Source: a virus
DNA: 64,000 nucleotides
Reading direction: 5' to 3' (one strand)
Virus record (IMG/VR): IMGVR_UViG_3300010354_000044
Coordinates: 62,001 to 126,000 of that record
This document shows positions 1 through 64,000 of this stretch, in pieces. The notes under the pieces were generated by a model that worked only from the letters and a program-made list of their open reading frames with translations, was not told where the DNA came from and did no database searches. The position numbers and the translations under genes are program-made. Within the stretch, counting starts at the first letter, position 1. Each line of letters opens with the position of its first letter.

Positions 1-189
1 TTTGACGGTGCCAACCTCACCGGCGCCAACCTCACCGGTGCTGACCTCTTTGACACTGTCATCACTAACGCGAACTTTAGCGGTGCTAACCTCAGCGGTG
101 CTAACCTTAGCCTCGTTGATTTTATTAACTGCAATCTGGTTGGCACCAATTTCGCCGGTGCCAACCTCTACGGCCTCCGCGTTAGCTAA
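1..189 (+). CDS. Pentapeptide-repeat protein, C-terminal part
   Basis: The gene enters from upstream of the window and its last 62 codons read in frame 1 as tandem A(N/D)LxG units (GANLTG, GADLFD, GANLSG) ending VS-stop. Pentapeptide repeats form a right-handed quadrilateral beta-helix; the biochemical role is usually unknown. The N-terminus is missing, so length and partner domains cannot be judged. A second pentapeptide protein lies 0.7 kb downstream. Confidence 0.85.
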   Translation, partial: FDGANLTGANLTGADLFDTVITNANFSGANLSGANLSLVDFINCNLVGTNFAGANLYGLRVS

Positions 190-196
190 CTAAACG

Positions 197-229
197 ACCT
201 ACTACAGGGGTCACTAAATAAGCTGTAGT
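197..229 (+). promoter_or_regulatory. H-type pseudoknot leader element, copy a
   Basis: GACC (197-200) pairs with GGTC (209-212). The enclosed ACTACAG (201-207) pairs with CTGTAGT (223-229) across an A-rich CTAAATAAG linker. The same arrangement with different, compensating stem bases recurs at 1506, 2094, 2213, 2661 and 3327. It lies in the leader of the gene at 337. The ligand or function is unknown. Confidence 0.6.
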
Positions 230-283
230 GCCCTACACCCAATACAAGGGGGTGCCTGGTAGGTTCGACTCCTACCTAGGGTC
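230..283 (+). ncRNA. T-arm-like structured element a
   Basis: Contains GTAGG-TTCGACT-CCTAC at 259-275, a perfect tRNA T-arm (5 bp stem, 7 nt TTCRANY loop), followed by CTAGGGT, which can pair with the upstream CCCTA. There is no room for a D-arm or anticodon arm, so this is not a normal tRNA. A related element follows the pseudoknot at 1506. Confidence 0.45.
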
Positions 284-284
284 T

Positions 285-317
285 GTCAACAATGCTCTTC
301 GTTTTGTTGACGATTTT
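285..317 (+). terminator. Terminator-like hairpin in leader
   Basis: GTCAACAA (285-292) pairs with TTGTTGAC (304-311) and is followed by GATTTTTTA. It sits between the pseudoknot element and the SD of the gene at 337, which would suit an attenuator. Confidence 0.55.
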
Positions 318-336
318 TTAACCATAAGGAGGAAAT

Positions 337-738
337 ATGGCAAGTGTTGACTCTTGGGCTGCAGAGATGCAGTTCAAGGCCCTGTGCAAAAAACGGGGCA
401 TTAAGTTAGTGGCGATATCTGCAAAGGTATTGCCACAGGGGTTACGGTTTGTCGGAAAGCGTAAGCTAGAAAACGCTTTCCGACATTTAAGACTTGCTCA
501 CCCGAGTGGGCAATTTCCAGCCGGCGAGGTCCTGGACCTCGTCTTTTCTCTGGACGCGGTTATCCAGTACCGCGGTCAGGTAATTGGGGTTGATGTGACG
601 ATGGACCCCAGCCAGGTTGCAGCTAAAGAAGAGAAGCTGCGCTCTTTGGCCAAAGCGCACGCTGCGATCGGGATTCAACGCTCAGTGACTTACTGCAGCA
701 CGATTGAATCCTTTGACGAATGGCTGCTGCGCCTATAA
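337..738 (+). CDS. Hypothetical protein, possible PD-(D/E)XK-like core
   Basis: 133 residues with a strong SD (AAGGAGG, 6 nt before ATG). I do not recognise the family with certainty. The central stretch has Asp73, then Asp86-Val-Thr88 on a predicted strand (VIGVDVT), then Lys97 and Lys100 in a helix, a spacing reminiscent of PD-(D/E)XK nuclease cores, but no catalytic Glu is obvious. It sits behind a long structured leader. The coding assignment is firm; the nuclease idea is weak. Confidence 0.75.
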   Translation: MASVDSWAAEMQFKALCKKRGIKLVAISAKVLPQGLRFVGKRKLENAFRHLRLAHPSGQFPAGEVLDLVFSLDAVIQYRGQVIGVDVTMDPSQVAAKEEKLRSLAKAHAAIGIQRSVTYCSTIESFDEWLLRL

Positions 739-785
739 CCCTGCCCCGGTGGGCTACTCATGGTTCAACTCCATGACAGGGCATT
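727..785 (+). ncRNA. T-arm-like structured element d
   Basis: CTGCGCCTATAACCCTG starts a motif repeated at 2604 and 3250. CATGG-TTCAACT-CCATG at 759-775 is another perfect T-arm; CCCTG before and CAGGG after it can close an outer stem, and GCCC-CGGT-GGGC makes a small internal hairpin. It overlaps the end of the previous gene. Function unknown. Confidence 0.4.
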
Positions 786-816
786 GCCTTGAATTCCTTT
801 CTCCAGGAATTTTCAC

Positions 817-882
817 TCAGGTACTTAGAGTACAGGCGCAATCTTGTGTATGGATGCCTTTATGCCTACACAAGCTAGGAGA
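817..882 (+). promoter_or_regulatory. SD-proximal pseudoknot leader, copy 1
   Basis: GTACT/AGTAC forms a short hairpin, then AGGC (834-837) pairs with GCCT (856-859) and CTTGTGTA (843-850) pairs with TACACAAG (867-874) in interleaved order, which is a pseudoknot. The last strand abuts the SD (CTAGGAGA), so folding could gate translation of the gene at 886. The copy at 1617 has compensating changes. Confidence 0.6.
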
Positions 883-885
883 AAC

Positions 886-1488
886 ATGGCTGTACGTCGC
901 GAATTTCAAGTCCTCTCTGCCATTAGCAGTGAAGAGGACGTGTTCGACAATCTCCTGCCCGTGCGGGATATAATCTCAGGCCTAGAAGGCCTGCTATTGT
1001 GTAGTGAGGCCTGTACGTGGCCTCAGGATTTGGTTTACGAAGCAACCTGGCTTGAGGGGTGCTATACTCCTCGGGCAGTTAAGGATGACCCTAGGCTGGC
1101 ACTAGGGTTTCATCCCTATACCGAGACACGGTGGAAATACCACTCAGGCGTCTTACGCCTGAGTACGCAGACTACGGAGGGGTGGATTTCGGTTATCAAA
1201 CGTACTAAACGGGCCATGATGGCCTATCTGGAAGGTATTCATCTTCCAGAGGTAGACCTCTGCGGGGTAGACCTTTGGAAGGCTGACCTTCGGGGGGCAA
1301 ACCTTCAGGGGGCAGACCTCAGGGGAGCTGACCTCCGAAGGGCTAACCTTCAAGGGGCTGACCTTCAAGGGGCTGACCTTCGAGGAGCTAAGCTTCTAGA
1401 GGCCAACCTTCTAGAGGCTGACCTTCGGGGAGCCGACCTTTGGGGGGCTTTAGTAGAGAAGGCCACCCTACAAAAGGCGAAGACCTAA
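886..1488 (+). CDS. Pentapeptide-repeat protein
   Basis: 200 residues from the ATG at 886, chosen because CTAGGAGA lies 3-10 nt upstream; the upstream in-frame ATG at 844 falls inside the structured leader. The first ~115 residues are unlike known domains. From about residue 117 to the end runs an uninterrupted series of (V/A)DL-x-G and ANL-x-G pentapeptides forming a beta-helix. Some pentapeptide proteins mimic DNA and bind gyrase, but nothing here shows that. Confidence 0.85.
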   Translation: MAVRREFQVLSAISSEEDVFDNLLPVRDIISGLEGLLLCSEACTWPQDLVYEATWLEGCYTPRAVKDDPRLALGFHPYTETRWKYHSGVLRLSTQTTEGWISVIKRTKRAMMAYLEGIHLPEVDLCGVDLWKADLRGANLQGADLRGADLRRANLQGADLQGADLRGAKLLEANLLEADLRGADLWGALVEKATLQKAKT

Positions 1489-1505
1489 AGTTACTTCCCT
1501 GCTTG

Positions 1506-1538
1506 ACCTACTACAGGGGTCATTAAATAAGCTGTAGT
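1506..1538 (+). promoter_or_regulatory. H-type pseudoknot leader element, copy b
   Basis: GACC/GGTC stem, with ACTACAG (1510-1516) pairing with CTGTAGT (1532-1538) across ATTAAATAAG. Nearly identical to copy a and located in the leader of the gene at 1686. Confidence 0.6.
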
Positions 1539-1588
1539 GCCCTACTCTGGTGAGCTAGGTGCGGTCCGATTCCGCACTAGGGTTTTGC
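1539..1588 (+). ncRNA. T-arm-like structured element b
   Basis: TGCGG-TCCGATT-CCGCA at 1560-1576 mimics a tRNA T-arm and is followed by CTAGGGT as in copy a, pairing with the upstream CCCTA. The T-stem sequence differs completely from copy a but keeps pairing. Confidence 0.45.
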
Positions 1589-1616
1589 TTTGTCTATTTA
1601 TCTCCATTTAGACACA

Positions 1617-1680
1617 CAGGTACTTAGAGTACAGGCGCAATCTTACTTGGGACGCCTTTATGCCCTTGTAAGCTAGGAGA
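1617..1680 (+). promoter_or_regulatory. SD-proximal pseudoknot leader, copy 2
   Basis: AGGCG (1633-1637) pairs with CGCCT (1653-1657) and CTTAC (1642-1646) with GTAAG (1668-1672), interleaved as in copy 1 but with altered bases. The SD CTAGGAGA follows directly. Confidence 0.6.
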
Positions 1681-1685
1681 ACATC

Positions 1686-2084
1686 ATGTCTATTATCAAA
1701 CAGACTTCTTCAGTAGTCCCGACTATTGAGGAAGCAACTGCCCTAGCATGCACCCTACGGATGCAGGGGATACCCTGCTATGTGGGGAAAGTTGGAACCC
1801 ACTACCGGGTAGACCCGGCTCTTCCCAAGCAGTACAAGAAACGGGCTAGTAAGAGACCTGCCCGGGACTACATTTCCCTCCTAGGAGGGGATGACTGGTG
1901 CCTTAAGGCGCCGACCAAAGTCCCAAAAACGGGAGACTGGGTGGATTGTACCCCCGAAATGGGGGTGGCGGCCTGCCAGGCCGCTTTGGCAGAGAGGGAC
2001 TGGGAGCTAGTCTCCCGGTTAGAGGTAACGTATTGCGGTAAACCCGCAATACGGGCGACCTATAGCAAGGTACGCCCTAAATAA
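1686..2084 (+). CDS. Hypothetical protein
   Basis: 132 residues, start supported by GCTAGGAGA upstream. Not recognised. The N-terminal half reads as a small alpha/beta segment (TIEEATALACTLRMQGIPCY), similar in style to proteins handling short-term binding, and is followed by a basic stretch (KQYKKRASKRPARD). Expression is probably controlled by the double leader structures. Confidence 0.75.
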   Translation: MSIIKQTSSVVPTIEEATALACTLRMQGIPCYVGKVGTHYRVDPALPKQYKKRASKRPARDYISLLGGDDWCLKAPTKVPKTGDWVDCTPEMGVAACQAALAERDWELVSRLEVTYCGKPAIRATYSKVRPK

Positions 2085-2093
2085 CCAGCCACC

Positions 2094-2127
2094 GACCTGA
2101 CACCACGGTCGTTAAATAAAAGGTGAC
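2094..2127 (+). promoter_or_regulatory. H-type pseudoknot leader element, copy c
   Basis: GACC (2094-2097) with GGTC (2107-2110); CACC within the loop pairs with GGTG after GTTAAATAAAA. Bases differ from copies a and b but pairing is kept. Confidence 0.5.
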
Positions 2128-2184
2128 GCCGAGCCCGAGGGATTGTTTATATCCATAGCGTGGTGCCTGTGCAATTCAGGCTTA

Positions 2185-2216
2185 AATTGGCGTGCCGGTT
2201 TGAATCCGGCGTGACT
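2185..2216 (+). ncRNA. T-arm-like structured element c
   Basis: GCCGG-TTTGAAT-CCGGC at 2194-2210, with extension to GGCGTG/CGTGAC-like flanks, mimics a T-arm. It sits between two pseudoknot copies. Confidence 0.4.
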
Positions 2217-2245
2217 TTGCCAGGTAGTCATTAAATATGCCCGGA
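2213..2245 (+). promoter_or_regulatory. H-type pseudoknot leader element, copy d
   Basis: TGAC (2213) pairs with GTCA (2227-2230) before TTAAATAT; CCAGG in the loop faces CCCGG downstream (one mismatch). The weakest copy. A CCTAG/CTAGG hairpin follows before the SD of the gene at 2299. Confidence 0.4.
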
Positions 2246-2298
2246 CGGTTTGCCTAGTCCGCGAAAGCTAGGTTAGTTTATCCCGAAGGAGGGAAATT

Positions 2299-2526
2299 AT
2301 GGGCCTCTTTTACGCCGCTGCTACCCGGTGTTCCTGTGGCGATTTTGTGCTTGTCTGGAACGAGGAGACGGGGGTTCAATACCCCGTCCACAGATCTGTG
2401 CCCAAAGATGGGCACTGGTATAGATTAATCATCGTTGAATACAACGAGAGCCATCTGTACAGATGGCTTCGTCGGGATTATATCCCGGGGGTTCAGTTCC
2501 AAGAATTCCAGGGTGTAGAAGAATAA
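2299..2526 (+). CDS. Hypothetical protein
   Basis: 75 residues, SD GAAGGAGGG 6 nt upstream. Rich in aromatic residues, with a CSC pair near residue 12. Not recognised. Confidence 0.7.
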   Translation: MGLFYAAATRCSCGDFVLVWNEETGVQYPVHRSVPKDGHWYRLIIVEYNESHLYRWLRRDYIPGVQFQEFQGVEE

Positions 2527-2547
2527 ACCCTGGAATTTAAACTCTGT

Positions 2548-2597
2548 CTAAGCTGCGCCAATTAATCTAATTCTGCTTTGCAGCCTAGGCAGAGTTC
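2548..2597 (+). terminator. Long intergenic hairpin
   Basis: ACTCTGTCTAAGCTGC pairs with GCAGCCTAGGCAGAGT almost throughout. No clear T-tract, so it may be an RNA-processing or stability element rather than a terminator. A similar hairpin lies at 3181. Confidence 0.5.
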
Positions 2598-2603
2598 TAT
2601 TCG

Positions 2604-2633
2604 CTGCGCCTGTCGCCTGCCCCTGTAGGCTAC
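2604..2633 (+). repeat. CTGCGCC...GGCTAC leader repeat
   Basis: CTGCGCCTGTCGCCTGCCCC then TGTAGGCTAC; the same block with small changes is at 727 and 3250. Here no T-arm follows. Confidence 0.5.
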
Positions 2634-2660
2634 TTGCGCAGCTATTTAGTCAATCCATGA

Positions 2661-2691
2661 CCCAGACATAGGGTCATTAAATATATATGTC
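2661..2691 (+). promoter_or_regulatory. H-type pseudoknot leader element, copy e
   Basis: GACCC pairs with GGGTC (2671-2675); the enclosed GACATA (2665-2670) pairs with TATGTC (2686-2691) across ATTAAATATA. A TCCAGC/GCTGGA hairpin (2699-2720) follows, then the SD. Confidence 0.6.
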
Positions 2692-2749
2692 CGGTTTGTC
2701 CAGCCCGTCCAAAGCTGGATTACTCACCTATTCCCAAGGAGGGAACATC

Positions 2750-3175
2750 ATGAGTTTAGTAATTCGGAATATGCCAGCCCACACCGCGTGGGTTGAGTAT
2801 CAACGGGCCATTAAGGCTCTGGAGACCCGGTTGGCCCAAGAAGGGCTCCGTAGGTATACCTACGGATGGGATACGAAGCTCACGGAAATAGCTCCCCCTA
2901 CGGAGGGGGAGCTTTGGTCTTGTAACGAGGACCTGGCTGCCTACCTCCACGAGATTGTGGAGCTATATATCCCGGAGGAAGGCCTCCGGGGGCCGGATAA
3001 GGCCAGATTAGTACTCAGACTTCAGGCGTTAAGGGCGCTTGGGGTTAAAGCCCCACCGGGCAATGTATATAGTATTTACAGGTTGCTAGGGGGCGAAGGT
3101 CCCCCTGCCCAGAACTTGAAGCTCCGCCTTACGGAGCTCATAAACTTCCTGGAACGCAACGAGGAAGTTTATTAA
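2750..3175 (+). CDS. Hypothetical protein
   Basis: 141 residues from the ATG behind AAGGAGGG; an in-frame upstream TTG at 2687 lies within the conserved leader hairpin and is not used. The sequence is helical (AIKALETRLAQEGLRRY, LVLRLQALRALG). The leader from the pseudoknot to the ATG is almost the same as that of the giant gene, so the two are probably co-regulated. Confidence 0.75.
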   Translation: MSLVIRNMPAHTAWVEYQRAIKALETRLAQEGLRRYTYGWDTKLTEIAPPTEGELWSCNEDLAAYLHEIVELYIPEEGLRGPDKARLVLRLQALRALGVKAPPGNVYSIYRLLGGEGPPAQNLKLRLTELINFLERNEEVY

Positions 3176-3180
3176 CTAGC

Positions 3181-3236
3181 AGCCGGAGTATAAGCTGCGC
3201 CTATTGGCTGTATACACGCAGTTTCTACTCCGGCTA
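3181..3236 (+). terminator. Long intergenic hairpin
   Basis: AGCCGGAGTA pairs with TACTCCGGCT and the inner AGCTGCG with CGCAGTT. Same design as the hairpin at 2548, including an internal GCTGCGCC. Confidence 0.5.
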
Positions 3237-3249
3237 AGTGGGTGTGTCT

Positions 3250-3320
3250 GCTGCGCCTATCCCCTGCCCCTGTCGGCTACCTGTAGGACTATTCCTACTT
3301 ATGGCTGACAGGGGCATTTT
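3250..3320 (+). ncRNA. Structured leader element with 9-bp closing stem
   Basis: GCCCCTGTC (3266-3274) pairs perfectly with GACAGGGGC (3307-3315) and encloses GTAGGA/TCCTAC (3283-3298). The start repeats the CTGCGCC...GGCTAC block of 727 and 2604. Confidence 0.5.
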
Positions 3321-3326
3321 GCTTTG

Positions 3327-3358
3327 ACCCAGATATGGGGTCGTTAAATATACGTATT
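3327..3358 (+). promoter_or_regulatory. H-type pseudoknot leader element, copy f
   Basis: GACCC/GGGTC stem, with GATATG (3332-3337) pairing with CGTATT (3353-3358) across GTTAAATATA. Directly precedes the giant gene; a TCCAGC/GCTGGA hairpin and SD follow. Confidence 0.6.
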
Positions 3359-3416
3359 CGGTTTGTCCAGCCCGCCCAAAGCTGGATTAGTAAATTATTC
3401 CCAAGGAGGGAACATC

Positions 3417-6400
3417 ATGGCTATTTTGACCATTCTTACCGTTACCGCTACTATCTCAGCCTCCGCCCCTGGGGCTAAGCCCAAAGCGCGTAAGCGCCCC
3501 AACCGTGCTGCACAAAAAGCACAGCAACGCAGGGCCGCATTCTTACGTCGTAAGCGGCAGTCCCGTAATGGGCGCCGCCCATTCCATGGGGTGCGGTATT
3601 GTAATATTGCTGATAGGCCCAAGGCCCGTCAGCAGAAGTTTTGGGCCCGTGCCCGTAAGCTGGGAGTTGCCAGGGAGGTAGCCCACCTCCTATGGATGGG
3701 CGACGACTTAGGCGCCAGGCGCGTCCTTAAGGAGGCCCGGCGGCGCTACCAAGTAAAGCGTAGCCTTGTGCTGCGCACCCCGGTTGATAGCCGGGGGGAC
3801 GAAGCTTTACAGGCCAGGCCCAGTCTAAAACCCTCCACCGGGAGGGTATTTGAGAGGGGCACTAAAGGGAAACCCCCACGTAACTGGGGGTTGACGAAAA
3901 AGTCCCAGCCAGAGCCTAGCTGGCGGGACTTCCTTGTTAAGGCTAGGGAGGTTCACCGGGACATCCTAGCTGACCTGGTTAGGGTCGTGGGTGGGGAGCC
4001 TACAGACACCGTTGTCTGTATGGCCCAAACCCCTCCTCCCCCTTCCCCCCAAGGGCGGCAGTCTACCCTCCAAAGGGTAAATGGGCTAGGGCTACCGTTT
4101 GAGCTGTCGGAGGACCAGCTCACCGCCCTAGACAAGATGCTGGCGTTCGCAGAGAGCCCGGCCCGTGGAGGTACCTTTACCTTAGAAGGGTACGCGGGTA
4201 CAGGTAAGACTACTTTGCTACCTATTTTCCTACGGTTACTGCCAAGGAATATCCGGGCGGCTACCGCAGTAACCGCGCTCAGTAACAAGGCGGCGCGTGT
4301 ACTGTCTGAGAAGCTACGGGGCCAAGGTTTACGTGTAGAGGCTTCTACCATTCACAAGCTTCTAGGTATTAAGGCTATCAAACAGAATGCAGAGATTCAG
4401 TTTGATAGGGGAGGGAGCTGCACTATCAGCGAAAACTTGCTCGTTATCGTAGACGAGGCGTCTATGCTGGGCGAGGTCTTATGGAACCATATGACTTCCT
4501 ACTTCAAGAGCATTAAGTTCTTATTTACAGGCGACCCAGCTCAGTTACCGCCTGTTAACGAAACTGGGGCTCCGTGTTTTAGCTTGGCTGATGACTATGC
4601 CAAGTTGACTAAGGTCCTTCGGCATGGCGGTCCAGTTCTACGTGAGTCAACGCTAGTCCGTGACCTGGGGCATGGTACTTACCACCCGGCTCAGTCGCTG
4701 AGTGAAGGTAATAACGTCTTCTGTTATCAGCACATTAACTGGTTTAAGGTCATTAGTGGGTTGGTAAGTGACCCTGAGAAGTGGGCCAAATTTACCGATG
4801 ATCCTAACTTCTTTAGGATTGTGGCCTGGCGTAACGCTAGGGTTGCTGAGCTAAATACCTATGTCCGCCAACTATTGCACGTAGGGAAAAAGCTGGAGCG
4901 TTTCATGGTGGGGGACCTTGTCATATTAGACGCCCCGTATGAAGACCTCTTTACAGGGGATGAGTTTTGGGTACGTGCTGTAAATAATGGCAAGGTTGAT
5001 GGCTGGAATTGCCTGGAGATTACCTTGGAACCGGTGCATGATGCAAAGGCTGAAACTATAGTACGAGTGCTTGCTGCGGAGGAAGCAAGCCGGTACAAGC
5101 AAGAGTCAGACCGGTTACGTGAACTGGCAACACAGCATGTTATTCCTTGGGCGGAGTACTGGGCGTTGCAAGAATTATTCGCAGGGCTCAGTTATGGCTA
5201 TGCTATGACAGTCCACAAGTCTCAAGGGTCTACGTTTCGTAACGTTCTGGTGGACTATAGCGACATCAAGTTATGTAGGGGTCTTGAGCTTAATAAGCTT
5301 ATCTACGTAGCTATAAGTCGTGCGTCTAAGAACGTCATTATGAACGTAGGCACGAGTCCCATTTATGAGCGGGTGAAACCTGCCGGGGAAATTGATACAG
5401 GACCGCCGGAAATACCAGAACCCCCGGTGGTGAATGCCCAGGAGCCTGTGGTAGAGGAGGCCCCGCCTACCTTGCCAGAGGAAGAGTCTGTTGCTGAGGT
5501 AGGCGCGAGCGTCTCTATTGCTGTTGCTCCACAAGAGCCGGCAGTAGAGGAAACTCAGGCTGCGCCTATTAACACAGGGCAGCCTGTGACGGAAACAACC
5601 ACGAAGGAGGAAACTATGTGGTTTGTAGAGATTGACGTAGCGGAACTCACGTTCTTTGCTACAAAGACCAATCATGCGGGTACATTCCCCGTCAACGGTC
5701 TAGAAGTCTTTAAGAAGGGCTTGCTAGGCAAGGGGTATAAGCTTGTGGAAACGCAAGTAGGCCCCGAAGGGGAGGAGCTTAAGCTCGTCTACGCTAAGCA
5801 GCCGCCTACGGCGCTTGGTGGAGAACGAGCCCCGGCTGACCCGCCTGACCAGCCGTTTGCTTCTGGCAACGTAGCCCAGTTCAAGCAGACGGTGCTGAAC
5901 TTTATTGCTCAGCGACTCGGGAAGCTGCACCAGCAGTATCCCGAGTCTGGTATGCGGGAGTTGATCGTCCGCATGACAGAGGCGATTAACTACAGCCCGC
6001 GGGATGCCTTCTTCGCCGCTCCGCTCAGTGACATGCTAAGTATGTGGGTATTTGAGGCGACCCACTCTAAGGAGCTTGGTAACCGGCCTATTCCGGTTAT
6101 TGAGAAGGAGGCTTACTACCTCTCTGGTAAGTGCCTCACTGGGCGCCCGTCGCTGATCGGAGACTTGGACCTTCTGTTGAGCCGCCAACGGCTTGACATT
6201 GAAGGCGATAGTTACCGCCTGCGGTATCCCATTGAGCAGGTAGAGGCGGCGATACTGGACGCTGAGGGCCGGGATCTCTATGAGGGTTACCGGGTTATCC
6301 TCAGCGAGGGTATCAAAAGCCACGCTGTCCTCAATGGTAACTTCCCCCACCTAGGGGTTGAAGTTGAGGATATGGCGGCAGCGCTGACTGTCCACCAGCT

Positions 6401-9400
6401 AGCGCCCAGTGCCTTTAGCTATGGCCTGCCTATCGTCAAGGCTGTGCTTGCAGAGCACCTGGCCGAGGTGCTTTGTCAACTTGGCTATAGCGAGGCTGTA
6501 GCAGGGATGGTAAGCATCCCTGCTGGGTGGAATCTGCCTTGCCCGCAGATGACTGTCGCTAAGCTCAAGAATATGCTTGAGTACATTAGCGACGTGTTCT
6601 CTTCTTTTGGTATCAAGGATTACGAGTATATCTCGTTGAGTCCTGATGCCACGGAGGAGAAGTTCACCGTGTACATCTGCGGCATTGAATTTGCCGTGGA
6701 TGCTCAAGGTGTAACCTTGGTTGACGCGCTGAATCAGAAGGCCATATACGCCACGTATATGGCCCTTCCTATTTGCCATAGAAGCATCCGGGAGGATGAA
6801 GGCGCTTTGATGAGCCCTCACGCGGTCTTCGCCTATATGCTAGCTGAGGTTGTCTTGCCTCTGCTAGTTCGGGTAGACCGTGATAGCTACCGGAATAGGC
6901 TGGTAGGTAGCAATGTCATGCAAACCTACTTCCGAGTAGCTGGGGCGGTAAACACGTATCTTCGTAATTACGTGTCTATTGACCTCCGTTCAGCTACCAT
7001 CGGTGAGCTAGACGACGCAGCAGAAGCCCGCAACCGGGGTGTCGTGGCAGTAGCCTTGAACTACCCCCGCTCCCTATACCGGGATGCTCTGCCTTCAGAG
7101 GTCAAGTCTGGCAATGGATTCTCCATGCTTAACGTAGGCCTTATGAAGGGAAACATCTACGTTGGGGGTGGCAAGGCTATGCCTTCTGAGCTCAGCGTAG
7201 AGGAACGGCAGAACCTAATCCTTGAGCGCGCTGCGCTTAAGACTTTGGGTTACGCTAACACTCAAGTAGTCCACAAGCGGATGCTTGAGCTCGGCTTCTG
7301 CCAAGAGCCGTTCGGGCGGATGACTGTGGTATCGCAGGACATCCATGGCATTAACTTCACAGGTCAGAAAGAAGCTGTGAAGGACTTCTGGGAAAGCCAG
7401 GGCGTCGTAGATGTCATGGAGGTGGCTGCAATCCTAGGCTGCAGAGCAGACTGGACGGAGATCGCGCGAGAAACTTTCGTCGCGTTGTCCAATAAGGGCG
7501 CTAAGCAGCTCAAGCGGACGGCCAACTTCTACCACAATGGCTGTATCTTCATTAGCCAGGCGGTGCAGGCGGCTCAGACCAACGGGGTCTTCAATGAAAT
7601 CAAGGCACTGGCTGTTAAGGCAATTATTGCCAACAGTGCTTTATTCGGTGGCCCTGGTATGGTTTGGGCTAACAAGCAGAAGATTCAGGACATGGGCATC
7701 CGGTACCGCACCGGTGGCCAGGTCTATGAATTCAGCTCCGAGAGTCAGCTGTACTGCGAAGGCTTCGCTTATGAAGCTCAGCATTATAACGAGCACTCCG
7801 GCTGGAACAGCGTGGAGCCTGTAGACCTCCATGTTGTAGAAGGCCGGCCCTTCGGCTTGCTCATCAAGCACGACGGGTACGAGGCAAACATCTCTGCAGA
7901 GCAGAGTGGCCAGGTCACTAAGATCATGTGGCGCTGGGTCACGAAGTTCAATGCCGAGGTGATGGAACTCCGGCTCATCTATGATAAGCGGGAGTATGGC
8001 GCCTTTAAGATCCGTAATGGCTACAAGGGCCTAGTTGCCTTCGTTGAGCCTGAACTGATCGGCAAGGGTGCTGACCTGGTTATCTTCGGGGATGCCAATA
8101 AAACCATGGACATTCTCTACTCCCGCCTACGGGAGGCCGCAGAGAGCTTCGTCCGGGTGCCCCGTGGAACTACCGTTACCCTTAACGGTAAGGACTATGA
8201 TCTCCGCGAGCTGCTGCGTTCATTGAACCAGCAGGCTGGTCCGGCCATGGGTATGGCTATTGAAGACTATGACAGGGATGATCGCCTGTTCATTGACTTC
8301 AAGCTGTTGGCTAAAGGCGCTTACGACATTGTAGGCGAGCTCTTTGAAGCTATCTTTGGCCAGTCCCACTGGTTCCGTTTTGATGGGCCCGACCTGGTCA
8401 AGTTCACGGCCCAGTATTACGGAGCCAAAGCGGAAGCCAACGAAGGCTGGCGTAAGCTGGTTCCTGCTGAGCTTAAGGGTCTAGGCTACCCGAACGCCGT
8501 CGGTTTTACCGATGGTAAAGTAAATGACCCGCATAGCAATGTGCTGGTTGTTGAAGAGGGTGTCGTGCACCACCGTTCCTGGGTCTATGCCGCTAAAGAC
8601 GGTATTGACCTGTATGTTCCGATTAAGCCGGAATATACCACCGTCAGCCAGAACGTGAACTATGCACCTTTGGCTCTCGGCCCTATTGTAGACCCCAGTA
8701 TCCCGACTGAGGTGGCCCGGGAGCTCATCCATGCTGGTGAGGCCAATCGGACCAAGTACACGCTTCTGCATATTTTGCGGAAGCATAGCCTGGGTCCTGT
8801 GGCGTTCACGATGGGTGGCGTTGAAGTGCAGACCGTAACTCTGGCTAGCACGGATACGTTTGCTGGCTTCTTTGGTGAGCATACCCAGATGCTTCAGCAC
8901 AAACGGGCCCTCAGCCGCACTAGTTTTGTACGCGCACTCTGCAACCTATTGCAGACTAAAGTGCTGTGCGTGGAAACTAGTAGATGGACCGAGAGTGGTA
9001 GGGTGATGGCTAACATTTACCTACCTCTGTTGTCCAGCTTTATCATCGGCTCGCTGGATGACCATGCCGATGAGAGCAGCCTCGCGGGTAATGCCTTCAT
9101 GTTCTTTGACATGTGGGCCGCGGGTGAATCGCTCAGTAGCCCAGCCATGGTCAAGATTGCAACTACCATAAGCAATCTGATCAGCAAGCTCTGCGACGGT
9201 AATCGTATGCAGAAGCAGCTGACCTATGGTCCTACCGCTGTAGGTGCGAAGTTGGGTGCATTGCCCATTATCCCCACTGGGGAGCTATGGGTGCTGCGTG
9301 GTGGCGAAGTGCATCGTCGCTTGAAAGTGCGCTTTGGCGATGCCATTAACAATGGCTACGTCATGATGGTGCGTGCGCCTATGACCCGTTCTTGCATCTG

Positions 9401-11942
9401 CAAACTGCGGGTTGTAGACGCTGAGCAGCGTGGGTTTGTACTAAACGGAGTGATGATGTATACATCTCCCTTCGGTCAGTACTTTAATCTAGGTGACTTT
9501 GACGGCGATGGTGTCTTTACCTATGACATCACTAAGTACGTCAACGCTGGGCTCATCAAGCAAGACTCCTACGAGTCTATGCTGGAGTTCCAGAAGTCCC
9601 TGCTCGGGTATGACATGATGTCCCCTGAGTTCTGGGGTTCTGGCGCCCCTGCTCAGTATTATGCAGACCACTATGACATTCCTAGCTACGCTGCTCTGCA
9701 GAAGAAGCTGGGTATGAAGTGTCTGGATAGCGAAGGGCGTTTGATGAACCCTGAGAAGGCCCATGTCTTTAACCGAAAAGCGTTTGAGCTAAGGCAGACC
9801 GGGGCATATGAACAGCAGACCCGGTATGTCTCTTCTTCTTATGGAGTAGAGTACTTTGCTCAGGTCTTTGCTGAGATCTGCCGGGCTATGGGCTTTAAAG
9901 ACTTCATGTGGCTGGCTGACCTAGCGCCGCAGCTGCAGTCCTTGTATGAGGTCGCCCTGGGTGGATACGACAACAACATGTTGTATGTCGCCTTTGGCCT
10001 TATGGACCGAGCCTATAACGGTATGAAGCATACGCCGCACTGGCTGAAGATTGTAGATGAAGATATCTACGATCGCTTCGTTACCGGCAAGACTCATTAC
10101 TACCGGCCTACGGCGTTTCTGAAGGATACTGAGTATACAGCCTTCACCGGGCTGCCCTTTACTGAGGTTCTTCCTTACATGCAGACCCTAGGCTTCTGCT
10201 GGAAGGATGGTAAGCGGGATGATGAGGCTATCCATGGCTTCATCAATGCCGCTATGCTCGCAGGGCTTGCTAAGGTTGCCCGAAAGCTTCCTAAGCCTGA
10301 AGACAGCACTAGCCCGGCTGCGATCGTAGACCAGCTGTTTGAAGATATGGTCGCTGTCTACGGGCGTGACTTTGCTACGGCTGTTCATATGGCGCAGATT
10401 ATCTGCGACACAAGCCGTAATAAAGATAATCAGCGGGGTGGTCAACTGTGCCGGCTTGTTCATGAGCACATGATTGAGCGTTCAGCCGTTGCGCTATTGT
10501 TCAAGCTCATCATGGATGCAAAGCAGCGTATTAACGCGCCCACGCCCGAGCTTAATATTAACGATGTCATTGCTTTGACTCGTTATATTGAGCTTGCTGA
10601 TGTCCTCTCTGAACAGGATGAGGAGTTCCTTGATGTACCTAGTACATCTGGGGAAGCTGCGGCAGAGCCTGAAGATGATAATCAAGGTGATGATGATGAA
10701 GGGGGCATTGCTGTGCCGGAGCCTACTCCGGATAAGCCCGGCCCTGCACCAGGAGCTGCTGAGCCCATTGAGGAGAGCCCTGCTGGTATTGTTCAAGAAG
10801 ATGCAGGATCTTGTATCGTACAAGATCCAGCTACTGTGGAGGTAAAATCCATGTACGTGCAGAACTGGTTCTCAAATATGCTCCCATTAGAAGTCCCAAT
10901 TAAGACTGACTTTGGGACCTTTCAAACGGTAGAGAACTACTACCAGGCTATGAAAACCCTAGACTTGGAGCAAAGGAAAATTATAGCTGAGCTATCTCCC
11001 CACGCTAGTAAGCGTTATGGTCGGCGTAAAATTCAATTACGCTCTGACTGGGAGCAGATCAAGCTAGCTGTTATGGAGGAAGCTCTTCGCAAGAAATTCG
11101 CTCCTGGGACTAAAGCCCTTGAGAGATTACTTGCAGAAAAAGGTGAGATAGTTGAATGGAATAACTGGGGTGATACTTACTGGGGGGCTCTTGCTACTTT
11201 AAGTAATGACGGAACAGTTATTCCTGTTGAGCCTCGTAAAGGCTGTAACCATCTTGGGCGTTTGCTCATGGCCGTTAGAGACGAACATTTAGCGGAGAAT
11301 AAAGTGACCGGAATATTTGACGTGCCCGCGCAGGTGCTGGTTAATCCAGTTAACTGCGGCGGTACCTGGGGCGGAGCTCTTTCCAAAGGGTTCATAGACC
11401 GATACCCAGAAAATACAGCCGCCCTCAAAGTGGCCTCTGAAGCCGGGTCCGTTAAGATAGGGCAGGTGTTAGTGACTGAGGAAGGGGGTAAGTTCATTGT
11501 GAACTTACCTACTAAGCTGGATGCTAACATCCCCAGCCGGCTCGTTGACATAGAAGCTGGTTTATACGCCTTACTAGCCTGGGCTCTGGTTAATAAGCCC
11601 AAATCCATTGCCATACCCGCCCTAGGGTGTGGCCTCGGTGGGCTTAAGTGGGAGGATGTGCTCCCAGTGATTAAACAGGTAGCCACGCTTATGGGTAACC
11701 ATGGTATTGTGGTTTACCTGTTTAACGACCGTGCCGAGCTAGTCACGGTTGACGGAGTTCCTGTCCAGTACGAGGAAGAAATCGTAGAGGAAGAGGTAGT
11801 AGAGCCCCAGCGTCCTACTCTTCCTAAGCTACCTACCCTCAAGCCTCCACAGGCTAACGATGAGGACGAGTATGTGGAGTATGTGGAGCAGGACCCCAAC
11901 ATGCCTGAAGCTGAAGTAGGGGGTCTCTTCAATAATCAATAA
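3417..11942 (+). CDS. Giant helicase / RNA polymerase-like / NADAR / macro fusion
   Basis: 2,841 residues from the ATG behind AAGGAGGG (an upstream TTG at 3363 is in the leader). Residues 1-230 are basic. A Dda/RecD-like SF1 helicase follows: Walker A GYAGTGKTT (~258-266), DEAS (346-349), GDPAQLPPV (from 372) and VHKSQG (from 599). After an acidic Pro-rich linker comes a ~1,700-residue module with RNGYKG (1533-1538), like the beta-barrel lysine loop, and RAP ... DFDGDG (2027-2032), matching the metal-binding loop of beta'-type double-psi barrels. A second acidic linker leads to a NADAR domain (~2483-2625; GDTYWG, NHLGRLLMAVR) and a macro domain (~2630-2790; NPVNCGG at 2643, IPALGCGLGGLKW from 2733), closest in motif to DarG. 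NADAR and DarG macro domains remove ADP-ribose from nucleobases in DNA. Both linkers contain a hairpin, an SD and an in-frame ATG (5616, 10851), so three genes appear to have merged; shorter products may also be made. Domain calls rest on motifs only. Confidence 0.85.
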   Translation: MAILTILTVTATISASAPGAKPKARKRPNRAAQKAQQRRAAFLRRKRQSRNGRRPFHGVRYCNIADRPKARQQKFWARARKLGVAREVAHLLWMGDDLGARRVLKEARRRYQVKRSLVLRTPVDSRGDEALQARPSLKPSTGRVFERGTKGKPPRNWGLTKKSQPEPSWRDFLVKAREVHRDILADLVRVVGGEPTDTVVCMAQTPPPPSPQGRQSTLQRVNGLGLPFELSEDQLTALDKMLAFAESPARGGTFTLEGYAGTGKTTLLPIFLRLLPRNIRAATAVTALSNKAARVLSEKLRGQGLRVEASTIHKLLGIKAIKQNAEIQFDRGGSCTISENLLVIVDEASMLGEVLWNHMTSYFKSIKFLFTGDPAQLPPVNETGAPCFSLADDYAKLTKVLRHGGPVLRESTLVRDLGHGTYHPAQSLSEGNNVFCYQHINWFKVISGLVSDPEKWAKFTDDPNFFRIVAWRNARVAELNTYVRQLLHVGKKLERFMVGDLVILDAPYEDLFTGDEFWVRAVNNGKVDGWNCLEITLEPVHDAKAETIVRVLAAEEASRYKQESDRLRELATQHVIPWAEYWALQELFAGLSYGYAMTVHKSQGSTFRNVLVDYSDIKLCRGLELNKLIYVAISRASKNVIMNVGTSPIYERVKPAGEIDTGPPEIPEPPVVNAQEPVVEEAPPTLPEEESVAEVGASVSIAVAPQEPAVEETQAAPINTGQPVTETTTKEETMWFVEIDVAELTFFATKTNHAGTFPVNGLEVFKKGLLGKGYKLVETQVGPEGEELKLVYAKQPPTALGGERAPADPPDQPFASGNVAQFKQTVLNFIAQRLGKLHQQYPESGMRELIVRMTEAINYSPRDAFFAAPLSDMLSMWVFEATHSKELGNRPIPVIEKEAYYLSGKCLTGRPSLIGDLDLLLSRQRLDIEGDSYRLRYPIEQVEAAILDAEGRDLYEGYRVILSEGIKSHAVLNGNFPHLGVEVEDMAAALTVHQLAPSAFSYGLPIVKAVLAEHLAEVLCQLGYSEAVAGMVSIPAGWNLPCPQMTVAKLKNMLEYISDVFSSFGIKDYEYISLSPDATEEKFTVYICGIEFAVDAQGVTLVDALNQKAIYATYMALPICHRSIREDEGALMSPHAVFAYMLAEVVLPLLVRVDRDSYRNRLVGSNVMQTYFRVAGAVNTYLRNYVSIDLRSATIGELDDAAEARNRGVVAVALNYPRSLYRDALPSEVKSGNGFSMLNVGLMKGNIYVGGGKAMPSELSVEERQNLILERAALKTLGYANTQVVHKRMLELGFCQEPFGRMTVVSQDIHGINFTGQKEAVKDFWESQGVVDVMEVAAILGCRADWTEIARETFVALSNKGAKQLKRTANFYHNGCIFISQAVQAAQTNGVFNEIKALAVKAIIANSALFGGPGMVWANKQKIQDMGIRYRTGGQVYEFSSESQLYCEGFAYEAQHYNEHSGWNSVEPVDLHVVEGRPFGLLIKHDGYEANISAEQSGQVTKIMWRWVTKFNAEVMELRLIYDKREYGAFKIRNGYKGLVAFVEPELIGKGADLVIFGDANKTMDILYSRLREAAESFVRVPRGTTVTLNGKDYDLRELLRSLNQQAGPAMGMAIEDYDRDDRLFIDFKLLAKGAYDIVGELFEAIFGQSHWFRFDGPDLVKFTAQYYGAKAEANEGWRKLVPAELKGLGYPNAVGFTDGKVNDPHSNVLVVEEGVVHHRSWVYAAKDGIDLYVPIKPEYTTVSQNVNYAPLALGPIVDPSIPTEVARELIHAGEANRTKYTLLHILRKHSLGPVAFTMGGVEVQTVTLASTDTFAGFFGEHTQMLQHKRALSRTSFVRALCNLLQTKVLCVETSRWTESGRVMANIYLPLLSSFIIGSLDDHADESSLAGNAFMFFDMWAAGESLSSPAMVKIATTISNLISKLCDGNRMQKQLTYGPTAVGAKLGALPIIPTGELWVLRGGEVHRRLKVRFGDAINNGYVMMVRAPMTRSCICKLRVVDAEQRGFVLNGVMMYTSPFGQYFNLGDFDGDGVFTYDITKYVNAGLIKQDSYESMLEFQKSLLGYDMMSPEFWGSGAPAQYYADHYDIPSYAALQKKLGMKCLDSEGRLMNPEKAHVFNRKAFELRQTGAYEQQTRYVSSSYGVEYFAQVFAEICRAMGFKDFMWLADLAPQLQSLYEVALGGYDNNMLYVAFGLMDRAYNGMKHTPHWLKIVDEDIYDRFVTGKTHYYRPTAFLKDTEYTAFTGLPFTEVLPYMQTLGFCWKDGKRDDEAIHGFINAAMLAGLAKVARKLPKPEDSTSPAAIVDQLFEDMVAVYGRDFATAVHMAQIICDTSRNKDNQRGGQLCRLVHEHMIERSAVALLFKLIMDAKQRINAPTPELNINDVIALTRYIELADVLSEQDEEFLDVPSTSGEAAAEPEDDNQGDDDEGGIAVPEPTPDKPGPAPGAAEPIEESPAGIVQEDAGSCIVQDPATVEVKSMYVQNWFSNMLPLEVPIKTDFGTFQTVENYYQAMKTLDLEQRKIIAELSPHASKRYGRRKIQLRSDWEQIKLAVMEEALRKKFAPGTKALERLLAEKGEIVEWNNWGDTYWGALATLSNDGTVIPVEPRKGCNHLGRLLMAVRDEHLAENKVTGIFDVPAQVLVNPVNCGGTWGGALSKGFIDRYPENTAALKVASEAGSVKIGQVLVTEEGGKFIVNLPTKLDANIPSRLVDIEAGLYALLAWALVNKPKSIAIPALGCGLGGLKWEDVLPVIKQVATLMGNHGIVVYLFNDRAELVTVDGVPVQYEEEIVEEEVVEPQRPTLPKLPTLKPPQANDEDEYVEYVEQDPNMPEAEVGGLFNNQ
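5557..5618 (+). promoter_or_regulatory. Internal hairpin, SD and ATG (module junction 1)
   Basis: AGGCTGC (5557-5563) pairs with GCAGCCT (5579-5585), then AAGGAGG (5604-5610) stands 5 nt before an in-frame ATG at 5616. This is a complete translation start inside the giant gene, at the end of the first acidic linker, and would start the RNA polymerase-like module at residue 734. Confidence 0.65.
10806..10853 (+). promoter_or_regulatory. Internal hairpin, SD and ATG (module junction 2)
   Basis: GGATCTTGTA (10806-10815) pairs perfectly with TACAAGATCC (10819-10828), followed by GGAGGT (10838-10843) and an in-frame ATG at 10851. It would start a free-standing NADAR-macro protein of 363 residues. 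Confidence 0.65.
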
Positions 11943-11989
11943 TAACTTAGCGCCCTGATCTACCTTTAGACCTAGGGCGCTAAGTTATT
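11941..11989 (+). terminator. 15-bp stem after giant gene
   Basis: AATAACTTAGCGCCC and GGGCGCTAAGTTATT are perfect reverse complements overlapping the stop codon of the giant gene. There is no long T-tract, though A/T-rich ends could give weak termination in either direction. The rest of the gene-free 11943-12254 holds only the 35-bp direct repeat. Confidence 0.6.
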
Positions 11990-12097
11990 AAGCTAACAAA
12001 TCCCCCTGGGTGTGTTTATTGCTGCGCTCTACCCTGTATAGGGTCCAGGTGCGGTTCCGGTCTTTGGTTTGTCGGTGGTGTCCGTAGGGTGTCGGGC

Positions 12098-12226
12098 TGG
12101 CCTGCTTCGGTTCGGGTTGGCGGCAGTCTGCAGAGCCTGTCGGTCTGTGCCCGCATTGTTGGGGCTGTCCACTTCCACCGCGTTGTTGGATTGGCCTGCT
12201 TCGGTTCGGGTTGGCGGCAGTCTGCA
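12098..12226 (+). repeat. 35-bp direct repeat pair
   Basis: TGGCCTGCTTCGGTTCGGGT plus TGGCGGCAGTCTGCA occurs at 12098-12132 and again, identical, at 12192-12226. The end (GGCAGTCTGCA) resembles the tail of the dispersed C-rich repeat found elsewhere in the window. Confidence 0.8.
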
Positions 12227-12254
12227 TCGTTGTTGGAATACTAGGAGAAAGAAA

Positions 12255-12872
12255 ATGGAACTGAAAGTAACCCCTAAGATCCTTGAGAACGGACGCGTAT
12301 GGAATACCTTCTGGGGTAGTGCCACCTCAGAGAATGGCGTCAGGGTATTGCAGGAGGACCTAGGTAACAGCATATACGCAATTGACATAAGTTGCGTATC
12401 TGTGATTTGGTATAAGAATGGGGACCTCTCCGTAGAGATATCGTCTCCGCTCCTTACCCCAGTGGGAGAGGTAAAATACTTAACCGTGGGTAAATCCACG
12501 GTTGAGAGGTCGCGTTTTATTCAATTATTCGGGCGTGAGGTCTACGAGACTTTGCTCACCCTAGAAGTGAGTAAGCGCCATTCCCTGGAGGGGCGTGGCC
12601 GAATTGCCTGGAAATGGGCGCCCCGTAAAGAGGAGGGAGAATTGTATTTCTCTGAACTTGATACTGACTGTCCGAACATCAGGATCAGGTTGTTCGCCGG
12701 TGTGGGTGGCCTGCTGCCAAATAGCGCAGTTCGTGCTTGGGAGCCCGCGCCTGCTGCTCCCAAGGCTCCTGCGCCCCTGGCTCCCCTACCCACTCTGGTC
12801 CCGCTTACACCCCAGCCCCCCAAGCTGGGGGTGCCCGAGGCCCCCGCACCCGCCGCCCTAGATAACGTCTAG
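12255..12872 (+). CDS. Hypothetical protein with Pro/Ala-rich tail
   Basis: 205 residues from the ATG behind CTAGGAGAAA; longer in-frame starts would run through the 35-bp direct repeats. The N-terminal 150 residues look globular and are not recognised. Residues ~160-205 are a low-complexity Pro/Ala/Leu tail (PAPAAPKAPAPLAPLP). Confidence 0.75.
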   Translation: MELKVTPKILENGRVWNTFWGSATSENGVRVLQEDLGNSIYAIDISCVSVIWYKNGDLSVEISSPLLTPVGEVKYLTVGKSTVERSRFIQLFGREVYETLLTLEVSKRHSLEGRGRIAWKWAPRKEEGELYFSELDTDCPNIRIRLFAGVGGLLPNSAVRAWEPAPAAPKAPAPLAPLPTLVPLTPQPPKLGVPEAPAPAALDNV

Positions 12873-12914
12873 GCCCCCCATTCTGCCGTCCTCCCAAGGG
12901 CGGCAGTTTGGTTT

Positions 12915-13210
12915 GGATGTTACGTAACGGCGAAGTCTTGACCTCCTTCCCCTTACCGACACATCCCACCTCGGCCCTACCCGGTGGGCTAGAAAACTAC
13001 CGGGCGGTGTCGGCTAAGGCGACGTTAAAGACACGCGCGGGGGGAGGACCTAAGCTCCAAAACCCCGCCATGAGGTGTACCAGGACTGTACACCAAATAA
13101 GCCCAGTCCCCTCTAGGGGTTCAAAAAGCCTGGGTCAATGTGCAAAGGGGGCTTGGCCAGCCCCCGGATGGGCTCGCTTTGCCCTCATGCCCAGGGCGCC
13201 CTGGGCAAAA
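12915..13210 (+). ncRNA. Candidate structured non-coding RNA
   Basis: The 409-nt gap between genes is packed with stable hairpins: CCGACAC/GTGTCGG (12956/13007) enclosing CCCGGT/ACCGGG; GCGGGG/CCCCGC; GGTGTAC/GTACACC (13074/13088); CCCAG/CTGGG enclosing CCCCT/AGGGG; GGGGGC/GCCCCC; and the 18-bp palindrome at 13189-13206. The open frame here has no SD and a composition unlike the neighbours. Large structured RNAs such as GOLLD and ROOL occur in phages, but no match is claimed. Confidence 0.45.
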
Positions 13211-13211
13211 A

Positions 13212-13261
13212 CCAAACCGCCGTTGTGTTAGCTATGATAAGCTAATATAGCGGCGGTTTGG
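13212..13261 (+). terminator. GGCGGTTTG stem-loop H1
   Basis: CCAAACCGCCG pairs with CGGCGGTTTGG; the inner TTAGC/GCTAA surrounds TATGATAA. First of a family separating the genes between 13.2 and 17.8 kb; may terminate transcription and may carry a -10-like box in its loop. Confidence 0.6.
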
Positions 13262-13281
13262 TTTAGGAAAGGTGTAAAAGA

Positions 13282-13668
13282 ATGTTCGTATCACAAATTG
13301 AAGAAGTCTTGTACCGCCCCTATACAACGGGGATGATACGGGAGGAGCTGCCGCAGTCCACAATAAAAGCGGTGGTCGTCTCCCTAGCGGGGACAGACTA
13401 CACGCAACTCCCGGAGGAGGGAGATCTAGATACAGGAAATCTAGGCCTATGCCTGGAATTCCCTGCTTTTGGCTGCCCTCAATGGGTAGTGGCAAAAGTG
13501 GCAAAGAGGACCTCCCACTACCCGTGGGTAGGGGTCTTTGACCACGGTAAAAGGGAGTTCGTGGTAATACACACGATTGCCGATTACTGGGTACCTCAGT
13601 ACCCGGTAATGGGGGAACTCCTTAGCCGCACTCCAGAGGGGGTGGAGCTAGTGCTTCCCCCGGTGTAG
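13282..13668 (+). CDS. Hypothetical protein
   Basis: 128 residues, weak SD (AAAGGTG). Mostly beta-type sequence. Lies between stem-loops H1 and H2. Family not recognised. Confidence 0.7.
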   Translation: MFVSQIEEVLYRPYTTGMIREELPQSTIKAVVVSLAGTDYTQLPEEGDLDTGNLGLCLEFPAFGCPQWVVAKVAKRTSHYPWVGVFDHGKREFVVIHTIADYWVPQYPVMGELLSRTPEGVELVLPPV

Positions 13669-13679
13669 GCTAATCCTAC

Positions 13680-13723
13680 AAACCGCCGTGTATTAGCTTA
13701 TTATAGTTAATACACGGCGGTTT
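13680..13723 (+). terminator. GGCGGTTTG stem-loop H2
   Basis: AAACCGCCGTGTATTA pairs perfectly with TAATACACGGCGGTTT (16 bp), loop GCTTATTATAGT, followed by GATTTTG. Confidence 0.65.
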
Positions 13724-13744
13724 GATTTTGACGGAGTAGAGACT

Positions 13745-14131
13745 ATGGAAATTATGATCAAGTACCCCGCAGGGGGTACCGCTATTGTTTGCGAGCTCCC
13801 CCCTGCAGGGAGTCTCCCTACCGCGTTTGCGTTAGAAGATGTCTCTAGACCTAGACAAGTAATCCGCATTGAGCGGAGAGAGGAGGGCGACCTCCTGGTT
13901 GAACGGGGAATCGTAGGTAGACACTGGCACGTATATAAGGTAGCTACTATTAAGGTAGCTGGTATTTGGGGGGAAGTCCGCGGGGACTTCTGCTCCATTA
14001 AGGAAGGGGATGGGACAATAATTGAATACAGAAAAGGCCCAGGGGATTATTGTATCTCCTGCGGGACTTTTCAAGGCCCTCGCGGGGAGTACCGCGAGGG
14101 CCATAACTGCTACATGTGCGGGATGAATTAG
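13745..14131 (+). CDS. Hypothetical protein with C-terminal zinc ribbon
   Basis: 128 residues, SD GGAG upstream. The last 25 residues carry CISC and CYMC pairs, a Cys4 zinc-ribbon layout that usually binds nucleic acid or protein. The N-terminal part is beta-rich and unrecognised. Confidence 0.75.
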   Translation: MEIMIKYPAGGTAIVCELPPAGSLPTAFALEDVSRPRQVIRIERREEGDLLVERGIVGRHWHVYKVATIKVAGIWGEVRGDFCSIKEGDGTIIEYRKGPGDYCISCGTFQGPRGEYREGHNCYMCGMN

Positions 14132-14132
14132 C

Positions 14133-14261
14133 ATGTATATGTCTCCGTTAAAACAGCTAGGCTTGTGGGTATCAGGAGTGGCGATTGGCTTTGCGATCGC
14201 CACTGGTATCCAATTGGTAGAGTGCCCGCCACCGCTACCATCTACAGAGCAACAGCCTTGA
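14133..14261 (+). CDS. Small single-TM protein
   Basis: 42 residues beginning MYMSPLKQLG with one hydrophobic helix (LWVSGVAIGFAIATGIQLV) and a Pro-rich end. It starts 1 nt after the previous stop, so translation is probably coupled. A GCGATCGC site falls inside. Existence is likely but not certain. Confidence 0.5.
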   Translation: MYMSPLKQLGLWVSGVAIGFAIATGIQLVECPPPLPSTEQQP

Positions 14262-14264
14262 AAC

Positions 14265-14310
14265 CAAACCGCCGTTACTAAGCTACTATAAGCAAAGTAA
14301 CGGCGGTTTG
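14265..14310 (+). terminator. GGCGGTTTG stem-loop H3
   Basis: CAAACCGCCGTTACT pairs with AGTAACGGCGGTTTG, loop AAGCTACTATAAGCAA, followed by ATTTATT. Confidence 0.65.
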
Positions 14311-14371
14311 ATTTATTCCACGGATTCACTACAATAATTACCCCCGACCGTGGCGGGGGAGGAGGAAAATT

Positions 14372-15298
14372 ATGAGCCTGTTGTTTGTATTAAACCCCGC
14401 GCCCAAGGCGCAGGAGGAAATGATCAAATTGATTAAGGCCCAGCCCGGGCCTTACATCGGGTTGGAAATGACGGTCCCAGAGCTAGCAGCTCTGATGGAC
14501 GTCAATATAGACCCTCAACATACAGGCTTTGACGCAGCGACGAGCTGCGTCAAAGCCTGCCTAGAAGGGTCCTTCCTGGTGAAGGGAGGGGCCTACTTCA
14601 CCGTCCGCGCTGACCTGGACGCATTCGCGTCCTACCTGATCCTCGCGGGTCTAGTAGATATTAATAATGAAGATGTCTTCGTCAGACTCATGATGATTCA
14701 TGTAGCGGATACGTTCGCCCATGGCCCTTGGTCACTTGGAGCTAGCGGTACTGGCTATGAAAAGCCTTCGTTGGCGGGTATTAACCGCTGCGTGGCGGAC
14801 TACAAGCTGCCGGTAGAGGAACGGCTCGCTGCTCTCCAGCATTGGCTGGAAACCGGGGAGCATCCAGAGAAACACCTGGCTGAGGTAGAAGCCGAGGCCG
14901 AGGAAATCGCCACCGCCTTAGAAAGCGGGCAGACTGTAGTAACCATTTTAAGTGGTTACACCATAGTACAGTCTGAGTTGCGCGGAGCACCCAGCATTGG
15001 CTACCGGAGTAATCCGGTGGTTCTTGCGTGGAACCCGGCCTTCCCCATTTACGGGGAAATTGATGGAAATCAGGTTGTCGTTGGGCAAGGGCTTAAGTAC
15101 TCCGTCTGCCAGTGGGCAGAGGGGTACATTGACCTGAATGGTTTCCTTGCGGAAATCCGTAAGGAAGAGCCCGGGTGGGGAGGAAGCCCCACGTTCGTAA
15201 GCTCGCCCCAGAACGTGGCTAGTGAGGTCCCACTACAGCGTGTGCAAGAACTGTTTTACCAGTTCTTGCACCCTACTGCACAACTTGCTAGTTGCTAA
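14372..15298 (+). CDS. Hypothetical protein
   Basis: 308 residues, strong SD (GGAGGAGG). Not recognised. Notable segments: DVNIDPQHTG near residue 48, an Asp-rich TVRADLDAFASYLI near 80, and a charged helical stretch around 165-190 (EVEAEAEEIATALE). Likely soluble. Sits alone between stem-loops H3 and H4. Confidence 0.75.
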   Translation: MSLLFVLNPAPKAQEEMIKLIKAQPGPYIGLEMTVPELAALMDVNIDPQHTGFDAATSCVKACLEGSFLVKGGAYFTVRADLDAFASYLILAGLVDINNEDVFVRLMMIHVADTFAHGPWSLGASGTGYEKPSLAGINRCVADYKLPVEERLAALQHWLETGEHPEKHLAEVEAEAEEIATALESGQTVVTILSGYTIVQSELRGAPSIGYRSNPVVLAWNPAFPIYGEIDGNQVVVGQGLKYSVCQWAEGYIDLNGFLAEIRKEEPGWGGSPTFVSSPQNVASEVPLQRVQELFYQFLHPTAQLASC

Positions 15299-15306
15299 TG
15301 TTTCGT

Positions 15307-15358
15307 AAATCAAACCGCCGTTACTAAGCTATTATGCAAGGTAACGGCGGTTTGATTT
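15307..15358 (+). terminator. GGCGGTTTG stem-loop H4
   Basis: An 18-bp perfect stem from AAATCAAACCGCCG to its complement ending GGCGGTTTGATTT; loop TAAGCTATTATGCAAG. Confidence 0.65.
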
Positions 15359-15386
15359 ACATAGCTATAGCTAAGGGAGAAACTAA

Positions 15387-15773
15387 ATGGATTGGGTCAG
15401 AACGATCCAGGAGCAGGTAGCTCCTGTTATGCTGAGTGAGTTTGAGGACCGAAAAAGACGCCTAACGGTTTTCCTGGAATTATGGAAACGTCAAGAGCCC
15501 CAAGCATATGCTAAATGGGCCCAAGAGGAGGAAGAGGCCACACTTGCCGACTGGCAGTGGGCTAACGGCACGGGAAATGGGACGTTTGGCCCTCTGTCGG
15601 TCTATCATATAGATCCGACAGAATATATAAAGATAGGTGTCCCCACTAAACAAGCCTACGCGGGCTTGTTCAACAAGGATACCCGAACATGGACCGGCGT
15701 GTACCTAAATAAAATACAAACCCTATGCTTGAGTAGTAAACTACCCAAGCATTGCGAGATAAGGGTCATATAG
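15387..15773 (+). CDS. Hypothetical protein
   Basis: 128 residues, SD AAGGGAGA. N-terminal half is a charged helix (FEDRKRRLTVFLELWKRQ); the rest is mixed. Not recognised. Confidence 0.7.
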   Translation: MDWVRTIQEQVAPVMLSEFEDRKRRLTVFLELWKRQEPQAYAKWAQEEEEATLADWQWANGTGNGTFGPLSVYHIDPTEYIKIGVPTKQAYAGLFNKDTRTWTGVYLNKIQTLCLSSKLPKHCEIRVI

Positions 15774-15779
15774 GTTGCT

Positions 15780-15814
15780 GCCGTGGTGTTGACTCCCTAG
15801 GTCAACACCACGGC
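15780..15814 (+). terminator. Stem-loop H5
   Basis: GCCGTGGTGTTGAC pairs perfectly with GTCAACACCACGGC; followed by GGTTAGATTT. Same position and tail as the other family members but a different stem sequence. Confidence 0.65.
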
Positions 15815-15840
15815 GGTTAGATTTGCAGTAGGAAATAACC

Positions 15841-16029
15841 ATGCTTACAGAACACCAAAAAAATCACGCAGCGAAGACCCTCAGGCTATTTGAAGTTCTT
15901 CCTCCATACAGCGAGGAAGAGCTTACTAAGATCGTAAATGCGCATGCGCAAATCAGCGCATCGCTGAAGGATATAATAGTAAAGCGGGATGGAAGCGGCC
16001 ACGTTGATTGGGGAGATTTATTCTTCTAG
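15841..16029 (+). CDS. Hypothetical protein
   Basis: 62 residues, SD AGGAAAT. Helical and acidic. Not recognised. The following ~100 nt contain GAGG...CCTC and ACGTGC/GCACGT pairings and look structured rather than coding. Confidence 0.65.
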   Translation: MLTEHQKNHAAKTLRLFEVLPPYSEEELTKIVNAHAQISASLKDIIVKRDGSGHVDWGDLFF

Positions 16030-16132
16030 GCCGCCGAAACTGCCGCAAGAGGCCGGGTAAACGGGTGTCTACTGATGGAGGAAACGTGCAATGAAATAAA
16101 AGCCGCACGTTCTAGCCTCCGGTAGGTGTACG

Positions 16133-16175
16133 AACTGCCGGTAATAAAGCCTATTACAGCTTATTACCGGCAGTT
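16133..16175 (+). terminator. Stem-loop H6
   Basis: AACTGCCGGTAATAA pairs with TTATTACCGGCAGTT; loop AGCCTATTACAGC; tail TGATATA. Confidence 0.65.
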
Positions 16176-16206
16176 TGATATAGTTACCCCAGGAGGGGAG
16201 GAATAT

Positions 16207-16542
16207 ATGAACGTAGTATTTAAGGAGTTCATGGTTGCGCTAGTAGAGAATAATATCAGTTTCTCCTTTCATCAGACGCAGCGTGGAGCATCAAAGGGGA
16301 TTACCATACACTTCGGTACCGCTGAGGGGAGCTATTTCTTCACTCCAACGGAAAAAGAAATCGCGCTATACGCCCCGAACAGGACGTTCACCGGGGGTTA
16401 CATTTACTCCTTTGAGGATGTAGCCCAACTGGCGTTCAAGTATTGGACATCCTCTGAGGACAGTTATGTCCTAGAGGAGTGGGAGGATATTTTCCGGGAA
16501 CGGGGATGGGTTGAAGAGGTTACCGTCCTCAAGCCTAAATAA
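16207..16542 (+). CDS. Hypothetical protein
   Basis: 111 residues from the ATG behind AGGAGGGGAGG; an earlier in-frame ATG at 16126 would translate stem-loop H6 and is rejected. Contains FSFHQTQRGASKGITIHF and an acidic C-terminus. Not recognised. Confidence 0.7.
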   Translation: MNVVFKEFMVALVENNISFSFHQTQRGASKGITIHFGTAEGSYFFTPTEKEIALYAPNRTFTGGYIYSFEDVAQLAFKYWTSSEDSYVLEEWEDIFRERGWVEEVTVLKPK

Positions 16543-16548
16543 AAACTA

Positions 16549-16581
16549 CCGGGGTATTGATCCTAAAAATCAATACCCCGG
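16549..16581 (+). terminator. Stem-loop H7
   Basis: CCGGGGTATTGA pairs perfectly with TCAATACCCCGG; tail CTGTTTGATTTA. Confidence 0.65.
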
Positions 16582-16610
16582 CTGTTTGATTTACTCATAG
16601 GGGAGGCGAA

Positions 16611-17321
16611 ATGTACTTAGTAGGGGGGTCCGTTAGGGACCTTTTGTTAGAGCTCACTGTTGACGACTACGACTTTGTATTCGTAGCCTACAGCTGGGAG
16701 CATTTGGTAGAACTAGCCCAAGGGGAGTTTGGGCCAGTTCCTAAGGCCGGGACGGAATCTGGATTTGTTGAATTTCCAGACACCTTCACCTTAAAGGGGA
16801 TGAAGGTGATTGATAGGAAGCGGCAGATCTGTGACATTGCCGCTGCCCGGCGGGAATACCACAGTGGCCCCGGGCATAAGCCCTCGGCTATTTCTTTGGC
16901 GCCTACGCTAGAGGAAGACCTAAAGCGCCGGGACTTCACAGTTAACGCGATGGCACGTGACTGGAAGACCGGTGAGTTAATTGACCTATATGGCGGGCAG
17001 GCCGACCTGTCCGCCAGGGTGCTTCGCTGTGTCGGCGATACGGAAAAACGCCTATTAGAGAACCCAGACCGGGTAATCCGGGCGTTTTATTTCCAGTGTA
17101 AACTAGTAGGCTTCACATTCTGTGAAGAGCTGGAAGCAGTTCTTCGTGAGTCTGTGGTGGTTCAAAAAGCAGTCGCCGACGACTGCCCTGACCGAAAAGC
17201 TCAGCAGCTGACTAAGCTCCTTAAAAGGGCTTCAACGGCTGAGCTGATGGGAACGATCTCCGAATACCCCCAAACATGGGCGGCGATCACAAAGGGGCTT
17301 AAGCTAAAGTTCACAACTTAA
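16611..17321 (+). CDS. cca: CCA-adding tRNA nucleotidyltransferase (compact)
   Basis: 236 residues, SD GGGGAGG. This enzyme adds CCA to tRNA 3' ends. The class II nucleotidyltransferase head is clear: GGSVRDLLL at residues 5-13, the metal-binding DYD at 18-20, and RRDFTVNAMARD near 105. The neck follows (NPDRVIRAFYF). The protein is little more than half the usual ~400 residues and lacks most of the C-terminal body/tail that holds tRNA, so it is a minimal version or a related poly(A) polymerase. None of the five tRNA genes in this window encodes CCA, which gives the enzyme an obvious job. Confidence 0.85.
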   Translation: MYLVGGSVRDLLLELTVDDYDFVFVAYSWEHLVELAQGEFGPVPKAGTESGFVEFPDTFTLKGMKVIDRKRQICDIAAARREYHSGPGHKPSAISLAPTLEEDLKRRDFTVNAMARDWKTGELIDLYGGQADLSARVLRCVGDTEKRLLENPDRVIRAFYFQCKLVGFTFCEELEAVLRESVVVQKAVADDCPDRKAQQLTKLLKRASTAELMGTISEYPQTWAAITKGLKLKFTT

Positions 17322-17333
17322 GCACACCAGGCT

Positions 17334-17357
17334 GCCGCTATTACCCCCAATAGCGGC
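17334..17357 (+). terminator. Stem-loop H8
   Basis: GCCGCTATT pairs with AATAGCGGC; tail GGTTTGATTT. Confidence 0.6.
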
Positions 17358-17387
17358 GGTTTGATTTGTAAATCTAAGGAGGGCTTT

Positions 17388-17756
17388 ATGACCAAGATAC
17401 ATCGGGACAGTCGGGGGGTGCTTTACCGCCTTCCCGACCTGGAAGACGCGCACCTAGAGAATATAATCAGGCGCCTAGAGCGGGCAGCCTGTCTAGGGGT
17501 ACGTGTTAAGGTAAAGTATGGGTACACAACCGTCTATGGCGTTGAGGCTGAGCAGTATTTAGAACTCTCAAAGTACCGCGAAGAGCAGGAAAGACGGGCT
17601 AAGATAGCAAGCTTGCGTAAAAGCGTGAGCGAACTTAAGGCTGTTTTAGCAGAGAGGCCTATTCCTAATATACAGGACATCATAAGAGCCCAAGAGGAGT
17701 GGTTTACACAATACCACTTCTACTGTAACGAACCCAAGCGTGGTGCTTACCGCTAA
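17388..17756 (+). CDS. Hypothetical coiled-coil protein
   Basis: 122 residues from the ATG behind AAGGAGG; an earlier in-frame ATG (17361) is just past stem-loop H8 and has no SD. A charged helix spans about residues 60-100 (YREEQERRAKIASLRKSV). Not recognised. Confidence 0.7.
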   Translation: MTKIHRDSRGVLYRLPDLEDAHLENIIRRLERAACLGVRVKVKYGYTTVYGVEAEQYLELSKYREEQERRAKIASLRKSVSELKAVLAERPIPNIQDIIRAQEEWFTQYHFYCNEPKRGAYR

Positions 17757-17776
17757 GGGTAACTAAAAATGACAAG

Positions 17777-17804
17777 GCCGCCTGTGTATCCTATACACCG
17801 GCGG
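17777..17804 (+). terminator. Stem-loop H9
   Basis: CCGCCTGTGTAT faces ATACACCGGCGG with one T:C mismatch; tail TTTGATTTG. Confidence 0.55.
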
Positions 17805-17832
17805 TTTGATTTGTAAGCTTTAAGGAGGGTTC

Positions 17833-18108
17833 ATGGCTAAAGTATTTACGAAGGTAGTGGGGCATTGTAGCGAATGCCCTAATTACCGAAAGGCCCCCTG
17901 GGGCGGGCAGTGTCTGTCACTTGAGGTAGATATCTATCTTAAGGCAGACACAGAAATCCTAGCTGATTGCCCACTAGAAGGAGACGGGGTACAGGTACAG
18001 GTACAGGAACCCGAGACTAAAGTGCGCTCAAGGGTTGACTGGAGTAAGGTACCTAAAGTAATTGAGCCGGAAGAGTTAGACTTCCGGCAAGCCTGCGAGG
18101 ATGCGTAG
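17833..18108 (+). CDS. Small Cys-rich protein, possible metal binding
   Basis: 91 residues, SD TAAGGAGGG. N-terminal half has CSEC, a further QC and a DCP motif, suggesting one bound metal. The C-terminal half is charged. It overlaps the next start by 1 nt, so the two are translationally coupled. Confidence 0.7.
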   Translation: MAKVFTKVVGHCSECPNYRKAPWGGQCLSLEVDIYLKADTEILADCPLEGDGVQVQVQEPETKVRSRVDWSKVPKVIEPEELDFRQACEDA

Positions 18109-19184
18109 TGATAGGCTTCATCCTGGCCCTACTAGGGAGTAGAATCCCGAACGGGCCTTTAATAGCGTTGTTCATATGCCCCTCGGCATATGACGCTATC
18201 ACCTGCTTCTTTGCAGGCCTTTACCTGAACACTCCCCGGGAGCTGATGCGCCCGGAGGAGTCCGGCAATCTGGAGCAGATGCTTGCCACAGGCGGGCGGA
18301 GGCTCCGGTTTGACGATAGGACGCTTGGCATCGCCATTGAAGTAATGGTGCATGTCAAGCTGATGATGTTCATTTTCGGTCTAGCCTTCGGAGTTTTCTT
18401 CGGCTACGTAGGCGCAGACCGGATCTATGGAATGGCGCCCTTCACCGGGGCGCTCGTTATTCTTTGGGTCATCCTGAAGAGTGACGATACGGTAAAAACC
18501 ATTATTAGCCTGGCGTTTTCAGGCGTAATGGTTTTCGCCTTAATTAAGTTGGGGTTACCTAACGCCCTGCCGGTGCTATTGCTGACTCTAAGCACGTCGC
18601 CGGCAAAAGAAGAGGAGAGCGTTGAGGTGGATGGCCTTACCGAGGTCCTCCGCTGCAAAGAGCATGCCCCGATGGATTGGCTGCTCGGCGGGATGGTTGG
18701 GCTCGTCCCTGGCCTGAACGCCAGCAACTGGGTCTGTAATTTCGGGAATTCCGATAACCGGGATAACCGATTAACGGCCCTTGCCATAGGCATATTCGCC
18801 GAGGGTATTGCCCTTGGCGTCATCATGGCCTCCCGATTTACCGGGAAGACTGCGCTTAGCCAAATGCTAAGTGATTGGCAGTTCATTCCCGGCACCACCG
18901 CGCTGCTACTCGGGCTAATCGCCTGGATGGCAGCTGCGATGCTATATCGCCGGTGGCCGCGGCTGGCGATGGCCCAGGTCCCTGGGTTAGGCCTTATTGG
19001 ACAGGTAGGGCCTCTGGCCCTGGCGGTAGTTTACGCTACTGCCAACCAATGGGCGCTCCTATTTCCAGGCAGCGGCCTAGCTGCTGCGCTGGTTATAGTA
19101 GGAGGGCTGAAGATGTTGTCAGTCTCAGTACCTGACAACATCAAACCCGTCATCGCCACCCTACCCGTCTTGGGAGGTGGGTGA
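18108..19184 (+). CDS. Polytopic membrane protein, TctA-like
   Basis: 358 residues starting GTG, overlapping the previous gene by 1 nt. About 8-10 hydrophobic helices are visible. The motif VPGLNASNW near residue 203 is like the PGxxxSN-type motif of TctA family membrane proteins, which in tricarboxylate transporters form the large channel subunit. The match is to one motif, so the substrate is unknown. Unusual cargo for a phage. Confidence 0.6.
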   Translation: MIGFILALLGSRIPNGPLIALFICPSAYDAITCFFAGLYLNTPRELMRPEESGNLEQMLATGGRRLRFDDRTLGIAIEVMVHVKLMMFIFGLAFGVFFGYVGADRIYGMAPFTGALVILWVILKSDDTVKTIISLAFSGVMVFALIKLGLPNALPVLLLTLSTSPAKEEESVEVDGLTEVLRCKEHAPMDWLLGGMVGLVPGLNASNWVCNFGNSDNRDNRLTALAIGIFAEGIALGVIMASRFTGKTALSQMLSDWQFIPGTTALLLGLIAWMAAAMLYRRWPRLAMAQVPGLGLIGQVGPLALAVVYATANQWALLFPGSGLAAALVIVGGLKMLSVSVPDNIKPVIATLPVLGGG

Positions 19185-19561
19185 TGAAATTAAACTTAGC
19201 TCTAGCGCTGGGGGTGCTTGTTTTTGTTGGCCGTTGCGCCGACAATCGCACCCCGATGGAGTGGGAGGTGCATAACCTAGTCGAGTGCGACCAGGATGGG
19301 TGCTTCACAGAAGGCGGCGGTCGTGTTTCTGGCCACCACCTTCAAGAAGGCCTGCAGGAGGTGCTGATACAGAAGGGGAATAACCCAACCATCCTACGCA
19401 GCTCCCCTGTCCTAGGGAAGGAACCCCTAGGTAAAGTTACCGACATAGCCCCGGCGGGGGCGGAGTACGTAGTGACTGCTAACGGTGAGCAATACATCGT
19501 GGCAGACTGCGAAAAGGGTGCACAGCTATTCAAGAAGGGGTTAACCCTCTCCTGCGAATAG
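19184..19561 (+). CDS. Secreted or membrane-anchored small protein
   Basis: 125 residues; ATG at 19184 overlaps the previous stop and has GGAGG upstream (GTG at 19181 is an alternative). Residues 1-18 form a signal peptide (LNLALALGVLVFVGRC); the Cys there lacks a good lipobox. The rest is unrecognised. Co-transcribed with the membrane protein before it. Confidence 0.65.
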   Translation: MKLNLALALGVLVFVGRCADNRTPMEWEVHNLVECDQDGCFTEGGGRVSGHHLQEGLQEVLIQKGNNPTILRSSPVLGKEPLGKVTDIAPAGAEYVVTANGEQYIVADCEKGAQLFKKGLTLSCE

Positions 19562-19735
19562 TTTGTACCCGTACAAAGGGCCCCCTCCCCTACTCCCCCT
19601 AAAAGCGGCGGGTTGGGAGAGGGTACGCTCCGCCCCCACCCCTCTCCCTCCTCCTCCTAAGCCCCCCAAGGGCGGCAGGATGGTCATGATGTTTCTTTAA
19701 ACAAATCGCTGTGTCCCCCAAGGATGCGGCGGTTT

Positions 19736-19761
19736 GCTTTAGGGGTTTAAACCCCTAAAGC
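19736..19761 (+). other. 26-bp perfect palindrome
   Basis: GCTTTAGGGGTTT and its complement meet with no loop. It lies 34 nt upstream of the gene at 19795, directly after a GGCGGTTTG tail resembling the H family. Could be an operator or a cruciform-forming site. Confidence 0.6.
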
Positions 19762-19794
19762 ATTATCCACTTAACCAAAACGAGTCAAATCAAA

Positions 19795-20868
19795 ATGTCT
19801 AACCAAACAATCCAAACACTCAACGAACCTGAAAGCCCCGCTGTTATCGAGTTCCGGGAGTCCATGAACCGAGCCATCGGGGAATACAACAAGACCGGAA
19901 ATATCACCGAAAAATTTGAACTATTCGGCCTGCAGTGGGAATGGTATGTGCGCATTGGTAGCAACAACCAGTACTCTTTGGAATGCCAAGTAACCTATGA
20001 TCACCCCACCTTAACGGGAGAAGATGGGAAACCCCTCTCTCAATGGATCGGGGACGATACTGATAATGTCCGGGGCTCTATGATTATCGTCCCTAGAAAG
20101 CAGGGCTCTACGTTTACTGGGGAGTTTTACTATGGAGTAAACTTCTTCTACCGCAATGGTGACTTCTTTAACGGCGTTCGCGATGCTCTATATGGTTATA
20201 AGAGCCTGCACGCTGTTAATAAGCTAGCCGTGCGCCATCCCTTTAAGGCACTGGGGAATTCTGCTGTACAGGGTGAAATGCGTGAGGCTGCTCGGAAAAT
20301 GGTGGCCGCTAAAAACGAAGAACAGCAGCATAAAACCGTCACGACAGTGACTGGGGCCGATGGCTCTGAAATAGTGATCAGCTACACCCAGGTTTCCATC
20401 GGGAAGTTTGGGTTGTACATAAATGTCAGCAATAAGGGGGCTGTCGTAGTGCACTCTGCCAATGGCGGAGAGAACTACACGGTGCTTAACCTTATTGGGG
20501 GGCGCCCTGACCACTTGGACACCGTTCTCCGTAATGACGCCACTACCCTGGTACTGGAGTTGAGTGCCTACATTGCCGTAGGCAATGAACTGCTGACTGT
20601 CCGAGAGCTATTCAAAGGCAAGGAATTCGCCAACGACGCCTGTCGGGACTGGTTCTACCAGAATATGGCCGAGCTTATCTCCAAGGCGTTGCGACATGGT
20701 CCCATGCGCGCAGCGGTGACTCCTGCTATGCTCCATCCACAATACATTCGGTGTGAGTACACCGAACCTCGCATCGGCGGTAACAGCACCGAGCAGTTGC
20801 AGCCGCTTGATACTTTGCAAGTCGCTAACGCGATTCCTCAGGTCAGCGATGCGCTGAGCAACGCCTAA
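19795..20868 (+). CDS. Hypothetical protein
   Basis: 357 residues, soluble and rich in beta structure and aromatics, no SD visible (AGTCAAATCAAAATG). Not recognised. Being a monocistron with its own palindrome and a strong terminator, it may be highly expressed. Confidence 0.75.
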   Translation: MSNQTIQTLNEPESPAVIEFRESMNRAIGEYNKTGNITEKFELFGLQWEWYVRIGSNNQYSLECQVTYDHPTLTGEDGKPLSQWIGDDTDNVRGSMIIVPRKQGSTFTGEFYYGVNFFYRNGDFFNGVRDALYGYKSLHAVNKLAVRHPFKALGNSAVQGEMREAARKMVAAKNEEQQHKTVTTVTGADGSEIVISYTQVSIGKFGLYINVSNKGAVVVHSANGGENYTVLNLIGGRPDHLDTVLRNDATTLVLELSAYIAVGNELLTVRELFKGKEFANDACRDWFYQNMAELISKALRHGPMRAAVTPAMLHPQYIRCEYTEPRIGGNSTEQLQPLDTLQVANAIPQVSDALSNA

Positions 20869-20916
20869 TCCCATAGGGCCTGTGTCTTCATAGGCCCTAG
20901 CTCGTTTTCTCCTAGC

Positions 20917-20961
20917 GGAGCCGGTTACCGTACCCAGGTATAGTAACCGGCTCCTTTTTTT
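20917..20961 (+). terminator. Rho-independent terminator
   Basis: GGAGCCGGTTAC pairs perfectly with GTAACCGGCTCC (20943-20954) and is followed by seven T. Confidence 0.95.
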
Positions 20962-21155
20962 CTATTAAAAATATCAGGTAATTTTTTATTAGAACGAGGC
21001 GTTATTAAAGTAACAGCCCCACATCCTCACCCATCTCCACATCCTCCACTAACAGCCCCACCCTCAACCCCATAGCTATAACCCCAACAGCCCCACCCTC
21101 CCCCACATCCGACTCCGACAGCCCCACCACATCTCAAATATCCCAAGGGGCTATC

Positions 21156-21515
21156 TTGCGGATTAAGCAATTTACCCCCTATAGGCGAAACGAGACTATC
21201 CGTAACGATATTGAAAAATCGCTACTGTATTAGCCATATCGGAGGTGCCCGGGTTGCGGTTTCTAAGTCTGTAAATGGAGGGTAGGAGGCTAGAGGAAGG
21301 AGTTATTCAGGGGGAAGAGGGTGGAGTAACTCTCTTTAGGGGAACATTCGGTGTAAAAACCGGAAAAAGTAGGGGCAAAAGAGGGTTAGAAGGGGTTTAG
21401 AAGAGGGGCGATGTTGCGGATTCCGCATTTTACCCCCTATACAGAAACGCGACTATCCGTAACGATATTGGAAAATCGCTACGGTATTGGTGATTTGGAG
21501 GATGTTCAGGTTGCG
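21156..21515 (+). repeat. ~100-bp imperfect direct repeats
   Basis: Copies at 21156-21258 and 21414-21515 share TTGCGGATT, TTTACCCCCTATA, ACTATCCGTAACGATATTG and AAAATCGCTAC, differing at scattered positions. Confidence 0.85.
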
Positions 21516-21830
21516 GATAACGGTGGGAGGAATCCCCCTCTCCCCCACTCCCCCTAAATCCGGCGGCCTGAAAGTCACTTCAAGTTGACCACATTTGTGA
21601 TATTTATGTGTGGTTTTATGAAGAGCATAAGGCCAACAGGCGGGTTAAAGCGGTCGGTGGTTCTCCGATAGGTAAGACTTTAAAGACCTAAGGGCACAAT
21701 TGAATAAATTGATACACCTGAATAGGGTGTATATAGGTGGAATTACGCAAAAATGGCATTTTTTTGCCATGGCAAATTCCCCCCTCTTATGTTGCACACT
21801 TTCCGCCCCTCCACCCACGAATCCTCGTTA

Positions 21831-21981
21831 ATCGCTTCATACGGGAGTGGGTTCAATCGCTATCTTAGCAAAAGCATCGCTACGGGCTAGGTTCAATCGC
21901 TATCTGGATTGAATACATATTTTGGTGCGATCGCTGACTGTGTGCGGGTTTAATCGCTGTCGGCATGCGGCTACGATCGCT
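21831..21981 (+). repeat. ATCGCT cluster
   Basis: Seven ATCGCT hexamers in 150 bp, two inside GGTTCAATCGCTATCT, one inside GCGATCGC. The spacing is irregular, so these are iteron-like rather than a regular array. Confidence 0.65.
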
Positions 21982-22155
21982 GGTTCAGAGTGATTGTTTT
22001 AGTATTAAGCTATAATCTAGGAGTGGAGAAAATTATCCGCGCCTCTGGTATCTAAGCTAAAAAATAGGGCTTTTTCACCTATATTAAGGGCAATATAGTA
22101 TTGCCAACCGATGGCCCCGGGTTGCCTGGGAGTCCCTGTATTAATCTCTTGTACT

Positions 22156-22755
22156 ATGAAAACACAAACTGCCACCGGGGGTAAGGATTACCCCCTTCTA
22201 AACTTTGAACAATTTGAACGCCTAATATGGGGTTTTTTCTCTGAGTATAATAGCCGCCAGTTCACCACTAACGACGGCCTGTTTTCGTGTGCGTTATTTA
22301 ACGCCTCAGAGGTAGGCACGTGCCCAGACAGCATTGTCACTTACTCGGCTATTACAGGTAAGTGGTACCTGCATATTCTTTCCGGCGAGTTCAAAGCCTC
22401 CGAGGGGGATTCTCTTACGGAAGCAATGACTACTGAAATGCTCAAAGGTCTTGGTATTTCTTTTCCAAGTAAGGAAAGGGATATTAGGCCCGCTGGGCGG
22501 GATTCTCAGGCGCATACCTTTGAGCAATTTGAGTTTTTGCTTGATTTCGTTCTGTCTTTTAATAAAGACAAGGACCACTGCGAGTTTGTTAATAAGCAGC
22601 AACTATTCTCATGTGCGGTGTCTCCAACTTATCCCTACTCAGGCACACCCCGGGAGGCTATTGTCACTTATTCTACGAGTACTCAAAAATGGTATCTGCA
22701 TACCTTTTTTGATGGGTTTAAGGCCTTTGAAGGAGATAATCTTGGTGAAATGTAA
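22156..22755 (+). CDS. Tandem-domain small-paralogue protein
   Basis: 199 residues from the ATG at 22156. Two copies of one domain of about 75 residues: FEQFERLIWGFF ... IVTYSAITGKWYLHI ... ASEGDSL and FEQFEFLLDFVL ... IVTYSTSTQKWYLHT ... AFEGDNL. The next gene has one copy. Function unknown; the fold appears to be a small alpha+beta unit ending in an amphipathic helix. Confidence 0.75.
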   Translation: MKTQTATGGKDYPLLNFEQFERLIWGFFSEYNSRQFTTNDGLFSCALFNASEVGTCPDSIVTYSAITGKWYLHILSGEFKASEGDSLTEAMTTEMLKGLGISFPSKERDIRPAGRDSQAHTFEQFEFLLDFVLSFNKDKDHCEFVNKQQLFSCAVSPTYPYSGTPREAIVTYSTSTQKWYLHTFFDGFKAFEGDNLGEM

Positions 22756-22823
22756 AGCCCCTGGGCTACCTCCGTAGGGGCCATTCAGTTGCTGAGGTGT
22801 TCTTAATCTTTTTTTTATAAGCT

Positions 22824-23141
22824 ATGGGAAACGAAGTTAAATCCAGTACCTACACGTTTAGGCAGTTTAAGGCCCTAGTAGACGCAAAGATAGGTCGCTA
22901 TTACGACGACTACCGCTTCACATCAGCGAATAGTGTGTTTGCTGCCCAATTATGGAATAGTCCCAGTGTATACATAAATGAGGATACGTGCATTATAGTA
23001 CCGGATATTACCATTACGTACTCCTTGAGTACGGGTAAATGGTACTTGCACAATACGTTTGACGGTTTTTCTGTTTCTGAAGGAAACTCTCTTGAAGAAG
23101 TGCTGCCTGGGCATTCTCATAAAACTAATGAGGAAAACTGA
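22824..23141 (+). CDS. Single-domain paralogue of preceding gene
   Basis: 105 residues. FRQFKALVDAKI, ITYSLSTGKWYLHN and SVSEGNSLEEV align with both repeats of the gene before. Tandem duplication is the simplest explanation. Confidence 0.75.
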   Translation: MGNEVKSSTYTFRQFKALVDAKIGRYYDDYRFTSANSVFAAQLWNSPSVYINEDTCIIVPDITITYSLSTGKWYLHNTFDGFSVSEGNSLEEVLPGHSHKTNEEN

Positions 23142-23146
23142 GCGCT

Positions 23147-23926
23147 ATGGAAATAAAGATTCAGGGGTTTTACGGCTCCACGATGCTTTATATGCAATTC
23201 GTTCGTGGGGGGACCTTTCTCATGGGCTCTCCTTTAGCGGAGCCTGAGCGTGGAAGGGATGAAGGCCCGCAGCATGAGGTAAGCATACCGGCGTTCTCAA
23301 TAGGTAAATACGCGGTTACCAATGCTCAGTGGCGAGCTATGGCAAGTTTAACCCCCGTAAACTTTAAGTTAGACCCCGACCCTTCTTTCTTTAAGGCAGC
23401 CAATTGTCCGGTACAGAACATCTCTTGGTATGAAGCTATGGAGTTCTGCGCCCGGTTGTCTCGTCTTACCGATAAGTTGTACACATTACCCAGCGAAGCC
23501 CAATGGGAATATGCTTGCCGCGCCGGTACTACTACAGCATTTCATTTCGGCGGAAGTATACATACTGAGCAAGTTAACTGTGTAGGTAAGGCCCCGGAGT
23601 GGTGTAAAAACAAGGGGCAGATAAAATCAAGAGAGCGCCCCCTTATTGCAGGCTGTTTCCCTCCTAATGACTTTGGTCTTTACGATATGCACGGCAATGT
23701 ATGGGAGTGGTGCTTGGACTATTATCATGACAATTACGAGGGCGTGCCTACTGATGGCAGTGCGTGGGTTGATATCAACGCTGAGCAAGATAAGCCCCGA
23801 GTTCTTCGCGGCGGTTCCTGGCTAAACCTTAGTCAGTATTGCCGTTCGGCTTTTCGGGGTTGTAGTAAGCCTAGTACTAATAATTATTCGGGTGATATAG
23901 GCTTTCGTGTCGTAACAGAGGAGTGA
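23147..23926 (+). CDS. FGE/SUMF1-fold protein 1
   Basis: 259 residues. Formylglycine-generating-enzyme (C-type lectin-like) fold: GGTFLMGSP near residue 24, PSEAQWEYACRAG near 120, DMHGNVWEWC near 180 and the terminal LRGGSW ... CRSAFRG ... IGFRVV. True FGE needs two Cys in the CxxxxC of the last segment; here the second position is not Cys, so catalysis is doubtful and ligand binding more likely. The C-terminal segment is the one diversified by DGRs in other phages. Three paralogues follow at 36870, 41862 and 43220. Confidence 0.9.
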   Translation: MEIKIQGFYGSTMLYMQFVRGGTFLMGSPLAEPERGRDEGPQHEVSIPAFSIGKYAVTNAQWRAMASLTPVNFKLDPDPSFFKAANCPVQNISWYEAMEFCARLSRLTDKLYTLPSEAQWEYACRAGTTTAFHFGGSIHTEQVNCVGKAPEWCKNKGQIKSRERPLIAGCFPPNDFGLYDMHGNVWEWCLDYYHDNYEGVPTDGSAWVDINAEQDKPRVLRGGSWLNLSQYCRSAFRGCSKPSTNNYSGDIGFRVVTEE

Positions 23927-23931
23927 AAACC

Positions 23932-24294
23932 ATGGCTGCCAAAAGTTTAGACCTTAAGTCGTTTGCTACTGAGGTAAACCGGGCGTTGCAACACTTTGCG
24001 CCTGCGTGGTTAGAGGGTGAGTATGAAGGGAACGACTCATATTATTTTTATAAGAAGGGTGATCTACGCATTACTTACTTCGGCTGTTACTCCAGCTGTG
24101 CTCAAGTGAGGTGGAACGGGTGTGAATATAAAAAGCCTGCTATATGGAGCGCTATTGCCGAATGGTATTTCGAGAATAAAGATGTTGTAACGGCCAAAAC
24201 TGACGACAACAGCCAAGTTGGATTTAACGTGCACAGCCAAGATTTATGGGCTGAACTTTTCCGCGAGAGGCATGGGGAATATCCTCATCCCTAA
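23932..24294 (+). CDS. Hypothetical protein, FxxxV small-paralogue family
   Basis: 120 residues from the ATG behind GAGGAGTG. LDLKSFATEVNRALQHFAPAWL resembles the second half of the gene at 56231 (FVHDVNEALERFAPEFLRG), so the two are paralogues. Function unknown. Confidence 0.7.
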   Translation: MAAKSLDLKSFATEVNRALQHFAPAWLEGEYEGNDSYYFYKKGDLRITYFGCYSSCAQVRWNGCEYKKPAIWSAIAEWYFENKDVVTAKTDDNSQVGFNVHSQDLWAELFRERHGEYPHP

Positions 24295-24393
24295 ATGGCC
24301 GTGAATAAAGCAACGTCTGAGCGCATCGTCTATGATAAGGGCGAAGACGTTCTGAGTAGGTAGAGTTTTACCCTAGTAATTTTTAGGTAACCG

Positions 24394-24819
24394 ATGATGC
24401 ACATGACTTTTGAAAGCTTTCAAGATTTTGTTAAGGCTCGTTACCCTCAGGCTAAGAATTTTCATGAACTTGATGGCTACTCTTGCGTAGTCAAAGGTGA
24501 GCACAACACTGATTCTATAAATTACAGCAATTGTATTGGCTGGTATGTTGCTCGGGTAACCGCTGAGGAATCCTATAGAGGTACGGGCCCTACCTTAGAT
24601 TCAGCTATTAAAAACCTACAACTTACCTTTACAAGCCCTGTACCAACGCCAGGAGGTACCAGAGATATCCAGAAGATTCTTGAATGTCTGGATGCATTCA
24701 CGACAACTGTGGTAGAAGTATTAGACGCCGCTGGTTACGGTAACCAATACTTGAACGCTACATTAGCGGAATTAAATAAGGCAATTACCGACTATGACCG
24801 GCGTCAAAGCAAAGACTAA
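24394..24819 (+). CDS. Hypothetical protein, FxxF small-paralogue family
   Basis: 141 residues. The first 80 match the next gene: TFESFQDFVKARYP, SCVVKGEH, GWYVARVTAEESYRGTGPTL. A helical tail of about 55 residues is added. The 99 nt before it could encode only a 22-residue peptide of doubtful reality. Confidence 0.7.
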   Translation: MMHMTFESFQDFVKARYPQAKNFHELDGYSCVVKGEHNTDSINYSNCIGWYVARVTAEESYRGTGPTLDSAIKNLQLTFTSPVPTPGGTRDIQKILECLDAFTTTVVEVLDAAGYGNQYLNATLAELNKAITDYDRRQSKD

Positions 24820-24878
24820 CTGCCACTACTAAAAGCTGCTAGGGTGCAGACCGCTGTAAATATCTAGAGGATTGAACG

Positions 24879-25178
24879 ATGAAAATAAGTTTTGAAACGT
24901 TTCAGGATACTGTCAGGCGAGTGTATCCACACGCTGAGGGTTTTACTAATAGCGATCGCTGGATTCCAGCCAATTATTCTTGTGTAGTTAAGAACCTGCA
25001 CAGTGCTGAATTTATTAGCTACAACCCTCCTTCTGGGTTGTGGTTCGTGCACCGGGAGACCTCTGGAGGTTCATATGATGGAAGTGGTCTCACCTTAGAG
25101 CTTGCCTTGAATAATTTACAGTGGCAAGACTCCACCATTACTATGGAGTTTCAGGACGGTCTGCTGGTAAATGATTAA
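24879..25178 (+). CDS. Hypothetical protein, FxxF small-paralogue family
   Basis: 99 residues: SFETFQDTVRRVYP, SCVVKNLH, LWFVHRETSGGSYDGSGLTL. Paralogue of the preceding gene. A GCGATCGC site lies inside. Confidence 0.7.
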   Translation: MKISFETFQDTVRRVYPHAEGFTNSDRWIPANYSCVVKNLHSAEFISYNPPSGLWFVHRETSGGSYDGSGLTLELALNNLQWQDSTITMEFQDGLLVND

Positions 25179-25223
25179 TCCGGACAGAGTCTAATGCCGG
25201 GTTATGTGGCCTAAGCCTATTGT

Positions 25224-25255
25224 GTACCCTAGCGTCTTCATTGTCGCTGGGGTAC
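25224..25255 (+). terminator. ACCCTAGC-type hairpin
   Basis: GTACCCTAGCG pairs with CGCTGGGGTAC (one G:T). The same kind of stem with CACCCTAGC occurs at 44008 and 44187. No T-tract. Confidence 0.5.
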
Positions 25256-25305
25256 CCTAGGAAAAGCTTAAAATATAATAAGAACACCACTCGCGGAGGT
25301 CGGTA

Positions 25306-25617
25306 ATGGACGGCGTTGATAAGAATGAATTTGCCACAGACTTAGAAAAATTGCAGCGAATTATGTGGAAGTCCCCTCTTGATTACATAGTCAGGAATAA
25401 CCACCTAGAGTTCCTAGAAGAACTGGCGGAGTGTGCTGCAGAGGTGGCTCAGAAGGCATCCGTGTTATCATCTGCGATCCGTAATGAGCCGGCCCAAGGC
25501 GCTTCTATCTCCTACCCTGTAGGGGATGGGAGCGGCGGTGGCACTTATTCCGTACCGATTTCCGCAGAATCTCAAGAGGAGATTGATCGTCTTAGAGATA
25601 ACTGGGATGTGCGCTAA
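25306..25617 (+). CDS. Hypothetical protein
   Basis: 103 residues, SD GCGGAGG. N-terminal helices, then a Gly-rich stretch (PVGDGSGGGTYSVP). A TATAAT box lies at 25276 and may be the promoter. Coupled to the next gene by a 1-nt overlap. Confidence 0.7.
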   Translation: MDGVDKNEFATDLEKLQRIMWKSPLDYIVRNNHLEFLEELAECAAEVAQKASVLSSAIRNEPAQGASISYPVGDGSGGGTYSVPISAESQEEIDRLRDNWDVR

Positions 25618-25940
25618 TGTCTGACTATTCGTTGGATCAGCTGACTGATATGATTTTTAAAAAAGAGGTTGAAATCGCCGCCCTTAAGGCCAACCTAGCA
25701 CAACTGCATCGGTCTGAGTTAGGACTTCGTATGATGGTTGAGGACGAGCTCCCGGAAATTAAAAACGAGAAACGGCGCCAGCTTGCAATCCATAACGAGC
25801 TTCTTGCTACACAGGACTATACTGATGTGCAAAACGCAATTGCAAAAAAAACTTTAGAGTTAGAGTTGGCACAAGCGCAGCTGAATTTTCTGAAAAATAC
25901 CTTTGAGGTAGAAAAGCTAAAGTTAAAAAATAATGAGTGA
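25617..25940 (+). CDS. Coiled-coil protein
   Basis: 107 residues, almost entirely heptad-rich helix (KKEVEIAALKANLAQLHRSE; KKTLELELAQAQLNFLK). Overlaps both neighbours by a few bases. Likely oligomeric; role unknown. Confidence 0.75.
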   Translation: MSDYSLDQLTDMIFKKEVEIAALKANLAQLHRSELGLRMMVEDELPEIKNEKRRQLAIHNELLATQDYTDVQNAIAKKTLELELAQAQLNFLKNTFEVEKLKLKNNE

Positions 25941-26640
25941 GTTTATAATGAAAAGATTTAGACTCCTACAGAAAACAGTCGCCGAGCATGCATTTGATGA
26001 TTGTTTTAATATGGGGATATACATTGGTTCAGTTCCATCACTCAAGCTAGAAGGCGAGGCATTTACTTGTCTTTGCTTGGCTGGTTTTTCTACAGCCTAT
26101 GCCTTAGGTGAGTCAGACCCCAGCTATTTACCTACGGCTGATAACTTAGTGGGTTATGGACTCTATGCAAAACTTGCCAAAGCTAGGGATGAATACTATG
26201 AGCTTCAGGGGCAAGTATGTAGGGAGTCGGATAATCCAATTACCGTAAACTTTTTCATACGCCACGCCTCAGAGTGGTTGGGAATTCCTTATCATAGCCA
26301 ACTATGGACTACTTTTGAGTGGCCTAAACCGTTTGGCTATCTGTATGACCACTTTGAAAAGGCAAGGCCCACAATTAAGAGTCTATACTTAGAGTCTCGG
26401 TCTCAATGCCTCTATGAGGTTTTTCAGCTTCCTGGTACTTACTTTAGAGCCCTTGCTGGGTGTCTAGCTCTCCAGATTTATATGGAGTGTACGCCTGCCG
26501 AAGACTGGTCTACAAAGGTAGCTGACGTTGGCTGTGCGGACGCTCTGGCTCAGGTCTTCACGGAGTACTCTGGGTTTATTGATAAGTTTGAATCAATGGC
26601 CGCTAACACGCCGGGGGCTAAGCCTTTTCTGGTAAAGTAA
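25933..26640 (+). CDS. Hypothetical protein
   Basis: 235 residues, mostly helical, soluble. Start could also be the ATG at 25948; neither has a good SD. Not recognised. Confidence 0.7.
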   Translation: MSEFIMKRFRLLQKTVAEHAFDDCFNMGIYIGSVPSLKLEGEAFTCLCLAGFSTAYALGESDPSYLPTADNLVGYGLYAKLAKARDEYYELQGQVCRESDNPITVNFFIRHASEWLGIPYHSQLWTTFEWPKPFGYLYDHFEKARPTIKSLYLESRSQCLYEVFQLPGTYFRALAGCLALQIYMECTPAEDWSTKVADVGCADALAQVFTEYSGFIDKFESMAANTPGAKPFLVK

Positions 26641-26657
26641 AAGATTATAAAAGGATT

Positions 26658-27140
26658 ATGAAAAAGTATATTACCGGGCGCGAACTCAAAGAAATGTTTG
26701 AAAAGGGCCTGCCTCTTACTATTGAGATAGCACCCGAACGGGTGTTGACTCAACAAGATGAGTGGCAGGAAAACTACTTGTGTTACGACACAGACTTTTC
26801 CCCTAGGATGAGGGCTGACGTAATAAACGTTAAGAGTGATGATGAACTCTTAGAGTTAGTGTTAGACCTGTCTAATTGGGAATCTTATAACAACAGGTTT
26901 GACCTCCCTAACCATACAGAAGGGGAACACGTAGATTTGAAATGGTGTGAAACTAAACGTTACAAGAAATTCTATAATGGACATACTATTATTAGGACGA
27001 GCATTTATGCTGCCCTAGACACCACCCACGAATTTACCTTAGTCGGGAACGCCGCCCAAGAGCTGCATCAAAAGTTTTTGGAGTCCAGCCATCCAAATTA
27101 TGTCCAATGGTTGGAAAGTCAGATAGGTGAGTGTTCTTAA
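26658..27140 (+). CDS. Hypothetical protein
   Basis: 160 residues, SD AAAGGA. Its end (SHPNYVQWLESQIGE) is shared with the small gene that follows (GHPDYVRWLEEQV), pointing to a duplicated C-terminal helix. Confidence 0.7.
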   Translation: MKKYITGRELKEMFEKGLPLTIEIAPERVLTQQDEWQENYLCYDTDFSPRMRADVINVKSDDELLELVLDLSNWESYNNRFDLPNHTEGEHVDLKWCETKRYKKFYNGHTIIRTSIYAALDTTHEFTLVGNAAQELHQKFLESSHPNYVQWLESQIGECS

Positions 27141-27199
27141 AGTCACTTGAACATTAAGTCTGCCCCTTAATTACCTAATCCACGTTTATAAAAGAATTC

Positions 27200-27379
27200 A
27201 TGGAAAATCCTATTACAGGGCATAAGCTAAGAATTGAGTTTGAAATATTGCGGCTTCATAGAAGGTTCTATAGGTCAGGCCACCCGGATTATGTCAGATG
27301 GCTAGAGGAGCAGGTACTTCAATTAGAAAAGCGAACAAGTGAGCTAGAGAAAGAAGCAGACCATCTAGCCGCGCAGTAG
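27200..27379 (+). CDS. Small helical protein
   Basis: 59 residues beginning MENPITGHKL and containing GHPDYVRWLEEQV followed by a charged coiled coil. Homologous to the end of the preceding gene. It is followed by a good terminator. Confidence 0.65.
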   Translation: MENPITGHKLRIEFEILRLHRRFYRSGHPDYVRWLEEQVLQLEKRTSELEKEADHLAAQ

Positions 27380-27392
27380 AACTCGTATATAC

Positions 27393-27427
27393 AAAAGCCC
27401 GGTGCTTGTATTAACCACCGGGCTTTT
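27393..27427 (+). terminator. Rho-independent terminator
   Basis: AAAAGCCCGGTG pairs perfectly with CACCGGGCTTTT. The A-rich and T-rich flanks allow function in both directions. Confidence 0.9.
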
Positions 27428-27444
27428 GTGTGCAAACTTTTAAC

Positions 27445-27503
27445 AATTTGTATGTCAAGTGCATGTCAATTGTATGTAATAGCATGCACTTGACATACAA
27501 ATT
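27445..27503. promoter_or_regulatory. 21-bp perfect inverted repeat
   Basis: AATTTGTATGTCAAGTGCAT+G at 27445-27465 and its exact complement at 27483-27503, 17-nt spacer. TTGACA sits in the right arm, 36 nt before the next start, so this could be an operator overlapping a promoter. Confidence 0.65.
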
Positions 27504-27530
27504 AGCTCAAATTAGGAGCAAGAACAAGCA

Positions 27531-27704
27531 ATGGATGACCACGAATTGTTGCATGATTTATTGCAGCGCCGGGGCTTAACTTGGGTCTTGGAAGACCTTT
27601 TCAAGCACCCTGAGATTTATTCACCGGGGTGTGTTTACAATACTTTAAGAAGAATATCTATAAACTGGTACGCTCATGTCAAAAACAAACTCAGTCAACT
27701 TTAA
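27531..27704 (+). CDS. Small hypothetical protein
   Basis: 57 residues beginning MDDHELLHDL, helical, with LEDLFKHPEIYS. SD TTAGGAG is rather far (13 nt). It overlaps the next gene by 29 nt. Confidence 0.5.
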   Translation: MDDHELLHDLLQRRGLTWVLEDLFKHPEIYSPGCVYNTLRRISINWYAHVKNKLSQL

Positions 27705-28302
27705 TACCCCCTTTAATCGCACGGTCGCGGAAAACCTAGACCAACTAGCTATAAAGCTGGTAAGCTATTTCCTTTGTAATAAGTATGGTTCAGCGGGGCT
27801 TTTTAGTTCCCCTCTAAATTCTTCCGTTTGGGAAAGTATCAATAGCCTTTTACTCTGCCCTTGGGAGAATGTTGATGAAATTAGGCAGTTCCTCGTGCCT
27901 AGCGTCATCACTGAGCATGGGGAGATTATCACTATTGAAGGGCTTGCAGCTAAACAAGAGGTAGACACATATTCTTTTGTCCAGCAGTTAAGGGAGGACC
28001 TAAACAAACCAAGTCAGCCCGTCGGTTTATTTGTCTTGTACCTAATGGAACCCTATATAAGATATAAGCGGGATAATATCAAAAGTTACCCTGCGGCTTT
28101 TGTTGAGGCCCGAGGTTATTGGCACTTTTTGGATAACATTCTCCAGTGCCTAGAATCTTTTCGGTCGAATCCGATTGAATTCTATACGCACACAGAATGC
28201 CGGGAGTTTTACATGGATAACCTAGTTAGGTTGATGAGCAACTTTACCCTAACTCATTTTTGTTTCCCGTCTCTGCAATCATACACTGTACGACTGGTTT
28301 AA
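27676..28302 (+). CDS. Hypothetical protein, probably frameshifted
   Basis: 208 residues in the annotated frame, helical. The natural C-terminus seems to continue in the +1 frame: after CATTTTTG (28255-28262) the other frame reads HTLYDWFNLQLAVELL and on to EYATEDF, stop at 28447. Losing one T from the five-T run would join them into 256 residues. Confidence 0.65.
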   Translation: MSKTNSVNFNTPFNRTVAENLDQLAIKLVSYFLCNKYGSAGLFSSPLNSSVWESINSLLLCPWENVDEIRQFLVPSVITEHGEIITIEGLAAKQEVDTYSFVQQLREDLNKPSQPVGLFVLYLMEPYIRYKRDNIKSYPAAFVEARGYWHFLDNILQCLESFRSNPIEFYTHTECREFYMDNLVRLMSNFTLTHFCFPSLQSYTVRLV

Positions 28303-28447
28303 TCTACAGCTTGCTGTAGAGCTATTAACCCTCAGCAGCAAAAGTCTAAGTATATTGGAAACTTCCGGCCTGTATGGCAGTGAATTCAATTCTATTGACA
28401 TCCTAAAGGAGGCTATGATCCGTGAGTACGCGACTGAGGACTTTTAA
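28262..28447 (+). pseudogene. Out-of-frame C-terminal extension of preceding gene
   Basis: 61 codons with protein-like composition (LSSKSLSILETSGLYGSE; IDILKEAMIREYATEDF) but no start except an internal ATG at 28414 behind AAAGGAGG. The last 32 bp recur at 28983. Either a frameshift mutation, a sequence error or recoding. Confidence 0.5.
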
Positions 28448-28510
28448 TACCCACTCCCGTGCCCAGGAGTAGCCAGACTAGCACAATTACAATAAATATC
28501 TATTTTAACT

Positions 28511-28978
28511 ATGGGCATTAAACTACCAGGCAATATGACCGTGGGGCTAATCCTGCCACTGTCGCTAATTAGCCTAGACAACTCCGCAGAGGATTGGGGA
28601 GGCAACTGGCCACCGCTGGCCCATTTACTTGAAGAAGTAAACTGGGCTGAATTCTTCCGTCAAGTTAACTATCGGCCAAGAATAGACGGTGATAGGGAGA
28701 CTTTCTTGGAAGACCTAAGAAAGCATTACTTGGATTTCTCGGAGATTCTTGATGCCTTGCTTGATGAGGACGGGCTGAATCTCACCGGTATTATCGTCCG
28801 ACTTGACGTGGCAGGCTTTGACTTTGAAGCCTATGAGGGCTTCCCTTATTTCAAATGGAAGCACTTCTATGGCTACTGCGAAACTTTTGCGGAAGTCGAA
28901 TGGATGATTTTGGGATTGGTCTTAAAAGCCAGTCAGGGGGTAGGGGGTGACGGCATGAACCTACAGCCCGGTCTATAA
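28511..28978 (+). CDS. Hypothetical protein, paralogue of the gene at 54785
   Basis: 155 residues. LPGNMTVGLILPLSLISL, EFFRQ, EILDAL, LTGIIVRLDVA and FYGYCETFA all recur in the gene at 54785, so both descend from one gene. Conserved Tyr/Cys/Glu in the C-terminal YGYCETF suggest a structured core. Function unknown. Confidence 0.8.
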   Translation: MGIKLPGNMTVGLILPLSLISLDNSAEDWGGNWPPLAHLLEEVNWAEFFRQVNYRPRIDGDRETFLEDLRKHYLDFSEILDALLDEDGLNLTGIIVRLDVAGFDFEAYEGFPYFKWKHFYGYCETFAEVEWMILGLVLKASQGVGGDGMNLQPGL

Positions 28979-29023
28979 ACACGCTATGATCTGTGAGTAC
29001 GCGACTGAGGACTTCTAGCATTA

Positions 29024-29443
29024 ATGTTGTACTACCATGGAAGTACTATCTACTTACCAGTAGGTACTTTACTGAGGCCCGGGATAGACTATGAAAAGCA
29101 CTGGGCGTCAACCGATTTTTATACTGCTCTAGAGCATTACAGACCAACTGGTAAGCTAGCGCATAAAGACGCTGTTTTTATGTGTGAGTCTGAAGATGAT
29201 GTTGATTTATGCGGCGGAGGTACTGAGTGGTTATTTAGTGTTAACCCTCTTGGCCCGGTGCATAAACACGATGTGAATTGGTCTAGTGAGATTAGTTGTT
29301 TAATCTCTAAGGGGTATTCTATAAATAGCCCTGAAGTAGAATCGGCGGCGTCTAGCTACTGGAATTCTATGCCTCATTACAATGAAAGCGTGTGGGAGTA
29401 CTTAACGCCCTCCGCTACGATCCTAAAAGTTGTACGGTACTAA
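29024..29443 (+). CDS. Possible ADP-ribosyltransferase-fold protein (Arr-like)
   Basis: 139 residues. The start MLYYHGSTIYLPVGTLLRPG resembles rifampin ADP-ribosyltransferase (Arr), whose FHGT...GD motif holds the NAD-binding His. STDFYTALEHYRP, the acidic ESEDDVDL and WLFSVNPLGPVHKHDVNW fit the later strands of that fold; WEYLTPSATIL ends it. Arr-like enzymes move ADP-ribose from NAD to a target. The catalytic residues are not all identifiable, so the call is tentative, but a writer of ADP-ribose would fit with the NADAR and macro domains in the giant gene. Confidence 0.5.
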   Translation: MLYYHGSTIYLPVGTLLRPGIDYEKHWASTDFYTALEHYRPTGKLAHKDAVFMCESEDDVDLCGGGTEWLFSVNPLGPVHKHDVNWSSEISCLISKGYSINSPEVESAASSYWNSMPHYNESVWEYLTPSATILKVVRY

Positions 29444-29446
29444 AAA

Positions 29447-30055
29447 ATGAAAAAAGTTTCCCTCATCAATGTGGCCCAATTAGGTATCTGTCTTGTATTC
29501 TTGTCTGTTTTGTTCTTAGCACTTCGCCCGTTGTGGGCTCCTAAGCCAGAAACTCCTATGATTGAAGAAGCTGAGGAGGAACTAGTCCAGGAGGACGTTC
29601 CTCAGTCTAATGTCAGTCCGCCTAGTGGAGGTTTCTACGGTAGTGGTTATTACCCTGGAGGGTACAACCAGTTTTATCGTCCTTGGGGGCCATCTCAGAC
29701 CGCTCCTCAACAGCCTTACAGTCCCTCTAACGGGTTCCGGTCTAATCGGAGACCTAGTCGCGATTCTGGCCCTGCAACCACCCCCTCCCCCTCCACCCAG
29801 CAGACCCCCAAGGCTCGGCAGTCTACGCCTGCTACTAGTGGTAGTGGTTCAGGTAATGGGCAACCTACAAGGTCCGTGAGCCCTGTAAAGCCTAATGAAA
29901 CTACAAGACCTTCTACGCCTGCGGCAAGGCCTGCGACAAAGCCTAGTACAGCTAATCCTAGTTCTACTAGACCGGCGGCGCCACGGCCTTCAAGTGTACG
30001 TCCGCCATCACCTAGAGTTAGCCCTAGCCGGCCTAGTAGCCCTACACGACGTTAA
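29447..30055 (+). CDS. Membrane-anchored disordered protein
   Basis: 202 residues. One TM helix at 8-27, a short acidic stretch, a Gly/Tyr/Pro segment (GFYGSGYYPGGYNQFY), then about 110 residues of Pro/Ser/Thr/Arg low complexity. A copy of the dispersed C-rich repeat is embedded in frame at 29777-29823. Probably exposed outside the cytoplasmic membrane. Confidence 0.75.
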   Translation: MKKVSLINVAQLGICLVFLSVLFLALRPLWAPKPETPMIEEAEEELVQEDVPQSNVSPPSGGFYGSGYYPGGYNQFYRPWGPSQTAPQQPYSPSNGFRSNRRPSRDSGPATTPSPSTQQTPKARQSTPATSGSGSGNGQPTRSVSPVKPNETTRPSTPAARPATKPSTANPSSTRPAAPRPSSVRPPSPRVSPSRPSSPTRR

Positions 30056-30077
30056 AATAAGCTAAAGAAGGTGCAGT

Positions 30078-31139
30078 ATGAGAATGATAAGATTCCCTGA
30101 CGTTGGACAATTTAGGAATGTGGTCCAGTCACTTCGTCTGCGTGCTCAATTTGCAGGCAAGGCAGAGGATGGGACTCCTATTTATGACGAGTCAAGAAAG
30201 GCGCAGCCTGTTACCTTTTCTGGAACTGTAAAGCTTGATGGAACCAATGCTGCTATCTGTTTTGATGGCGAGAATACCTGGTTCCAGTCCCGAGAGAGGA
30301 TTCTTACCCTTGAAAGTGATAACTATGGGTTTTGTCGGAGATTTCAACAGGATGAAGCAGTTACTTCTTTGATTTCAAGTGTCACTGCAGCAGTGGAGTT
30401 TTCTAACGGGGAAACTCTTTGCATCTTTGGAGAGTGGATTGGAAAAGGCATTGCCAAGGGTATGGCCGTCTGTCAGATTGAGAGAGAGTTTATTGTTTTT
30501 GGCGTTGCTGTTTGCTCAGCCTTTGAAGGTGAACAGGCGGATGACTCTGCCTCTCTTAAGTGGATTGATTTAGGTACGCTTGATCAGGCGATTAAGGGTA
30601 GTGGCTTTGACACTGTTCTATCTTGTCCTCAGTATTTGCTTGTCGTTGATCCAGAGAATGCGGAGGCAGCCTGGCATACTGCAAAATCGCTAACTGACCT
30701 TGTTGTTAGTGAATGTCCATTTGGAAAGCTTCGCGGGAAAGTTGGAGCCGGAGAGGGTATTGTTTGGTTTGGTACTGATGATACTGGGAAAACTTTCCTG
30801 TTTAAAACCAAAGGGCAGAAGCAGTCTGTTGTCTCCTCTCCTAAGGAACTCCCTAAGTTTGAGGCTCAGGGTGCAATTAACACCTTTGTCACTGATGTAC
30901 TTACTGAGGCCCGGTTGAATCAAGGGATTGAGCGGGTCTTTACTGCAAACGACATTGTTCCGTCTATTGAAAAGACTGGCTCCTTCCTTCAGTGGATCAG
31001 CCGCGACATTGAAAAGGAGGAGGGTTTCTCTTTTGAGGCTCTTGCTGCTCTTGGTATTACCAAGAAGAAAGCTATGGGTCCAGTCAATCGTGCCGCTCGC
31101 GATTGGTTTATGGACTATCTAAACTTGTTGTCCCTGTAG
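30078..31139 (+). CDS. RNA ligase, Rnl2-like
   Basis: 353 residues, SD GAAGGTG. Seals RNA 3'-OH and 5'-phosphate ends through an adenylated lysine. Motif I is KLDGTN (near residue 53); GEWIGKGI (~130) matches motif III/IIIa, EGIVW (~233) motif IV and FLFKTKG (~248) motif V. The C-terminal 90 residues are helical. It fits with the Pnkp-type enzyme at 50866 and the tRNA genes. A GC-rich terminator follows. Confidence 0.85.
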   Translation: MRMIRFPDVGQFRNVVQSLRLRAQFAGKAEDGTPIYDESRKAQPVTFSGTVKLDGTNAAICFDGENTWFQSRERILTLESDNYGFCRRFQQDEAVTSLISSVTAAVEFSNGETLCIFGEWIGKGIAKGMAVCQIEREFIVFGVAVCSAFEGEQADDSASLKWIDLGTLDQAIKGSGFDTVLSCPQYLLVVDPENAEAAWHTAKSLTDLVVSECPFGKLRGKVGAGEGIVWFGTDDTGKTFLFKTKGQKQSVVSSPKELPKFEAQGAINTFVTDVLTEARLNQGIERVFTANDIVPSIEKTGSFLQWISRDIEKEEGFSFEALAALGITKKKAMGPVNRAARDWFMDYLNLLSL

Positions 31140-31152
31140 ATTACCACGTCAA

Positions 31153-31190
31153 AACCCCGCCTGGAAGGTCTAAAGTCCCCAGGCGGGGTT
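31153..31190 (+). terminator. Hairpin terminator
   Basis: AACCCCGCCTGG pairs with CCAGGCGGGGTT; ends with only TT, so efficiency is uncertain. Confidence 0.7.
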
Positions 31191-31217
31191 AGGAACCCAT
31201 TTACTAGGTTAATTGCT

Positions 31218-31412
31218 ATGTTACTACCTGCCGTTGATTTACCACCTGTCCATGCCCAGCTGCAGACCGTTGATACCACCGCCGACAGCTCCAGGGATGA
31301 ATTTCCCCGGCGCCGGTGTGCCCCGCACCCTAGAGGTCGTGGCCTGTCCTGTACCGAGATTGTACCGGGCAACCCCTACCAGGTCATCAAAACCTGGTTA
31401 GGGCGGTCCTAG
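31218..31412 (+). CDS. Hypothetical protein
   Basis: 64 residues, beginning MLLPAVDLPPVHAQ. The start and the later S-R-D-EFP segment resemble the gene at 44815 (MLLPITLDLPPQAA, PRAEFP), which supports both being coding. Arg/Pro-rich, no known domain. Confidence 0.5.
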   Translation: MLLPAVDLPPVHAQLQTVDTTADSSRDEFPRRRCAPHPRGRGLSCTEIVPGNPYQVIKTWLGRS

Positions 31413-31480
31413 ACCGTTCTAGCTACCATTCCGGGGAGGTTACTACCCCGGTGTACCAGCCGTTTACCTAACTTCAAACC

Positions 31481-31669
31481 ATGACTAGATTTCTGTCTGT
31501 AGCCGCTACCTTTTCGCTTACGTCTTTTTTAGTAGGCTGCCCTCTGCAGCAAGACCAAGCAGATCGCCGATACCCTGACCCGGCTCAACCGGACTGCTAT
31601 ACAACAGTCGAGGTAGTAGCCGGGGAACCCACAGTAAAAGTTCATAACTGCAATCTGGACATTGATTAG
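31481..31669 (+). CDS. Small lipoprotein
   Basis: 62 residues. Signal peptide with lipobox FLVGC (Cys near 20), so the mature protein of ~43 residues would be lipid-anchored. CCGGGG/CCCCGG hairpins lie upstream (31434) and downstream (31687). Confidence 0.7.
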   Translation: MTRFLSVAATFSLTSFLVGCPLQQDQADRRYPDPAQPDCYTTVEVVAGEPTVKVHNCNLDID

Positions 31670-31736
31670 ACCAGCGCACTAACCACCCCGGGGAGGGAAC
31701 TAACCCGGGTCCAATTCTAAGGAGATGAGAAATACC

Positions 31737-31937
31737 ATGCAACGGTTATCTGTTAGTTTGGCTGAGGATGTTTCTCAATTGCTTGAATCCTTGGCTAAGT
31801 CACAAGGGATTACCAAAAATGAAGCTATCCGCAAGGCTATCGCGACGGAAGCTTATCTTTTGCAAGAGAGGCTGGGAGGCAGCAAAATCCTTCTCCAAAA
31901 ACCTGACAAAGAAGTTCGGGAAGTGCTCTTTCGCTAA
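31737..31937 (+). CDS. Ribbon-helix-helix DNA-binding protein
   Basis: 66 residues. QRLSVSLAEDV gives the ribbon, then LLESLAKSQG-ITKNEAIRKAI the two helices of a CopG/Arc-type regulator. SD AAGGAG is 12 nt from this ATG; the ATG at 31725 abuts the SD and cannot be used. Probably a dimeric repressor. tRNA-Lys follows. Confidence 0.8.
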   Translation: MQRLSVSLAEDVSQLLESLAKSQGITKNEAIRKAIATEAYLLQERLGGSKILLQKPDKEVREVLFR

Positions 31938-32003
31938 TAGAGTACTTAGTTTGTTAACTGACAGGGCCTGGTTAACCAGGCCCTGTATAATAAAAAAAAA
32001 TAG

Positions 32004-32074
32004 GAGACATTAGCTTAATGGTAAAGCACGGGGCTTTTAACCTCTTGATGAAAGTTCGATTCTTTCATGTCTCA
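32004..32074 (+). tRNA. trnK-UUU: tRNA-Lys(UUU)
   Basis: Acceptor GAGACAT/ATGTCTC, D-stem GCTT/AAGC, anticodon loop CTTTTAA, T-arm GAAAG-TTCGATT-CTTTC. The anticodon stem has a C:T mismatch and the variable loop is only 4 nt. CCA is not encoded. Confidence 0.9.
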
Positions 32075-32104
32075 TTTGCTGTTAGTTAACAACCTGGAAA
32101 CTGT

Positions 32105-32497
32105 ATGAAAGATAAACTTGCGTTACTAGCCTCTTATATACAAGTAGCGTTGGAGGCCTCAGAATCCGACGCTACGCACATCATAGACCTTAACTATATG
32201 CTAACTCTACTTTCTGAGGTAGAGCAGGTATCAAGGGAGCTAAGGGGAGCAATCCTGGAAAAGTCTCCATTTAAGATAGGGGACTACGTTAGGGTCGTAT
32301 CTAATGACTTTCTTGGGCATGACGCGACTTTGAATGAGGGTTATATCTCTCAGATCAATATCTCAGGCTACATGTGCGGGTTGTATTATGTAGTACGGGC
32401 TCCTACAACCAGGGGTAACTTTAATCCAAATGGTAGAATTATTAGGGCCGCCGCTTCATTACGGACACTTGTTAAATGTGACCCGCCTTCTGTGTAG
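32105..32497 (+). CDS. Hypothetical protein, possible SH3/KOW-like domain
   Basis: 130 residues. Helical N-terminal half, then FKIGDYVRVVSNDF, typical of the first strands of small SH3-like barrels. Partner unknown. Confidence 0.7.
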   Translation: MKDKLALLASYIQVALEASESDATHIIDLNYMLTLLSEVEQVSRELRGAILEKSPFKIGDYVRVVSNDFLGHDATLNEGYISQINISGYMCGLYYVVRAPTTRGNFNPNGRIIRAAASLRTLVKCDPPSV

Positions 32498-32557
32498 AAT
32501 AATTTAATTTAACAACCTGTTAGTTTTAAAAGTTGCGACAAAAGGTGTCAGTTAACA

Positions 32558-33139
32558 ATGAATTTTAACGACTATAATTACCCGCTGAAAACCCTTTCAG
32601 ATAACAACTCAGCCTGGGAGGAGGCCTTTAAGGAGGTTTACAACAAATTCAAGGATGATGTCTTTAAGACCTTAACTGCAATCGGACAGCATCCAAACCG
32701 GGAGTTCTTATTCGCCGCAGCCTGGGCAAAATACCCTAGAAGCTGGGAGAAAATTTTCAAGGACCTTGAGGAGTTTTCCAAAATCCTTGACCGTCTATTC
32801 CAGGCGGTAGATAAGGATCAGATGCTGGCCTTGAGCGCCGAATTGGTTAACAAAGCCCAAGTGCAACAAGAGCTAAATTTAGATACCCGATCATTTGCGA
32901 ACGCTGTTAGAGAATTGAAAAACGAACAAGCACTAATTCAGCAGGCCAATCAATTGGTTATGGAAGCCGAATTAGATCAAGCCATGCTAGACATGGACGC
33001 ATGGGGGCATTCAGACAATTTAGACTCTTGGAGAGATTCGGAGGGTTATAATAATCCTTGGAGAGATTCAAAAATGGGATTACCGCACCCTTTAACGCGC
33101 ATTTATAGCCCGTGGAGAGATTCGGACGAGACCGAATAA
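32558..33139 (+). CDS. Hypothetical protein with WRDS repeats
   Basis: 193 residues. FKDDVFKTLTAIGQHPNREF is shared with the gene at 34148 (FKEDVFRELPAIGNHENKEA). The C-terminus has SWRDSE, PWRDSK and PWRDSD in 35 residues, a short linear repeat that might bind a partner. Confidence 0.75.
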   Translation: MNFNDYNYPLKTLSDNNSAWEEAFKEVYNKFKDDVFKTLTAIGQHPNREFLFAAAWAKYPRSWEKIFKDLEEFSKILDRLFQAVDKDQMLALSAELVNKAQVQQELNLDTRSFANAVRELKNEQALIQQANQLVMEAELDQAMLDMDAWGHSDNLDSWRDSEGYNNPWRDSKMGLPHPLTRIYSPWRDSDETE

Positions 33140-33192
33140 ACGGCCTGGGATTTCTGCAGGGCTTCTACTAGGAAATTTTTTGAGGTATTTCA

Positions 33193-33645
33193 ATGGTATT
33201 AATACCTAAAACCGTTCTACAGGGCCGTATTCTTGATTTTGAAAATGCGGTGAAATGTGTATTAGATGGGGAGTTCTACGCGGTCGGAGGACTCTTTGGC
33301 AGTATTATGCGCGACTGGTTAAATACCTGCCCGGGTGAATCCGTAGATGTACAGGATATTGCCGAGGGCATTGACCGGCTCGCACAACAAGAATTCCTTG
33401 AAATTGTGATGAGGGAAGCTTCTAGAGACAGGCGCTCTGTTACTTTAAATTATAAACTTGGGTCTATTGTACTAGTGGCAAAAAACAGGCTGATTAAAAT
33501 TCCCGATGCCTGGGCAACTAGTAAAGAGGTCTACCTAGATATTTATGGAGTACTCCATGGTTATCTAAAAAGAGACGGGGTCTCAGATGAAGCTATAAAA
33601 GACGAGCTCGTGCAGTGCTACAAGTACCGTAATGGGGACAATTAA
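33193..33645 (+). CDS. Hypothetical protein, tandem paralogue 1
   Basis: 150 residues. GRILDFENAV, GGLFGSIMRDWL, IVLVAKNRLI and YLDIYG each match the next gene, so this is a tandem duplication. Function unknown. The next gene starts 14 nt before its stop. Confidence 0.75.
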   Translation: MVLIPKTVLQGRILDFENAVKCVLDGEFYAVGGLFGSIMRDWLNTCPGESVDVQDIAEGIDRLAQQEFLEIVMREASRDRRSVTLNYKLGSIVLVAKNRLIKIPDAWATSKEVYLDIYGVLHGYLKRDGVSDEAIKDELVQCYKYRNGDN

Positions 33646-34129
33646 GAAGACTACTTTATACGAACGGATCGCTGATTTTGAGGATGCGGTGACTGCCGCA
33701 GGTACAGAGTTTTATGGCATCGGACCACTGTTTGGCGATATTGCCCGCCACTGGCTACAAAATCAAGTTGGAGAAAACATAGAGCTGTTGTCTATTGCTG
33801 TCGCGATTGAAACGTGGCTGCGCGATGACTTTGGTAAGCTGGTAGTGCAATACGCTAGTAGAGAAAAGTATGCGGGATCTTTGGAGGGTAAAGTCAACGC
33901 TATTGTACGTGTAGCCAAAAATCGGCTCATTACAGCCAAAGAAGCCTGGTCTGAGGGTAGAGAGTTCTATTCCACTATCTATGGTGATCATCATGAGCTT
34001 ATACGGAAACTCATGAAGGGATCCTCCGACGAAGAGATAATGGATAGTATTCATGAAACTGCTGCTGAATACACACTTAACCGAAGGCAAATAAGGGTAC
34101 GTGAAAACAGGACTAAAGGCGCACTTTGA
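33632..34129 (+). CDS. Hypothetical protein, tandem paralogue 2
   Basis: 165 residues; ERIADFEDAV, GPLFGDIARHWL, IVRVAKNRLI, YSTIYG. It has a basic C-terminal tail (RRQIRVRENRTKG) absent from paralogue 1. The 14-nt overlap suggests coupled translation. Confidence 0.75.
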   Translation: MGTIKKTTLYERIADFEDAVTAAGTEFYGIGPLFGDIARHWLQNQVGENIELLSIAVAIETWLRDDFGKLVVQYASREKYAGSLEGKVNAIVRVAKNRLITAKEAWSEGREFYSTIYGDHHELIRKLMKGSSDEEIMDSIHETAAEYTLNRRQIRVRENRTKGAL

Positions 34130-34147
34130 ATAACAGGACGGAAATTA

Positions 34148-34501
34148 ATGGATTTTGAAAAATATGAAGAGTTATTTAAAACTCTTTCAAATCAATACAC
34201 AGCGGCGTTGGAGAGGGACTTAGCCAGTCTGCATAATCAGAAAGTTAGGCTAAAGCAAGAACTGGAAGATATTGAGGCCGCGCTTAGAACATGCAAGTCT
34301 GCCCGCAACAAAGGTATAATTACGGCTTCTAATGAGGTTCTCCAGACATTTAAGGAAGACGTTTTTAGGGAGTTGCCTGCTATTGGGAATCATGAAAATA
34401 AAGAAGCCATATTTTTATCAGTTTGGGAGAAATGTGATAAAGATAAGGAGCGGACGTTTGAAGAATTAGAAGAGCTTTCCCGCCTGTTCTGTAGCACTTA
34501 A
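34148..34501 (+). CDS. Hypothetical coiled-coil protein
   Basis: 117 residues, SD GGACGGA. First half a coiled coil; second half matches the middle of the gene at 32558. Function unknown. Confidence 0.7.
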   Translation: MDFEKYEELFKTLSNQYTAALERDLASLHNQKVRLKQELEDIEAALRTCKSARNKGIITASNEVLQTFKEDVFRELPAIGNHENKEAIFLSVWEKCDKDKERTFEELEELSRLFCST

Positions 34502-34584
34502 CTGTTTGGCAAATTTACGGGTCTTAATATTACAGAGAGGCCCGTAAATTCTTTAATAAGCCCAAGACTTGAAAAGTGAAAAGA

Positions 34585-34899
34585 ATGAAATACAGGATAT
34601 TCTATAGCAATGCTCATGATGCCAAAGACAAAGGCTGGCAGAAGCAAGGCACCGTTGTAGAAATCAACAGCATGGGTGACTTAATAGCGCTGGCAGAAAG
34701 CTTTAACAAAGAGGTCATCATAGGCAAAAACAACTTACCAGATTTTATTTATAATTATTGTCTGTGGGGCAAAGATAAGACCGAGTGGAAGCCTCTGCTA
34801 GATGAAGACGATATTGAGTCTTATTATCTCTTAGAGATGCCAACAGAGGATTGGGTTAGTGATCAATGGATTGAAGTCTATAACGGTTATCGCGAATAG
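34585..34899 (+). CDS. Hypothetical protein
   Basis: 104 residues from the ATG at 34585 (a GTG at 34576 is also possible). Acidic, Trp/Tyr-rich. Not recognised. Confidence 0.65.
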   Translation: MKYRIFYSNAHDAKDKGWQKQGTVVEINSMGDLIALAESFNKEVIIGKNNLPDFIYNYCLWGKDKTEWKPLLDEDDIESYYLLEMPTEDWVSDQWIEVYNGYRE

Positions 34900-34917
34900 C
34901 ATTAGGAATTTACCGAT

Positions 34918-35496
34918 ATGAAAGATAATTTAAGCCCGGACGTAATTACTGCTGAGAAGAGCTTATGGCAAGTATTTATAGTCAGTACTGATTTACCGCG
35001 CGATCGTTTTGCCTTTGGAGCTACTGTAGTATTCTTCTTAGTACTTACGGTCTGCACCTTATTTGGCTATAAGTCACCACTACAAATACAAGCCGACTTA
35101 CTACTATGGGCGGGCAACGGTTTCCTATTTGGAGTAGGAGGACTAATCTTTGTAGTTACGGGTATTCTACTCACTGCATCTAGCAGTGAAAGTCTGTTAA
35201 TAGCCTTTTCGCAGGTTAAGCATAAAAAAAGTGGCCATAGCTACCTAAAGTATAACCTTGTGACGCTAATGTATGCAGCTATTGTATATTTAACCTTAGC
35301 CGTCATGTCATTCTTTATTTACGTTTTTGGTGGTTTTACTGTAGTGATAAGTAAGCTTATATATTTAGGCTTGCTAACCTTAATTTTTTACAGTTTAATG
35401 GTGTTAAAAACGTATATTTTTAATATATACGCAGTAATAATGGCTCGTGTTAGATTCGCTGTTGAGCTTCAGTTAGATAGCTCGGAAAATAATTAG
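34918..35496 (+). CDS. Polytopic membrane protein
   Basis: 192 residues with about four TM helices at ~33-55, 65-92, 115-145 and 150-178. No signal peptide. The N-terminal 30 residues are likely cytoplasmic. Function unknown. Confidence 0.75.
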   Translation: MKDNLSPDVITAEKSLWQVFIVSTDLPRDRFAFGATVVFFLVLTVCTLFGYKSPLQIQADLLLWAGNGFLFGVGGLIFVVTGILLTASSSESLLIAFSQVKHKKSGHSYLKYNLVTLMYAAIVYLTLAVMSFFIYVFGGFTVVISKLIYLGLLTLIFYSLMVLKTYIFNIYAVIMARVRFAVELQLDSSENN

Positions 35497-35505
35497 CTCA
35501 TTCGC

Positions 35506-35578
35506 CCAGGGTTGGCCGAGCGGATTAGGCAACGAACTCATAATTCGTTTTAGGCGGGTTCAACTCCTGCACCCTGGA
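35506..35578 (+). tRNA. tRNA with CAU anticodon (Met or Ile2)
   Basis: Acceptor CCAGGGT/ACCCTGG, D-stem GCC/GGC, anticodon ACGAA-CTCATAA-TTCGT, T-arm GCGGG-TTCAACT-CCTGC. C1:G72 pairs, so it is not a typical initiator. Whether it reads AUG or AUA (after lysidine modification) cannot be told. CCA not encoded. Confidence 0.9.
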
Positions 35579-35582
35579 CTTC

Positions 35583-35658
35583 CCTCTGCTGGGCTAATTG
35601 GATAAGCCACCGCCCTTCTAAGGCGTTCACCATCCTGGTTCAAGTCCAGGGCAGAGGA
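35583..35658 (+). tRNA. trnR-UCU: tRNA-Arg(UCU)
   Basis: Acceptor CCTCTGC/GCAGAGG, anticodon CGCC-CTTCTAA-GGCG, T-arm CCTGG-TTCAAGT-CCAGG. Lies 4 nt after the previous tRNA. CCA not encoded. Confidence 0.92.
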
Positions 35659-35685
35659 CTAATACATTAACCATACTGAATTACC

Positions 35686-35943
35686 ATGAATCCATCTATT
35701 GTTGCAGAACTTGATACGAAAGGGTTTATCATTTACAACGCGGATACCTTCTTCAGAGAAGGACATCATAATCTGACCCAAATTAGAATCGTCCGTGTCC
35801 GTTATAAAGCCTCGCAGGAACTGGCCTTTGTAACAATAGATGAAAGCGATTGGGAACGGTCATATATCGTTGGTGTTTACGATACTCGCAGACTAGCTAT
35901 ATCTTGCGGCAAAAAGATCGCTGATAATAGTTGTCTCACCTGA
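35686..35943 (+). CDS. Hypothetical protein
   Basis: 85 residues, beta-rich (RIVRVRYKA, ELAFVTIDE, SYIVGVYD). No SD. Not recognised. Confidence 0.65.
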   Translation: MNPSIVAELDTKGFIIYNADTFFREGHHNLTQIRIVRVRYKASQELAFVTIDESDWERSYIVGVYDTRRLAISCGKKIADNSCLT

Positions 35944-35986
35944 TCTCATTACAAAAGAAAAAGATCGCAATTGAGAGGTGTTTTCC

Positions 35987-36280
35987 ATGTCTGAATCTTC
36001 AAAAGTTAACCCCTTGGAGCGGGGCCCTAAACCTCGCAAGACCACTGGTTTTGGGGCTGATTTTGTGCATCCGGTACTAGCCGCTTATGCGGCTGAAGGC
36101 AATCAAGAAGAGGGCTACGACATCAGCTTCTACATGCCTGAGGGTCCGCATATACACCCTGAATATAAGGAGGGTGGTCAGGAGAGTAAGAGCGCCGACA
36201 TAAGCGAGTATATGCCTGAGGGCCCGCACGTTTTCAAAGATCCTGGTGTCGTAGAGGATGAAGAGCACGTGGATTGCTAG
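35987..36280 (+). CDS. Hypothetical protein with YMPEGPH repeat
   Basis: 97 residues from the ATG behind GAGAGGTG. DISFYMPEGPH and DISEYMPEGPH are spaced by 26 residues. Otherwise hydrophilic and probably disordered. Confidence 0.7.
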   Translation: MSESSKVNPLERGPKPRKTTGFGADFVHPVLAAYAAEGNQEEGYDISFYMPEGPHIHPEYKEGGQESKSADISEYMPEGPHVFKDPGVVEDEEHVDC

Positions 36281-36323
36281 CAGAAGTTAGACTCTCTGAA
36301 AACTGTTTAGAGTTGAGGTAATT

Positions 36324-36818
36324 ATGTCTTTACTAAAGTTTTATGTGGCTGGTCACGACCTGGACGCATGCCGTGTAATTGCGGCTAACTTACGGCTTAA
36401 AGGTTATGAAGTCGTATCTCGGTGGCTAGATGAGCCCATGCTTCCAACAAAGGAATACACCCCCGAAGAGAAAACACGCATTGCGACAATGGACATTGAA
36501 GATGTCCGTAGTTGCAACGTGCTTATAACTTTCTCCGCGGGCTTTAAGGTAGCTGGGGGTAAGTTCGTAGAAATAGGTGCAGCTATTATTCAAGGAAAGC
36601 CAGTCATTGCAATTGGTGGCGCGGATAGTATGTTGATGCACCACCCCTTAGTCCTCCATGTGGACACCTTCCAAGAAGCTATGGACTTAGTGGCTACTAA
36701 ATCGTTCTTGTCTAAAATAAATCAAGTGCCCGTAGAGCCTGAAGGGCCCATTTGCCAAGCTGATCTTACAAGTCCAGTCTACAAGGCCTATATGGAGGAG
36801 CGAGAGTATTTGATGTAA
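36324..36818 (+). CDS. Nucleoside 2-deoxyribosyltransferase-like protein
   Basis: 164 residues, SD TTGAGGT. KFYVAGHDLDACR at the start, DIEDVRSCNVLITFSAG in the middle, then GGKFVEIGAAIIQGKPVIAI: the Asp and GGxxxExG layout of the nucleoside 2-deoxyribosyltransferase / DUF4406 family. Relatives exchange or hydrolyse the base of deoxynucleosides or nucleotides, so a role in nucleotide salvage is likely. The active-site Glu is in VEIG. Substrate unknown. Confidence 0.75.
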   Translation: MSLLKFYVAGHDLDACRVIAANLRLKGYEVVSRWLDEPMLPTKEYTPEEKTRIATMDIEDVRSCNVLITFSAGFKVAGGKFVEIGAAIIQGKPVIAIGGADSMLMHHPLVLHVDTFQEAMDLVATKSFLSKINQVPVEPEGPICQADLTSPVYKAYMEEREYLM

Positions 36819-36869
36819 GCTGCTGATTGCCTTAAACCATTTCTATAAAACTACTGAGGAGGGTATACT

Positions 36870-37631
36870 ATGTCCATAAGAAAGAATGTTATTAAACTGC
36901 CGGAAGAAGCTGGATTGGCCATGATTCTTATTCCGGGCGGGACCTTTACTATGGGTTCGCCTAAGAGTGAGTTGGGGCATGAACGTGATGAAGAGCCTCA
37001 GCATATTGTTACCTTAGAGCCTTTCTTAATGGGAGAGCATTTAATTACGCAGCATCAATGGCGAGCTGTGGCCAGTCTACCCAAGGTAGAGCGAGAGTTG
37101 GATTCTAACCCCTCTAGATTTGAAAGGGGGAAGTTTGACGGTCATTACTGCCCTGTAGAGGGAGTGTCTTGGGATGATGCTGTAGAATTCTGTGCTCGTT
37201 TGTCCGCCCATAGCGGGCAACTTTATACCTTACCCAGCGAAGCTCAGTGGGAGTATGCTTGTCGGGCTGGTACTGAAAGCCCTTTCTATTTTGGCGATCT
37301 CCTGACTAATAAGGCTAACTACAATGAGTTCCATAAAGGGCCTACTGATGTTGGGAGCTTTCCCCCCAATGCTTTTGGCCTTTATGATATGCATGGTAAT
37401 GTCTGGGAGTGGTGCTTAGATACCGGGCACGACAACTATGAGGGAGCTCCGACTGATGGTAATGCTTGGTTGACTGGAGGGGATAGTTCCCGTCGTATAG
37501 TACGTGGTGGTTCTTGGACTGATGATCCTAGGGACTGTCGCTCTGCCTGTCGGCTCCGGGCCCGCCTTGATAAGCGTTCCGACGACTTTGGCTTTCGTAT
37601 TGTAAGTCCAGCGACTAGCACTCGGGGGTAA
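36870..37631 (+). CDS. FGE/SUMF1-fold protein 2
   Basis: 253 residues, SD GAGGAGGG. GGTFTMGSP, PSEAQWEYACRAG, DMHGNVWEWC and the C-terminal VRGGSW ... CRSACRLR ... FGFRIV. The second Cys is four residues after the first, not five as in active FGE. Fold as in copy 1; binding rather than catalysis is more likely. A copy of the dispersed C-rich repeat lies just after the stop. Confidence 0.9.
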   Translation: MSIRKNVIKLPEEAGLAMILIPGGTFTMGSPKSELGHERDEEPQHIVTLEPFLMGEHLITQHQWRAVASLPKVERELDSNPSRFERGKFDGHYCPVEGVSWDDAVEFCARLSAHSGQLYTLPSEAQWEYACRAGTESPFYFGDLLTNKANYNEFHKGPTDVGSFPPNAFGLYDMHGNVWEWCLDTGHDNYEGAPTDGNAWLTGGDSSRRIVRGGSWTDDPRDCRSACRLRARLDKRSDDFGFRIVSPATSTRG

Positions 37632-37700
37632 TATATGATTACCCCTCCCCCACCCCACTGCTCCTAAAACCGGCAGACTGACCTTTATTTATTGACTAAC

Positions 37701-37856
37701 ATGGCTAACCAACAAGAGAAACTAGCTCGCTTGAAAGAGATTCAAGCCCGTATTCAAGAGCTAGAGAATGCTAACAGCAACTCTACAGAACTGGTACAAT
37801 TACGGGCAGAGAAAAATAAGTTGACGATTTCCCTGTACGGTTATATTGTCATTTAA
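37701..37856 (+). CDS. Small coiled-coil protein
   Basis: 51 residues starting MANQQEKLARLK; heptad-rich helix to residue 40, then SLYGYIVI. Good coding composition, no clear SD. Confidence 0.6.
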   Translation: MANQQEKLARLKEIQARIQELENANSNSTELVQLRAEKNKLTISLYGYIVI

Positions 37857-37873
37857 CGCTCCAGAGGTAAATC

Positions 37874-38161
37874 TTGCATACCTATAGATTCCTCCAACAT
37901 ACTCTCGTCTTAATTACTTACACCTGGCGCTGCGACGGAGGATGTTGTAGTAATGAAGAGGTGGTTTCTGAATCTTTTGAGAAAGGTGATTTGCTCGCCC
38001 TATATCAGCATCAACAAGGTTACTACCATTACTTGTTAGTGGATCTTGATAGCCCTGAGCAAGCTAGTCGGTTTGAGTATATGGGAAAAGATGCTATTCC
38101 TCGTATACATGAAGAAGAGATACAGGAATTAATTTCGGATGGTATCTTATGCCTTGCCTAG
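37874..38161 (+). CDS. Hypothetical protein
   Basis: 95 residues starting at TTG behind AGAGG. CDGGCC near residue 20 might bind a metal. Not recognised. Confidence 0.6.
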   Translation: MHTYRFLQHTLVLITYTWRCDGGCCSNEEVVSESFEKGDLLALYQHQQGYYHYLLVDLDSPEQASRFEYMGKDAIPRIHEEEIQELISDGILCLA

Positions 38162-38229
38162 ATTGCGCTATCTTTTTTCAATTCCTGCCCGTACGTCACG
38201 GGCATAGTCCAATTACTTGATGCAAAATA

Positions 38230-38781
38230 ATGCTACGCCACAACGGAAATTTCTGGCTAGCGGCCCTTGAGTCGCTAGCCTTTGTTTTAAACGCCCTGGT
38301 ATTAGGGCTGTATATTCTCATAGCTGTGACTACCCTAGTAGTCATGTTTTTGACATCTGCGAAAGCGCAGCGTTTTTATAAAACGGTTTGGTTGGCCATT
38401 CAATGGTCCGCCGAGCTAGTCTATTGGGTGAGTCTTCTAGGCCTACTAACGATTTACACTCGCCTACCCAAGGAAACCCAAAAAAAGGCTCCGCAGCCGG
38501 AAGTAGCTCAGATTACCATCCCTGAGGCCGCTAGTACAGAGGGTTTACCTGAGCCTGAGGCTGAGAATGTAAAGCACAGTCCTCAGCAGGATTCTCCTAA
38601 GGAAGAAGAAGAGCTAAGCTCTATAAGTCTTAAGGAGTTAAAAGCTCGCGCCCGAGCACTGAATGTTCCTAGGTACTCAAAGTACACTGCCTCTAACCGA
38701 ACGGAATTAGAAGAGTTGGTCTTTACTGCCCAACAAGAGTCGGCTTTATCCAGACCCACTTGCGTTGGGCAGCGTCTCTAG
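38230..38781 (+). CDS. Membrane protein with SAP-like tail
   Basis: 183 residues. Two TM helices (~16-40 and ~55-78), a disordered Glu/Pro linker, and a C-terminal SLKELKARARALNVPRYSKY ... ELEEL unit with the helix-extended loop-helix pattern of SAP/Rho-N motifs, which bind nucleic acid. It could tether DNA or RNA to the membrane. Its 3' end overlaps the convergent minus-strand gene by 59 bp. Confidence 0.7.
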   Translation: MLRHNGNFWLAALESLAFVLNALVLGLYILIAVTTLVVMFLTSAKAQRFYKTVWLAIQWSAELVYWVSLLGLLTIYTRLPKETQKKAPQPEVAQITIPEAASTEGLPEPEAENVKHSPQQDSPKEEEELSSISLKELKARARALNVPRYSKYTASNRTELEELVFTAQQESALSRPTCVGQRL

Positions 38782-39673
38782 GGCCGACTACGGTTCTACG
38801 CCAGTGCCCGCGGCGCCAATGCGTCGTTGGGCTAGCATGGTGGCCTATACCTTTGACTGCTGTGCGCCGTTCTACTACTGATGGAGTACTTAGCCACCGG
38901 GGGGACAGTACCGTAGAAGCCTTTGCGGGTCTTCTATTAATGTGTGCCCGAGCTGTTCCTACAGGCTGCTCCATTAAATCAGGCCTGTAGGTTAGAGTTA
39001 GCATTACTTGGATGACAATGCTCCTAACCCGGTCCGTAAACAGCCGGTCGGCCTCATTCATAGCAGTTCTACCCAATGATCGCTTTGGCTGTAGGATAGC
39101 GCCGCTTTCGTCAATACCAGAGCCTCCAAACCAGGTTGTATCACTAGCGTCATACCCTCCCCAGTGGAGGTTAAATGGAGCGTTATCTTCGGCCTGCAGG
39201 TCAGGAAGCACATAGCCAAAGCCCTCTCCATGGCTCGCTTCCATATTATCTCGGGAGGTTAAATGGACCACAACCCAATCTAATGGGCTTTTATCTGGGC
39301 TGACCAGACTATTGCAAGGGAATAATAGTAAAAATGTAGGTATAGGTGGGTGTAGATCTGCAAGTAATCCCTTGTCTACTGAGACGTCTGTGTGGTCAAA
39401 TGCCTGGAACAATTCTGTTTTGAGTGCATAGATGGGGGCCGCCTGCAGGAACCATAAAGCCAGGCGGTTGTTCACAAGATAGGTCGCCTGGTCTATTGTC
39501 TGCCGAGCTGTTGATTCATCCCGGTACATGGCCAGGCCGCTCCCCACCGCTGCACTTAACCTATTCCATTGGGTATAGCCCCGTGGAATCTTATAGGGCC
39601 TATGTTCGCGCACAAGGGCAATCTCGTTGGGTGCGAACTCGTGTTCTAAAAAGTTTAACGTCTCTGATCTCAT
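38723..39673 (-). CDS. Hypothetical protein with WRRGHWRR tail
   Basis: 316 residues, the only gene on the minus strand. The C-terminus THWRRGHWRRTVVGPRD...KWVWIKPTLVGQ is a motif I associate with plasmid- and phage-borne hypothetical proteins of unknown function. The rest is not recognised. It has no good SD and starts 15 nt from the divergent gene at 39689. No plus-strand gene occupies 38782-39688. Confidence 0.75.
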   Translation of the reverse strand: MRSETLNFLEHEFAPNEIALVREHRPYKIPRGYTQWNRLSAAVGSGLAMYRDESTARQTIDQATYLVNNRLALWFLQAAPIYALKTELFQAFDHTDVSVDKGLLADLHPPIPTFLLLFPCNSLVSPDKSPLDWVVVHLTSRDNMEASHGEGFGYVLPDLQAEDNAPFNLHWGGYDASDTTWFGGSGIDESGAILQPKRSLGRTAMNEADRLFTDRVRSIVIQVMLTLTYRPDLMEQPVGTARAHINRRPAKASTVLSPRWLSTPSVVERRTAVKGIGHHASPTTHWRRGHWRRTVVGPRDAAQRKWVWIKPTLVGQ

Positions 39674-39688
39674 GATTAGGAGGATCTA

Positions 39689-39964
39689 ATGAGGGCAATT
39701 ATAGTCTATCGGCATGGAGAGCCTTGGGAAGTATTTAAGAACTTTGCCGATGCTGCTGTTTATGTTAACAGTCAACAGAGGACTGGATTTGAGGATGTAG
39801 AAGAGCGAGTGGAGCCTTCCGAGTATAGAACAGACATGGTATGCATAGAAGGTCACGAAACTTATGGTATGGCCTCGCATTACTTCGAGTACAGAGATTG
39901 GATGGACAAAGAAAACGCCAATAACCTGTCTGAAGGACAATCTCTTACCAACATCATAGACTAA
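39689..39964 (+). CDS. Hypothetical protein
   Basis: 91 residues, SD TAGGAGG. First half beta/alpha (RAIIVYRHGEPWEVFKNF), acidic second half. Not recognised. Confidence 0.65.
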   Translation: MRAIIVYRHGEPWEVFKNFADAAVYVNSQQRTGFEDVEERVEPSEYRTDMVCIEGHETYGMASHYFEYRDWMDKENANNLSEGQSLTNIID

Positions 39965-39966
39965 TT

Positions 39967-40048
39967 GCCTGCAGCTTGCCTGTAATTAAGTAGCAGTTAT
40001 GCGACTATACCAGCCTAATTGTTACAACATTGCATGCAAGCTGCAGGC
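39967..40048 (+). other. Long-range 13-bp inverted repeat
   Basis: GCCTGCAGCTTGC (39967-39979) and GCAAGCTGCAGGC (40036-40048) are exact complements, enclosing 56 nt just upstream of the lipoprotein gene. Confidence 0.6.
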
Positions 40049-40079
40049 AAACCGTACTGTCAAATTTGAAAGGTTTTAT

Positions 40080-40214
40080 ATGCGCTGGATTTTAACTATT
40101 TTACTCAGCAGTAGTTTGATGCTACTCGCCGCTTGCGACGAACCGAACCGAGATGTTGCCCCTTCAGGCATGTGCTCCGTTAATGAAGAGCATACAAAGG
40201 GTTGCGCCGAATAG
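40080..40214 (+). CDS. Small lipoprotein
   Basis: 44 residues from the ATG at 40080. Signal peptide ending in lipobox LLAAC, leaving ~25 mature residues with two more Cys. A longer in-frame start at 39999 would run through the inverted repeat. Confidence 0.7.
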   Translation: MRWILTILLSSSLMLLAACDEPNRDVAPSGMCSVNEEHTKGCAE

Positions 40215-40223
40215 ATTGCAAAG

Positions 40224-40260
40224 CAACCACTAATCTAAGCTATTATTAAATTAGTGGTTG
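40224..40260 (+). promoter_or_regulatory. Stem-loop with AAGCTATTAT loop
   Basis: CAACCACTAAT pairs perfectly with ATTAGTGGTTG; loop CTAAGCTATTATTAA. The loop matches those of stem-loops H2-H4. It lies 4 nt before tRNA-Thr, so it may be a promoter rather than a terminator. Confidence 0.5.
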
Positions 40261-40264
40261 TCGC

Positions 40265-40336
40265 GCCGCTGTAGCTCAACGGCAGAGCACCCGCCTTGTA
40301 AGCGGGGGGTTCTGGGTTCAAATCCCAGTAGCGGCT
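40265..40336 (+). tRNA. trnT-UGU: tRNA-Thr(UGU)
   Basis: Acceptor GCCGCTG/TAGCGGC, D-stem GCTC/GAGC, anticodon CCCGC-CTTGTAA-GCGGG, T-arm CTGGG-TTCAAAT-CCCAG. CCA not encoded. Confidence 0.95.
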
Positions 40337-40361
40337 TTGTCCACAAATTTAAGGTATTGAA

Positions 40362-40694
40362 ATGACTTACACAGATTTTGACCGTGCTGCTGAACTCAGC
40401 GGTGATTTATCGGACGAAATGGCTGCTAAAGCAATTGCGGAAGCTGAATTAGAGCCTTGCTCTTGTTGTAACTGCACTAATGCTACCGTTTTTAGCCTCT
40501 ATGACGTTGTGCGGTATCCAGAATATGGCAAGGACGAGGGCGAAATTCATGCTATTGATGGAAATAAATGCGAGGTCTTTTGGCCCCGCAGGGGACTTAA
40601 AGAGCCTCATATTGAGTGGGTCGCTTCCTCTAAATTACAGTTCATTAGGAAGCCTAGAGACCCATACGAATGGATTAATAAATACTGGTTTTAG
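40362..40694 (+). CDS. Hypothetical protein with Cys cluster and SH3-like domain
   Basis: 110 residues. CSCCNC at residues ~33-38, then FSLYDVVRYPEYGKDEGEI ... CEVFW, an SH3/KOW-like small barrel. Possibly nucleic-acid or protein binding. Confidence 0.7.
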   Translation: MTYTDFDRAAELSGDLSDEMAAKAIAEAELEPCSCCNCTNATVFSLYDVVRYPEYGKDEGEIHAIDGNKCEVFWPRRGLKEPHIEWVASSKLQFIRKPRDPYEWINKYWF

Positions 40695-40781
40695 GACTGA
40701 GTATCTCCGCTGGCTATAGTTTGTACCATCCAAAGTATGAGCTGTAGCCACCGTTCAAGCTATTAATAAAGGTATTTTCTT

Positions 40782-40994
40782 ATGATTAAATGGGTTGGTT
40801 TGACTGCTTTTGTTGATAAGGAAGCAGTAGGCTGTGTTATGAACGTCAGCAATACATCATCTGCATCTTCTTGGGGTTACAGCTTCAAGCATAAAAATGC
40901 AGAGTTCTACGATAGCGGGTTTAGGTCAGAGGATAAAGCTAAGGAAGCATTTAAAGCAGCATTTAAGGCGGTCAGTCATGCGCCAGTTAAGTAA
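40782..40994 (+). CDS. Hypothetical protein
   Basis: 70 residues, basic and helical at the C-terminus. Overlaps the next gene by 17 nt. Confidence 0.6.
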   Translation: MIKWVGLTAFVDKEAVGCVMNVSNTSSASSWGYSFKHKNAEFYDSGFRSEDKAKEAFKAAFKAVSHAPVK

Positions 40995-41241
40995 AGCATT
41001 TAAATCACGGTTGGCAAAGTTTATCTACCGTTTACTTCTAGAAGGTGCAGAAATATCGCTTCCAGATGGCGACTATATACTAAAGCATAATGCGGCCTGG
41101 TTTACTTTAGGTACTGGAAGCCCGTACCCTATCTCTGTCCGCATCAGACTAGACGAGGATGTTTTCCGCGTAGATGTCTACAAATACCTAGAAGAGGGTG
41201 AGGACCCTATTCTATCCTACGACGGGACGATTGAATATTAA
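40978..41241 (+). CDS. Hypothetical protein
   Basis: 87 residues from the ATG at 40978, which coincides with the end of the previous gene. Basic N-terminus, beta-rich rest. Not recognised. Confidence 0.65.
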   Translation: MRQLSKAFKSRLAKFIYRLLLEGAEISLPDGDYILKHNAAWFTLGTGSPYPISVRIRLDEDVFRVDVYKYLEEGEDPILSYDGTIEY

Positions 41242-41254
41242 ACCGAGGTTTATT

Positions 41255-41518
41255 ATGACTTTTGAAGAGTTCAAGACTACTATCCAGAACCATGGCTTCC
41301 CTGCAGATTCTGGTCACTATAATAAATTTATACGCTTCTACGTATTTACAATCTACCCTGAGAAAATGGAGGATTTTGAGTTATTCCGTATTTTCTTTGA
41401 AAAGAACGAGTGGCGCGTATCCTCAAAGAAGCATGGACAGGATAAAAAGGAAACCCGTGAGCAGGAACTGCATAAAGCTTTAGAGGGGCATTATTGTACA
41501 CTGTTCGGCCTAAATTAA
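41255..41518 (+). CDS. Hypothetical protein, FxxF small-paralogue family
   Basis: 87 residues: TFEEFKTTIQNHG, FTIYPE, EWRVSS and an amphipathic end with ALEGH. Same layout as the genes at 24394 and 24879. Confidence 0.65.
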   Translation: MTFEEFKTTIQNHGFPADSGHYNKFIRFYVFTIYPEKMEDFELFRIFFEKNEWRVSSKKHGQDKKETREQELHKALEGHYCTLFGLN

Positions 41519-41533
41519 TTTGGTGTTGTAGCT

Positions 41534-41869
41534 ATGGTTAAAATTACGTTGCAGCAGAATTTAGAAATGATTAAGAAAATCAGAGAATTGATAACTGGGC
41601 GCAGCGCCCTTGAAAGAGTCGTAACAGCAATTGACAGATTAGTTAGTGACTCAATGCTTGCCGGTAATTATGATCGCATACAAACTGGCGTACCCGAGGT
41701 TGCCAAAGGGCTAGATGCTGAGGATTACTCGTTGCTGTTGCGTGTCCTTAAGTATAAAATCCAAAGAGATAAAGCTCCAGCAGCTGCGCCCTTTTATGAA
41801 GAAGCACTTAAGTGCGCTATTGCATCCCGCCTTGATTATTTTGTTCTAGAGGATAGAGCTAATGGTTGA
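41534..41869 (+). CDS. Hypothetical helical protein
   Basis: 111 residues, nearly all helix. It overlaps the following FGE-fold gene by 8 nt. The N-terminal ~95 residues of that next protein are also helical, so the two may interact. Confidence 0.65.
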   Translation: MVKITLQQNLEMIKKIRELITGRSALERVVTAIDRLVSDSMLAGNYDRIQTGVPEVAKGLDAEDYSLLLRVLKYKIQRDKAPAAAPFYEEALKCAIASRLDYFVLEDRANG

Positions 41870-42887
41870 CTCCCAACAAAATGATAGTCGGTATCCGTAT
41901 ACCTACGCTTGGGACTACTTACGCGGTATCTGCGAAGGGAGTGTGTCAAGATCGGACGTCGCTAAAATAATGGAATTCTTAAGCGAGCTCTTGGGGAATG
42001 CCCTAAATCTCTCACCCAGCGAATTAGCTGAAGAGCTGGCAATTAAGATAGCTGACTATGCGCAGGCAAATCCTCATGACCCGCAAGTACTCGTAGACAA
42101 TGCTTCGCGGCGCCTCAATAAACCCACGATTACTGAAAAGGCCGATTCTATACAACCGGTGCCTGAAGTAATCACCATTAACCTACCAGGCGGGGTAGAG
42201 TTGGAAATGGTCGCTATTCCAGAAGGGAGTTTTCTCATGGGCTCCCCTGATGATGAACTAGGGCGTAGTAAAGACGAAGGTCCGCAGCATCAGGTGACTA
42301 TAGCTACCTTCCTAATGGGTAAATACCCTGTTACGCAGGCGCAGTGGCGTGCGGTAGCCGATCTGCCCCAGGTGGAATATTATCTGAATCCAGAGCCATC
42401 AAATTTTAAGGACGATAAATGCCCAGTTGAACAAATTACCTGGCATGAAGCTTTGGAATTTTGTGCTCGGTTATCCAAACTAACCGGTAAACCCTACACC
42501 CTCCCCAGTGAAGCCCAGTGGGAGTATGCTTGCCGGGCCGGTACCGCTACCCCATTTTACTTTGGCGAGACCCTTACCACTGACCTAGCTAATTACGATG
42601 GTGATTACATCTATGAACTCACCGAGGTGGGTAGTTTTCCTCCCAATGCCTTTGGCCTTTACGATATGCACGGCAATGTGTTTGAGTGGTGTTTAGATGT
42701 ATGGCATGAAACTTATGACGGTGCCCCGGTTGACGGAACTGCTTGGGTGACAGACGGGGACAGTTCCATTCGTGTACATCGTGGCGGTTCTTGGGACGAC
42801 GAACCTGGGAACTGTCGCTCCGCCTATCGGAGCAACGACTGGTCCTACAGCCGTGAGGCTTTTACCGGCTTTCGTATTGTGGTGTAA
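41862..42887 (+). CDS. FGE/SUMF1-fold protein 3 with helical N-domain
   Basis: 341 residues: a helical N-domain of ~95 residues, then the FGE-like domain (EGSFLMGSP, PSEAQWEYACRAG, DMHGNVFEWC, HRGGSW ... CRSAYRS ... TGFRIV). The second active-site Cys is absent. The extra domain is unique among the four copies. Confidence 0.9.
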   Translation: MVDSQQNDSRYPYTYAWDYLRGICEGSVSRSDVAKIMEFLSELLGNALNLSPSELAEELAIKIADYAQANPHDPQVLVDNASRRLNKPTITEKADSIQPVPEVITINLPGGVELEMVAIPEGSFLMGSPDDELGRSKDEGPQHQVTIATFLMGKYPVTQAQWRAVADLPQVEYYLNPEPSNFKDDKCPVEQITWHEALEFCARLSKLTGKPYTLPSEAQWEYACRAGTATPFYFGETLTTDLANYDGDYIYELTEVGSFPPNAFGLYDMHGNVFEWCLDVWHETYDGAPVDGTAWVTDGDSSIRVHRGGSWDDEPGNCRSAYRSNDWSYSREAFTGFRIVV

Positions 42888-42960
42888 TGCCCAGGGTGTT
42901 ATTTAGACCAAGCAAAATATTGCGTCTTTGTTTTACCTCAACCCTTAGGAGGATTAAATA

Positions 42961-43167
42961 GTGAATCTAGAGTTACCCCATCTGGCGCTATACCGTGCGA
43001 TCAAGGGTAATTTGACGTACTGGTTAGCGCCGGGGGCTAACTTACCAACAGTAGGAGTACTGATGGAGGTTAGGCAGCGGTGGGAAATGCTTAAGCCCTA
43101 CGTCATTAACAAAAACCATAGAGCAATAGATAATGGCTTGGCTTTGGTGGAGCGTCAATTAAAATAG
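42961..43167 (+). CDS. Hypothetical protein
   Basis: 68 residues starting GTG behind AGGAGG. Helical. Lies between two FGE-fold genes. DGR target genes are often next to small accessory proteins, but there is no specific similarity. Confidence 0.65.
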   Translation: MNLELPHLALYRAIKGNLTYWLAPGANLPTVGVLMEVRQRWEMLKPYVINKNHRAIDNGLALVERQLK

Positions 43168-43219
43168 CGGCTCTTGGCATAAGCGAAGAGACATAACACT
43201 ACACAGAATAGGAATAATT

Positions 43220-43993
43220 ATGGCTGAGGTAACTACAATTACCCTGCCTGGAAGGGTAGAGTTAAAAATGGTAGCTATTCCAGAAGGGAGCTTTCCCATG
43301 GGCTCCCCTGCAGATAACATTGGGTTTTACTATAACGAGGGGCCACAGCATCAAGTAACACTGAATTCTTTCCTCATGGGTAAATACCCAATTACCCAGG
43401 CTCAATGGCGGGCTGTAGCGACCTTACCAGAGATTGAGATTAGTCTAGACCCCGATCCTTCAGCCTTCAAGGGGGATAACCGCCCCGTAGAGCAGGTGAA
43501 CTGGCATGAAGCCTTAGAGTTCTGCTACAGACTGTCTACCTATACTGGTACTGTTTATACTTTACCTAGCGAGGCTCAGTGGGAGTATGCCTGCCGTGCT
43601 GGTACTACTACGGCGTTTCATTTCGGCGAGACAATTTCTACCAACCAAGCTAACTACAACGGTAGTTATATTTACGCTAATGGCCACAAAGGAGTCTGGC
43701 GGGAGGAGACGACTGAGGTGGGCATGTTTCCTGCAAACGCCTTTGGTCTCCATGACATGCACGGTAATGTGTACGAGTGGTGTTTAGATAACTATGAGAT
43801 CAGCTACCGAGGCGCTCCAACCGATGGAAGCGCCTGGAAGCGTAAGAAGAGCCCATGGGAGATTCGCCATATACTCCGTGGAGGCTCTTGGGTTGATGGC
43901 CCTTGGTATTGCCGTAGTGCCCAGCGAGGATTCCTTAAAGAGTTTGTTTCAGATAGTTATATTGGCTTTCGTGTTGTATGTCTGCTGAAGTAG
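43220..43993 (+). CDS. FGE/SUMF1-fold protein 4
   Basis: 257 residues, SD AGGAATAA. EGSFPMGSP, PSEAQWEYACRAG, DMHGNVYEWC, LRGGSW ... CRSAQRG ... IGFRVV. Second Cys replaced by Gln. Closest in its first half to copy 3. Confidence 0.9.
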   Translation: MAEVTTITLPGRVELKMVAIPEGSFPMGSPADNIGFYYNEGPQHQVTLNSFLMGKYPITQAQWRAVATLPEIEISLDPDPSAFKGDNRPVEQVNWHEALEFCYRLSTYTGTVYTLPSEAQWEYACRAGTTTAFHFGETISTNQANYNGSYIYANGHKGVWREETTEVGMFPANAFGLHDMHGNVYEWCLDNYEISYRGAPTDGSAWKRKKSPWEIRHILRGGSWVDGPWYCRSAQRGFLKEFVSDSYIGFRVVCLLK

Positions 43994-44007
43994 CCCGGCT
44001 AGCCTGC

Positions 44008-44216
44008 CACCCTAGCGGCCCCGCGGCTGCTGGGGTGCTCTTGTAAATTATTTTGGAGTTATAAAAATGTCTCAGCAACAAAAGACTGTTCAAGACTATG
44101 ACAAACAGTTAAAAGAGGCTCGTAAGAAAATCGAGCAAAACGCTACCTGGAGAAAAGCACAGGGTAAGTCTTAGTTCTATCACGTGCACCCTAGCGGTCC
44201 CGTGGCTGCTGGGGTG
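44008..44216 (+). repeat. Paired CACCCTAGC hairpins
   Basis: CACCCTAGC/GCTGGGGTG hairpins at 44008-44037 and 44187-44216, each followed by TTGTAAAT and flanking the small gene at 44067. Nearly identical, so a recent duplication or a shared regulatory element. Confidence 0.6.
44067..44174 (+). CDS. Very small charged protein
   Basis: 35 residues starting MSQQQKTVQDYDK, helical and charged. SD TTGGAG. Flanked by two copies of the same hairpin. Confidence 0.55.
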   Translation: MSQQQKTVQDYDKQLKEARKKIEQNATWRKAQGKS

Positions 44217-44252
44217 CTACCGTTGTAAATACTTCTGTTTAATAAAGAGTCA

Positions 44253-44678
44253 ATGAAAATCACAACTGATGGGCAATATCTGAATGTAACCTGGGGAAAA
44301 CAAATCAACACTAGGCATATTAGCAGGATTGAGCTCAAGGCATCTAATGGCGCGACCGGCGTATTAATTTGGGATCACCCAAAAAGTAGGCCTACATTTC
44401 TGGGCGATAACATGACCCAAGAACAATCGGCTGCGGGGGAGAAAGCTAAACATGAGATCCTGCAAGCAAAGCATAATATCATTAAAAGTACACTTGATTT
44501 CTTGCAACTTTTTCAAGACGGTGGCTGGCATACTATCTACCCTGTACCTTACTGTCCTACTAACACTAATTCTAGTGGTAGTGCTAAAGATGCTAAAGGC
44601 CGCGACCCCGTGGAGGCTTTTCAAGAACTGCAGGACTTGCTTGAGGGTTCGGTTATTGACGAAAGTGAAATTGACTAG
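44253..44678 (+). CDS. Hypothetical protein
   Basis: 141 residues. Beta-rich N-terminus with TDGQYLNVTWGKQINTRH, helical and acidic C-terminus. No SD. Not recognised. Confidence 0.65.
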   Translation: MKITTDGQYLNVTWGKQINTRHISRIELKASNGATGVLIWDHPKSRPTFLGDNMTQEQSAAGEKAKHEILQAKHNIIKSTLDFLQLFQDGGWHTIYPVPYCPTNTNSSGSAKDAKGRDPVEAFQELQDLLEGSVIDESEID

Positions 44679-44814
44679 CCTGCCTTTTATAGGCCTCTAC
44701 GTAGTCGAAGTGCTACCTATACAGCTTTGTAGTCCCGGTCCGTAACCTCGTAAAACCACTTCAGGTCGCTTTAGTAACGCCCTGAAATATGTACAAACTA
44801 ATTAGGTGTTAACT

Positions 44815-45015
44815 ATGCTACTACCTATCACCCTTGATTTACCCCCACAGGCTGCGCCCACCGAGATTGTTCAGGCTGCTAGTTTGAGCTCTATCCCTGA
44901 TTGGGCCCTTACCTCTGAAGGCGAACTGGATAAGTCAGGCGGGGACCCCCGGGCTGAGTTCCCAGACAACCGCCAAGGGACCGGAGGTCCTGTTCCTCGG
45001 GCTCCCCGGAAGTAA
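44815..45015 (+). CDS. Hypothetical protein
   Basis: 66 residues, SD AGGTG. MLLPITLDLPPQAA resembles the start of the gene at 31218. Disordered C-terminus. Confidence 0.55.
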   Translation: MLLPITLDLPPQAAPTEIVQAASLSSIPDWALTSEGELDKSGGDPRAEFPDNRQGTGGPVPRAPRK

Positions 45016-45088
45016 CTGCGGGTGCTAAGCTAATCCTAGGCCCTGTTATATAACAAGGCCTAGGTACTTTAACCTTTGGAGGTATACT

Positions 45089-45295
45089 ATGGCAGCAACA
45101 TGGCGGCAGATCCATGAAATAACGTCCCAAATGTCTGAGGACCAATTAGATCAACCTGTTTTACTTGAGGGTGATTGTTGGGAAGGTGTACACCTTGGTG
45201 TTATGTCCGAAGAGGATGTAAAACAGTATGGGAGTGAGCATGGGCCAGATCCTAACGTAAAGGTAGGAACACCTTACCTAAGTACTTGGGAGTGA
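45089..45295 (+). CDS. Hypothetical protein
   Basis: 68 residues, SD TTGGAGGT. WRQIHEITSQMSEDQLDQPV followed by a beta strand is a pattern seen in many small phage proteins of unknown role. Confidence 0.7.
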   Translation: MAATWRQIHEITSQMSEDQLDQPVLLEGDCWEGVHLGVMSEEDVKQYGSEHGPDPNVKVGTPYLSTWE

Positions 45296-45374
45296 TATAT
45301 TTGCGCCAGAGGCCATTTTCTGTGTGTAGCAGAGCTACAGAATCATAATAAGTAGTATTTTGGAGAATTTTAAC

Positions 45375-45641
45375 GTGGCTGAAAAGATTGCGCAAATGAA
45401 TGGCAAAGATTTTGCCTGCGTCCTCGGACTTGTAGCAACAAGAGCTTTTCTTGCATTGCTAAATCGGGACCTAAAAGATCTAGAAGATGGAACTACCTCT
45501 AGGGAGAAGCTAAAAGAGTCGCTGCCGCGGCGCGAAGCCTTATTAGCTAAATTCGCTGAATCTGAGGTCCCGGAAGATATTCTGGCTGCTCACCAAGTAA
45601 CGGATAAGTTTAGCGCCTACAAAAAATTCTTGGAAAACTAA
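45375..45641 (+). CDS. Hypothetical helical protein
   Basis: 88 residues from a GTG with GGAGA upstream; a TTG at 45360 overlaps that SD. Ends with a 1-nt overlap into the next gene. Confidence 0.6.
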   Translation: MAEKIAQMNGKDFACVLGLVATRAFLALLNRDLKDLEDGTTSREKLKESLPRREALLAKFAESEVPEDILAAHQVTDKFSAYKKFLEN

Positions 45642-45868
45642 TGCGTAAATTGATACTCAACCTAAGAAAAAAGATTGTAGACATAGTCGCGGGTTTATGC
45701 CTCGGGTGTTTACAACTTTTTATCATTGTTGTAGCCGTTCTTATAGGACTGGCTCCGTTTGTCGGTCTTGTATTCGCGATTGATTGGATATTAACTTACC
45801 TTGGACTCAATGTGCCTTTGTGGGTTACAGCGTTCATAATCTTCTTTATATGGCCTAAGAGGCAGTAA
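45641..45868 (+). CDS. Small membrane protein, array A1
   Basis: 75 residues: basic N-terminus (LILNLRKKIVD), then two TM helices. First of three tandem small membrane proteins. Confidence 0.65.
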   Translation: MRKLILNLRKKIVDIVAGLCLGCLQLFIIVVAVLIGLAPFVGLVFAIDWILTYLGLNVPLWVTAFIIFFIWPKRQ

Positions 45869-45872
45869 AAAC

Positions 45873-46034
45873 ATGGCTAAACTCCCCGTAGCAGCTATTA
45901 TAGCTGCTATAGTTTTCCTGCTATTAACGGCTGCTTTCGCGTACCTTGCATCAATGATCCCGCCGCATCTTCTTCCTCCTTTGTTACTTCTGTGGCTGAT
46001 AGGAGTCTTAACAGCAAAGGCTTTCGGTCTTTGA
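45873..46034 (+). CDS. Small membrane protein, array A2
   Basis: 53 residues beginning MAKLPVAAIIAAIVFLLL; two TM helices with PPHLLPP between. Starts 4 nt after the previous stop. Confidence 0.6.
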   Translation: MAKLPVAAIIAAIVFLLLTAAFAYLASMIPPHLLPPLLLLWLIGVLTAKAFGL

Positions 46035-46105
46035 TCTGACCAGTTTCTAAACACTCCAGCTCTTAGGCAGCTCGCGCCCGTGGTTCCTTAATTTAACAAA
46101 AAGTC

Positions 46106-46273
46106 ATGCTAAAAGGAGCTATCATCGCTTTTGGTGTCCTGCTTCTATTGGCAGCTCTCACAGGCCTCGCACTAATGATCATCCATCTGTTTGGTTTAGT
46201 AGGAATTCAGGTTCCTTTTTTATTTGGCCTGTGGCTAGCCGTTATTTTCCTAATATGCCTAGCCTCCATTTAA
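46106..46273 (+). CDS. Small membrane protein, array A3
   Basis: 55 residues beginning MLKGAIIAFGVLLLL; two TM helices. Same size and layout as A2. Holin-like dimensions, but small size alone does not make a holin. Confidence 0.6.
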   Translation: MLKGAIIAFGVLLLLAALTGLALMIIHLFGLVGIQVPFLFGLWLAVIFLICLASI

Positions 46274-46289
46274 CTTACGGAGACAAATT

Positions 46290-46631
46290 ATGACACTACA
46301 CGAACTCGACATTAAATCACAGGTAAGTCGGCAGGTCGTTAAACAGGAACTTGCCGAATCATTTACCCGTAAACCACCCTTTCCAGTATTGCAAATAGAG
46401 AATGATGTGGCCAAGTTTATACAACTAGTAAATCACTGCCTTTATGTAGGCGATAAGGACTTGCTGCTGACCTGGGGAATTAACCCTATCAAAGAAAATC
46501 CGGGGTTACTTGGCTCTAACGATTTTGGGCTGTATAAAGAGACGTTTGAAAATCTTTATGAAAAAGCCCAGATAGAGCTAGAAAAGCAATGCTTCCTTGA
46601 GCTTGTGCAGCTGTTCTCTTCCTTTACTTAA
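46290..46631 (+). CDS. Hypothetical protein
   Basis: 113 residues, SD ACGGAGA. Helical. Not recognised. Confidence 0.65.
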   Translation: MTLHELDIKSQVSRQVVKQELAESFTRKPPFPVLQIENDVAKFIQLVNHCLYVGDKDLLLTWGINPIKENPGLLGSNDFGLYKETFENLYEKAQIELEKQCFLELVQLFSSFT

Positions 46632-46639
46632 TAAATCAA

Positions 46640-47296
46640 ATGAAAATATTTGAATCCTTAGTTAAACTCAGCAACTCCTGGGATGCCGATTTGGCTCAGA
46701 AGTTAGCTCTGCTTTACCTAGAAAGCCCCTGCCGCGCCGCTGAGCTGCATGAGATCGGGGTCAGCGATAGTTTGACCATATGGCTTCATTCTCAGGTTAC
46801 CTACGACCGCGGCGCGTGGGTAGACAAAAAGACTGGGTGTCGGTGCGCTGCTGTAAAAGATAATCATGATTATGATCTTTCCCTGCTAACTCAGCAGGCT
46901 GAAAATGGTTTACTGCATATAGCCAGTAGTGATATCGCAGGGGGCAGTCCTCTATGGTCATTGTCAACAAACGACATATCTCGTTTCATTTGTGTGCTCG
47001 GGCATATTAGGTATGGCATAGGGTTCAGCACCTCTGAAAAGTGCCTCCTATCTATCCTTATGGCGTCCGATTATCGGCAATGGGTTGCTGAAGACCGAAC
47101 ATGGGGTGGACACTGGGAACCCAAGCAAAGAAACTATGGCGCCCAGGCCCTATTGTCTGAGATTGGGCTGCAGGCTGTTACTTTAGATTGGCTAGGGAGG
47201 CCTGAGAAGAGCCGGGAGCATCCGAGGACCAAAGAAATGATGGTCTACTCCCACAAAGTTGTCCTTCCCGAAGCACTACCAACAGGACTCCTCTAA
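46640..47296 (+). CDS. Hypothetical protein
   Basis: 218 residues. GCRCAAVKDNHDYDLSLL and DRTWGGHWEP stand out; Cys, His and Asp residues could bind a metal but no family is recognised. Follows the previous gene by 8 nt. Confidence 0.7.
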   Translation: MKIFESLVKLSNSWDADLAQKLALLYLESPCRAAELHEIGVSDSLTIWLHSQVTYDRGAWVDKKTGCRCAAVKDNHDYDLSLLTQQAENGLLHIASSDIAGGSPLWSLSTNDISRFICVLGHIRYGIGFSTSEKCLLSILMASDYRQWVAEDRTWGGHWEPKQRNYGAQALLSEIGLQAVTLDWLGRPEKSREHPRTKEMMVYSHKVVLPEALPTGLL

Positions 47297-47310
47297 TACT
47301 TTAAGACATC

Positions 47311-47382
47311 ATGTTCAAAAAGCTAATCATACTTATTCTCCTGTTCATCGCCCTTTTAACAGACACTTCCAATGGAAAATAA
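47311..47382 (+). CDS. Possible leader-like hydrophobic peptide
   Basis: 23 residues (MFKKLIILILLFIALLTDT...), basic start then a hydrophobic helix. Overlaps the next gene by 11 nt. May be only a coupling frame. Confidence 0.35.
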   Translation: MFKKLIILILLFIALLTDTSNGK

Positions 47383-47710
47383 TGAAAGCGTGGTAGAGCT
47401 AATGGAAATATACGGGGGCTTGTCCAAGCTGCGACCGATTCTTAAAGACGTTCCGCCTGAAAAGTGGGAAGGTCTGATAGAAGCAGCCCGGTATACAATA
47501 GAACTTCGCAAAGAGCTAGAAGAAAGTTCCATTCCTCATGAGGAATGGGGAGGCGCTATAGAGGCTTGCAAGATCCTTCTAGATCTAAAACGTTCTTACA
47601 AGGGCGGAAGTCTAGTTGAGGCCCTTAGCCGTAATCGCAGCCGGATAGCTAACTTAGATACACAATACCAAGCTTGGCTTCTAAGAAACGTTACTATGCT
47701 GATTGATTGA
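47372..47710 (+). CDS. Hypothetical helical protein
   Basis: 112 residues. Two similar helical units: PEKWEGLIEAARYTIELRKE and HEEWGGAIEACKILLDLKRS, an internal repeat. Not recognised. Confidence 0.7.
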   Translation: MENNESVVELMEIYGGLSKLRPILKDVPPEKWEGLIEAARYTIELRKELEESSIPHEEWGGAIEACKILLDLKRSYKGGSLVEALSRNRSRIANLDTQYQAWLLRNVTMLID

Positions 47711-47823
47711 GCTCAATCGTTTTCAGAAGTTAATTGTAGGAGAATCAATTTAAAAGTTTTAAAGAATAGTTGTCTTTTTTAACTTACGTGTGTTAAGGTA
47801 GAAAGACCTTACTCTAGATAGCC

Positions 47824-48294
47824 GTGTACAAACAAAAACGTAAGCCCAAGAAGAGAGAAGTTGGTCGGCACAGCCCCGGCGCTCAGTCTCGGCTGGATAA
47901 GTTTGTACAGACCCATAGAGCAGAGAAGGAAGCTAATCCTCTGCCCTTGGATTTCTACCGCCCTATTTATCTCCCCAATAACTTCTGGGAGACTCTACGC
48001 AGCTACGGCAATCTGTACGTGTACGCACGTATGCTAGATAAAAAGGGCGCAGGGGTTGTTACCTTTAATACGGACTTTGCAGCGGGCGAGCTCTACATGA
48101 TGCCCCGGACGTGCAAAGATTATATCCGCACCTGCCTGCGGAAAGGTTTGTTTAGGCATATAGAGTGGTTAGACAAAACGACCGTCAAGGTCTATTACAA
48201 CTCTATGCCTAAGCTAATGTTGGGCTTAGAAGCAGAGTCCAACACTGAGATTCTCTTGGAGAGTCCGGAGGACATCCTGAGAAAAAAGTCCTGA
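47824..48294 (+). CDS. DNA-binding protein, short (zero-frame) product
   Basis: 156 residues starting GTG. Basic N-terminal tail (YKQKRKPKKREVGRHS), then FYRPIYLPNNFWETLRSY ... VVTFN ... MPRTCKDYIRTCLRKGLF ... VKVYYN, a winged-helix-like pattern. It ends KKS-stop two codons after the slippery heptamer A-AAA-AAG at 48282-48288. The long product continues in the -1 frame to 48956. Possibly a replication or transcription regulator. Confidence 0.75.
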   Translation: MYKQKRKPKKREVGRHSPGAQSRLDKFVQTHRAEKEANPLPLDFYRPIYLPNNFWETLRSYGNLYVYARMLDKKGAGVVTFNTDFAAGELYMMPRTCKDYIRTCLRKGLFRHIEWLDKTTVKVYYNSMPKLMLGLEAESNTEILLESPEDILRKKS

Positions 48295-48317
48295 TTCCTG
48301 AGGATAGTGTCCTCAGG
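48267..48317 (+). promoter_or_regulatory. Programmed -1 frameshift cassette
   Basis: In order: SD-like GGAGGA (48267-48272), 9 nt, slippery A-AAA-AAG in the zero frame (48282-48288), 8 nt containing the zero-frame TGA, then the perfect hairpin CCTGAGGA-TAGTG-TCCTCAGG (48297-48317). This is the arrangement of the E. coli dnaX signal. A -1 slip enters an open frame that runs without a stop for 222 codons. Confidence 0.85.
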
Positions 48318-48956
48318 AAGCAGGAACAGAGTCAGTTTCGCGCTCAGCAGGAGCTGCGCACTAAGCTGCAGCAAAAGCTGAAAGACGAACTAAACGTAAG
48401 AAAGTTAGGTGCTGAAGGAGAAGAGCATGTAGAAAAAGAGTTTAAGGACCAAATGCTCACGCTTGCCGACTTCTTTAGAAAACCCTCTGTTAATGCCGGG
48501 GGCACTGTTTTGAAGAGGAAAAGTAAACGCCGAAAACGGCGGAATAAAGCTCTTATTTATCGCGGCAAGCGGTTCACGTTGGCGCATCCAGACGCCCCTC
48601 TGTTTGGAGCTACCCAGAAGGCGATCGGCTTAGAGATAGGCCGGGCCCGCAAGACTGTATCCCGACGGCTATCTAATAGCTATCGGGAGAAAGTGGCAAA
48701 GAAATATAAGATCACTATCAAACCCCTTCAGCGCACCCAGGTGTTAATCCATTTGGGTGATGCCGCTGCTGCAGAACAGGCCCAGCGAGAGTCGCTTGAG
48801 CGCCTCCCGATTGCGGTCTACAACGATAAATCTTATATTTGCCGGCCTAACGTCTACAAGGGGACAGCAGAGACACCAAGAAGCCAACGGCGGGTGCGTC
48901 AGCACCTTCGCCAACTTGAAGCTAAGCTACAAAAGCGTAGCTCCGATGATGCTTGA
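48288..48956 (+). CDS. DNA-binding protein, -1 frame extension of the gene at 47824
   Basis: 222 residues added after the slip, giving a 377-residue product. It has a Gln/Glu-rich coiled coil (QQELRTKLQQKLKDEL), a basic patch (KRKSKRRKRRNKA) and a helix-turn-helix-like TQKAIGLEIGRARKTVSRRL, then PNVYKGTAETPRSQRR and a basic C-terminus. The first ATG in this frame (48453) lacks an SD and would leave the 55 protein-like codons before it unexplained. Confidence 0.75.
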   Translation, partial: VLIPEDSVLRKQEQSQFRAQQELRTKLQQKLKDELNVRKLGAEGEEHVEKEFKDQMLTLADFFRKPSVNAGGTVLKRKSKRRKRRNKALIYRGKRFTLAHPDAPLFGATQKAIGLEIGRARKTVSRRLSNSYREKVAKKYKITIKPLQRTQVLIHLGDAAAAEQAQRESLERLPIAVYNDKSYICRPNVYKGTAETPRSQRRVRQHLRQLEAKLQKRSSDDA

Positions 48957-49019
48957 TTTTATCAAGCGTTGCTTCTTGGGTTTGGTTGCTTCAACACTAG
49001 CGCCCCTCCGCTAGGTTGT

Positions 49020-49080
49020 AGCAGCGAAGCGAAAAATTTATTGAAATAATATTTTCTTCGCTTCGCTGCTGGATTTTCAG
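49020..49080 (+). terminator. 14-bp inverted repeat
   Basis: AGCAGCGAAGCGAA pairs perfectly with TTCGCTTCGCTGCT. Lies 64 nt after the frameshift gene. The whole gene-free 48957-49354 is AT-rich and holds this stem, a GCCCCG/CGGGGC stem around a T/A-rich loop (49106-49146), and the terminator at 49272. Confidence 0.7.
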
Positions 49081-49271
49081 CTCCGCCAGTTTTTTTTGGT
49101 GAGCTGCCCCGTGAAAAATTTTTTTATTATTTTTTTTTTGCGGGGCATGAAAGGGGGGTTATTCTTACACAAGGAAAAAGCTAGGGTATCCTTAGCTTGA
49201 TTTTTAGTGTAAAGTTATTTTTTATATTAATTTCGGGAATTAAGGGATTAAAGTTAAACCTATAGTTTTTG

Positions 49272-49300
49272 ATAGGGGCTGCGCCCCTATCTTTTTTTTT
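49272..49300 (+). terminator. Rho-independent terminator
   Basis: ATAGGGGC-TGC-GCCCCTAT followed by C and nine T. Confidence 0.95.
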
Positions 49301-49354
49301 GATTAACTTTCTAAATGTCCTTTAGAAGTTTGTATGGGTACAAACTGAATCAAC

Positions 49355-49753
49355 ATGTTCTATTCCTTTGAGTTATTCGGACCGCGCTTGCGCGCGTACG
49401 AGCAGAAATTAGCTGAGCTATCGCTGTATGACCCCCCAAGCCCCCCTTCCCCCCAAACCTCGGCAGAAGGACTTAGCGATACATCGCCCTTCCAGGAGGC
49501 TATTGATGCAGGATTAGCTATGCTAGACTGTATAAAACCAGCATCTACCGAAACCTACGGCCAACACTTTCTAAGCGTTGTCAAGCTAATAGTAAGAGCG
49601 CAGCAATACCCGCTGGCTTTACAACTCATTACAGATTACCGTTGCCCCGCTAAGTACATCTCGGGCGAACTAAAGACTTTAAAGGAAGCTATCAACACAT
49701 GTCTTACTTCACCGGCTACAGACAACGACTGCAGCTCAACCATCAGAACTTAG
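49355..49753 (+). CDS. Hypothetical protein
   Basis: 132 residues. A copy of the dispersed C-rich repeat encodes PPSPPSPQ near residue 28. The rest is helical. Overlaps the next gene by 55 nt. Confidence 0.65.
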   Translation: MFYSFELFGPRLRAYEQKLAELSLYDPPSPPSPQTSAEGLSDTSPFQEAIDAGLAMLDCIKPASTETYGQHFLSVVKLIVRAQQYPLALQLITDYRCPAKYISGELKTLKEAINTCLTSPATDNDCSSTIRT

Positions 49754-50220
49754 TAGAGCTCGCGTTGCAGTTAACCCAGGAAGGCCTTCGGGTGCAGTAT
49801 TATCTCCCTTCTGGTAGGACTCTCTTAAGCTCTCTGCGCGTCATTGACGGCGAGGAGTATCAACATCGGGTATCCAAAGAAGGACATTACTACTGGTATA
49901 AGATCTTCGTCAATGCCGTGCGTATTCAATTCAACACAGTCCCATACCGGTGGACATTTGAATACGATACGATCCCAGACTACCAGCACGGCTCTAGCAC
50001 TACCGGGAAAGAATTTATCGTAAATCCTTTATGTGGGGGCCGTCCTGGGTATGCCGACTGGAATAGGTTACCCTTTAGCGTGCAAGACGTTAAGGACAAT
50101 CTCCGGCCCTTCTACCTGCGTAATATCGGTGATCGCCAGCCTGGAATCCTTGATTATGTAGACCTTGTTCCACAAATGCCCGTAAACTTTAATGAAATCA
50201 AAGGAAGCTATGATGTGTAG
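49699..50220 (+). CDS. Hypothetical protein
   Basis: 173 residues, beta-rich with many aromatics (GHYYWYKIFV, YRWTFEYDTIPDY). Not recognised. Confidence 0.65.
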   Translation: MSYFTGYRQRLQLNHQNLVELALQLTQEGLRVQYYLPSGRTLLSSLRVIDGEEYQHRVSKEGHYYWYKIFVNAVRIQFNTVPYRWTFEYDTIPDYQHGSSTTGKEFIVNPLCGGRPGYADWNRLPFSVQDVKDNLRPFYLRNIGDRQPGILDYVDLVPQMPVNFNEIKGSYDV

Positions 50221-50221
50221 A

Positions 50222-50398
50222 ATGACTAAAAGGCAACTACGAAAGATCAACCTATATTACTGTGTTTCTGCATCTCTTGTAATCTTACTTGCATTACTCT
50301 TGCAGTCTCCAATATCTAACCCGCTGACTCCCTTCCTAATTTCAGCAGTCTTTGTAGTTGGCATTTGGCTCTGGTTCATGAACCTGTTTGTCCGCTAA
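50222..50398 (+). CDS. Small membrane protein, array B1
   Basis: 58 residues from the ATG at 50222, chosen to align with its two neighbours: MTKRQLRKINLYY like MPKKQVRAFNNYY and VNRKQLRTITQYY. Two TM helices. Confidence 0.7.
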   Translation: MTKRQLRKINLYYCVSASLVILLALLLQSPISNPLTPFLISAVFVVGIWLWFMNLFVR

Positions 50399-50436
50399 CT
50401 TTCTAAACCCTACCCCGAGGAAAATAACAATATACA

Positions 50437-50607
50437 ATGCCTAAAAAACAAGTACGCGCATTCAATAACTATTACCTCGCTTTTGCAACTCCCGTGCTTT
50501 TACTCGGGCTGCTTCTGCAGTCCGCAATAGGATTTAATGCCGTAACCGTTATCGTAACCATGGCAGTCGCCATAATAGGCGTTTGGCTATTGCTCAAAAA
50601 TTTGTAG
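50437..50607 (+). CDS. Small membrane protein, array B2
   Basis: 56 residues. KKQVRAFNNYYLAFATPV then two TM helices ending GVWLLLKNL. The upstream TCTAAACCCTACCCCGAGG is repeated before the Pnkp gene. Confidence 0.7.
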   Translation: MPKKQVRAFNNYYLAFATPVLLLGLLLQSAIGFNAVTVIVTMAVAIIGVWLLLKNL

Positions 50608-50658
50608 AGTCAGCGTCGGAAGGATGTCACTAATTTAGAAGCGCTTAAAGGTAACAAA

Positions 50659-50838
50659 GTGAATAGAAAACAACTACGGACAATCACACAATATTACATC
50701 TTCTTTGCAGGGCCTGTAATTAGCTTCTCAGCACTGCGGTACGTACTAGCAGGCCCTGATTTAAGCTTTATCGTCATACCCTTGTTAGTGATTCTAATAG
50801 GCCTTTGGGTCTTGTTTCTAAACCTAAAAGCTCGCTAA
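50659..50838 (+). CDS. Small membrane protein, array B3
   Basis: 59 residues starting GTG. NRKQLRTITQYYIFFAGPV then two TM helices ending GLWVLFLNLKAR. Third tandem paralogue. Confidence 0.7.
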   Translation: MNRKQLRTITQYYIFFAGPVISFSALRYVLAGPDLSFIVIPLLVILIGLWVLFLNLKAR

Positions 50839-50865
50839 TTGTCTAAACCCTACCCCAAGGAAAAT

Positions 50866-53061
50866 ATGGCTACCATCAACCTGCTACCTAATTACCTTTA
50901 CCTCGCGTCAGGGCCCTCGGCGTCGGGTAAGAGCACAGCACTTAAGGGCCTGCCTGCAGGGGTAGTGGTGTCCTCAGACAGCTTGAGAACCCAAATATTC
51001 GGTCTTGAAGCTGATACTGTAGAGGGTAACCTACTAGCCCCTCCTAGCCTAAGACCCCGCCCTGTCAACGATAGCTTTATCTTTGACACCATGAGACAGA
51101 TCGTGGAGGCCCGTCTTAAAGCAGGACTGACAACAGTCGTAGACGCAACTTTGTTAACCGACCGTGACCGCAAGCAGTTCGTGGATATAGCTGCTAGCTA
51201 CAACGTCCCTGTTCAGATTTTGATCTGGGATGTTCCCGCCGAGCAGCTGACTACTAGAGATGCAGATCGTCAGTTCCGGGTAGGGGCTGAGGTTATCCAG
51301 CGACAACTGGAGCGCTTTGAGCGTACATCCCAGTACTCCTATATTGTAGACGACTACTTTGAGCTTGAAATAGCTCACCTAACAGTAGCTAGTAGCGTAG
51401 AACTGGATTTCGTGGGTGACATCCACGGCTGCTACGACCAGTTAATAGAACTGATTGAAAAGCTAGGCTATGTTATTGGCGAGGACGGTATTGCTAGGTA
51501 TGCTGGTAATGAGCCCCGGCGTCTGTGCTTTTTGGGCGACTATGTAGACCGAGGGCCCAAGTCCTTAGAGGTACTCAAATTCATTTACCGGAATACGCCT
51601 ACGCATTGGGCGTTGCTGGGGAACCATGATAGTAACCTTCTCAAGGGGTTGCTAGGAAAACCCGTAACCTCCAAGGCCACACAGGAGACCCTCCATGAAG
51701 TGATGGTCGCCAAGGCGGAGAAGTGGGTTACAGAGCTACTGACCTCACTGCCTCGTTATCTAACCTGGCGGAATGTCGTTATTTGCCATGCCGACATCCA
51801 GAGGCTTAACTTACCTCAGGAGACAACTCAGTGCGTTTACGGTTGTAGTAAACTGAACAGGCCTATAAACGCCGATGAAATCTGGAGTAAGACTGAGAAG
51901 CGCCTGCTTATCCGCGGTCACTTTACTCCTGACCACGAGTACGATAACGTCATTACCCTGGACGGTAATCCGGGCTATGGCGGTACTATTAAAGCAGGGC
52001 GTTTTGCTGTTGCTCAAGTTGCGGGTCGGAAGCATGATAACTTCTTAATCCAGCAATGGATTGAATTCTCATTAGGGCCTACGGAAGATTATGAAGAACG
52101 CAAGAAGACTGTAATAGGTTTTCGCCTTGCCGCTATGCCAAAAGAGTTGGTTAGCACGGCTACATCGCCTTGCGGCCACCTCAAGCTGTTTAAATACACG
52201 CCTAATGCCTTTAGACAGTCCTTTAAATCTGAAGGGCCTTGGCTGGAGTACCCTGACCTTAAGTACGCCCGAGGCCTTGTCGTAGGCCTTAACCACCAAC
52301 CGGTGAACACGGTCTTTCCTAAAATTCCTAGTTACACCGAAGGAATTGATCCGAGCAAGCAGGTGATTGCCGCGACAAAGTTGAACGGCTTTCTCCTAGC
52401 TACATTCAGACATCCTTACAAAGAGGATGTGGTCTTCACTACTACCGGGTCGTTTGACTCTGAGTACGTAAAGATGGGCCGTGCATTGTTCTACAAGCAC
52501 GCAAAACAGTCTCGGCAGCAGCTCCTAAACAGCCCGGGATTGACATTCTTGTGGGAGGTTATAGACCCTAATAAAGACCAAAATGTCCACCCTATTGCCT
52601 CGTCCGCAGGCATCTACCTAATTGCTGTAGGGCAAAATGGGGTAATCCTCCCCGAGGAGGAGATGCAAAGCTACGCCGGCAACTTGAATGTCAACTGTGC
52701 CAGTCATGTACAGACTGACTTCGGGTCAGTCCTAGAAATGGCCCGCACCAGCGACGGCGAGGGCTATATGATTAGGGACTTGGAAGGTAACTACCTTGCA
52801 AAGCTCAAATCACCGTTTTACCTGACTGTCAAGAAGTTTATGCGTCTATCGCCAAAGGCGGGCGCACAGCTCTTTAACGACCCTATTAATTTCAACTTTG
52901 AGTATATTTGGCAGCAGTGCATGGACAACCCTTATGCCAACGACCTTTATACCCGGCAGACAGCTATCGCCGAAGCTATCCGAACACACTTTTCCTGTGA
53001 AACTTGGCAACAAGCAGATAGTTTAACCCGTAGAGAATTTCTCTATCGCATGTTAAGCTAA
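50866..53061 (+). CDS. pnkp: Pnkp-type RNA repair enzyme (kinase-phosphatase-ligase)
   Basis: 731 residues from the ATG behind CCAAGGAAAAT. Three domains in order: a polynucleotide kinase with P-loop GPSASGKST at 16-24; a calcineurin-like phosphatase with GDIHGCYD (~184), GDYVDRG (~223) and GNHD (~252); and a ligase-type adenylyltransferase with motif I TKLNGF (~504) and LKSPFYLTVKK near 645. This is the layout of bacterial Pnkp, which heals and, with Hen1, seals broken RNA. No Hen1 methyltransferase is visible here; the separate Rnl2-like ligase at 30078 may do the sealing. It is shorter than C. thermocellum Pnkp (870). A role in rescuing tRNAs cut by host nucleases is likely. Confidence 0.9.
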   Translation: MATINLLPNYLYLASGPSASGKSTALKGLPAGVVVSSDSLRTQIFGLEADTVEGNLLAPPSLRPRPVNDSFIFDTMRQIVEARLKAGLTTVVDATLLTDRDRKQFVDIAASYNVPVQILIWDVPAEQLTTRDADRQFRVGAEVIQRQLERFERTSQYSYIVDDYFELEIAHLTVASSVELDFVGDIHGCYDQLIELIEKLGYVIGEDGIARYAGNEPRRLCFLGDYVDRGPKSLEVLKFIYRNTPTHWALLGNHDSNLLKGLLGKPVTSKATQETLHEVMVAKAEKWVTELLTSLPRYLTWRNVVICHADIQRLNLPQETTQCVYGCSKLNRPINADEIWSKTEKRLLIRGHFTPDHEYDNVITLDGNPGYGGTIKAGRFAVAQVAGRKHDNFLIQQWIEFSLGPTEDYEERKKTVIGFRLAAMPKELVSTATSPCGHLKLFKYTPNAFRQSFKSEGPWLEYPDLKYARGLVVGLNHQPVNTVFPKIPSYTEGIDPSKQVIAATKLNGFLLATFRHPYKEDVVFTTTGSFDSEYVKMGRALFYKHAKQSRQQLLNSPGLTFLWEVIDPNKDQNVHPIASSAGIYLIAVGQNGVILPEEEMQSYAGNLNVNCASHVQTDFGSVLEMARTSDGEGYMIRDLEGNYLAKLKSPFYLTVKKFMRLSPKAGAQLFNDPINFNFEYIWQQCMDNPYANDLYTRQTAIAEAIRTHFSCETWQQADSLTRREFLYRMLS

Positions 53062-53131
53062 TAGTGTGGAGTTGTGGACAGATCCAAGGGGTGGGGCAAC
53101 TCACCCTTTTTCTTATTATTTTTTAGCAGCC

Positions 53132-53899
53132 ATGACATTTCTAGATTATGTCGTCCCCACAACCGACTCTTTATGGGTTGTAGTTGACTGGGACCGTTAT
53201 GGTGTCCCCCATGTCTATGGGGTACAAAATTACTTCGTAGCCCAAGAGTTAAGGGGTCTCCTTTATAGCAGTAACTTGGCTGCGGCTGCCCAGTATCAAA
53301 CGCTGACAAGAAGCCAAACACCAGGCCCAGTATACGAACCCGAGACTTATATATTGCCTACCTTAAGTCTCGGGTTATTGAAAGCTACTAGTGACTATTC
53401 TGATCAGATAGATACTATTATCTGTGAGTCCCGAATACAGCCCCGGGTTACCGCAGCCTTCACGCAAGATCTAAATCGCCAGTGCGTAACGTTTCAGCGT
53501 AGTTTTGCACCTTTACAGGCTGCAATTGAAGAAGCAAGGTCTGGTTTAACTTACACGCTACACCAGGAAGGGACTGGAGTGGATAGGCATTTCCAAGTCT
53601 TGGATATGAGTAGGAGGAATGCTTATATGCTAGAAGCTCTAGTGAACCATAATGTTTCTTTTTTACAGAAACAGGAATTAGAGGAGCTTAGTTGCCTGCC
53701 TGAATTATTAGTCTTAGCCTGCGCGTCTAAATTCCAGGAAGCTAAAACCCTTTTGGGCTTTATCTATGGACCCAACGTCCGCTGGCCTGATGGCGAGACA
53801 GACATAGTTAAAGCATACCCAGTAGGTACCCACTTTTCTGTAGTGACAAAACCCGGGCTGCAGATTTACACCTCGCCGGGGGATCTTCTTCAACTTTAG
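53132..53899 (+). CDS. Hypothetical protein
   Basis: 255 residues from the ATG at 53132; a start at 53066 would include an intergenic-looking stretch. No SD. Mixed alpha/beta; not recognised. Confidence 0.7.
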   Translation: MTFLDYVVPTTDSLWVVVDWDRYGVPHVYGVQNYFVAQELRGLLYSSNLAAAAQYQTLTRSQTPGPVYEPETYILPTLSLGLLKATSDYSDQIDTIICESRIQPRVTAAFTQDLNRQCVTFQRSFAPLQAAIEEARSGLTYTLHQEGTGVDRHFQVLDMSRRNAYMLEALVNHNVSFLQKQELEELSCLPELLVLACASKFQEAKTLLGFIYGPNVRWPDGETDIVKAYPVGTHFSVVTKPGLQIYTSPGDLLQL

Positions 53900-53918
53900 T
53901 ATCGTACAAGGTTTGAGT

Positions 53919-54146
53919 ATGACCTATGTATTTCGCCTGAAAGGCTCTTCGTACTTGTGTCACCCCGACACTGGGGAGTTATGTCAATTCCGGTCTGAGC
54001 TAGAGGCCTATGCCTACGCTGAGAGCCGCGGCATAGAGGGGGAAGCTATAAGGCTGAGTCAGAGTAGCTATAAGCACCAAAAGCCCTGCGTCAACATGAC
54101 GTACATGGAAGCTATCCCAGTTCATATCGTCAATAGGGTAATTTAG
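53919..54146 (+). CDS. Hypothetical protein
   Basis: 75 residues, SD AAGG. Short beta hairpin (YVFRLKGSSYLCHP) then a helix. Followed after 3 nt by a possible DNA-binding protein. Confidence 0.6.
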   Translation: MTYVFRLKGSSYLCHPDTGELCQFRSELEAYAYAESRGIEGEAIRLSQSSYKHQKPCVNMTYMEAIPVHIVNRVI

Positions 54147-54149
54147 CCT

Positions 54150-54332
54150 ATGAATAAAAATACAACCCCGATGGGAGAAGGGGGAGACCCTGAAGATAAA
54201 AGGGTAGAGCTTGATGTTTTCTTTACTCCGGAACAAAAGAGAAAGCTAGAAGAGATAGCTAAAGCTACCGGGCTTGAGACATGGGAAGTCGCCCATAAAA
54301 TGCTTGAGTTAAATATGAACGATAGAAATTAG
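54150..54332 (+). CDS. Possible ribbon-helix-helix protein
   Basis: 60 residues. VELDVFFTPEQKRKLEEIAK-ATGLETWEVAHKML has the strand-helix-helix layout of CopG-like regulators. Less certain than the gene at 31737. Confidence 0.6.
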   Translation: MNKNTTPMGEGGDPEDKRVELDVFFTPEQKRKLEEIAKATGLETWEVAHKMLELNMNDRN

Positions 54333-54341
54333 GAGGTAACG

Positions 54342-54788
54342 ATGAAGCTTGACTTAATTCAACGAGGACAATTTAGAGTACAAGAATGGAAGAAGGGGGT
54401 AGATAACGTAGTTTGCTTTGACTACATGGGTAGTTCAGAGTTTGAGGGTGAAGCATTAGGCGCTAGCCTCAAAACTATCAGGGATAATATAGAAGCTTAC
54501 AATCTTACAATCCAACAAGTTTCTGCTTATGGAAAGCAGATTAGTTACTTCCTATTCGCTCCAAAAGCGAATGAAGGAGAAATTGTTGAGGGTATCAAGC
54601 AAATAGCTTTGGATAAAGTGCATTTGAAAGAAGTAGCCTATTTTGATGCAGCCTGTGGGAATATTACTTGGCTTACTCCAAGAAACCTACCGAACTTGTG
54701 GTGGGATATTAAGAACCATTTTATATGGTGGTTACCCCATGAGCTGCAGGATGAATTTATGGCCGCGCTAAGGAACGGTGGGGCATGA
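54342..54788 (+). CDS. Hypothetical phage-type protein (DYMGSSEFE)
   Basis: 148 residues, SD TAGGAGG. The motif FDYMGSSEFEGEALG near residue 27 marks a family I associate with phage hypothetical proteins. Overlaps the next gene by 4 nt (ATGA). Confidence 0.75.
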   Translation: MKLDLIQRGQFRVQEWKKGVDNVVCFDYMGSSEFEGEALGASLKTIRDNIEAYNLTIQQVSAYGKQISYFLFAPKANEGEIVEGIKQIALDKVHLKEVAYFDAACGNITWLTPRNLPNLWWDIKNHFIWWLPHELQDEFMAALRNGGA

Positions 54789-55213
54789 ATGCTGGACTAC
54801 CTAGCAATATGGTAATAGGTTTAATTCTACCTCTGCGGCTAATCAGCCTAGGCTATCCAGCAGGGAATTGGTTTATTGATTTTAGCCCTCAAGCATGCTT
54901 ACTAGCTAAGGTAGACTGGCCTGAGTTCTTCCGTCAGACAGGTATTCAGTTAATCCCGGAAACTTTCGGGGAAAGATTCCTCTTCCGTGATTTGCAGAGA
55001 GGTACCTTAGAGCTTAATGAAATCCTGGACGCTTTGGCCACACCAGTACACGGCCTTACTGGGGTTATTGTGCGGCTTGATGTAGCGAAACTCCCAGACG
55101 ACAAAGCCTGTTATAAATACCAATGGACTTATTTCTATGGGTATTGCGAGACTTTTGCGGGGCTTGACGGCGTGCTCCAATCGCTGGTTGAAAAGGCCAG
55201 TCAAGGGCAGTAA
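54785..55213 (+). CDS. Hypothetical protein, paralogue of the gene at 28511
   Basis: 142 residues; LPSNMVIGLILPLRLISL, EFFRQ, EILDAL, LTGVIVRLDVA, FYGYCETFA match the gene at 28511. Coupled to the gene before it. Confidence 0.8.
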   Translation: MNAGLPSNMVIGLILPLRLISLGYPAGNWFIDFSPQACLLAKVDWPEFFRQTGIQLIPETFGERFLFRDLQRGTLELNEILDALATPVHGLTGVIVRLDVAKLPDDKACYKYQWTYFYGYCETFAGLDGVLQSLVEKASQGQ

Positions 55214-55227
55214 AATCTTTAGAACCC

Positions 55228-55566
55228 ATGGAATATATCTTCGGGACGTTTATAACAGGCGAAACGAGAATGGTTAATTACAAGATACTAACAGGGCCCC
55301 TTGCAGGGGAGGTTGCTGAAGAGGGGCAAATCCTAGATTTGGATTATAAGGACTTGCCCTTTGACTGGAAGCTTATGATTGTTGAATGGGCGGACGAGAA
55401 CCCTAAATACAAACGTATAGCCCCCCTTTCCTACCAGCAGTCACAAAGCGGACATCTAGTGCTTTTGGATGACATTAAGTCCGACTACGAGACTAGCTGG
55501 CAGACTAAAGAGACGGATAGTCCTCCTACTATACAGCCCGCTTCTAAGTGGGTGACTCAAGATTGA
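55228..55566 (+). CDS. Hypothetical protein
   Basis: 112 residues; an ATG at 55270 is an alternative start. Acidic, beta-rich. Not recognised. Confidence 0.6.
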   Translation: MEYIFGTFITGETRMVNYKILTGPLAGEVAEEGQILDLDYKDLPFDWKLMIVEWADENPKYKRIAPLSYQQSQSGHLVLLDDIKSDYETSWQTKETDSPPTIQPASKWVTQD

Positions 55567-55589
55567 TAACCCTTTAACATTTTTACACC

Positions 55590-55808
55590 ATGCTTGCACC
55601 AGCTATTTTACTTTTTGAAATCTACCCCAAGACCTACGTTAATCTCCGCGAGATTGCATCTATTGAGCGTGATCTTAATGACGCGACTATTTACTTATCA
55701 AACGGGAGGACTTATTGCGTTAGCCTTGGAATTCTTGAACTTATCATAAAAGAGATGACTGTAATTTCTCCTCGTGAGCCTGGCAAACGCCCGTCGGCAA
55801 TAGGGTAG
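55590..55808 (+). CDS. Hypothetical protein
   Basis: 72 residues. TYVNLREIASIERDLNDATIYLSNG looks like a small beta unit. Not recognised. Confidence 0.6.
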   Translation: MLAPAILLFEIYPKTYVNLREIASIERDLNDATIYLSNGRTYCVSLGILELIIKEMTVISPREPGKRPSAIG

Positions 55809-55872
55809 CAGCTAAATCAAGACGGAAAGGTAGAATATTGATCTGCCCCTAACAAACAAAGGTTCTTATGAT

Positions 55873-56172
55873 ATGGAACAAGGTAACCCAGCCAACTACG
55901 ATCCAAATCGAGTAAGGCCGCATATGTGCGCTGTATGCCCCCACCGTGAAGGGTCGCCACTAGCTTCTCTGGTACCAAAATTAATAGAGGTGGCGCTTAC
56001 GGAAGCAAACCACTTCTGTCATCTTGAACAAACCCAAGGGCTTGATCCCACTATCCTGTGCCGCGGAACCCGGAAGTTGCAAATAGAGTTTTTCACTACC
56101 TTGGGTGTTCTAGACGAACCTACGGATGAGTGCTGGGAGCGTACATTAAAGGCCCTACAAGATTCCGAATAG
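55873..56172 (+). CDS. Hypothetical Cys/His protein
   Basis: 99 residues. MCAVCPHREGSP, then NHFCH and LCRG, giving C-x2-C ... H-x2-CH ... C, a likely metal site seen in small phage proteins. No SD. Confidence 0.7.
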   Translation: MEQGNPANYDPNRVRPHMCAVCPHREGSPLASLVPKLIEVALTEANHFCHLEQTQGLDPTILCRGTRKLQIEFFTTLGVLDEPTDECWERTLKALQDSE

Positions 56173-56230
56173 TTTGCTTATCAGAAAAACAACAGAACAG
56201 GATTAACTCACTATTTACGGGACGTTACCT

Positions 56231-56746
56231 ATGAACAATGAAGAAATTTATAATACTTTAAACGCCTGGCTCTATAAAGAGATGTCCCTTACCAAACAGG
56301 AAATTGTTAAAATCCTTCATAGTTCTTTAAATGCCTGGGAGTATAAAGGGATGGATCTTACCAAAGAGGACATTGTTGCTATGCGGAAGCAGTGGGAGGC
56401 AATTAAGTTTGATACTCCCGAGTTCTTGCAAAATAGGATTGATAAAAAATTTGCTCACATCGCTCACATCCAAGCCCCCAAAAGCTTTGCGAGTCACGAT
56501 AATCTTGAATGCTTTGTTCACGATGTAAACGAGGCGCTAGAACGCTTTGCACCTGAATTCCTACGTGGCACCTATAAAAAGGTGAAATCACAGTATGTTT
56601 ACGAAAAGGATGATCTTAAGATATCTGCGAAACACATCTACGAGGGTATTTACGTTCTTGTAATATGGAAAGAAGGCGAATATATAAGTTCTGATATACA
56701 GGGTGCCGTTTCTAAATGGGCAGAGGATTACCATTATCATGAATAA
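56231..56746 (+). CDS. Hypothetical protein with internal duplication
   Basis: 171 residues. LNAWLYKEMSLTKQEIV and LNAWEYKGMDLTKEDIV repeat in the first 45 residues; the second half is the FxxxV domain (FVHDVNEALERFAPEFLRG) shared with the gene at 23932. Confidence 0.75.
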   Translation: MNNEEIYNTLNAWLYKEMSLTKQEIVKILHSSLNAWEYKGMDLTKEDIVAMRKQWEAIKFDTPEFLQNRIDKKFAHIAHIQAPKSFASHDNLECFVHDVNEALERFAPEFLRGTYKKVKSQYVYEKDDLKISAKHIYEGIYVLVIWKEGEYISSDIQGAVSKWAEDYHYHE

Positions 56747-56990
56747 GGAGGCGTTCACAAGCGCTGTCCACGAAAAGATCGGCTACCATGCCGGTGATGA
56801 AATTATGCCCGATGGTGGGGGTTTTTATTATTTCCGATGGAACCGAAGACAAACGGACAACAACCTAATTGTTGGCTATAAACCCAACAAACCAGAGGTT
56901 AGGTGGCTTGTTTACGAAAGTACCAAACCCATCAAGCTTGGATGGGGTCCGACCATAGATGCCGCTTTTACAAAAGCAGGATTATCATGA
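56739..56990 (+). CDS. Hypothetical protein, small-paralogue family
   Basis: 83 residues from the ATG at 56739 that overlaps the previous gene by 8 nt. KEAFTSAVHEKIG, WLVYEST and GPTIDAAF follow the FxxF-family layout. Ends with an ATGA overlap. Confidence 0.65.
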   Translation: MNKEAFTSAVHEKIGYHAGDEIMPDGGGFYYFRWNRRQTDNNLIVGYKPNKPEVRWLVYESTKPIKLGWGPTIDAAFTKAGLS

Positions 56991-57601
56991 ACTATGACCA
57001 ACTTACAGCAACACAGCTACGACTGTTTAACTTAATATCCCACGTCCATTCTTGGCAGCATCTCGCTCAGCTACCCGACCAAATTGCGGAAGCTCTTATT
57101 CATTTAGCATTTGCGAATAGGGGTTCTGGCTACCCAGCTATTGCCGCTAGGTATAAGCTCGAGCGACTAGCCTCTATGTCTCATTCCGAAATTATTCAAG
57201 CCTGGGACAAGTTAAACGATACACATTCTTCCTCTAGGATTACTGCCAAAAAGATCAAATTCTATGTAGAGGATGTTTATAGTGATAATGGGGTTCAGTA
57301 TATTCAGGAAGCCTATGAGTTCCCTAATGGGCTGATTATGTCTTTATTACCACCAAACTTCACTTATTTCTATCCTGACAGGATTAGGTTACGTGCAGAG
57401 CGCGTAATTGAGACTGAAGATACTATCACTTTCACTCCTCACAAACTCCACCAGGCTTTAACCGACAGCATCAGTACATTTGATCAGGACCACATAACAG
57501 AAGAACTAGCGTTTTTAGTCAACCAATTGATCAACGACTACTTCGCAGCCAAATCCCGCCCCATTACCCCTAAACCTAAAACCGGCAGCCTGCAATCTTA
57601 A
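56987..57601 (+). CDS. Hypothetical protein
   Basis: 204 residues from the ATG in the ATGA overlap. Helical first third. The C-terminus is encoded by a copy of the dispersed C-rich repeat (PKPKTGSLQS). Confidence 0.7.
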   Translation: MNYDQLTATQLRLFNLISHVHSWQHLAQLPDQIAEALIHLAFANRGSGYPAIAARYKLERLASMSHSEIIQAWDKLNDTHSSSRITAKKIKFYVEDVYSDNGVQYIQEAYEFPNGLIMSLLPPNFTYFYPDRIRLRAERVIETEDTITFTPHKLHQALTDSISTFDQDHITEELAFLVNQLINDYFAAKSRPITPKPKTGSLQS

Positions 57602-57667
57602 CAAAGTTAAAAACCTGTAACCGCAGCGATATGTATTCCTGTCTCGGCCATTCTATTCGTGTCCGCC

Positions 57668-58075
57668 ATGAGTAATGTCAATCCTTCCCCTAAAGCCCTC
57701 TTTATCTCTCCTGATGGCAAAGTCTACCCCGACACCCTGATTTGTTCTGGAAGCTTACCCCCAGAACTGCAAGGTAAACCCTGTCCCTACTCTCAAAATG
57801 GGCGATTACCCGATCCGGTGCCTCTAAATCCAGATGACCCTGGCTATACTCCTGACAAAGGTAAACCTGGGGACTTATGCCCGCCTTGTGCTAAACAACA
57901 ACTAGCCCACTTGGGGCATTGGCAGGGCCATGGCGGGCAATCCTTCCCTGAAGACCTATTACCGCTACGCCTATTCAAATGCCGAATGTGGTTTTGGCTA
58001 GTGGTGCCTGGTTTAGAAGATAACACCCCAACAGAACTGCTTTCTACGCCCCCCCCCTCTCCCCAGTACCCCTAA
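57668..58075 (+). CDS. Hypothetical Pro/Cys-rich protein
   Basis: 135 residues from the ATG at 57668. PCPYS and LCPPC may bind a metal. The stop codon falls within a dispersed repeat, which encodes PPPSPQYP. Confidence 0.65.
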   Translation: MSNVNPSPKALFISPDGKVYPDTLICSGSLPPELQGKPCPYSQNGRLPDPVPLNPDDPGYTPDKGKPGDLCPPCAKQQLAHLGHWQGHGGQSFPEDLLPLRLFKCRMWFWLVVPGLEDNTPTELLSTPPPSPQYP

Positions 58076-58141
58076 AACCGGCAGTTTGCATCATTAACTT
58101 TTAACTTGCAATTTTGCAAGTTATGTAGTAGTATGCTAAAT

Positions 58142-58193
58142 GGGCATAGCAACTTCCTTAACTTTGAAATTTGGCCATACCTAGTTGCCGCCC
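58142..58193 (+). promoter_or_regulatory. Covarying stem-loop S1
   Basis: GGGC closes with GCCC; after an AT bulge AGCAACT pairs with AGTTGC; loop begins TCCTT. Family of three around tRNA-Pro (S1-S3). The gene-free 58076-58432 holds these and the tRNA. Confidence 0.6.
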
Positions 58194-58205
58194 TTTAAAC
58201 ATTTA

Positions 58206-58258
58206 ACCCGCATAAAGCATTCCTTTAAAACTATTTGGGATAACTATGCTTCGCGGGT
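58206..58258 (+). promoter_or_regulatory. Covarying stem-loop S2
   Basis: ACCCGC closes with GCGGGT; AGCAT pairs with ATGCT; loop begins TCCTT. Bases differ from S1 but all pairs are kept. Confidence 0.6.
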
Positions 58259-58276
58259 GGCTACTACCCGACTAGA

Positions 58277-58350
58277 CGGGGCATAGCGCAGTTTGGTAGC
58301 GCGCCTGCTTTGGGAGCAGGATGCCGCAGGTTCAAATCCTGCTGTCCCGA
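58277..58350 (+). tRNA. trnP-UGG: tRNA-Pro(UGG)
   Basis: Acceptor CGGGGCA/TGTCCCG (one G:T), D-stem GCGC/GCGC, anticodon CCTGC-TTTGGGA-GCAGG, T-arm GCAGG-TTCAAAT-CCTGC. CCA not encoded. Confidence 0.95.
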
Positions 58351-58354
58351 TTAA

Positions 58355-58408
58355 GTCGCATAGCAACTTCCTTTTCCGTAATTCCTACCTACCCTTAGTT
58401 GCCGCGAC
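58355..58408 (+). promoter_or_regulatory. Covarying stem-loop S3
   Basis: GTCGC closes with GCGAC; AT bulge; AGCAACT pairs with AGTTGC; loop begins TCCTT. Sits directly upstream of the SD of the gene at 58433. Confidence 0.6.
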
Positions 58409-58432
58409 TACCATTATTAAGGAGGCCCGATT

Positions 58433-60265
58433 ATGACTAAGCTAGATACCCGTTTAATCAGGTGCGCCTTGGACTACTTCAAGTGCGTTCCGTTGTCAGA
58501 TGACAATGAAGTCGCTGAAGAGCCCGTACTTATTAAGAACCGCGGTATTGTGCTGCACCCTACTGCGGTGTACGCGGAAAAGGTAGTAGAAAATTGGCTG
58601 AGCAACTCCCCTAACGGGGAACAGATGAATAAGACCTTCTATACCTCCTGGCGGGAGTGCCTGGCGGTCTCAACCAAGCAGCATATGCTCAACCAATTTG
58701 TACACTACATTACCGCGTATCTTAACGACCGGGGGCTTAGTGATGAGATTATTGTTCCCCGCAATGAACAAGACATTGCTGCAGATCTGCGTCTGCAGGT
58801 TATTAGAGGGGTATCACTTGACGAATTGGTAATTAGGGCCCACAAGACCCTCTGTCAGAACATCGCCCATCCTCAAGAGGTTATAGAAGACCTGTTATAT
58901 ATTCTTGAGTGCGGCGAATTTGCCTGGAATGAGGAGGAATTGGCCAAGGTCACTAACCGAGAAGCTCGGTATCAAATCTTTAAGCTGCTGGGTCTATACC
59001 CTAGTGAAGCAGAGGAGCTAACCAAGTACCTCTTTTTCCTAGCCACCAGCGATTCCTTAATTATCGGCAACAAGCAGTATATCCAAAGCCTAAGGACATC
59101 TAATTACGTCTTGAAGCTAACCCAAGAGCAGATTGACTTAGTAGCCGAGTGCTTCCATCGGTTCAAGAACCTATGGCTGGCGCTTAAGAAAGCTTCCAGC
59201 GCAAATCCCAAAGTGGTTAATACCATATCGCGGAGAGCTAAAGAGCTGCATATACCTAAAAAGCTGCCGGCTATCAAAACTGTGACTTCGGGCACGTTCT
59301 CTAGTAGTGAATTGGAGGACCTAGGTCGTCGGTCTTCTATCAAAGACCTTGTTACAGCTATTAATGCACTGAAGCTGTACCAGGATACAGACAGACGGTT
59401 CTTCCGTGTCCGAAATGGTAGAGGTTGGGCTACTAAGGCTATGGAAGGGGTGTTAGGTATGCCAGTTAACGACCGGAAGGCTCAATGGTGTGCCTATGAG
59501 AAGACACTGCTTGCAATTCTTAAGGAGAAAGTTGCTGCAAAGGGTTTGCGGGTGTACTGTCCTGATTACGTGGACTATAGCTTCCCGACCAGTCGGAAGC
59601 AGATGGTTGGTAACATCCCTGTAGGAACTAAGGTGAATGTGCCCAAAGATTCTAGAAATTCCATTGTAGGTATCTATTGGGAAAATCAAGAAGATGCCCG
59701 AGTGGACCTAGACCTTACCGCTCATCATATGAGTGGTGAAGTAGTAGGGTGGTATACCCGTCATAGAAGTGCGCAAGTGCCCCTAGTTTATTCTGGAGAC
59801 ATTACCAGCGGGCCTGCGGCGGAGTATGTTTACCGCAGCCCTTCTTGTACCGATCCTTTCCTATTAGCAGTAACCCACTTTGAAGGACCTTTGGAAAACC
59901 TGCGGTTCCATTTGATCATTGGGCATGAGCTAGAGGAAGCTAAACATAGCATTAATCCAAATAATGTTTTATTTAGCCTGCCGCTGACTATGGCAAGTAA
60001 ACAAAGCTGCTTAGGGCTACTAACTCAGTCAGCAGAAGGTCTAACCTTCTTTGTCAACAACGTAGGGATTGGAAACCAGCGGGTAACCCGAGCGTGCGAA
60101 AAGATAGAAACTATTTTGATGCATGCATTAGCTAGTTCTAATACTGGCCTTAAGTTGCGTGACTTAAAGGATGTAATTGAGTTTGTAGACGAACCAGATT
60201 CAAACAGTATAAACCTATCCCCGAGCGAATTGATGGTTGACTCCTTCAACTGCTTTGTGGATTAA
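58433..60265 (+). CDS. Large protein with SCO0854/TerD-like C-terminal domain
   Basis: 610 residues, SD AAGGAGG. The first ~370 are helical (TROVE-like helical style is possible but no metal motif is seen). The last ~210 contain ARVDLDLTAHHMSGEV, YSGDITSGP and AAEYVY, a pattern of the C-terminal domain in MXAN_6230/SCO0854 proteins and distantly TerD, whose Asp residues may bind Ca2+. Function not established. It has its own leader structures and terminator, so it is an independent unit. Confidence 0.7.
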   Translation: MTKLDTRLIRCALDYFKCVPLSDDNEVAEEPVLIKNRGIVLHPTAVYAEKVVENWLSNSPNGEQMNKTFYTSWRECLAVSTKQHMLNQFVHYITAYLNDRGLSDEIIVPRNEQDIAADLRLQVIRGVSLDELVIRAHKTLCQNIAHPQEVIEDLLYILECGEFAWNEEELAKVTNREARYQIFKLLGLYPSEAEELTKYLFFLATSDSLIIGNKQYIQSLRTSNYVLKLTQEQIDLVAECFHRFKNLWLALKKASSANPKVVNTISRRAKELHIPKKLPAIKTVTSGTFSSSELEDLGRRSSIKDLVTAINALKLYQDTDRRFFRVRNGRGWATKAMEGVLGMPVNDRKAQWCAYEKTLLAILKEKVAAKGLRVYCPDYVDYSFPTSRKQMVGNIPVGTKVNVPKDSRNSIVGIYWENQEDARVDLDLTAHHMSGEVVGWYTRHRSAQVPLVYSGDITSGPAAEYVYRSPSCTDPFLLAVTHFEGPLENLRFHLIIGHELEEAKHSINPNNVLFSLPLTMASKQSCLGLLTQSAEGLTFFVNNVGIGNQRVTRACEKIETILMHALASSNTGLKLRDLKDVIEFVDEPDSNSINLSPSELMVDSFNCFVD

Positions 60266-60267
60266 GG

Positions 60268-60335
60268 CTTAGCGCGGTCGCTACACGGACAAGCGCTAAG
60301 AAGGCGGGGGTTTCCCTCCTTACCCCGCCTTTTTT
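60268..60335 (+). terminator. Double-hairpin terminator
   Basis: CTTAGCGC/GCGCTAAG (60268-60300), then AAGGCGGGG/CCCCGCCTT followed by a T-run (60301-60335). A third hairpin (AGCCGAGG/CCTCGGCT) follows at about 60349. Confidence 0.9.
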
Positions 60336-60439
60336 AATACGAAACATGAGCCGAGGCCTCCTCGGCTTGTGTCTTTTTATCGCCATTTCCTAACTAATAT
60401 GTTATATTAAAAAATACAGCAGTCTAAGCTGCCCTCGAC

Positions 60440-61075
60440 ATGAAAAGAGCCAAGAATTGGGATTTCAATTCATCCTCAAATCCCCAACACATTCCTACTC
60501 CAGCGGCGCCTGCTACTGAAAGTAGAGAAAGGTTGACTACTAAAGCTGAGAGTGTACCTAAGAGAATAACACAAGGGCCCCTTACCTTATATCCGGAAAG
60601 AATTACTAATACTAATGTGAAACCACGCCTAGCCATAGAACTAACTCGTAGGCAGCAAGTGCATGTCGTTGCTGCAGTTGTTGGTGTATTGGCATTAGTG
60701 GCTGCCGGCTCAAGCTTAGTAACCCGCAGCATCCAGAGTACGTCACCTACGGGCGATGCTATGGCTGAGTTTAACTGTGTATCTACTAACAATGTAGACC
60801 CCACAGGGATTCAAACATTGTATAACGTACAATCTCAGGTCTTGGCAGCTAGAACCCCCAGGGATGTCCTTGGAGACCCCGGGTGTACATTAGCTAAAGA
60901 GGTCGCGTCACCTACCTTAGCTTCTCAGGTCCTTTTGTATGAAACCGATAGACTTGACGTAGTGCTGGCGGTTGTTGTAACCGAAAGTGCTGGTAAGTTC
61001 TTTGTACAAGATACGTTCTTTACAGACGGCTTTACAAGAATTGAAGTACAGCAAAGCCAGGGAGAATCACTGTGA
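60440..61075 (+). CDS. Single-pass membrane protein
   Basis: 211 residues. A basic, disordered 70-residue N-terminus, one TM helix at ~74-93, then a globular domain with two Cys (C107, C145 approx.) probably outside. Overlaps the next gene by 4 nt. Confidence 0.7.
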   Translation: MKRAKNWDFNSSSNPQHIPTPAAPATESRERLTTKAESVPKRITQGPLTLYPERITNTNVKPRLAIELTRRQQVHVVAAVVGVLALVAAGSSLVTRSIQSTSPTGDAMAEFNCVSTNNVDPTGIQTLYNVQSQVLAARTPRDVLGDPGCTLAKEVASPTLASQVLLYETDRLDVVLAVVVTESAGKFFVQDTFFTDGFTRIEVQQSQGESL

Positions 61076-61644
61076 TTATAGCTATAGCAGGGCCCCATAG
61101 CAGTGGTAAGGATACTATTGCCGCTTTCTTAAAACCTTACGGCTTCAAAAGAATATCGTATGCGGATGAGGTTTGCCGGTGCGTATCCCATAAATACAAG
61201 CTCCCCTACGCCCGTCTTTTAGGCTTAAATCAAGAAGATAGACTTTGGCGCAGAACACCCCATACTAGCCTGGCTGTCCGTAACGGCGCACATTTAACCC
61301 CCTTGGATGTTCTAAATATAGAAGGGGATGGCAGCCGAGAAGTACAGCCAGATGTTTGGGTAAAGCACCTGCTGGATGTTATTGACAAAGATCCCCAAAG
61401 TAACTGGGTGATTCCAGGTCTAAGGCGCTTGAATGAAGCACAAGCTGTTCTAGCAAGGGGAGGGCTACTTTGGTATGTTCATAAACAGGGCCTTCCTTTA
61501 GGCCCTGAAGAGAAGGAACTCCCTTTTGTTAGGAATCTTGCTTCAGAGATTATTTATAACCAAGCAACCCTCTCTGACTTAGAGCAGACTGTAATGGGTC
61601 TAATATTAAAATTCAACATCCAGGGCGCAAATGCTACTTATTAG
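61072..61644 (+). CDS. Deoxynucleoside monophosphate kinase-like
   Basis: 190 residues starting GTG. P-loop GPHSSGKDT at 7-15, then FKRISYADEVCR and a middle DVWVKHLLDVID ... NWVIPGLRRLNEAQ, the layout of phage dNMP kinases such as T4 gp1. These phosphorylate dNMPs for DNA synthesis. Adenylate-kinase-like relatives are an alternative. Confidence 0.8.
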   Translation: MIIAIAGPHSSGKDTIAAFLKPYGFKRISYADEVCRCVSHKYKLPYARLLGLNQEDRLWRRTPHTSLAVRNGAHLTPLDVLNIEGDGSREVQPDVWVKHLLDVIDKDPQSNWVIPGLRRLNEAQAVLARGGLLWYVHKQGLPLGPEEKELPFVRNLASEIIYNQATLSDLEQTVMGLILKFNIQGANATY

Positions 61645-61756
61645 TAGAGGCTTAAAAACGCCTCAAAAGCTGAGTGCTTTTGAGATAGTCTGGTTTAAGC
61701 ACACCAGAGATTACTTAGCTGTTAGTTATCGGCTGAAAAAGAAATGTCAGAAGTAA
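61631..61756 (+). CDS. Possible small protein
   Basis: 41 residues beginning MLLISRGLKTPQK, basic C-terminus. Overlaps both neighbours (14 and 13 nt), which is common in this window, but there is no SD. Confidence 0.35.
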   Translation: MLLISRGLKTPQKLSAFEIVWFKHTRDYLAVSYRLKKKCQK

Positions 61757-61944
61757 CCGTTCGTTATGTAGAGCGTGATCCAGAAGTAACCGTTCGTTAT
61801 GTTGACCCTGCTACGTATGACGCTATGTGCCAGCTAGCCGCGCAGGGGTACAACGGCGATCAGATTGATGCAACCCTTGGCCTCCCTCCCATCCCCTCCC
61901 CCCAACCTCGGCAGACTACGCATGAGCAGCCCAATTATAACTAG
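61744..61944 (+). CDS. Hypothetical protein with N-terminal repeat
   Basis: 66 residues. EVTVRYVERDP is followed at once by EVTVRYVDP. The tail LPPIPSPQPRQ comes from a copy of the dispersed C-rich repeat. Confidence 0.6.
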   Translation: MSEVTVRYVERDPEVTVRYVDPATYDAMCQLAAQGYNGDQIDATLGLPPIPSPQPRQTTHEQPNYN

Positions 61945-62296
61945 AGTCGCTTACCAAGCCTACCAACTTAGGTGGCCGGCAGGACAGGGAAACACGGTCC
62001 TAGATATCTCGTTCTATAGATTTAACGAGCATTATAAATTAGATACCCTGCCTGCTCCTTATGTCCTGCAGCACTGGCAGGGTAAGCCAATTGGCTACCG
62101 ACGGTTTGGGTATTACTGTTCATCGGCAGATACGTATTACTCTAACTACACAGAGATAATACACGAAACCATTTGCCAACCCCTAGAGCTGCCGGATTCT
62201 ACAGTTTATAGGCCGGTAGCCGTTAACATTTTTTACGGGTCAAAGATTGAATATGATTCAGGAACAATTAAAGTGGTTGCCGCGCCCGAGCGTTAG
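61922..62296 (+). CDS. Hypothetical protein
   Basis: 124 residues from the ATG at 61922, overlapping the previous gene by 23 nt. Tyr-rich and beta-like. Not recognised. Confidence 0.65.
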   Translation: MSSPIITRVAYQAYQLRWPAGQGNTVLDISFYRFNEHYKLDTLPAPYVLQHWQGKPIGYRRFGYYCSSADTYYSNYTEIIHETICQPLELPDSTVYRPVAVNIFYGSKIEYDSGTIKVVAAPER

Positions 62297-62792
62297 AAAC
62301 TCAGTTCTTATAACAGGTGCTGGCCTACTCGGATTTGTATTAATGACTCTAGTAACTTCCTCCGAAGGTACGCTGCAGGAATCCACGTTAACAGAGCAGA
62401 CCTTAAGCGCCTTAGGATATGTTAGAGGAGATATTACCCCTACAGTAAGCGTAGACGTACTTCCGGGTAGCATGCTTTTAAACTACAAAGAGCCTGCTAC
62501 TATCCATGCCTTAAGCAATGGGGTCATTACATTAGTACCAGGCTCCCCTAAATCTTATCGGCTGGAACTTATCAGCCCCTATGTAGTTCAGTTTCAACCC
62601 GAGGGCGGAAGTATAAAACTGATAAAAGACCGCTTTAAAGAAGGCGAACCTGTTTTGAAAGTAGAAGGAAGGATCGCAGTCACAATTTATTATCGGCAAG
62701 CATCTAATGAGATTAAGCCGGTTATTACATCAGTTATTAACAACCCGCAAGAACATAAAGCTGTTATAGACTCGATTATTCCGAAACCGTAG
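62253..62792 (+). CDS. Membrane-anchored protein
   Basis: 179 residues from the ATG at 62253, overlapping the previous gene by 44 nt. One TM helix at ~18-36, then a beta-rich domain likely outside the membrane. Confidence 0.65.
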   Translation: MIQEQLKWLPRPSVRNSVLITGAGLLGFVLMTLVTSSEGTLQESTLTEQTLSALGYVRGDITPTVSVDVLPGSMLLNYKEPATIHALSNGVITLVPGSPKSYRLELISPYVVQFQPEGGSIKLIKDRFKEGEPVLKVEGRIAVTIYYRQASNEIKPVITSVINNPQEHKAVIDSIIPKP

Positions 62793-62844
62793 CGCATAGC
62801 TACAGAAACAGCGGCACATAGCTACAACAACACCTAAAAACCCG

Positions 62845-62872
62845 CCCCCGGAGTGTACTGCCGGGGGTTTTT
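62845..62872 (+). terminator. Rho-independent terminator
   Basis: CCCCCGG pairs with CCGGGGG, followed by five T. It is only 16 nt before the next ATG, so it may also act as an attenuator. Confidence 0.85.
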
Positions 62873-62887
62873 GTATTGGAGAATCGC

Positions 62888-63520
62888 ATGTACTGGATTA
62901 CTACAGAGAACAGAACCCGCATTGCCCTTTCTAATCTCACGGATAACCATGTCAAGAATGTCATTGAGTATATGCACAGAGAGTACTTAGGCCTGTATCG
63001 GCTTTGGGAGTTTCAACAGCAGTATCCCGAGGGTTCCTTATATCACTGTGGAGCTCTGTTTCCTGCTCGGGGGCGCATCGCTGGTTACTCAGAACTTGTT
63101 AAGGAAGCTGCACGGCGTGGGATAGCAGTAGAACATCCCCCAAACCCATTAACTCATGCTTATAATCCTAAGTTTGAGGGCTGGGGAAGGAGGTTGGATT
63201 ACAACAAAAATAAAGAACTCTTTGAACTTTATACTCGTTGTAGTAGCTGTAGCCGGGTATACTGGGTCGGAGAATGGTTAATCGGAAGCTCAAAGGTTAG
63301 GCTGTTACGCGTTTATAACCCAGTAAGTATCGTAGAAAATAGGCGTATTCTTGCAAGGTATACGCTTGACCTAGAAAGTCCCCACTTTTCTAGAAAATTG
63401 TCTAAGTTGATTAATTTAAGTTACAGTATAACAAATAATTATACTGTTCCTCCTAATGAAATTAACTATAAACGACAACGACGGGGACGTAAACCTAGAC
63501 ATTCAAGGACCACCCACTAA
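62888..63520 (+). CDS. Hypothetical protein
   Basis: 210 residues from the ATG behind TTGGAG. CSSC in the middle, a basic C-terminus (KRQRRGRKPRHSR). Overlaps the next gene by 65 nt. Confidence 0.7.
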   Translation: MYWITTENRTRIALSNLTDNHVKNVIEYMHREYLGLYRLWEFQQQYPEGSLYHCGALFPARGRIAGYSELVKEAARRGIAVEHPPNPLTHAYNPKFEGWGRRLDYNKNKELFELYTRCSSCSRVYWVGEWLIGSSKVRLLRVYNPVSIVENRRILARYTLDLESPHFSRKLSKLINLSYSITNNYTVPPNEINYKRQRRGRKPRHSRTTH

Positions 63521-63947
63521 GGTCTATAGCTACTGGAAATTACTGTCGGAAAACAAGGAGCTTGAACTAGCAATGGCGGGATCGGCGGAGGAAATAACTT
63601 TATTCCTAGCAGCTAATCAGAAGGAGGAGGTTCACGCTGCCCCTCTTAAAAAAGCTGAAGAGCGCGTGCATCCACCTGCCCCGTCCGCCAATCCTGACAT
63701 TGATTTAGAGCATAATGGATCAATCCTTAACCTACTTAAGGGGAACGAGGTTGCCTTTATTGATCCGGAAGGGTCAACAGCTAAGCAAGTGCTGGAAAAT
63801 TTATTACAAAGGTACCCCTCTAATACCGATTTAGGGTTGGACAAAAAGCTACAATCTGTAGTTAGAAAATACTTAAATGACTGCCGGGGGATAGGCCAAA
63901 AAAGATCCCCTAATGGCCAAGTAAAGTATATTCTCGGAGGTGATTAA
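63456..63947 (+). CDS. Hypothetical protein
   Basis: 163 residues. Beta N-terminus, disordered Pro-rich middle, and a C-terminal segment with a helical bundle (AKQVLENLLQRYP). The long overlap with the previous gene is unusual, but both frames look coding by composition. Confidence 0.65.
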   Translation: MKLTINDNDGDVNLDIQGPPTKVYSYWKLLSENKELELAMAGSAEEITLFLAANQKEEVHAAPLKKAEERVHPPAPSANPDIDLEHNGSILNLLKGNEVAFIDPEGSTAKQVLENLLQRYPSNTDLGLDKKLQSVVRKYLNDCRGIGQKRSPNGQVKYILGGD

Positions 63948-64000
63948 TGCTTTTAGACGTACTTCTTAGCTTTCAAGCTTTAAAGCCTGAAGTTCCTAAG
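63947..64000 (+). CDS. 5' end of a gene leaving the window
   Basis: 18 codons beginning MLLDVLLSFQALKPE, starting in a TAATG overlap with the previous stop; SD CGGAGGTG. Product unknown. Confidence 0.6.
   Translation, partial: MLLDVLLSFQALKPEVPK

What the first reader, a model, noticed from the sequence alone, without database searches (positions are those of the whole stretch)
3417..11942. Helicase, RNA polymerase-like, NADAR and macro domains fused in one 2,841-residue protein
Seen: SF1 motifs (GYAGTGKTT, DEAS, GDPAQLPPV, VHKSQG), then RNGYKG and RAP...DFDGDG, then NADAR and macro motifs, all in one open frame. Known: each domain acts on DNA or on nucleobase ADP-ribosylation. Inference: a replication/transcription machine that carries its own ADP-ribose erasers. 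I know of no described protein with this domain order.
Basis: partly seen in the sequence, partly recalled or inferred. Interest (0 to 1): 0.95.

Follow-up and report, generated by a model that had tools for sequence, protein, structure and literature searches.

The report
Phage helicase–polymerase–ADP-ribose eraser fusion
A large virus related to known cyanobacterial phages encodes one 2,841-residue protein that joins a DNA helicase, a probable RNA polymerase of a new family and two enzymes of types known to strip ADP-ribose off DNA bases, so its transcription machine may clean host-damaged DNA as it works.

Summary
The open frame is real (3417-11942, 2,841 codons, strong ribosome site). Helicase (Dda-like, 226-653), NADAR (2483-2623) and a DarG-type macrodomain (2633-2770) are confirmed, with key motifs present. 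It has one orthologue, in a syntenic phage contig (G001, E=1e-221). Its most conserved blocks hold or adjoin an R-x-P...GDFDGDG motif and a K-x5-K 'RNGYKG' motif in the order and register of RNA polymerase beta-prime and beta. Against a beta-prime profile, the first region gives the best two of 210 windows; the beta test is weaker (rank 4 of 210). Structure prediction failed twice (two sequences only), so the fold is unproven. In G001 the same protein lacks the helicase and the erasers: extra domains were gained here, or lost there. Strong ribosome sites also precede the polymerase and eraser parts (Met734, Met2479), so separate products are possible. Best explanation: a non-virion two-barrel RNA polymerase of a phage distantly related to Ma-LMM01, carrying its own helicase and DarT1/DarT2-type erasers. 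A second DFDGD protein, giant and in the virion module, could be a virion polymerase, as in Thermus phage P23-45.

The parts
3417..11942 (+). whole open frame, 2,841 aa: N-terminal region, helicase, linker, polymerase-like core, linker, NADAR, macrodomain, acidic tail
   Evidence: one open frame with AAGGAGG before ATG 3417
3403..3409 (+). Shine-Dalgarno AAGGAGG for Met1
3927..4082 (+). residues 171-222: block shared with the N-terminus (179-230) of the orthologue in G001, lying before the helicase
   Evidence: local alignment score 70, 0 of 2000 shuffles reach it; tblastn E=0.003
4092..5375 (+). residues 226-653: Dda-like SF1 helicase, with GYAGTGKTT, DEAS, GDPAQLPPV, VHKSQG and VAISRA
   Evidence: phrog_325 E=1.6e-77; PDB 9kwf, 8jx6 and 3upu (T4 Dda) matched
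5604..5618 (+). AAGGAGG plus ATG of Met734: possible internal start just before the polymerase-like core
   Evidence: given the protein sequence, chance of such a site 0.48 (synonymous shuffle)
6054..10616 (+). residues 880-2400: polymerase-like core, orthologous to the stand-alone 1,829-aa protein of G001 (L133:8042-13531)
   Evidence: 38% identity over 982-2337, E=1e-221; no Pfam, PHROG, NCBIfam or PDB match
7944..8171 (+). residues 1510-1585: candidate beta-type double-psi barrel; FK-x5-K (1531-1537) 'FKIRNGYKG' then 'GADLVIFG'
   Evidence: HHalign to the rpoB family in the expected register, P=0.02, rank 4 of 210 windows
9168..9551 (+). residues 1918-2045: candidate beta-prime-type double-psi barrel; RAP (1986-1988) and GDFDGDG (2026-2032)
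   Evidence: HHalign to a 15-sequence beta-prime family aligns RAP with RAP and DFDGDG with DFDGDQ, P=0.0034; best two of 210 windows
9495..9509 (+). DFDGD codons, predicted catalytic aspartate triad (residues 2027-2031)
10838..10853 (+). GGAGGT plus ATG of Met2479: possible internal start just before NADAR
   Evidence: chance given the protein sequence 0.16, both internal sites 0.075
10863..11285 (+). residues 2483-2623: NADAR domain, YbiA-type, with VENYYQAMK (E..K spaced 7) and IVE...GDTYWG
   Evidence: PF08719 E=2.1e-18; YbiA 2b3w E=1.7e-13; catalytic residues as in PMC11543638
11313..11726 (+). residues 2633-2770: DarG-type macrodomain with VNPVN and NLPTK (lysine kept)
   Evidence: NF048014 DarG E=2.5e-31; PADLOC DarG E=7.8e-34; PDB 5m3i and 5m31 aligned

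Best explanation
The protein is a phage-encoded, single-polypeptide DNA-dependent RNA polymerase of the two-barrel class, made in the infected cell rather than carried in the virion. It belongs to a family not described before. In this phage it carries an N-terminal Dda-like helicase and C-terminal NADAR plus DarG-type macro erasers. Likely mechanism: the core transcribes phage genes. The helicase, if it has the 5'-3' polarity of T4 Dda, would move on the non-template strand in the direction of transcription and help open or clear the template. The erasers remove ADP-ribose from guanine (NADAR, against DarT1-type modification) and thymine (macro, against DarT2-type modification) in the DNA strands that the machine opens, so transcription can continue on a template attacked by the host. 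Shown: open frame, helicase, NADAR and DarG-type macro identities, orthology and conservation of the core, motif order and register. Inferred: polymerase activity, polarity, DNA as eraser substrate, action in cis.
For: Core orthologue in a syntenic phage contig, 38% identity. Conservation peaks at 1553-1602 and 1903-2102, which contain or adjoin the motifs. Unforced HHalign register with beta-prime (best two of 210 windows) and weaker with beta (rank 4 of 210). The R-x-P...DFDGD pattern also occurs in rpoC and in the proven P23-45 RNAP gp64, and never in 20,000 shuffles of the core. An A-family DNA polymerase and DnaG-like primase sit elsewhere in the genome, so no replicative polymerase is missing. 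The macrodomain is DarG-type and the NADAR keeps the catalytic E..K pair. DarT modifies phage DNA and blocks its replication and transcription (PMC11543638). A candidate virion RNAP exists separately, as in P23-45 (PMC10770324).
Against: No fold evidence: both AlphaFold runs failed. HHalign probabilities are low in absolute terms (9.5% and 2.3%), because the query profile holds two sequences. HMMs of the two regions do not match rpoB, rpoC, YonO or P23-45 RNAPs significantly. The first conserved lysine of the beta motif is spaced 6, not 8, residues from the second. No phage-specific promoter motif was found. Internal ribosome sites mean the erasers may work free of the polymerase. Phage macro and NADAR domains are argued mostly to act on small ADP-ribose molecules (PMC9503650).
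Confidence: 0.5

Rival explanations
1. One open frame, several products. Helicase, polymerase and eraser genes fused in frame but kept their ribosome sites, so the cell makes a full-length protein plus a 2,108-residue polymerase-eraser form and a free 363-residue NADAR-macro protein; the erasers then act in trans. This can hold together with the best explanation.
For: The only internal ATGs of the frame (69 in all) with a Shine-Dalgarno match of 6 or more bases are Met734 and Met2479, exactly at the two domain junctions.
Against: The linkers are rich in Glu and Lys codons that make such sites by chance: a synonymous-codon shuffle gives P=0.48 and 0.16, both 0.075. The sequences before these starts are proline- and acid-rich linkers without stops, typical of true fusions.
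Confidence: 0.3
2. The erasers act on soluble ADP-ribose compounds (cyclic ADP-ribose and similar alarm signals), not on DNA bases, and are simply tethered to an abundant phage protein.
For: A survey of viral proteomes argues that phage macro, NADAR and Nudix domains mostly counter small ADP-ribose derivatives (PMC9503650).
Against: The macrodomain is specifically of DarG type, a DNA ADP-ribosyl glycohydrolase, and NADARs remove ADP-ribose from guanine in DNA (PMC11543638). Both are fused to DNA-acting domains.
Confidence: 0.25
3. It is a polyvalent, virion-packaged multi-domain protein injected with the DNA, each domain having a separate early job.
For: Such proteins with 2-15 domains, some with helicases, are a known theme (PMC5512222). 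The gene lies within about 20 kb of structural genes.
Against: Another protein fits the virion role better: the 3,051-aa DFDGD protein inside the structural module. None of the shared polyvalent-protein domains was found.
Confidence: 0.15
4. The middle is not a polymerase; GDFDGDG is a calcium-binding or chance motif in a giant unknown protein.
For: No library or structural match; most GDFDGDG hits in IMG/VR look like calcium-binding repeats.
Against: Position 12 of an EF-hand or dockerin loop (D or E) is I or V here. RAP at the right distance, beta-type motif upstream in order, conservation peaks and the HHalign rank.
Confidence: 0.15
5. The core is a two-barrel DNA polymerase or primase (as archaeal PolD is a two-barrel DNA polymerase) in a replication machine with the helicase.
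For: Fusion to a Dda-like helicase; archaeal DNA polymerases belong to the same superfamily (PMC7824862).
Against: The phage encodes an A-family DNA polymerase, a DnaG-like primase, a clamp-loader-like AAA protein and another SF1 helicase.
Confidence: 0.08

Closest known systems
P23-45 gp64 (non-virion) and gp96 (tail-tape-fused virion) RNA polymerases, PMC10770324
   Same: Single-chain two-barrel RNAPs in a tailed phage; R-x-P...DxDGD motif in gp64; two separate DFDGD/DYDGD proteins, one giant and in the virion module
   Different: No significant sequence similarity; gp64 is 616 aa without helicase or erasers; here the core is about 1,500 aa
YonO of Bacillus phage SPbeta, PMC5467207
   Same: Proposed: single-chain RNAP with both barrels and an aspartate triad, made in the infected cell
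   Different: YonO is about 840 aa and has no fused enzymes; no significant similarity found
Cellular and jumbo-phage RNA polymerase beta and beta-prime
   Same: Motif order and register (RHG-x-KG / RNGYKG; NRAP...NADFDGD / VRAP...NLGDFDGD)
   Different: Both parts in one chain, several hundred residues apart; most cellular domains not recognisable
DarG macrodomain and NADAR antitoxins (DarTG systems)
   Same: Domain identity and catalytic motifs
   Different: Known phage versions are typically stand-alone or tandem (PMC9503650), not fused to a polymerase
Macro/NADAR-bearing polyproteins of animal RNA viruses
   Same: Macro or NADAR embedded in one polypeptide with the viral polymerase (PMC9503650)
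   Different: RNA viruses with an unrelated RdRp; here a dsDNA phage with a two-barrel type polymerase; both eraser types present together
Polyvalent proteins, PMC5512222
   Same: Many catalytic domains in one phage polypeptide, helicase included
   Different: No shared polyvalent marker domain found; packaging not indicated

Membership tests
Two-barrel (double-psi) RNA polymerase | aspartate triad DxDGD in a beta-prime-type barrel preceded by R-x-P | tested here: met
   at the level of sequence motif: RAP 1986-1988 and DFDGD 2027-2031, conserved in the orthologue; HHalign register with the beta-prime family, best two of 210 windows
Two-barrel (double-psi) RNA polymerase | two basic residues in a beta-type barrel located upstream | tested here: inconclusive
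   FKIRNGYKG / FKLRAGYKA aligned to DKMAGRHGNKG with a 2-residue gap; P=0.02, rank 4 of 210
Two-barrel (double-psi) RNA polymerase | double-psi barrel fold | tested here: inconclusive
   AlphaFold pLDDT 31.6 and 42.8; Foldseek without significant match
Two-barrel (double-psi) RNA polymerase | template-dependent RNA synthesis | not testable with these tools
   needs an assay
YonO-like or P23-45-like RNAP families | significant sequence similarity to the family | tested here: not met
   no significant match
Dda-like SF1B helicase | SF1 motifs and family profile | tested here: met
   phrog_325 E=1.6e-77; T4 Dda 3upu E=2.9e-15
Dda-like SF1B helicase | 5'-3' unwinding | not testable with these tools
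   needs an assay
NADAR | family profile and catalytic E..K pair | tested here: met
   PF08719 over cut-off; VENYYQAMK
DarG-type macrodomain | closest family DarG, NxPTK lysine kept | tested here: met
   the domain only, the rest of DarG is absent (match 8-149 of 338, below the full-length cut-off)
Polyvalent protein | marker domains and head-packaging context | tested here: not met
   no such domain found; packaging itself not tested

The most novel reading that the evidence does not exclude
A new family of two-barrel RNA polymerase that, in one phage lineage, has gained a helicase and both known types of DNA ADP-ribose eraser in the same chain, giving a transcription complex that repairs ADP-ribosylated template bases in cis; the phage would also carry a separate giant virion polymerase shared with Ma-LMM01-like cyanophages.
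Probability: 0.35. Interest if true: 0.9.

Novelty: new variant of a known kind. Interest (0 to 1): 0.75.

Why it matters
As far as the papers searched here show, it would be the first described physical link between a phage RNA polymerase and enzymes that undo DarT-type DNA ADP-ribosylation, a DNA-phage counterpart of the macro-domain polyproteins of RNA viruses. It predicts a testable counter-defence: template cleaning coupled to transcription. It would also add a family to the two-barrel RNA polymerases. The second giant DFDGD protein questions the published view that Ma-LMM01, a phage of bloom-forming Microcystis, relies only on the host polymerase (PMC5780444).

Tried and rejected
Searches for relatives of the middle by exact peptide patterns in viral and genome contigs and by tblastn in phages and plasmids found nothing beyond G001; DNA motif scans also found only G001. 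These scans need exact peptide matches, so absence is not shown. AlphaFold on 1270-2336 and 1918-2067 failed, and Foldseek on those models is meaningless. Profile searches of the PDB with the core or the DFDGDG region gave only chance hits. HMMER comparison with known RNAPs found no significant match. k-mer search for a phage promoter motif: nothing above shuffles; no excess of sigma-70-like sites. A search for T7-like RNAP was uninformative (no control rang). Ideas rejected: assembly chimera (N-terminal block shared with G001); EF-hand or dockerin loop (position 12 wrong); a non-coding N-terminal 200 codons (shared block and strong ribosome site).

Full report
What is there. The window is positions 62001-126000 of a 171,984-base virus record, G000. 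The frame 3417-11942 is open for 2,841 codons with AAGGAGG before its ATG. Pfam, PHROGs, NCBIfam, PADLOC and PDB searches agree on three enzymes: a Dda-like SF1 helicase at 226-653, a YbiA-type NADAR at 2483-2623, and a macrodomain at 2633-2770 that is specifically of the DarG type. Nothing in any library matches 654-2480.

A relative. Scanning IMG/VR for GDFDGDG and testing the hits by tblastn gave one true relative: a 1,829-residue protein in contig G001 (207,855 bases), 38% identical over residues 982-2337, E=1e-221. G001 is a related, syntenic phage: more than 70 G000 proteins match one in G001, a few nearly 80% identical or more, and flanking genes on both sides of the locus correspond. 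The nearest named phages are Microcystis phage Ma-LMM01 and relatives and a Microcoleus phage, at about 30% in the major head protein, so a cyanobacterial host is likely but not shown.

The fusion is derived or has been lost. In G001 the protein has no helicase, NADAR or macrodomain, and none was found elsewhere in that contig (the helicase query had no positive control). A 52-residue block just before the helicase (171-222) matches the N-terminus of the G001 protein (0 of 2000 shuffles). So the helicase sits inside an ancestral protein, between its N-terminal region and its core, and the erasers sit at its C-terminus. This also argues against an assembly chimera.

Is the core a polymerase? 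Identity between the two orthologues peaks at residues 1553-1602 and 1903-2102. The second block holds VRAPMTR and, 41 residues on, GDFDGDG; rpoC has NRAPTLH and NADFDGD 35 residues apart. I built a beta-prime family from E. coli and 14 phage sequences. HHalign placed RAP on RAP and DFDGDG on DFDGDQ without being forced (P=0.0034). As a control I ran 210 equally built two-sequence windows from all G000/G001 orthologue pairs: the two best were the two overlapping windows of this region. The same test with beta sequences aligned FKI-RNGYKG with DKMAGRHGNKG and GADLVIFG with PVDIVLNP; it ranked fourth of 210 and first among the windows of the core. The order, beta-type before beta-prime-type about 490 residues apart, is what is expected of a single-chain two-barrel polymerase. 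Absolute HHalign probabilities are low (9.5% and 2.3%), as expected from two sequences; P23-45 and YonO were also recognisable by little more than the motif (PMC10770324; PMC5467207). AlphaFold on the two-sequence alignments failed. I put polymerase identity at about 0.8.

What kind of polymerase. The genome encodes an A-family DNA polymerase split into an exonuclease and a polymerase gene, a DnaG-like primase, a clamp-loader-like AAA protein and another SF1 helicase, so an RNA polymerase is likelier than a DNA polymerase. A second DFDGD lies in a 3,051-residue protein of the structural module (G000 37354-46509). Homologues with the same motif are the 3,360-residue protein of G001, Ma-LMM01 gp080 and a Microcoleus phage protein. 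This two-polymerase layout is that of P23-45, with a virion polymerase inside a giant tail protein and a separate non-virion one. I infer that the present protein is the non-virion enzyme.

The erasers. NADARs reverse guanine ADP-ribosylation by DarT1, and DarG macrodomains oppose DarT2 on thymine; DarT acts on single-stranded DNA and blocks phage replication and transcription (PMC11543638; that DarG opposes DarT2 also from general knowledge). Both catalytic signatures are kept. [quoted passage not shown] The present arrangement is thus unusual, and parallel to RNA-virus polyproteins. That the erasers clean the template in cis is inference.

One protein or three? Of 69 internal ATGs only Met734 and Met2479 have a Shine-Dalgarno match of six bases or more, exactly at the two junctions. 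A synonymous-codon shuffle shows that the Glu/Lys-rich linkers make such sites readily (P=0.48 and 0.16, both 0.075), so this is suggestive only. It must be tested before claiming that the full-length protein is the only product.

Limits. One orthologue, no structure, no raw reads, no metagenome scan. Peptide-pattern scans miss diverged relatives, so rarity is not proven.

Noticed in passing
outside the window: G000 37354-46509 (L005/L006); G001 156772-166854; L166:5701-16389 (Ma-LMM01 gp080); L167:1-7869: Giant virion-module proteins (at least 2,622 to 3,562 aa) with a conserved DFDGD: candidate virion RNA polymerases in the Ma-LMM01 group, which is reported to use only host RNA polymerase (PMC5780444). 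Ma-LMM01 gp080 has no Pfam match, and the last 2,107 residues of the G000 protein match neither Pfam nor PHROGs.
   Followed up: partly
window 3780-3990: The coding sequence of the N-terminal region contains several strong GC-rich hairpins (fold z-score -2.8), perhaps small palindromic elements inside the gene.
   Followed up: partly
window 50839-53061, 30078-31139, 16611-17321: RNA repair set: kinase-phosphatase-RNA ligase protein, a second RNA ligase, and a tRNA nucleotidyltransferase.
   Followed up: no
L009:7437-8843 and 9316-10269 (G000 153437-156269): A-family DNA polymerase split into two genes with a small frame between; same order in G001.
   Followed up: no
L133:3694-4776 and G000 59884-60972 (minus strand): Conserved protein upstream of the polymerase locus that reads like an actin/ParM-type ATPase (ADIGGGTLDITAIG); by eye only.
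   Followed up: no
L138 (contig IMGVR_UViG_3300042922_001475, 200 kb): Another unannotated protein with FNFGDFDGD in an open frame of 1,357 codons, possibly a further phage two-barrel polymerase; not similar to the present core.
   Followed up: no
window 18108-19184: 358-aa protein conserved in G001 (L133:17844-19187 region) without any family match.
   Followed up: no

What the first reader, a model, noticed from the sequence alone, without database searches (positions are those of the whole stretch)
7980..9515. RNA polymerase-like two-barrel signature in a single chain
Seen: RNGYKG at 1533-1538 and RAP followed ~40 residues later by DFDGDG at 2027-2032, the order and motifs of the beta-like and beta'-like barrels. 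Known: beta' carries RAPTLH ... NADFDGD. The two motifs are ~490 residues apart in one chain, unlike split jumbo-phage RNAPs and closer to YonO or crAss gp66. The paired leader motif upstream may be its own promoter or control element.
Basis: partly seen in the sequence, partly recalled or inferred. Interest (0 to 1): 0.8.

Follow-up and report, generated by a model that had tools for sequence, protein, structure and literature searches.

The report
Phage RNA-polymerase, helicase, ADP-ribose-eraser fusion
A phage gene encodes one giant protein that joins a DNA helicase, a very divergent RNA-polymerase-like core and two enzymes of the kinds that remove ADP-ribose from DNA, which suggests a phage transcription machine carrying its own repair kit against a bacterial defence that tags phage DNA.

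Summary
DFDGDG alone proves little; most other GDFDGDG hits in viral contigs look like Ca-loop (dockerin/VCBS-type) repeats. Three results support RNA polymerase. One homologue exists (34% over 1,573 aa, sister phage) and keeps both motif blocks. The DFDGDG region is among its most conserved stretches (55% against 36%). R-x-P sits 41/44 residues upstream; the spacing is 35-43 in 17 RNAP sequences, and 0 of 28 distinct decoys have it (tested at 35-41). Profile comparison and AlphaFold were inconclusive.

The record also holds a second giant DFDGD protein (3,051 aa, related to Ma-LMM01 gp080), a candidate virion polymerase. Seven copies of a palindrome plus (T/C)TAAATA cluster only upstream of this gene, where pre-early promoters would lie.

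Best reading: a non-virion single-chain RNAP fused to a helicase and two base-specific DNA-ADP-ribose erasers, giving DarT-resistant early transcription. The fusion is shown; polymerase activity and the role are inferred.

The parts
3417..11942 (+). Giant fusion gene, 2,841 aa from ATG (mechanical ORF from TTG 3363, 2,859 aa)
   Evidence: SD AAGGAGG 3403-3409; TTG 3363 lies at the leader hairpin
3417..4091 (+). Basic N-terminal extension (51 K/R against 16 D/E in 225 residues)
4092..5375 (+). SF1 Dda/RecD-like helicase domain, motifs intact (GYAGTGKTT, VDEASM, GDPAQLPP, MTVHKSQG, YVAISRA)
   Evidence: PHROG 325 Dda-like E 1.6e-77; Pfam AAA_30, UvrD_C_2; motif positions
5376..5672 (+). Acidic, proline-rich linker 1 (20 D/E, 14 P in 99 residues)
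6075..10601 (+). RNAP-like core (P0001 residues 905-2413), conserved with G001 ORF L090:7494-12983
   Evidence: BLASTP 34% over 1,573 aa, E 0; no Pfam, PHROG, NCBIfam or PDB match
8004..8030 (+). FKIRNGYKG: candidate beta-like barrel motif with two lysines
   Evidence: F, K, R, G, Y, K invariant in the homologue (FKLRAGYKA)
9180..9662 (+). Candidate beta'-like barrel (DPBB-A), among the most conserved stretches of the core (55%)
9372..9389 (+). RAPMTR (R-x-P, 41 residues before the Asp motif)
9495..9512 (+). DFDGDG candidate Mg-binding Asp triad
10590..10847 (+). Acidic, proline-rich linker 2 (25 D/E, 11 P in 86 residues)
10863..11285 (+). NADAR domain, YbiA type; ENYYQAMK and E..D..W retained
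   Evidence: Pfam NADAR 2.1e-18; YbiA 2b3w 1.1e-13 with alignment; residue roles from PMC11543638
11313..11726 (+). Macrodomain of DarG type; PTK lysine (DarG K80 position, by alignment) retained
   Evidence: PADLOC DarG 7.8e-34; NCBIfam DarG 2.5e-31; 5m3i 2.3e-19, 5m31 2.1e-17
195..220 (+). Leader element copy (record 62195): YGACY-N9-RGTCR-YTAAATA
1504..1529 (+). Leader element copy
2093..2118 (+). Leader element copy
2212..2237 (+). Leader element copy
2658..2683 (+). Leader element copy before ORF 2687
3325..3350 (+). Leader element copy directly upstream of the fusion gene (a further copy lies outside the window at record 61675)
3367..3385 (+). 5' leader stem-loop CCAGC...GCTGG just before the SD; also before ORF 2687, and as CCTAG...CTAGG at about 2250
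   Evidence: read from sequence

Best explanation
The gene encodes an early, non-virion, single-chain two-barrel RNA polymerase of a new and very divergent lineage, fused at its N-terminus to an SF1 helicase and at its C-terminus to a NADAR and a DarG-type macrodomain. Proposed working: (1) an injected virion polymerase, most likely the second giant DFDGD protein of the phage, starts at the palindrome-TTAAATA elements and transcribes the pre-early block that includes this gene. (2) The protein transcribes the next gene class. (3) The helicase opens or clears the template. (4) NADAR removes ADP-ribose from guanine and the macrodomain from thymine, the two bases tagged by host DarT1 and DarT2, so that transcription (and replication behind it) can pass. 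The domain fusion, intact catalytic motifs, conserved core and clustered leader elements are shown; steps 1-4 are inferred.
For: R-x-P to DxDGD spacing 41/44, against 35-43 in RpoC, 12 phage-record beta' sequences, P23-45 gp64 and gp96, phi14:2 gp66 (DFDID) and YonO (DNDGD); 0 of 28 distinct GDFDGDG decoys have R-x-P at 35-41. Homologue 34% over 1,573 aa keeps both motif blocks; the DPBB-A region is 55% identical and among the highest peaks. Position 12 of the loop is I/V, not the E/D of a Ca loop. Collinear 73-residue alignment with YonO including G-x-[DE]VH..L, GY[IV]...R[SA]P and DxDGD. Helicase, NADAR and macro matches at E 1e-18 to 1e-77. Precedent of vRNAP plus nvRNAP, with the vRNAP reading AT-rich pre-early promoters including that of the nvRNAP gene: P23-45 (PMC10770324). 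DarT blocks viral DNA replication, transcription and RNA synthesis; NADAR reverses guanine and DarG thymine ADP-ribosylation (PMC11543638, PMC11125620). Seven leader elements, all on the + strand, only within 61.7-65.3 kb of the record.
Against: No significant profile match of the core to any RNAP; the beta' profile score is not above motif-preserving shuffles, while gp64 and gp96 do score clearly; YonO score within the null, 13 of 100. AlphaFold pLDDT 29.5 and 37.7, no usable fold. The homologue lacks the helicase, NADAR and macro domains in its chain, and its record gave no match for them, so the fusion is known from one genome. T4 gp30.3 and YbiA NADARs did not rescue from DarT1 in vivo (PMC11125620), and phage Macro/NADAR domains have been proposed to act mainly on small ADPr molecules (PMC9503650).
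Confidence: 0.58

Rival explanations
1. The core is a two-barrel RNAP, but the NADAR and macro domains serve a general anti-NAD/ADP-ribose-signal or RNA-repair role and are fused only for co-expression in the early block.
For: The record also has a PNK/phosphatase/RNA-ligase protein and a second RNA ligase; phage Macro and NADAR domains are proposed to act mostly on small ADPr molecules (PMC9503650); the acidic proline-rich linkers look like flexible tethers.
Against: The macrodomain is closest to DarG, the DNA de-ADP-ribosylating type, and the two erasers together cover both DarT base specificities. Fusion to a template-reading enzyme favours a nucleic-acid substrate.
Confidence: 0.22
2. The core is not a polymerase: DFDGDG is a metal- or Ca-binding loop or chance motif in a large early protein of unknown fold.
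For: GDFDGDG is common in Ca-loop proteins; profile and structure tests gave nothing above the motif.
Against: R-x-P at RNAP-like spacing in both homologues and in 0 of 28 distinct decoys; conservation is high at this block; Ca-loop position 12 is I/V; a second DFDGD giant occurs in the same phage and in Ma-LMM01.
Confidence: 0.2
3. The core is a two-barrel enzyme of another activity, such as a primase-like or replicative polymerase (as archaeal PolD shares the two barrels), working with the helicase in replication rather than transcription.
For: A Dda/RecD-like helicase in the same chain; two-barrel catalysis is also used by PolD (PMC10770324).
Against: The record carries replication genes elsewhere (clamp loader and DNA helicase hits; a DNA polymerase was not tested for); no PolD-like match was found among Pfam models.
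Confidence: 0.08

Closest known systems
Thermus phage P23-45 gp64 (nvRNAP) and gp96 (tape-measure-fused vRNAP), PMC10770324
   Same: One phage with two single-chain DFDGD/DYDGD proteins, one giant (there the tape-measure protein, here beside structural genes) and one outside it; R-x-P 38 residues before the motif; AT-rich pre-early motif upstream of the nvRNAP gene
   Different: No detectable sequence relation beyond the motif; gp64 is 616 aa without helicase or ADPr domains; here the motif includes a 5-bp palindrome
YonO of Bacillus phage SPbeta (single-chain RNAP)
   Same: Collinear 73-residue match around G..VH..L, GYI..LRSP, DNDGD at 30% identity; R-x-P spacing 43
   Different: Score within motif-preserving null; YonO is 839 aa with no fused domains of this kind
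crAss-like phage phi14:2 gp66
   Same: Single-chain two-barrel RNAP with R-x-P 39 before DFDID
   Different: A gp66 alignment from 80 viral loci gives P1 only decoy-level scores and the wrong register; Asp motif differs
Microcystis phage Ma-LMM01 gp080 and related giant phage proteins with NLGDFDGD
   Same: Shared N-(L/M)-G-DFDGD; profile comparison of P1 with these sets gives P 5e-5 and 1.5e-5 over 20-25 columns
   Different: Motif-dominated match; these proteins are about 3,000 aa or more and resemble the second giant protein (P0002), not P1
DarG macrodomain (DarTG antitoxin) and YbiA/NADAR
   Same: Domain-level matches at E 1e-34 and 1e-18 with catalytic residues retained
   Different: Here fused to a helicase and an RNAP-like core in one phage protein; full-length DarG cut-off not reached (109 of 250 bits)

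Membership tests
Two-barrel (DPBB) RNA polymerase | DxDGD metal-binding motif in the beta'-like barrel | tested here: met
   DFDGDG at 2027, invariant in the homologue; the motif is met, that it lies in a barrel is not shown
Two-barrel (DPBB) RNA polymerase | R-x-P about 35-43 residues before DxDGD | tested here: met
   41 in P1 and 44 in the homologue (one residue outside the reference range); 35-43 in 17 reference sequences; 0 of 28 distinct decoys at 35-41
Two-barrel (DPBB) RNA polymerase | Two basic residues from an upstream beta-like barrel | tested here: inconclusive
   FK-x-R-x-GYK conserved in both members and in the right order, but no profile match to rpoB
Two-barrel (DPBB) RNA polymerase | Double-psi barrel fold | tested here: inconclusive
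   AlphaFold pLDDT 29.5 and 37.7 with two sequences; fold search uninformative
Two-barrel (DPBB) RNA polymerase | Template-dependent RNA synthesis | not testable with these tools
   needs the protein
Cellular or jumbo-phage beta' (RpoC-like) | Profile similarity of the DPBB-A region | tested here: inconclusive
   Collinear R-x-P to DFDGD alignment, E 0.0084, but 92 of 100 motif-preserving shuffles score as high; gp64 and gp96 reach P 4e-5
crAss gp66 family | Profile similarity to gp66 alignment | tested here: not met
   Score 17 against decoys 14-21, wrong register
YonO family | Profile similarity around DPBB-A | tested here: inconclusive
   73 residues in register at 30% identity; score reached by 13 of 100 shuffles
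QDE-1/eukaryotic RdRP | Profile similarity (Pfam RdRP) | tested here: inconclusive
   No Pfam hit at E<=1 for the core; QDE-1 sequence itself not compared
SF1 helicase, Dda/RecD type | Walker A/B and motifs III, V, VI | tested here: met
RecD2 equivalog (NCBIfam TIGR01448) | Full-length curated cut-off | tested here: not met
   80 of 500 bits
NADAR (YbiA type) | E/K of ExYYQAxK, and E, D, W of the last element | tested here: met
   ENYYQAMK and IVEWNNWGDTYWG aligned to YbiA; roles from PMC11543638
DarG | Macrodomain with catalytic Lys (K80 position) | tested here: met
   NLPTK aligned to the TKK segment of 5m31; identity of K80 inferred from the alignment
DarG | Full-length DarG protein next to a DarT toxin | tested here: not met
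   Only the macrodomain, 109 of 250 bits

The most novel reading that the evidence does not exclude
A transcription-coupled counter-defence: a phage RNA polymerase with built-in helicase and two erasers for ADP-ribosylated guanine and thymine, which cleans a DarT-modified template as it transcribes, and which is itself launched by a virion polymerase from hairpin-type promoters.
Probability: 0.3. Interest if true: 0.88.

Novelty: new variant of a known kind. Interest (0 to 1): 0.72.

Why it matters
If right, it adds a very divergent lineage of single-chain RNA polymerases. It would also be the first case known to this analysis of a polymerase, a helicase and the two DNA-ADP-ribose-removing domain types in one chain, which would link phage transcription directly to defeat of DarTG defence. 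It suggests further that Microcystis phages of the Ma-LMM01 group, thought to depend wholly on host RNA polymerase, may carry a virion polymerase (gp080).

Tried and rejected
Single-sequence search for relatives of the core in viral contigs and tblastn in phages found nothing. Motif scans GDFDGDG and NxGDFDGD returned mostly Ca-loop and unrelated proteins but gave the one homologue; further scans for FNxGD[FY]DGD, YYADH, YEVALGGY and alignment-based patterns gave no third member. AlphaFold on the core pair (1,171 aa) and on the DPBB-A stretch (161 aa) failed, probably for lack of alignment depth; Foldseek and VIA on the second model listed no RNAP, which means nothing at that confidence. BLASTP of P1 against the second giant protein: no relation beyond the motif. 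The leader palindrome was not found in the searched parts of the sister phage. Pair counts support the palindrome weakly: two pairs with compensatory change, not beyond shuffles, though sliding the arms destroys it. The idea that the DFDGDG signature is sufficient evidence was rejected because of decoys.

Full report
The observation. The ORF runs from 3363 (TTG) or, far more likely, from ATG 3417 to 11942 on the + strand; the ATG follows AAGGAGG and the TTG lies at a leader stem-loop. In ATG numbering RNGYKG is 1533-1538, RAP 1986 and DFDGDG 2027-2032. The DNA word for GDFDGDG occurs once in the window against 0.00 in shuffles. As evidence for an RNA polymerase, however, GDFDGDG is weak: of 44 viral stretches with it, most look like dockerin/VCBS-type Ca loops or unrelated proteins.

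Anatomy of the chain. Residue numbers from here on are P0001 (ATG numbers plus 18). Residues 244-671 are an SF1 helicase of Dda/RecD type (PHROG 325, 1.6e-77) with its motifs intact. Residues 2501-2641 are a NADAR domain and 2651-2788 a macrodomain closest to DarG. Two acidic, proline-rich linkers separate these from the middle, and a basic 225-residue extension precedes the helicase. The middle, about 905-2413, matches nothing in Pfam, PHROGs, NCBIfam, the PDB or 50,697 phage records.

Relatives. A scan for N-x-GDFDGD found one homologue in a 207,855-base phage record (G001): an 1,829-aa ORF, 34% identical over 1,573 residues. It has no helicase, NADAR or macro domain in the chain, and searches of its record with those domains gave nothing (an empty answer is weak evidence). 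Invariant in both are FK-x-R-x-GYK, GDANKT, KPEYTTVSQ, RMQK-x-LTYGP, VRAPMTR and SPF-x-QYFN-x-GDFDGDG. Identity is 55% across the DFDGDG region against 36% overall, with peaks at 1940-1979 and 2060-2099.

Tests of the polymerase reading. R-x-P lies 35 residues before DxDGD in RpoC, 35-39 in twelve beta' sequences from phage records, 38 in gp64 and gp96, 39 before DFDID in gp66 and 43 in YonO; it is 41 in P1 and 44 in the homologue. None of 28 distinct GDFDGDG decoys has it at 35-41, the range tested for decoys. The loop lacks the E/D at position 12 of a Ca loop in both members. P1 aligns with YonO over 73 residues in the right register, including G-x-[DE]VH..L, GY[IV]...R[SA]P and DxDGD, but 13 of 100 motif-preserving shuffles score as well. 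A beta' profile (RpoC plus twelve phage-record sequences) also aligns R-x-P to R-x-P and DFDGD to DFDGD, yet 92 of 100 shuffles match its score, whereas gp64 and gp96 score at P 4e-5. A gp66 profile from 80 loci does not see P1. Two AlphaFold runs with the only two sequences gave pLDDT 29.5 and 37.7. I therefore hold 'two-barrel RNAP' as probable, about 0.75, not proven.

Second giant protein. The same record has a 3,051-aa ORF (record 37354-46509) with one DFDGD, near the portal gene. It is 42-46% identical to a 3,363-aa protein of G001 and collinear with the uncharacterised 3,562-aa gp080 of Microcystis phage Ma-LMM01: DFDGD lies about 220 and 210 residues before the segment that BLASTP aligns (E 2e-8). 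Further giant proteins with R-[SA]-x-P or RAG-x-P upstream of NLGDFDGD occur in other viral contigs. P23-45 gives the precedent: a giant DFDGD virion polymerase transcribes pre-early genes from AT-rich promoters, including the gene of a smaller non-virion polymerase (PMC10770324). By analogy the 3,051-aa protein is the candidate virion polymerase and P1 the non-virion one. This is inference. The Ma-LMM01 transcriptome paper assigns all transcription to host SigA and its main text does not mention gp080 (PMC5780444).

Leader elements. YGACY-N9-RGTCR followed directly by (T/C)TAAATA occurs seven times in the 172-kb record, always on the + strand and only at 61,675-65,325, ending just before P1; six are in the window, where none is expected. 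The palindrome arms vary together at two of five pairs, too few to be conclusive. Downstream of at least three copies lies a second stem-loop and a strong SD. Position and clustering fit pre-early promoters; the sister phage shows no such element in the parts searched.

How it most likely works. DarT1 and DarT2 put ADP-ribose on guanine and thymine of single-stranded DNA and block phage replication, transcription and RNA synthesis (PMC11543638). NADAR enzymes remove it from guanine, DarG from thymine (PMC11125620). P1 carries one domain of each kind, with the NADAR E/K and E/D/W residues and the DarG lysine retained, joined to a helicase and a probable polymerase. The simplest reading is an early transcription machine that clears a tagged template. 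Rival readings are an unspecific ADPr or RNA-repair role for the two domains, a non-polymerase core, or a replication role. Caveats: the fusion is known from one metagenomic genome; T4 gp30.3 and YbiA NADARs do not protect from DarT1 in vivo; phage macro and NADAR domains have been proposed to act mainly on small molecules.

Novelty. Single-chain RNAPs, vRNAP/nvRNAP pairs, phage NADAR and macro domains are all known. Their union in one chain, and this lineage of core, were not found in the libraries, phage records or papers searched here. Hence a new variant of a known kind, with interest 0.72 limited by the missing structural or biochemical proof.

Noticed in passing
L009:354-9506 (record 37354-46509): Second giant DFDGD protein (3,051 aa), homologous to a 3,363-aa protein of G001 and collinear with Ma-LMM01 gp080; candidate virion RNA polymerase.
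   Followed up: partly
L014:201-10889 (NC_008562 gp080): Ma-LMM01 gp080, annotated hypothetical, carries R-S-P and NLGDFDGD; the phage is described as fully dependent on host RNA polymerase (PMC5780444), so this is a testable contradiction.
   Followed up: partly
L064, L066, L067, L072, L075, L080, L081, L083, L086: A set of giant (up to 3,500 aa) phage proteins with R-[SA]-x-P or RAG-x-P upstream of N-[LIF]-GDFDGD; apparent diverse family of virion-polymerase-like proteins.
   Followed up: partly
L043, position about 2000: 3,206-aa open ORF with FTGGDFDGDGITKFMVDE, another giant RNAP-like candidate.
   Followed up: no
window 50839-53061: 740-aa protein combining polynucleotide kinase, phosphatase and RNA-ligase matches, and a separate RNA ligase at 30078-31139.
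   Followed up: no
window 1-22000 against 22001-64000: The early block with the fusion gene has 50-55% GC, the rest 40-49%.
   Followed up: no
window 1200-1490: Pentapeptide-repeat-like protein (ADLRGADL repeats) in the same early block.
   Followed up: no
L094:13570-22060 (G001): Arrays of 21-base repeats (GTGAAAGTCCTTTTAGGGCCC and variants) downstream of the homologue.
   Followed up: no
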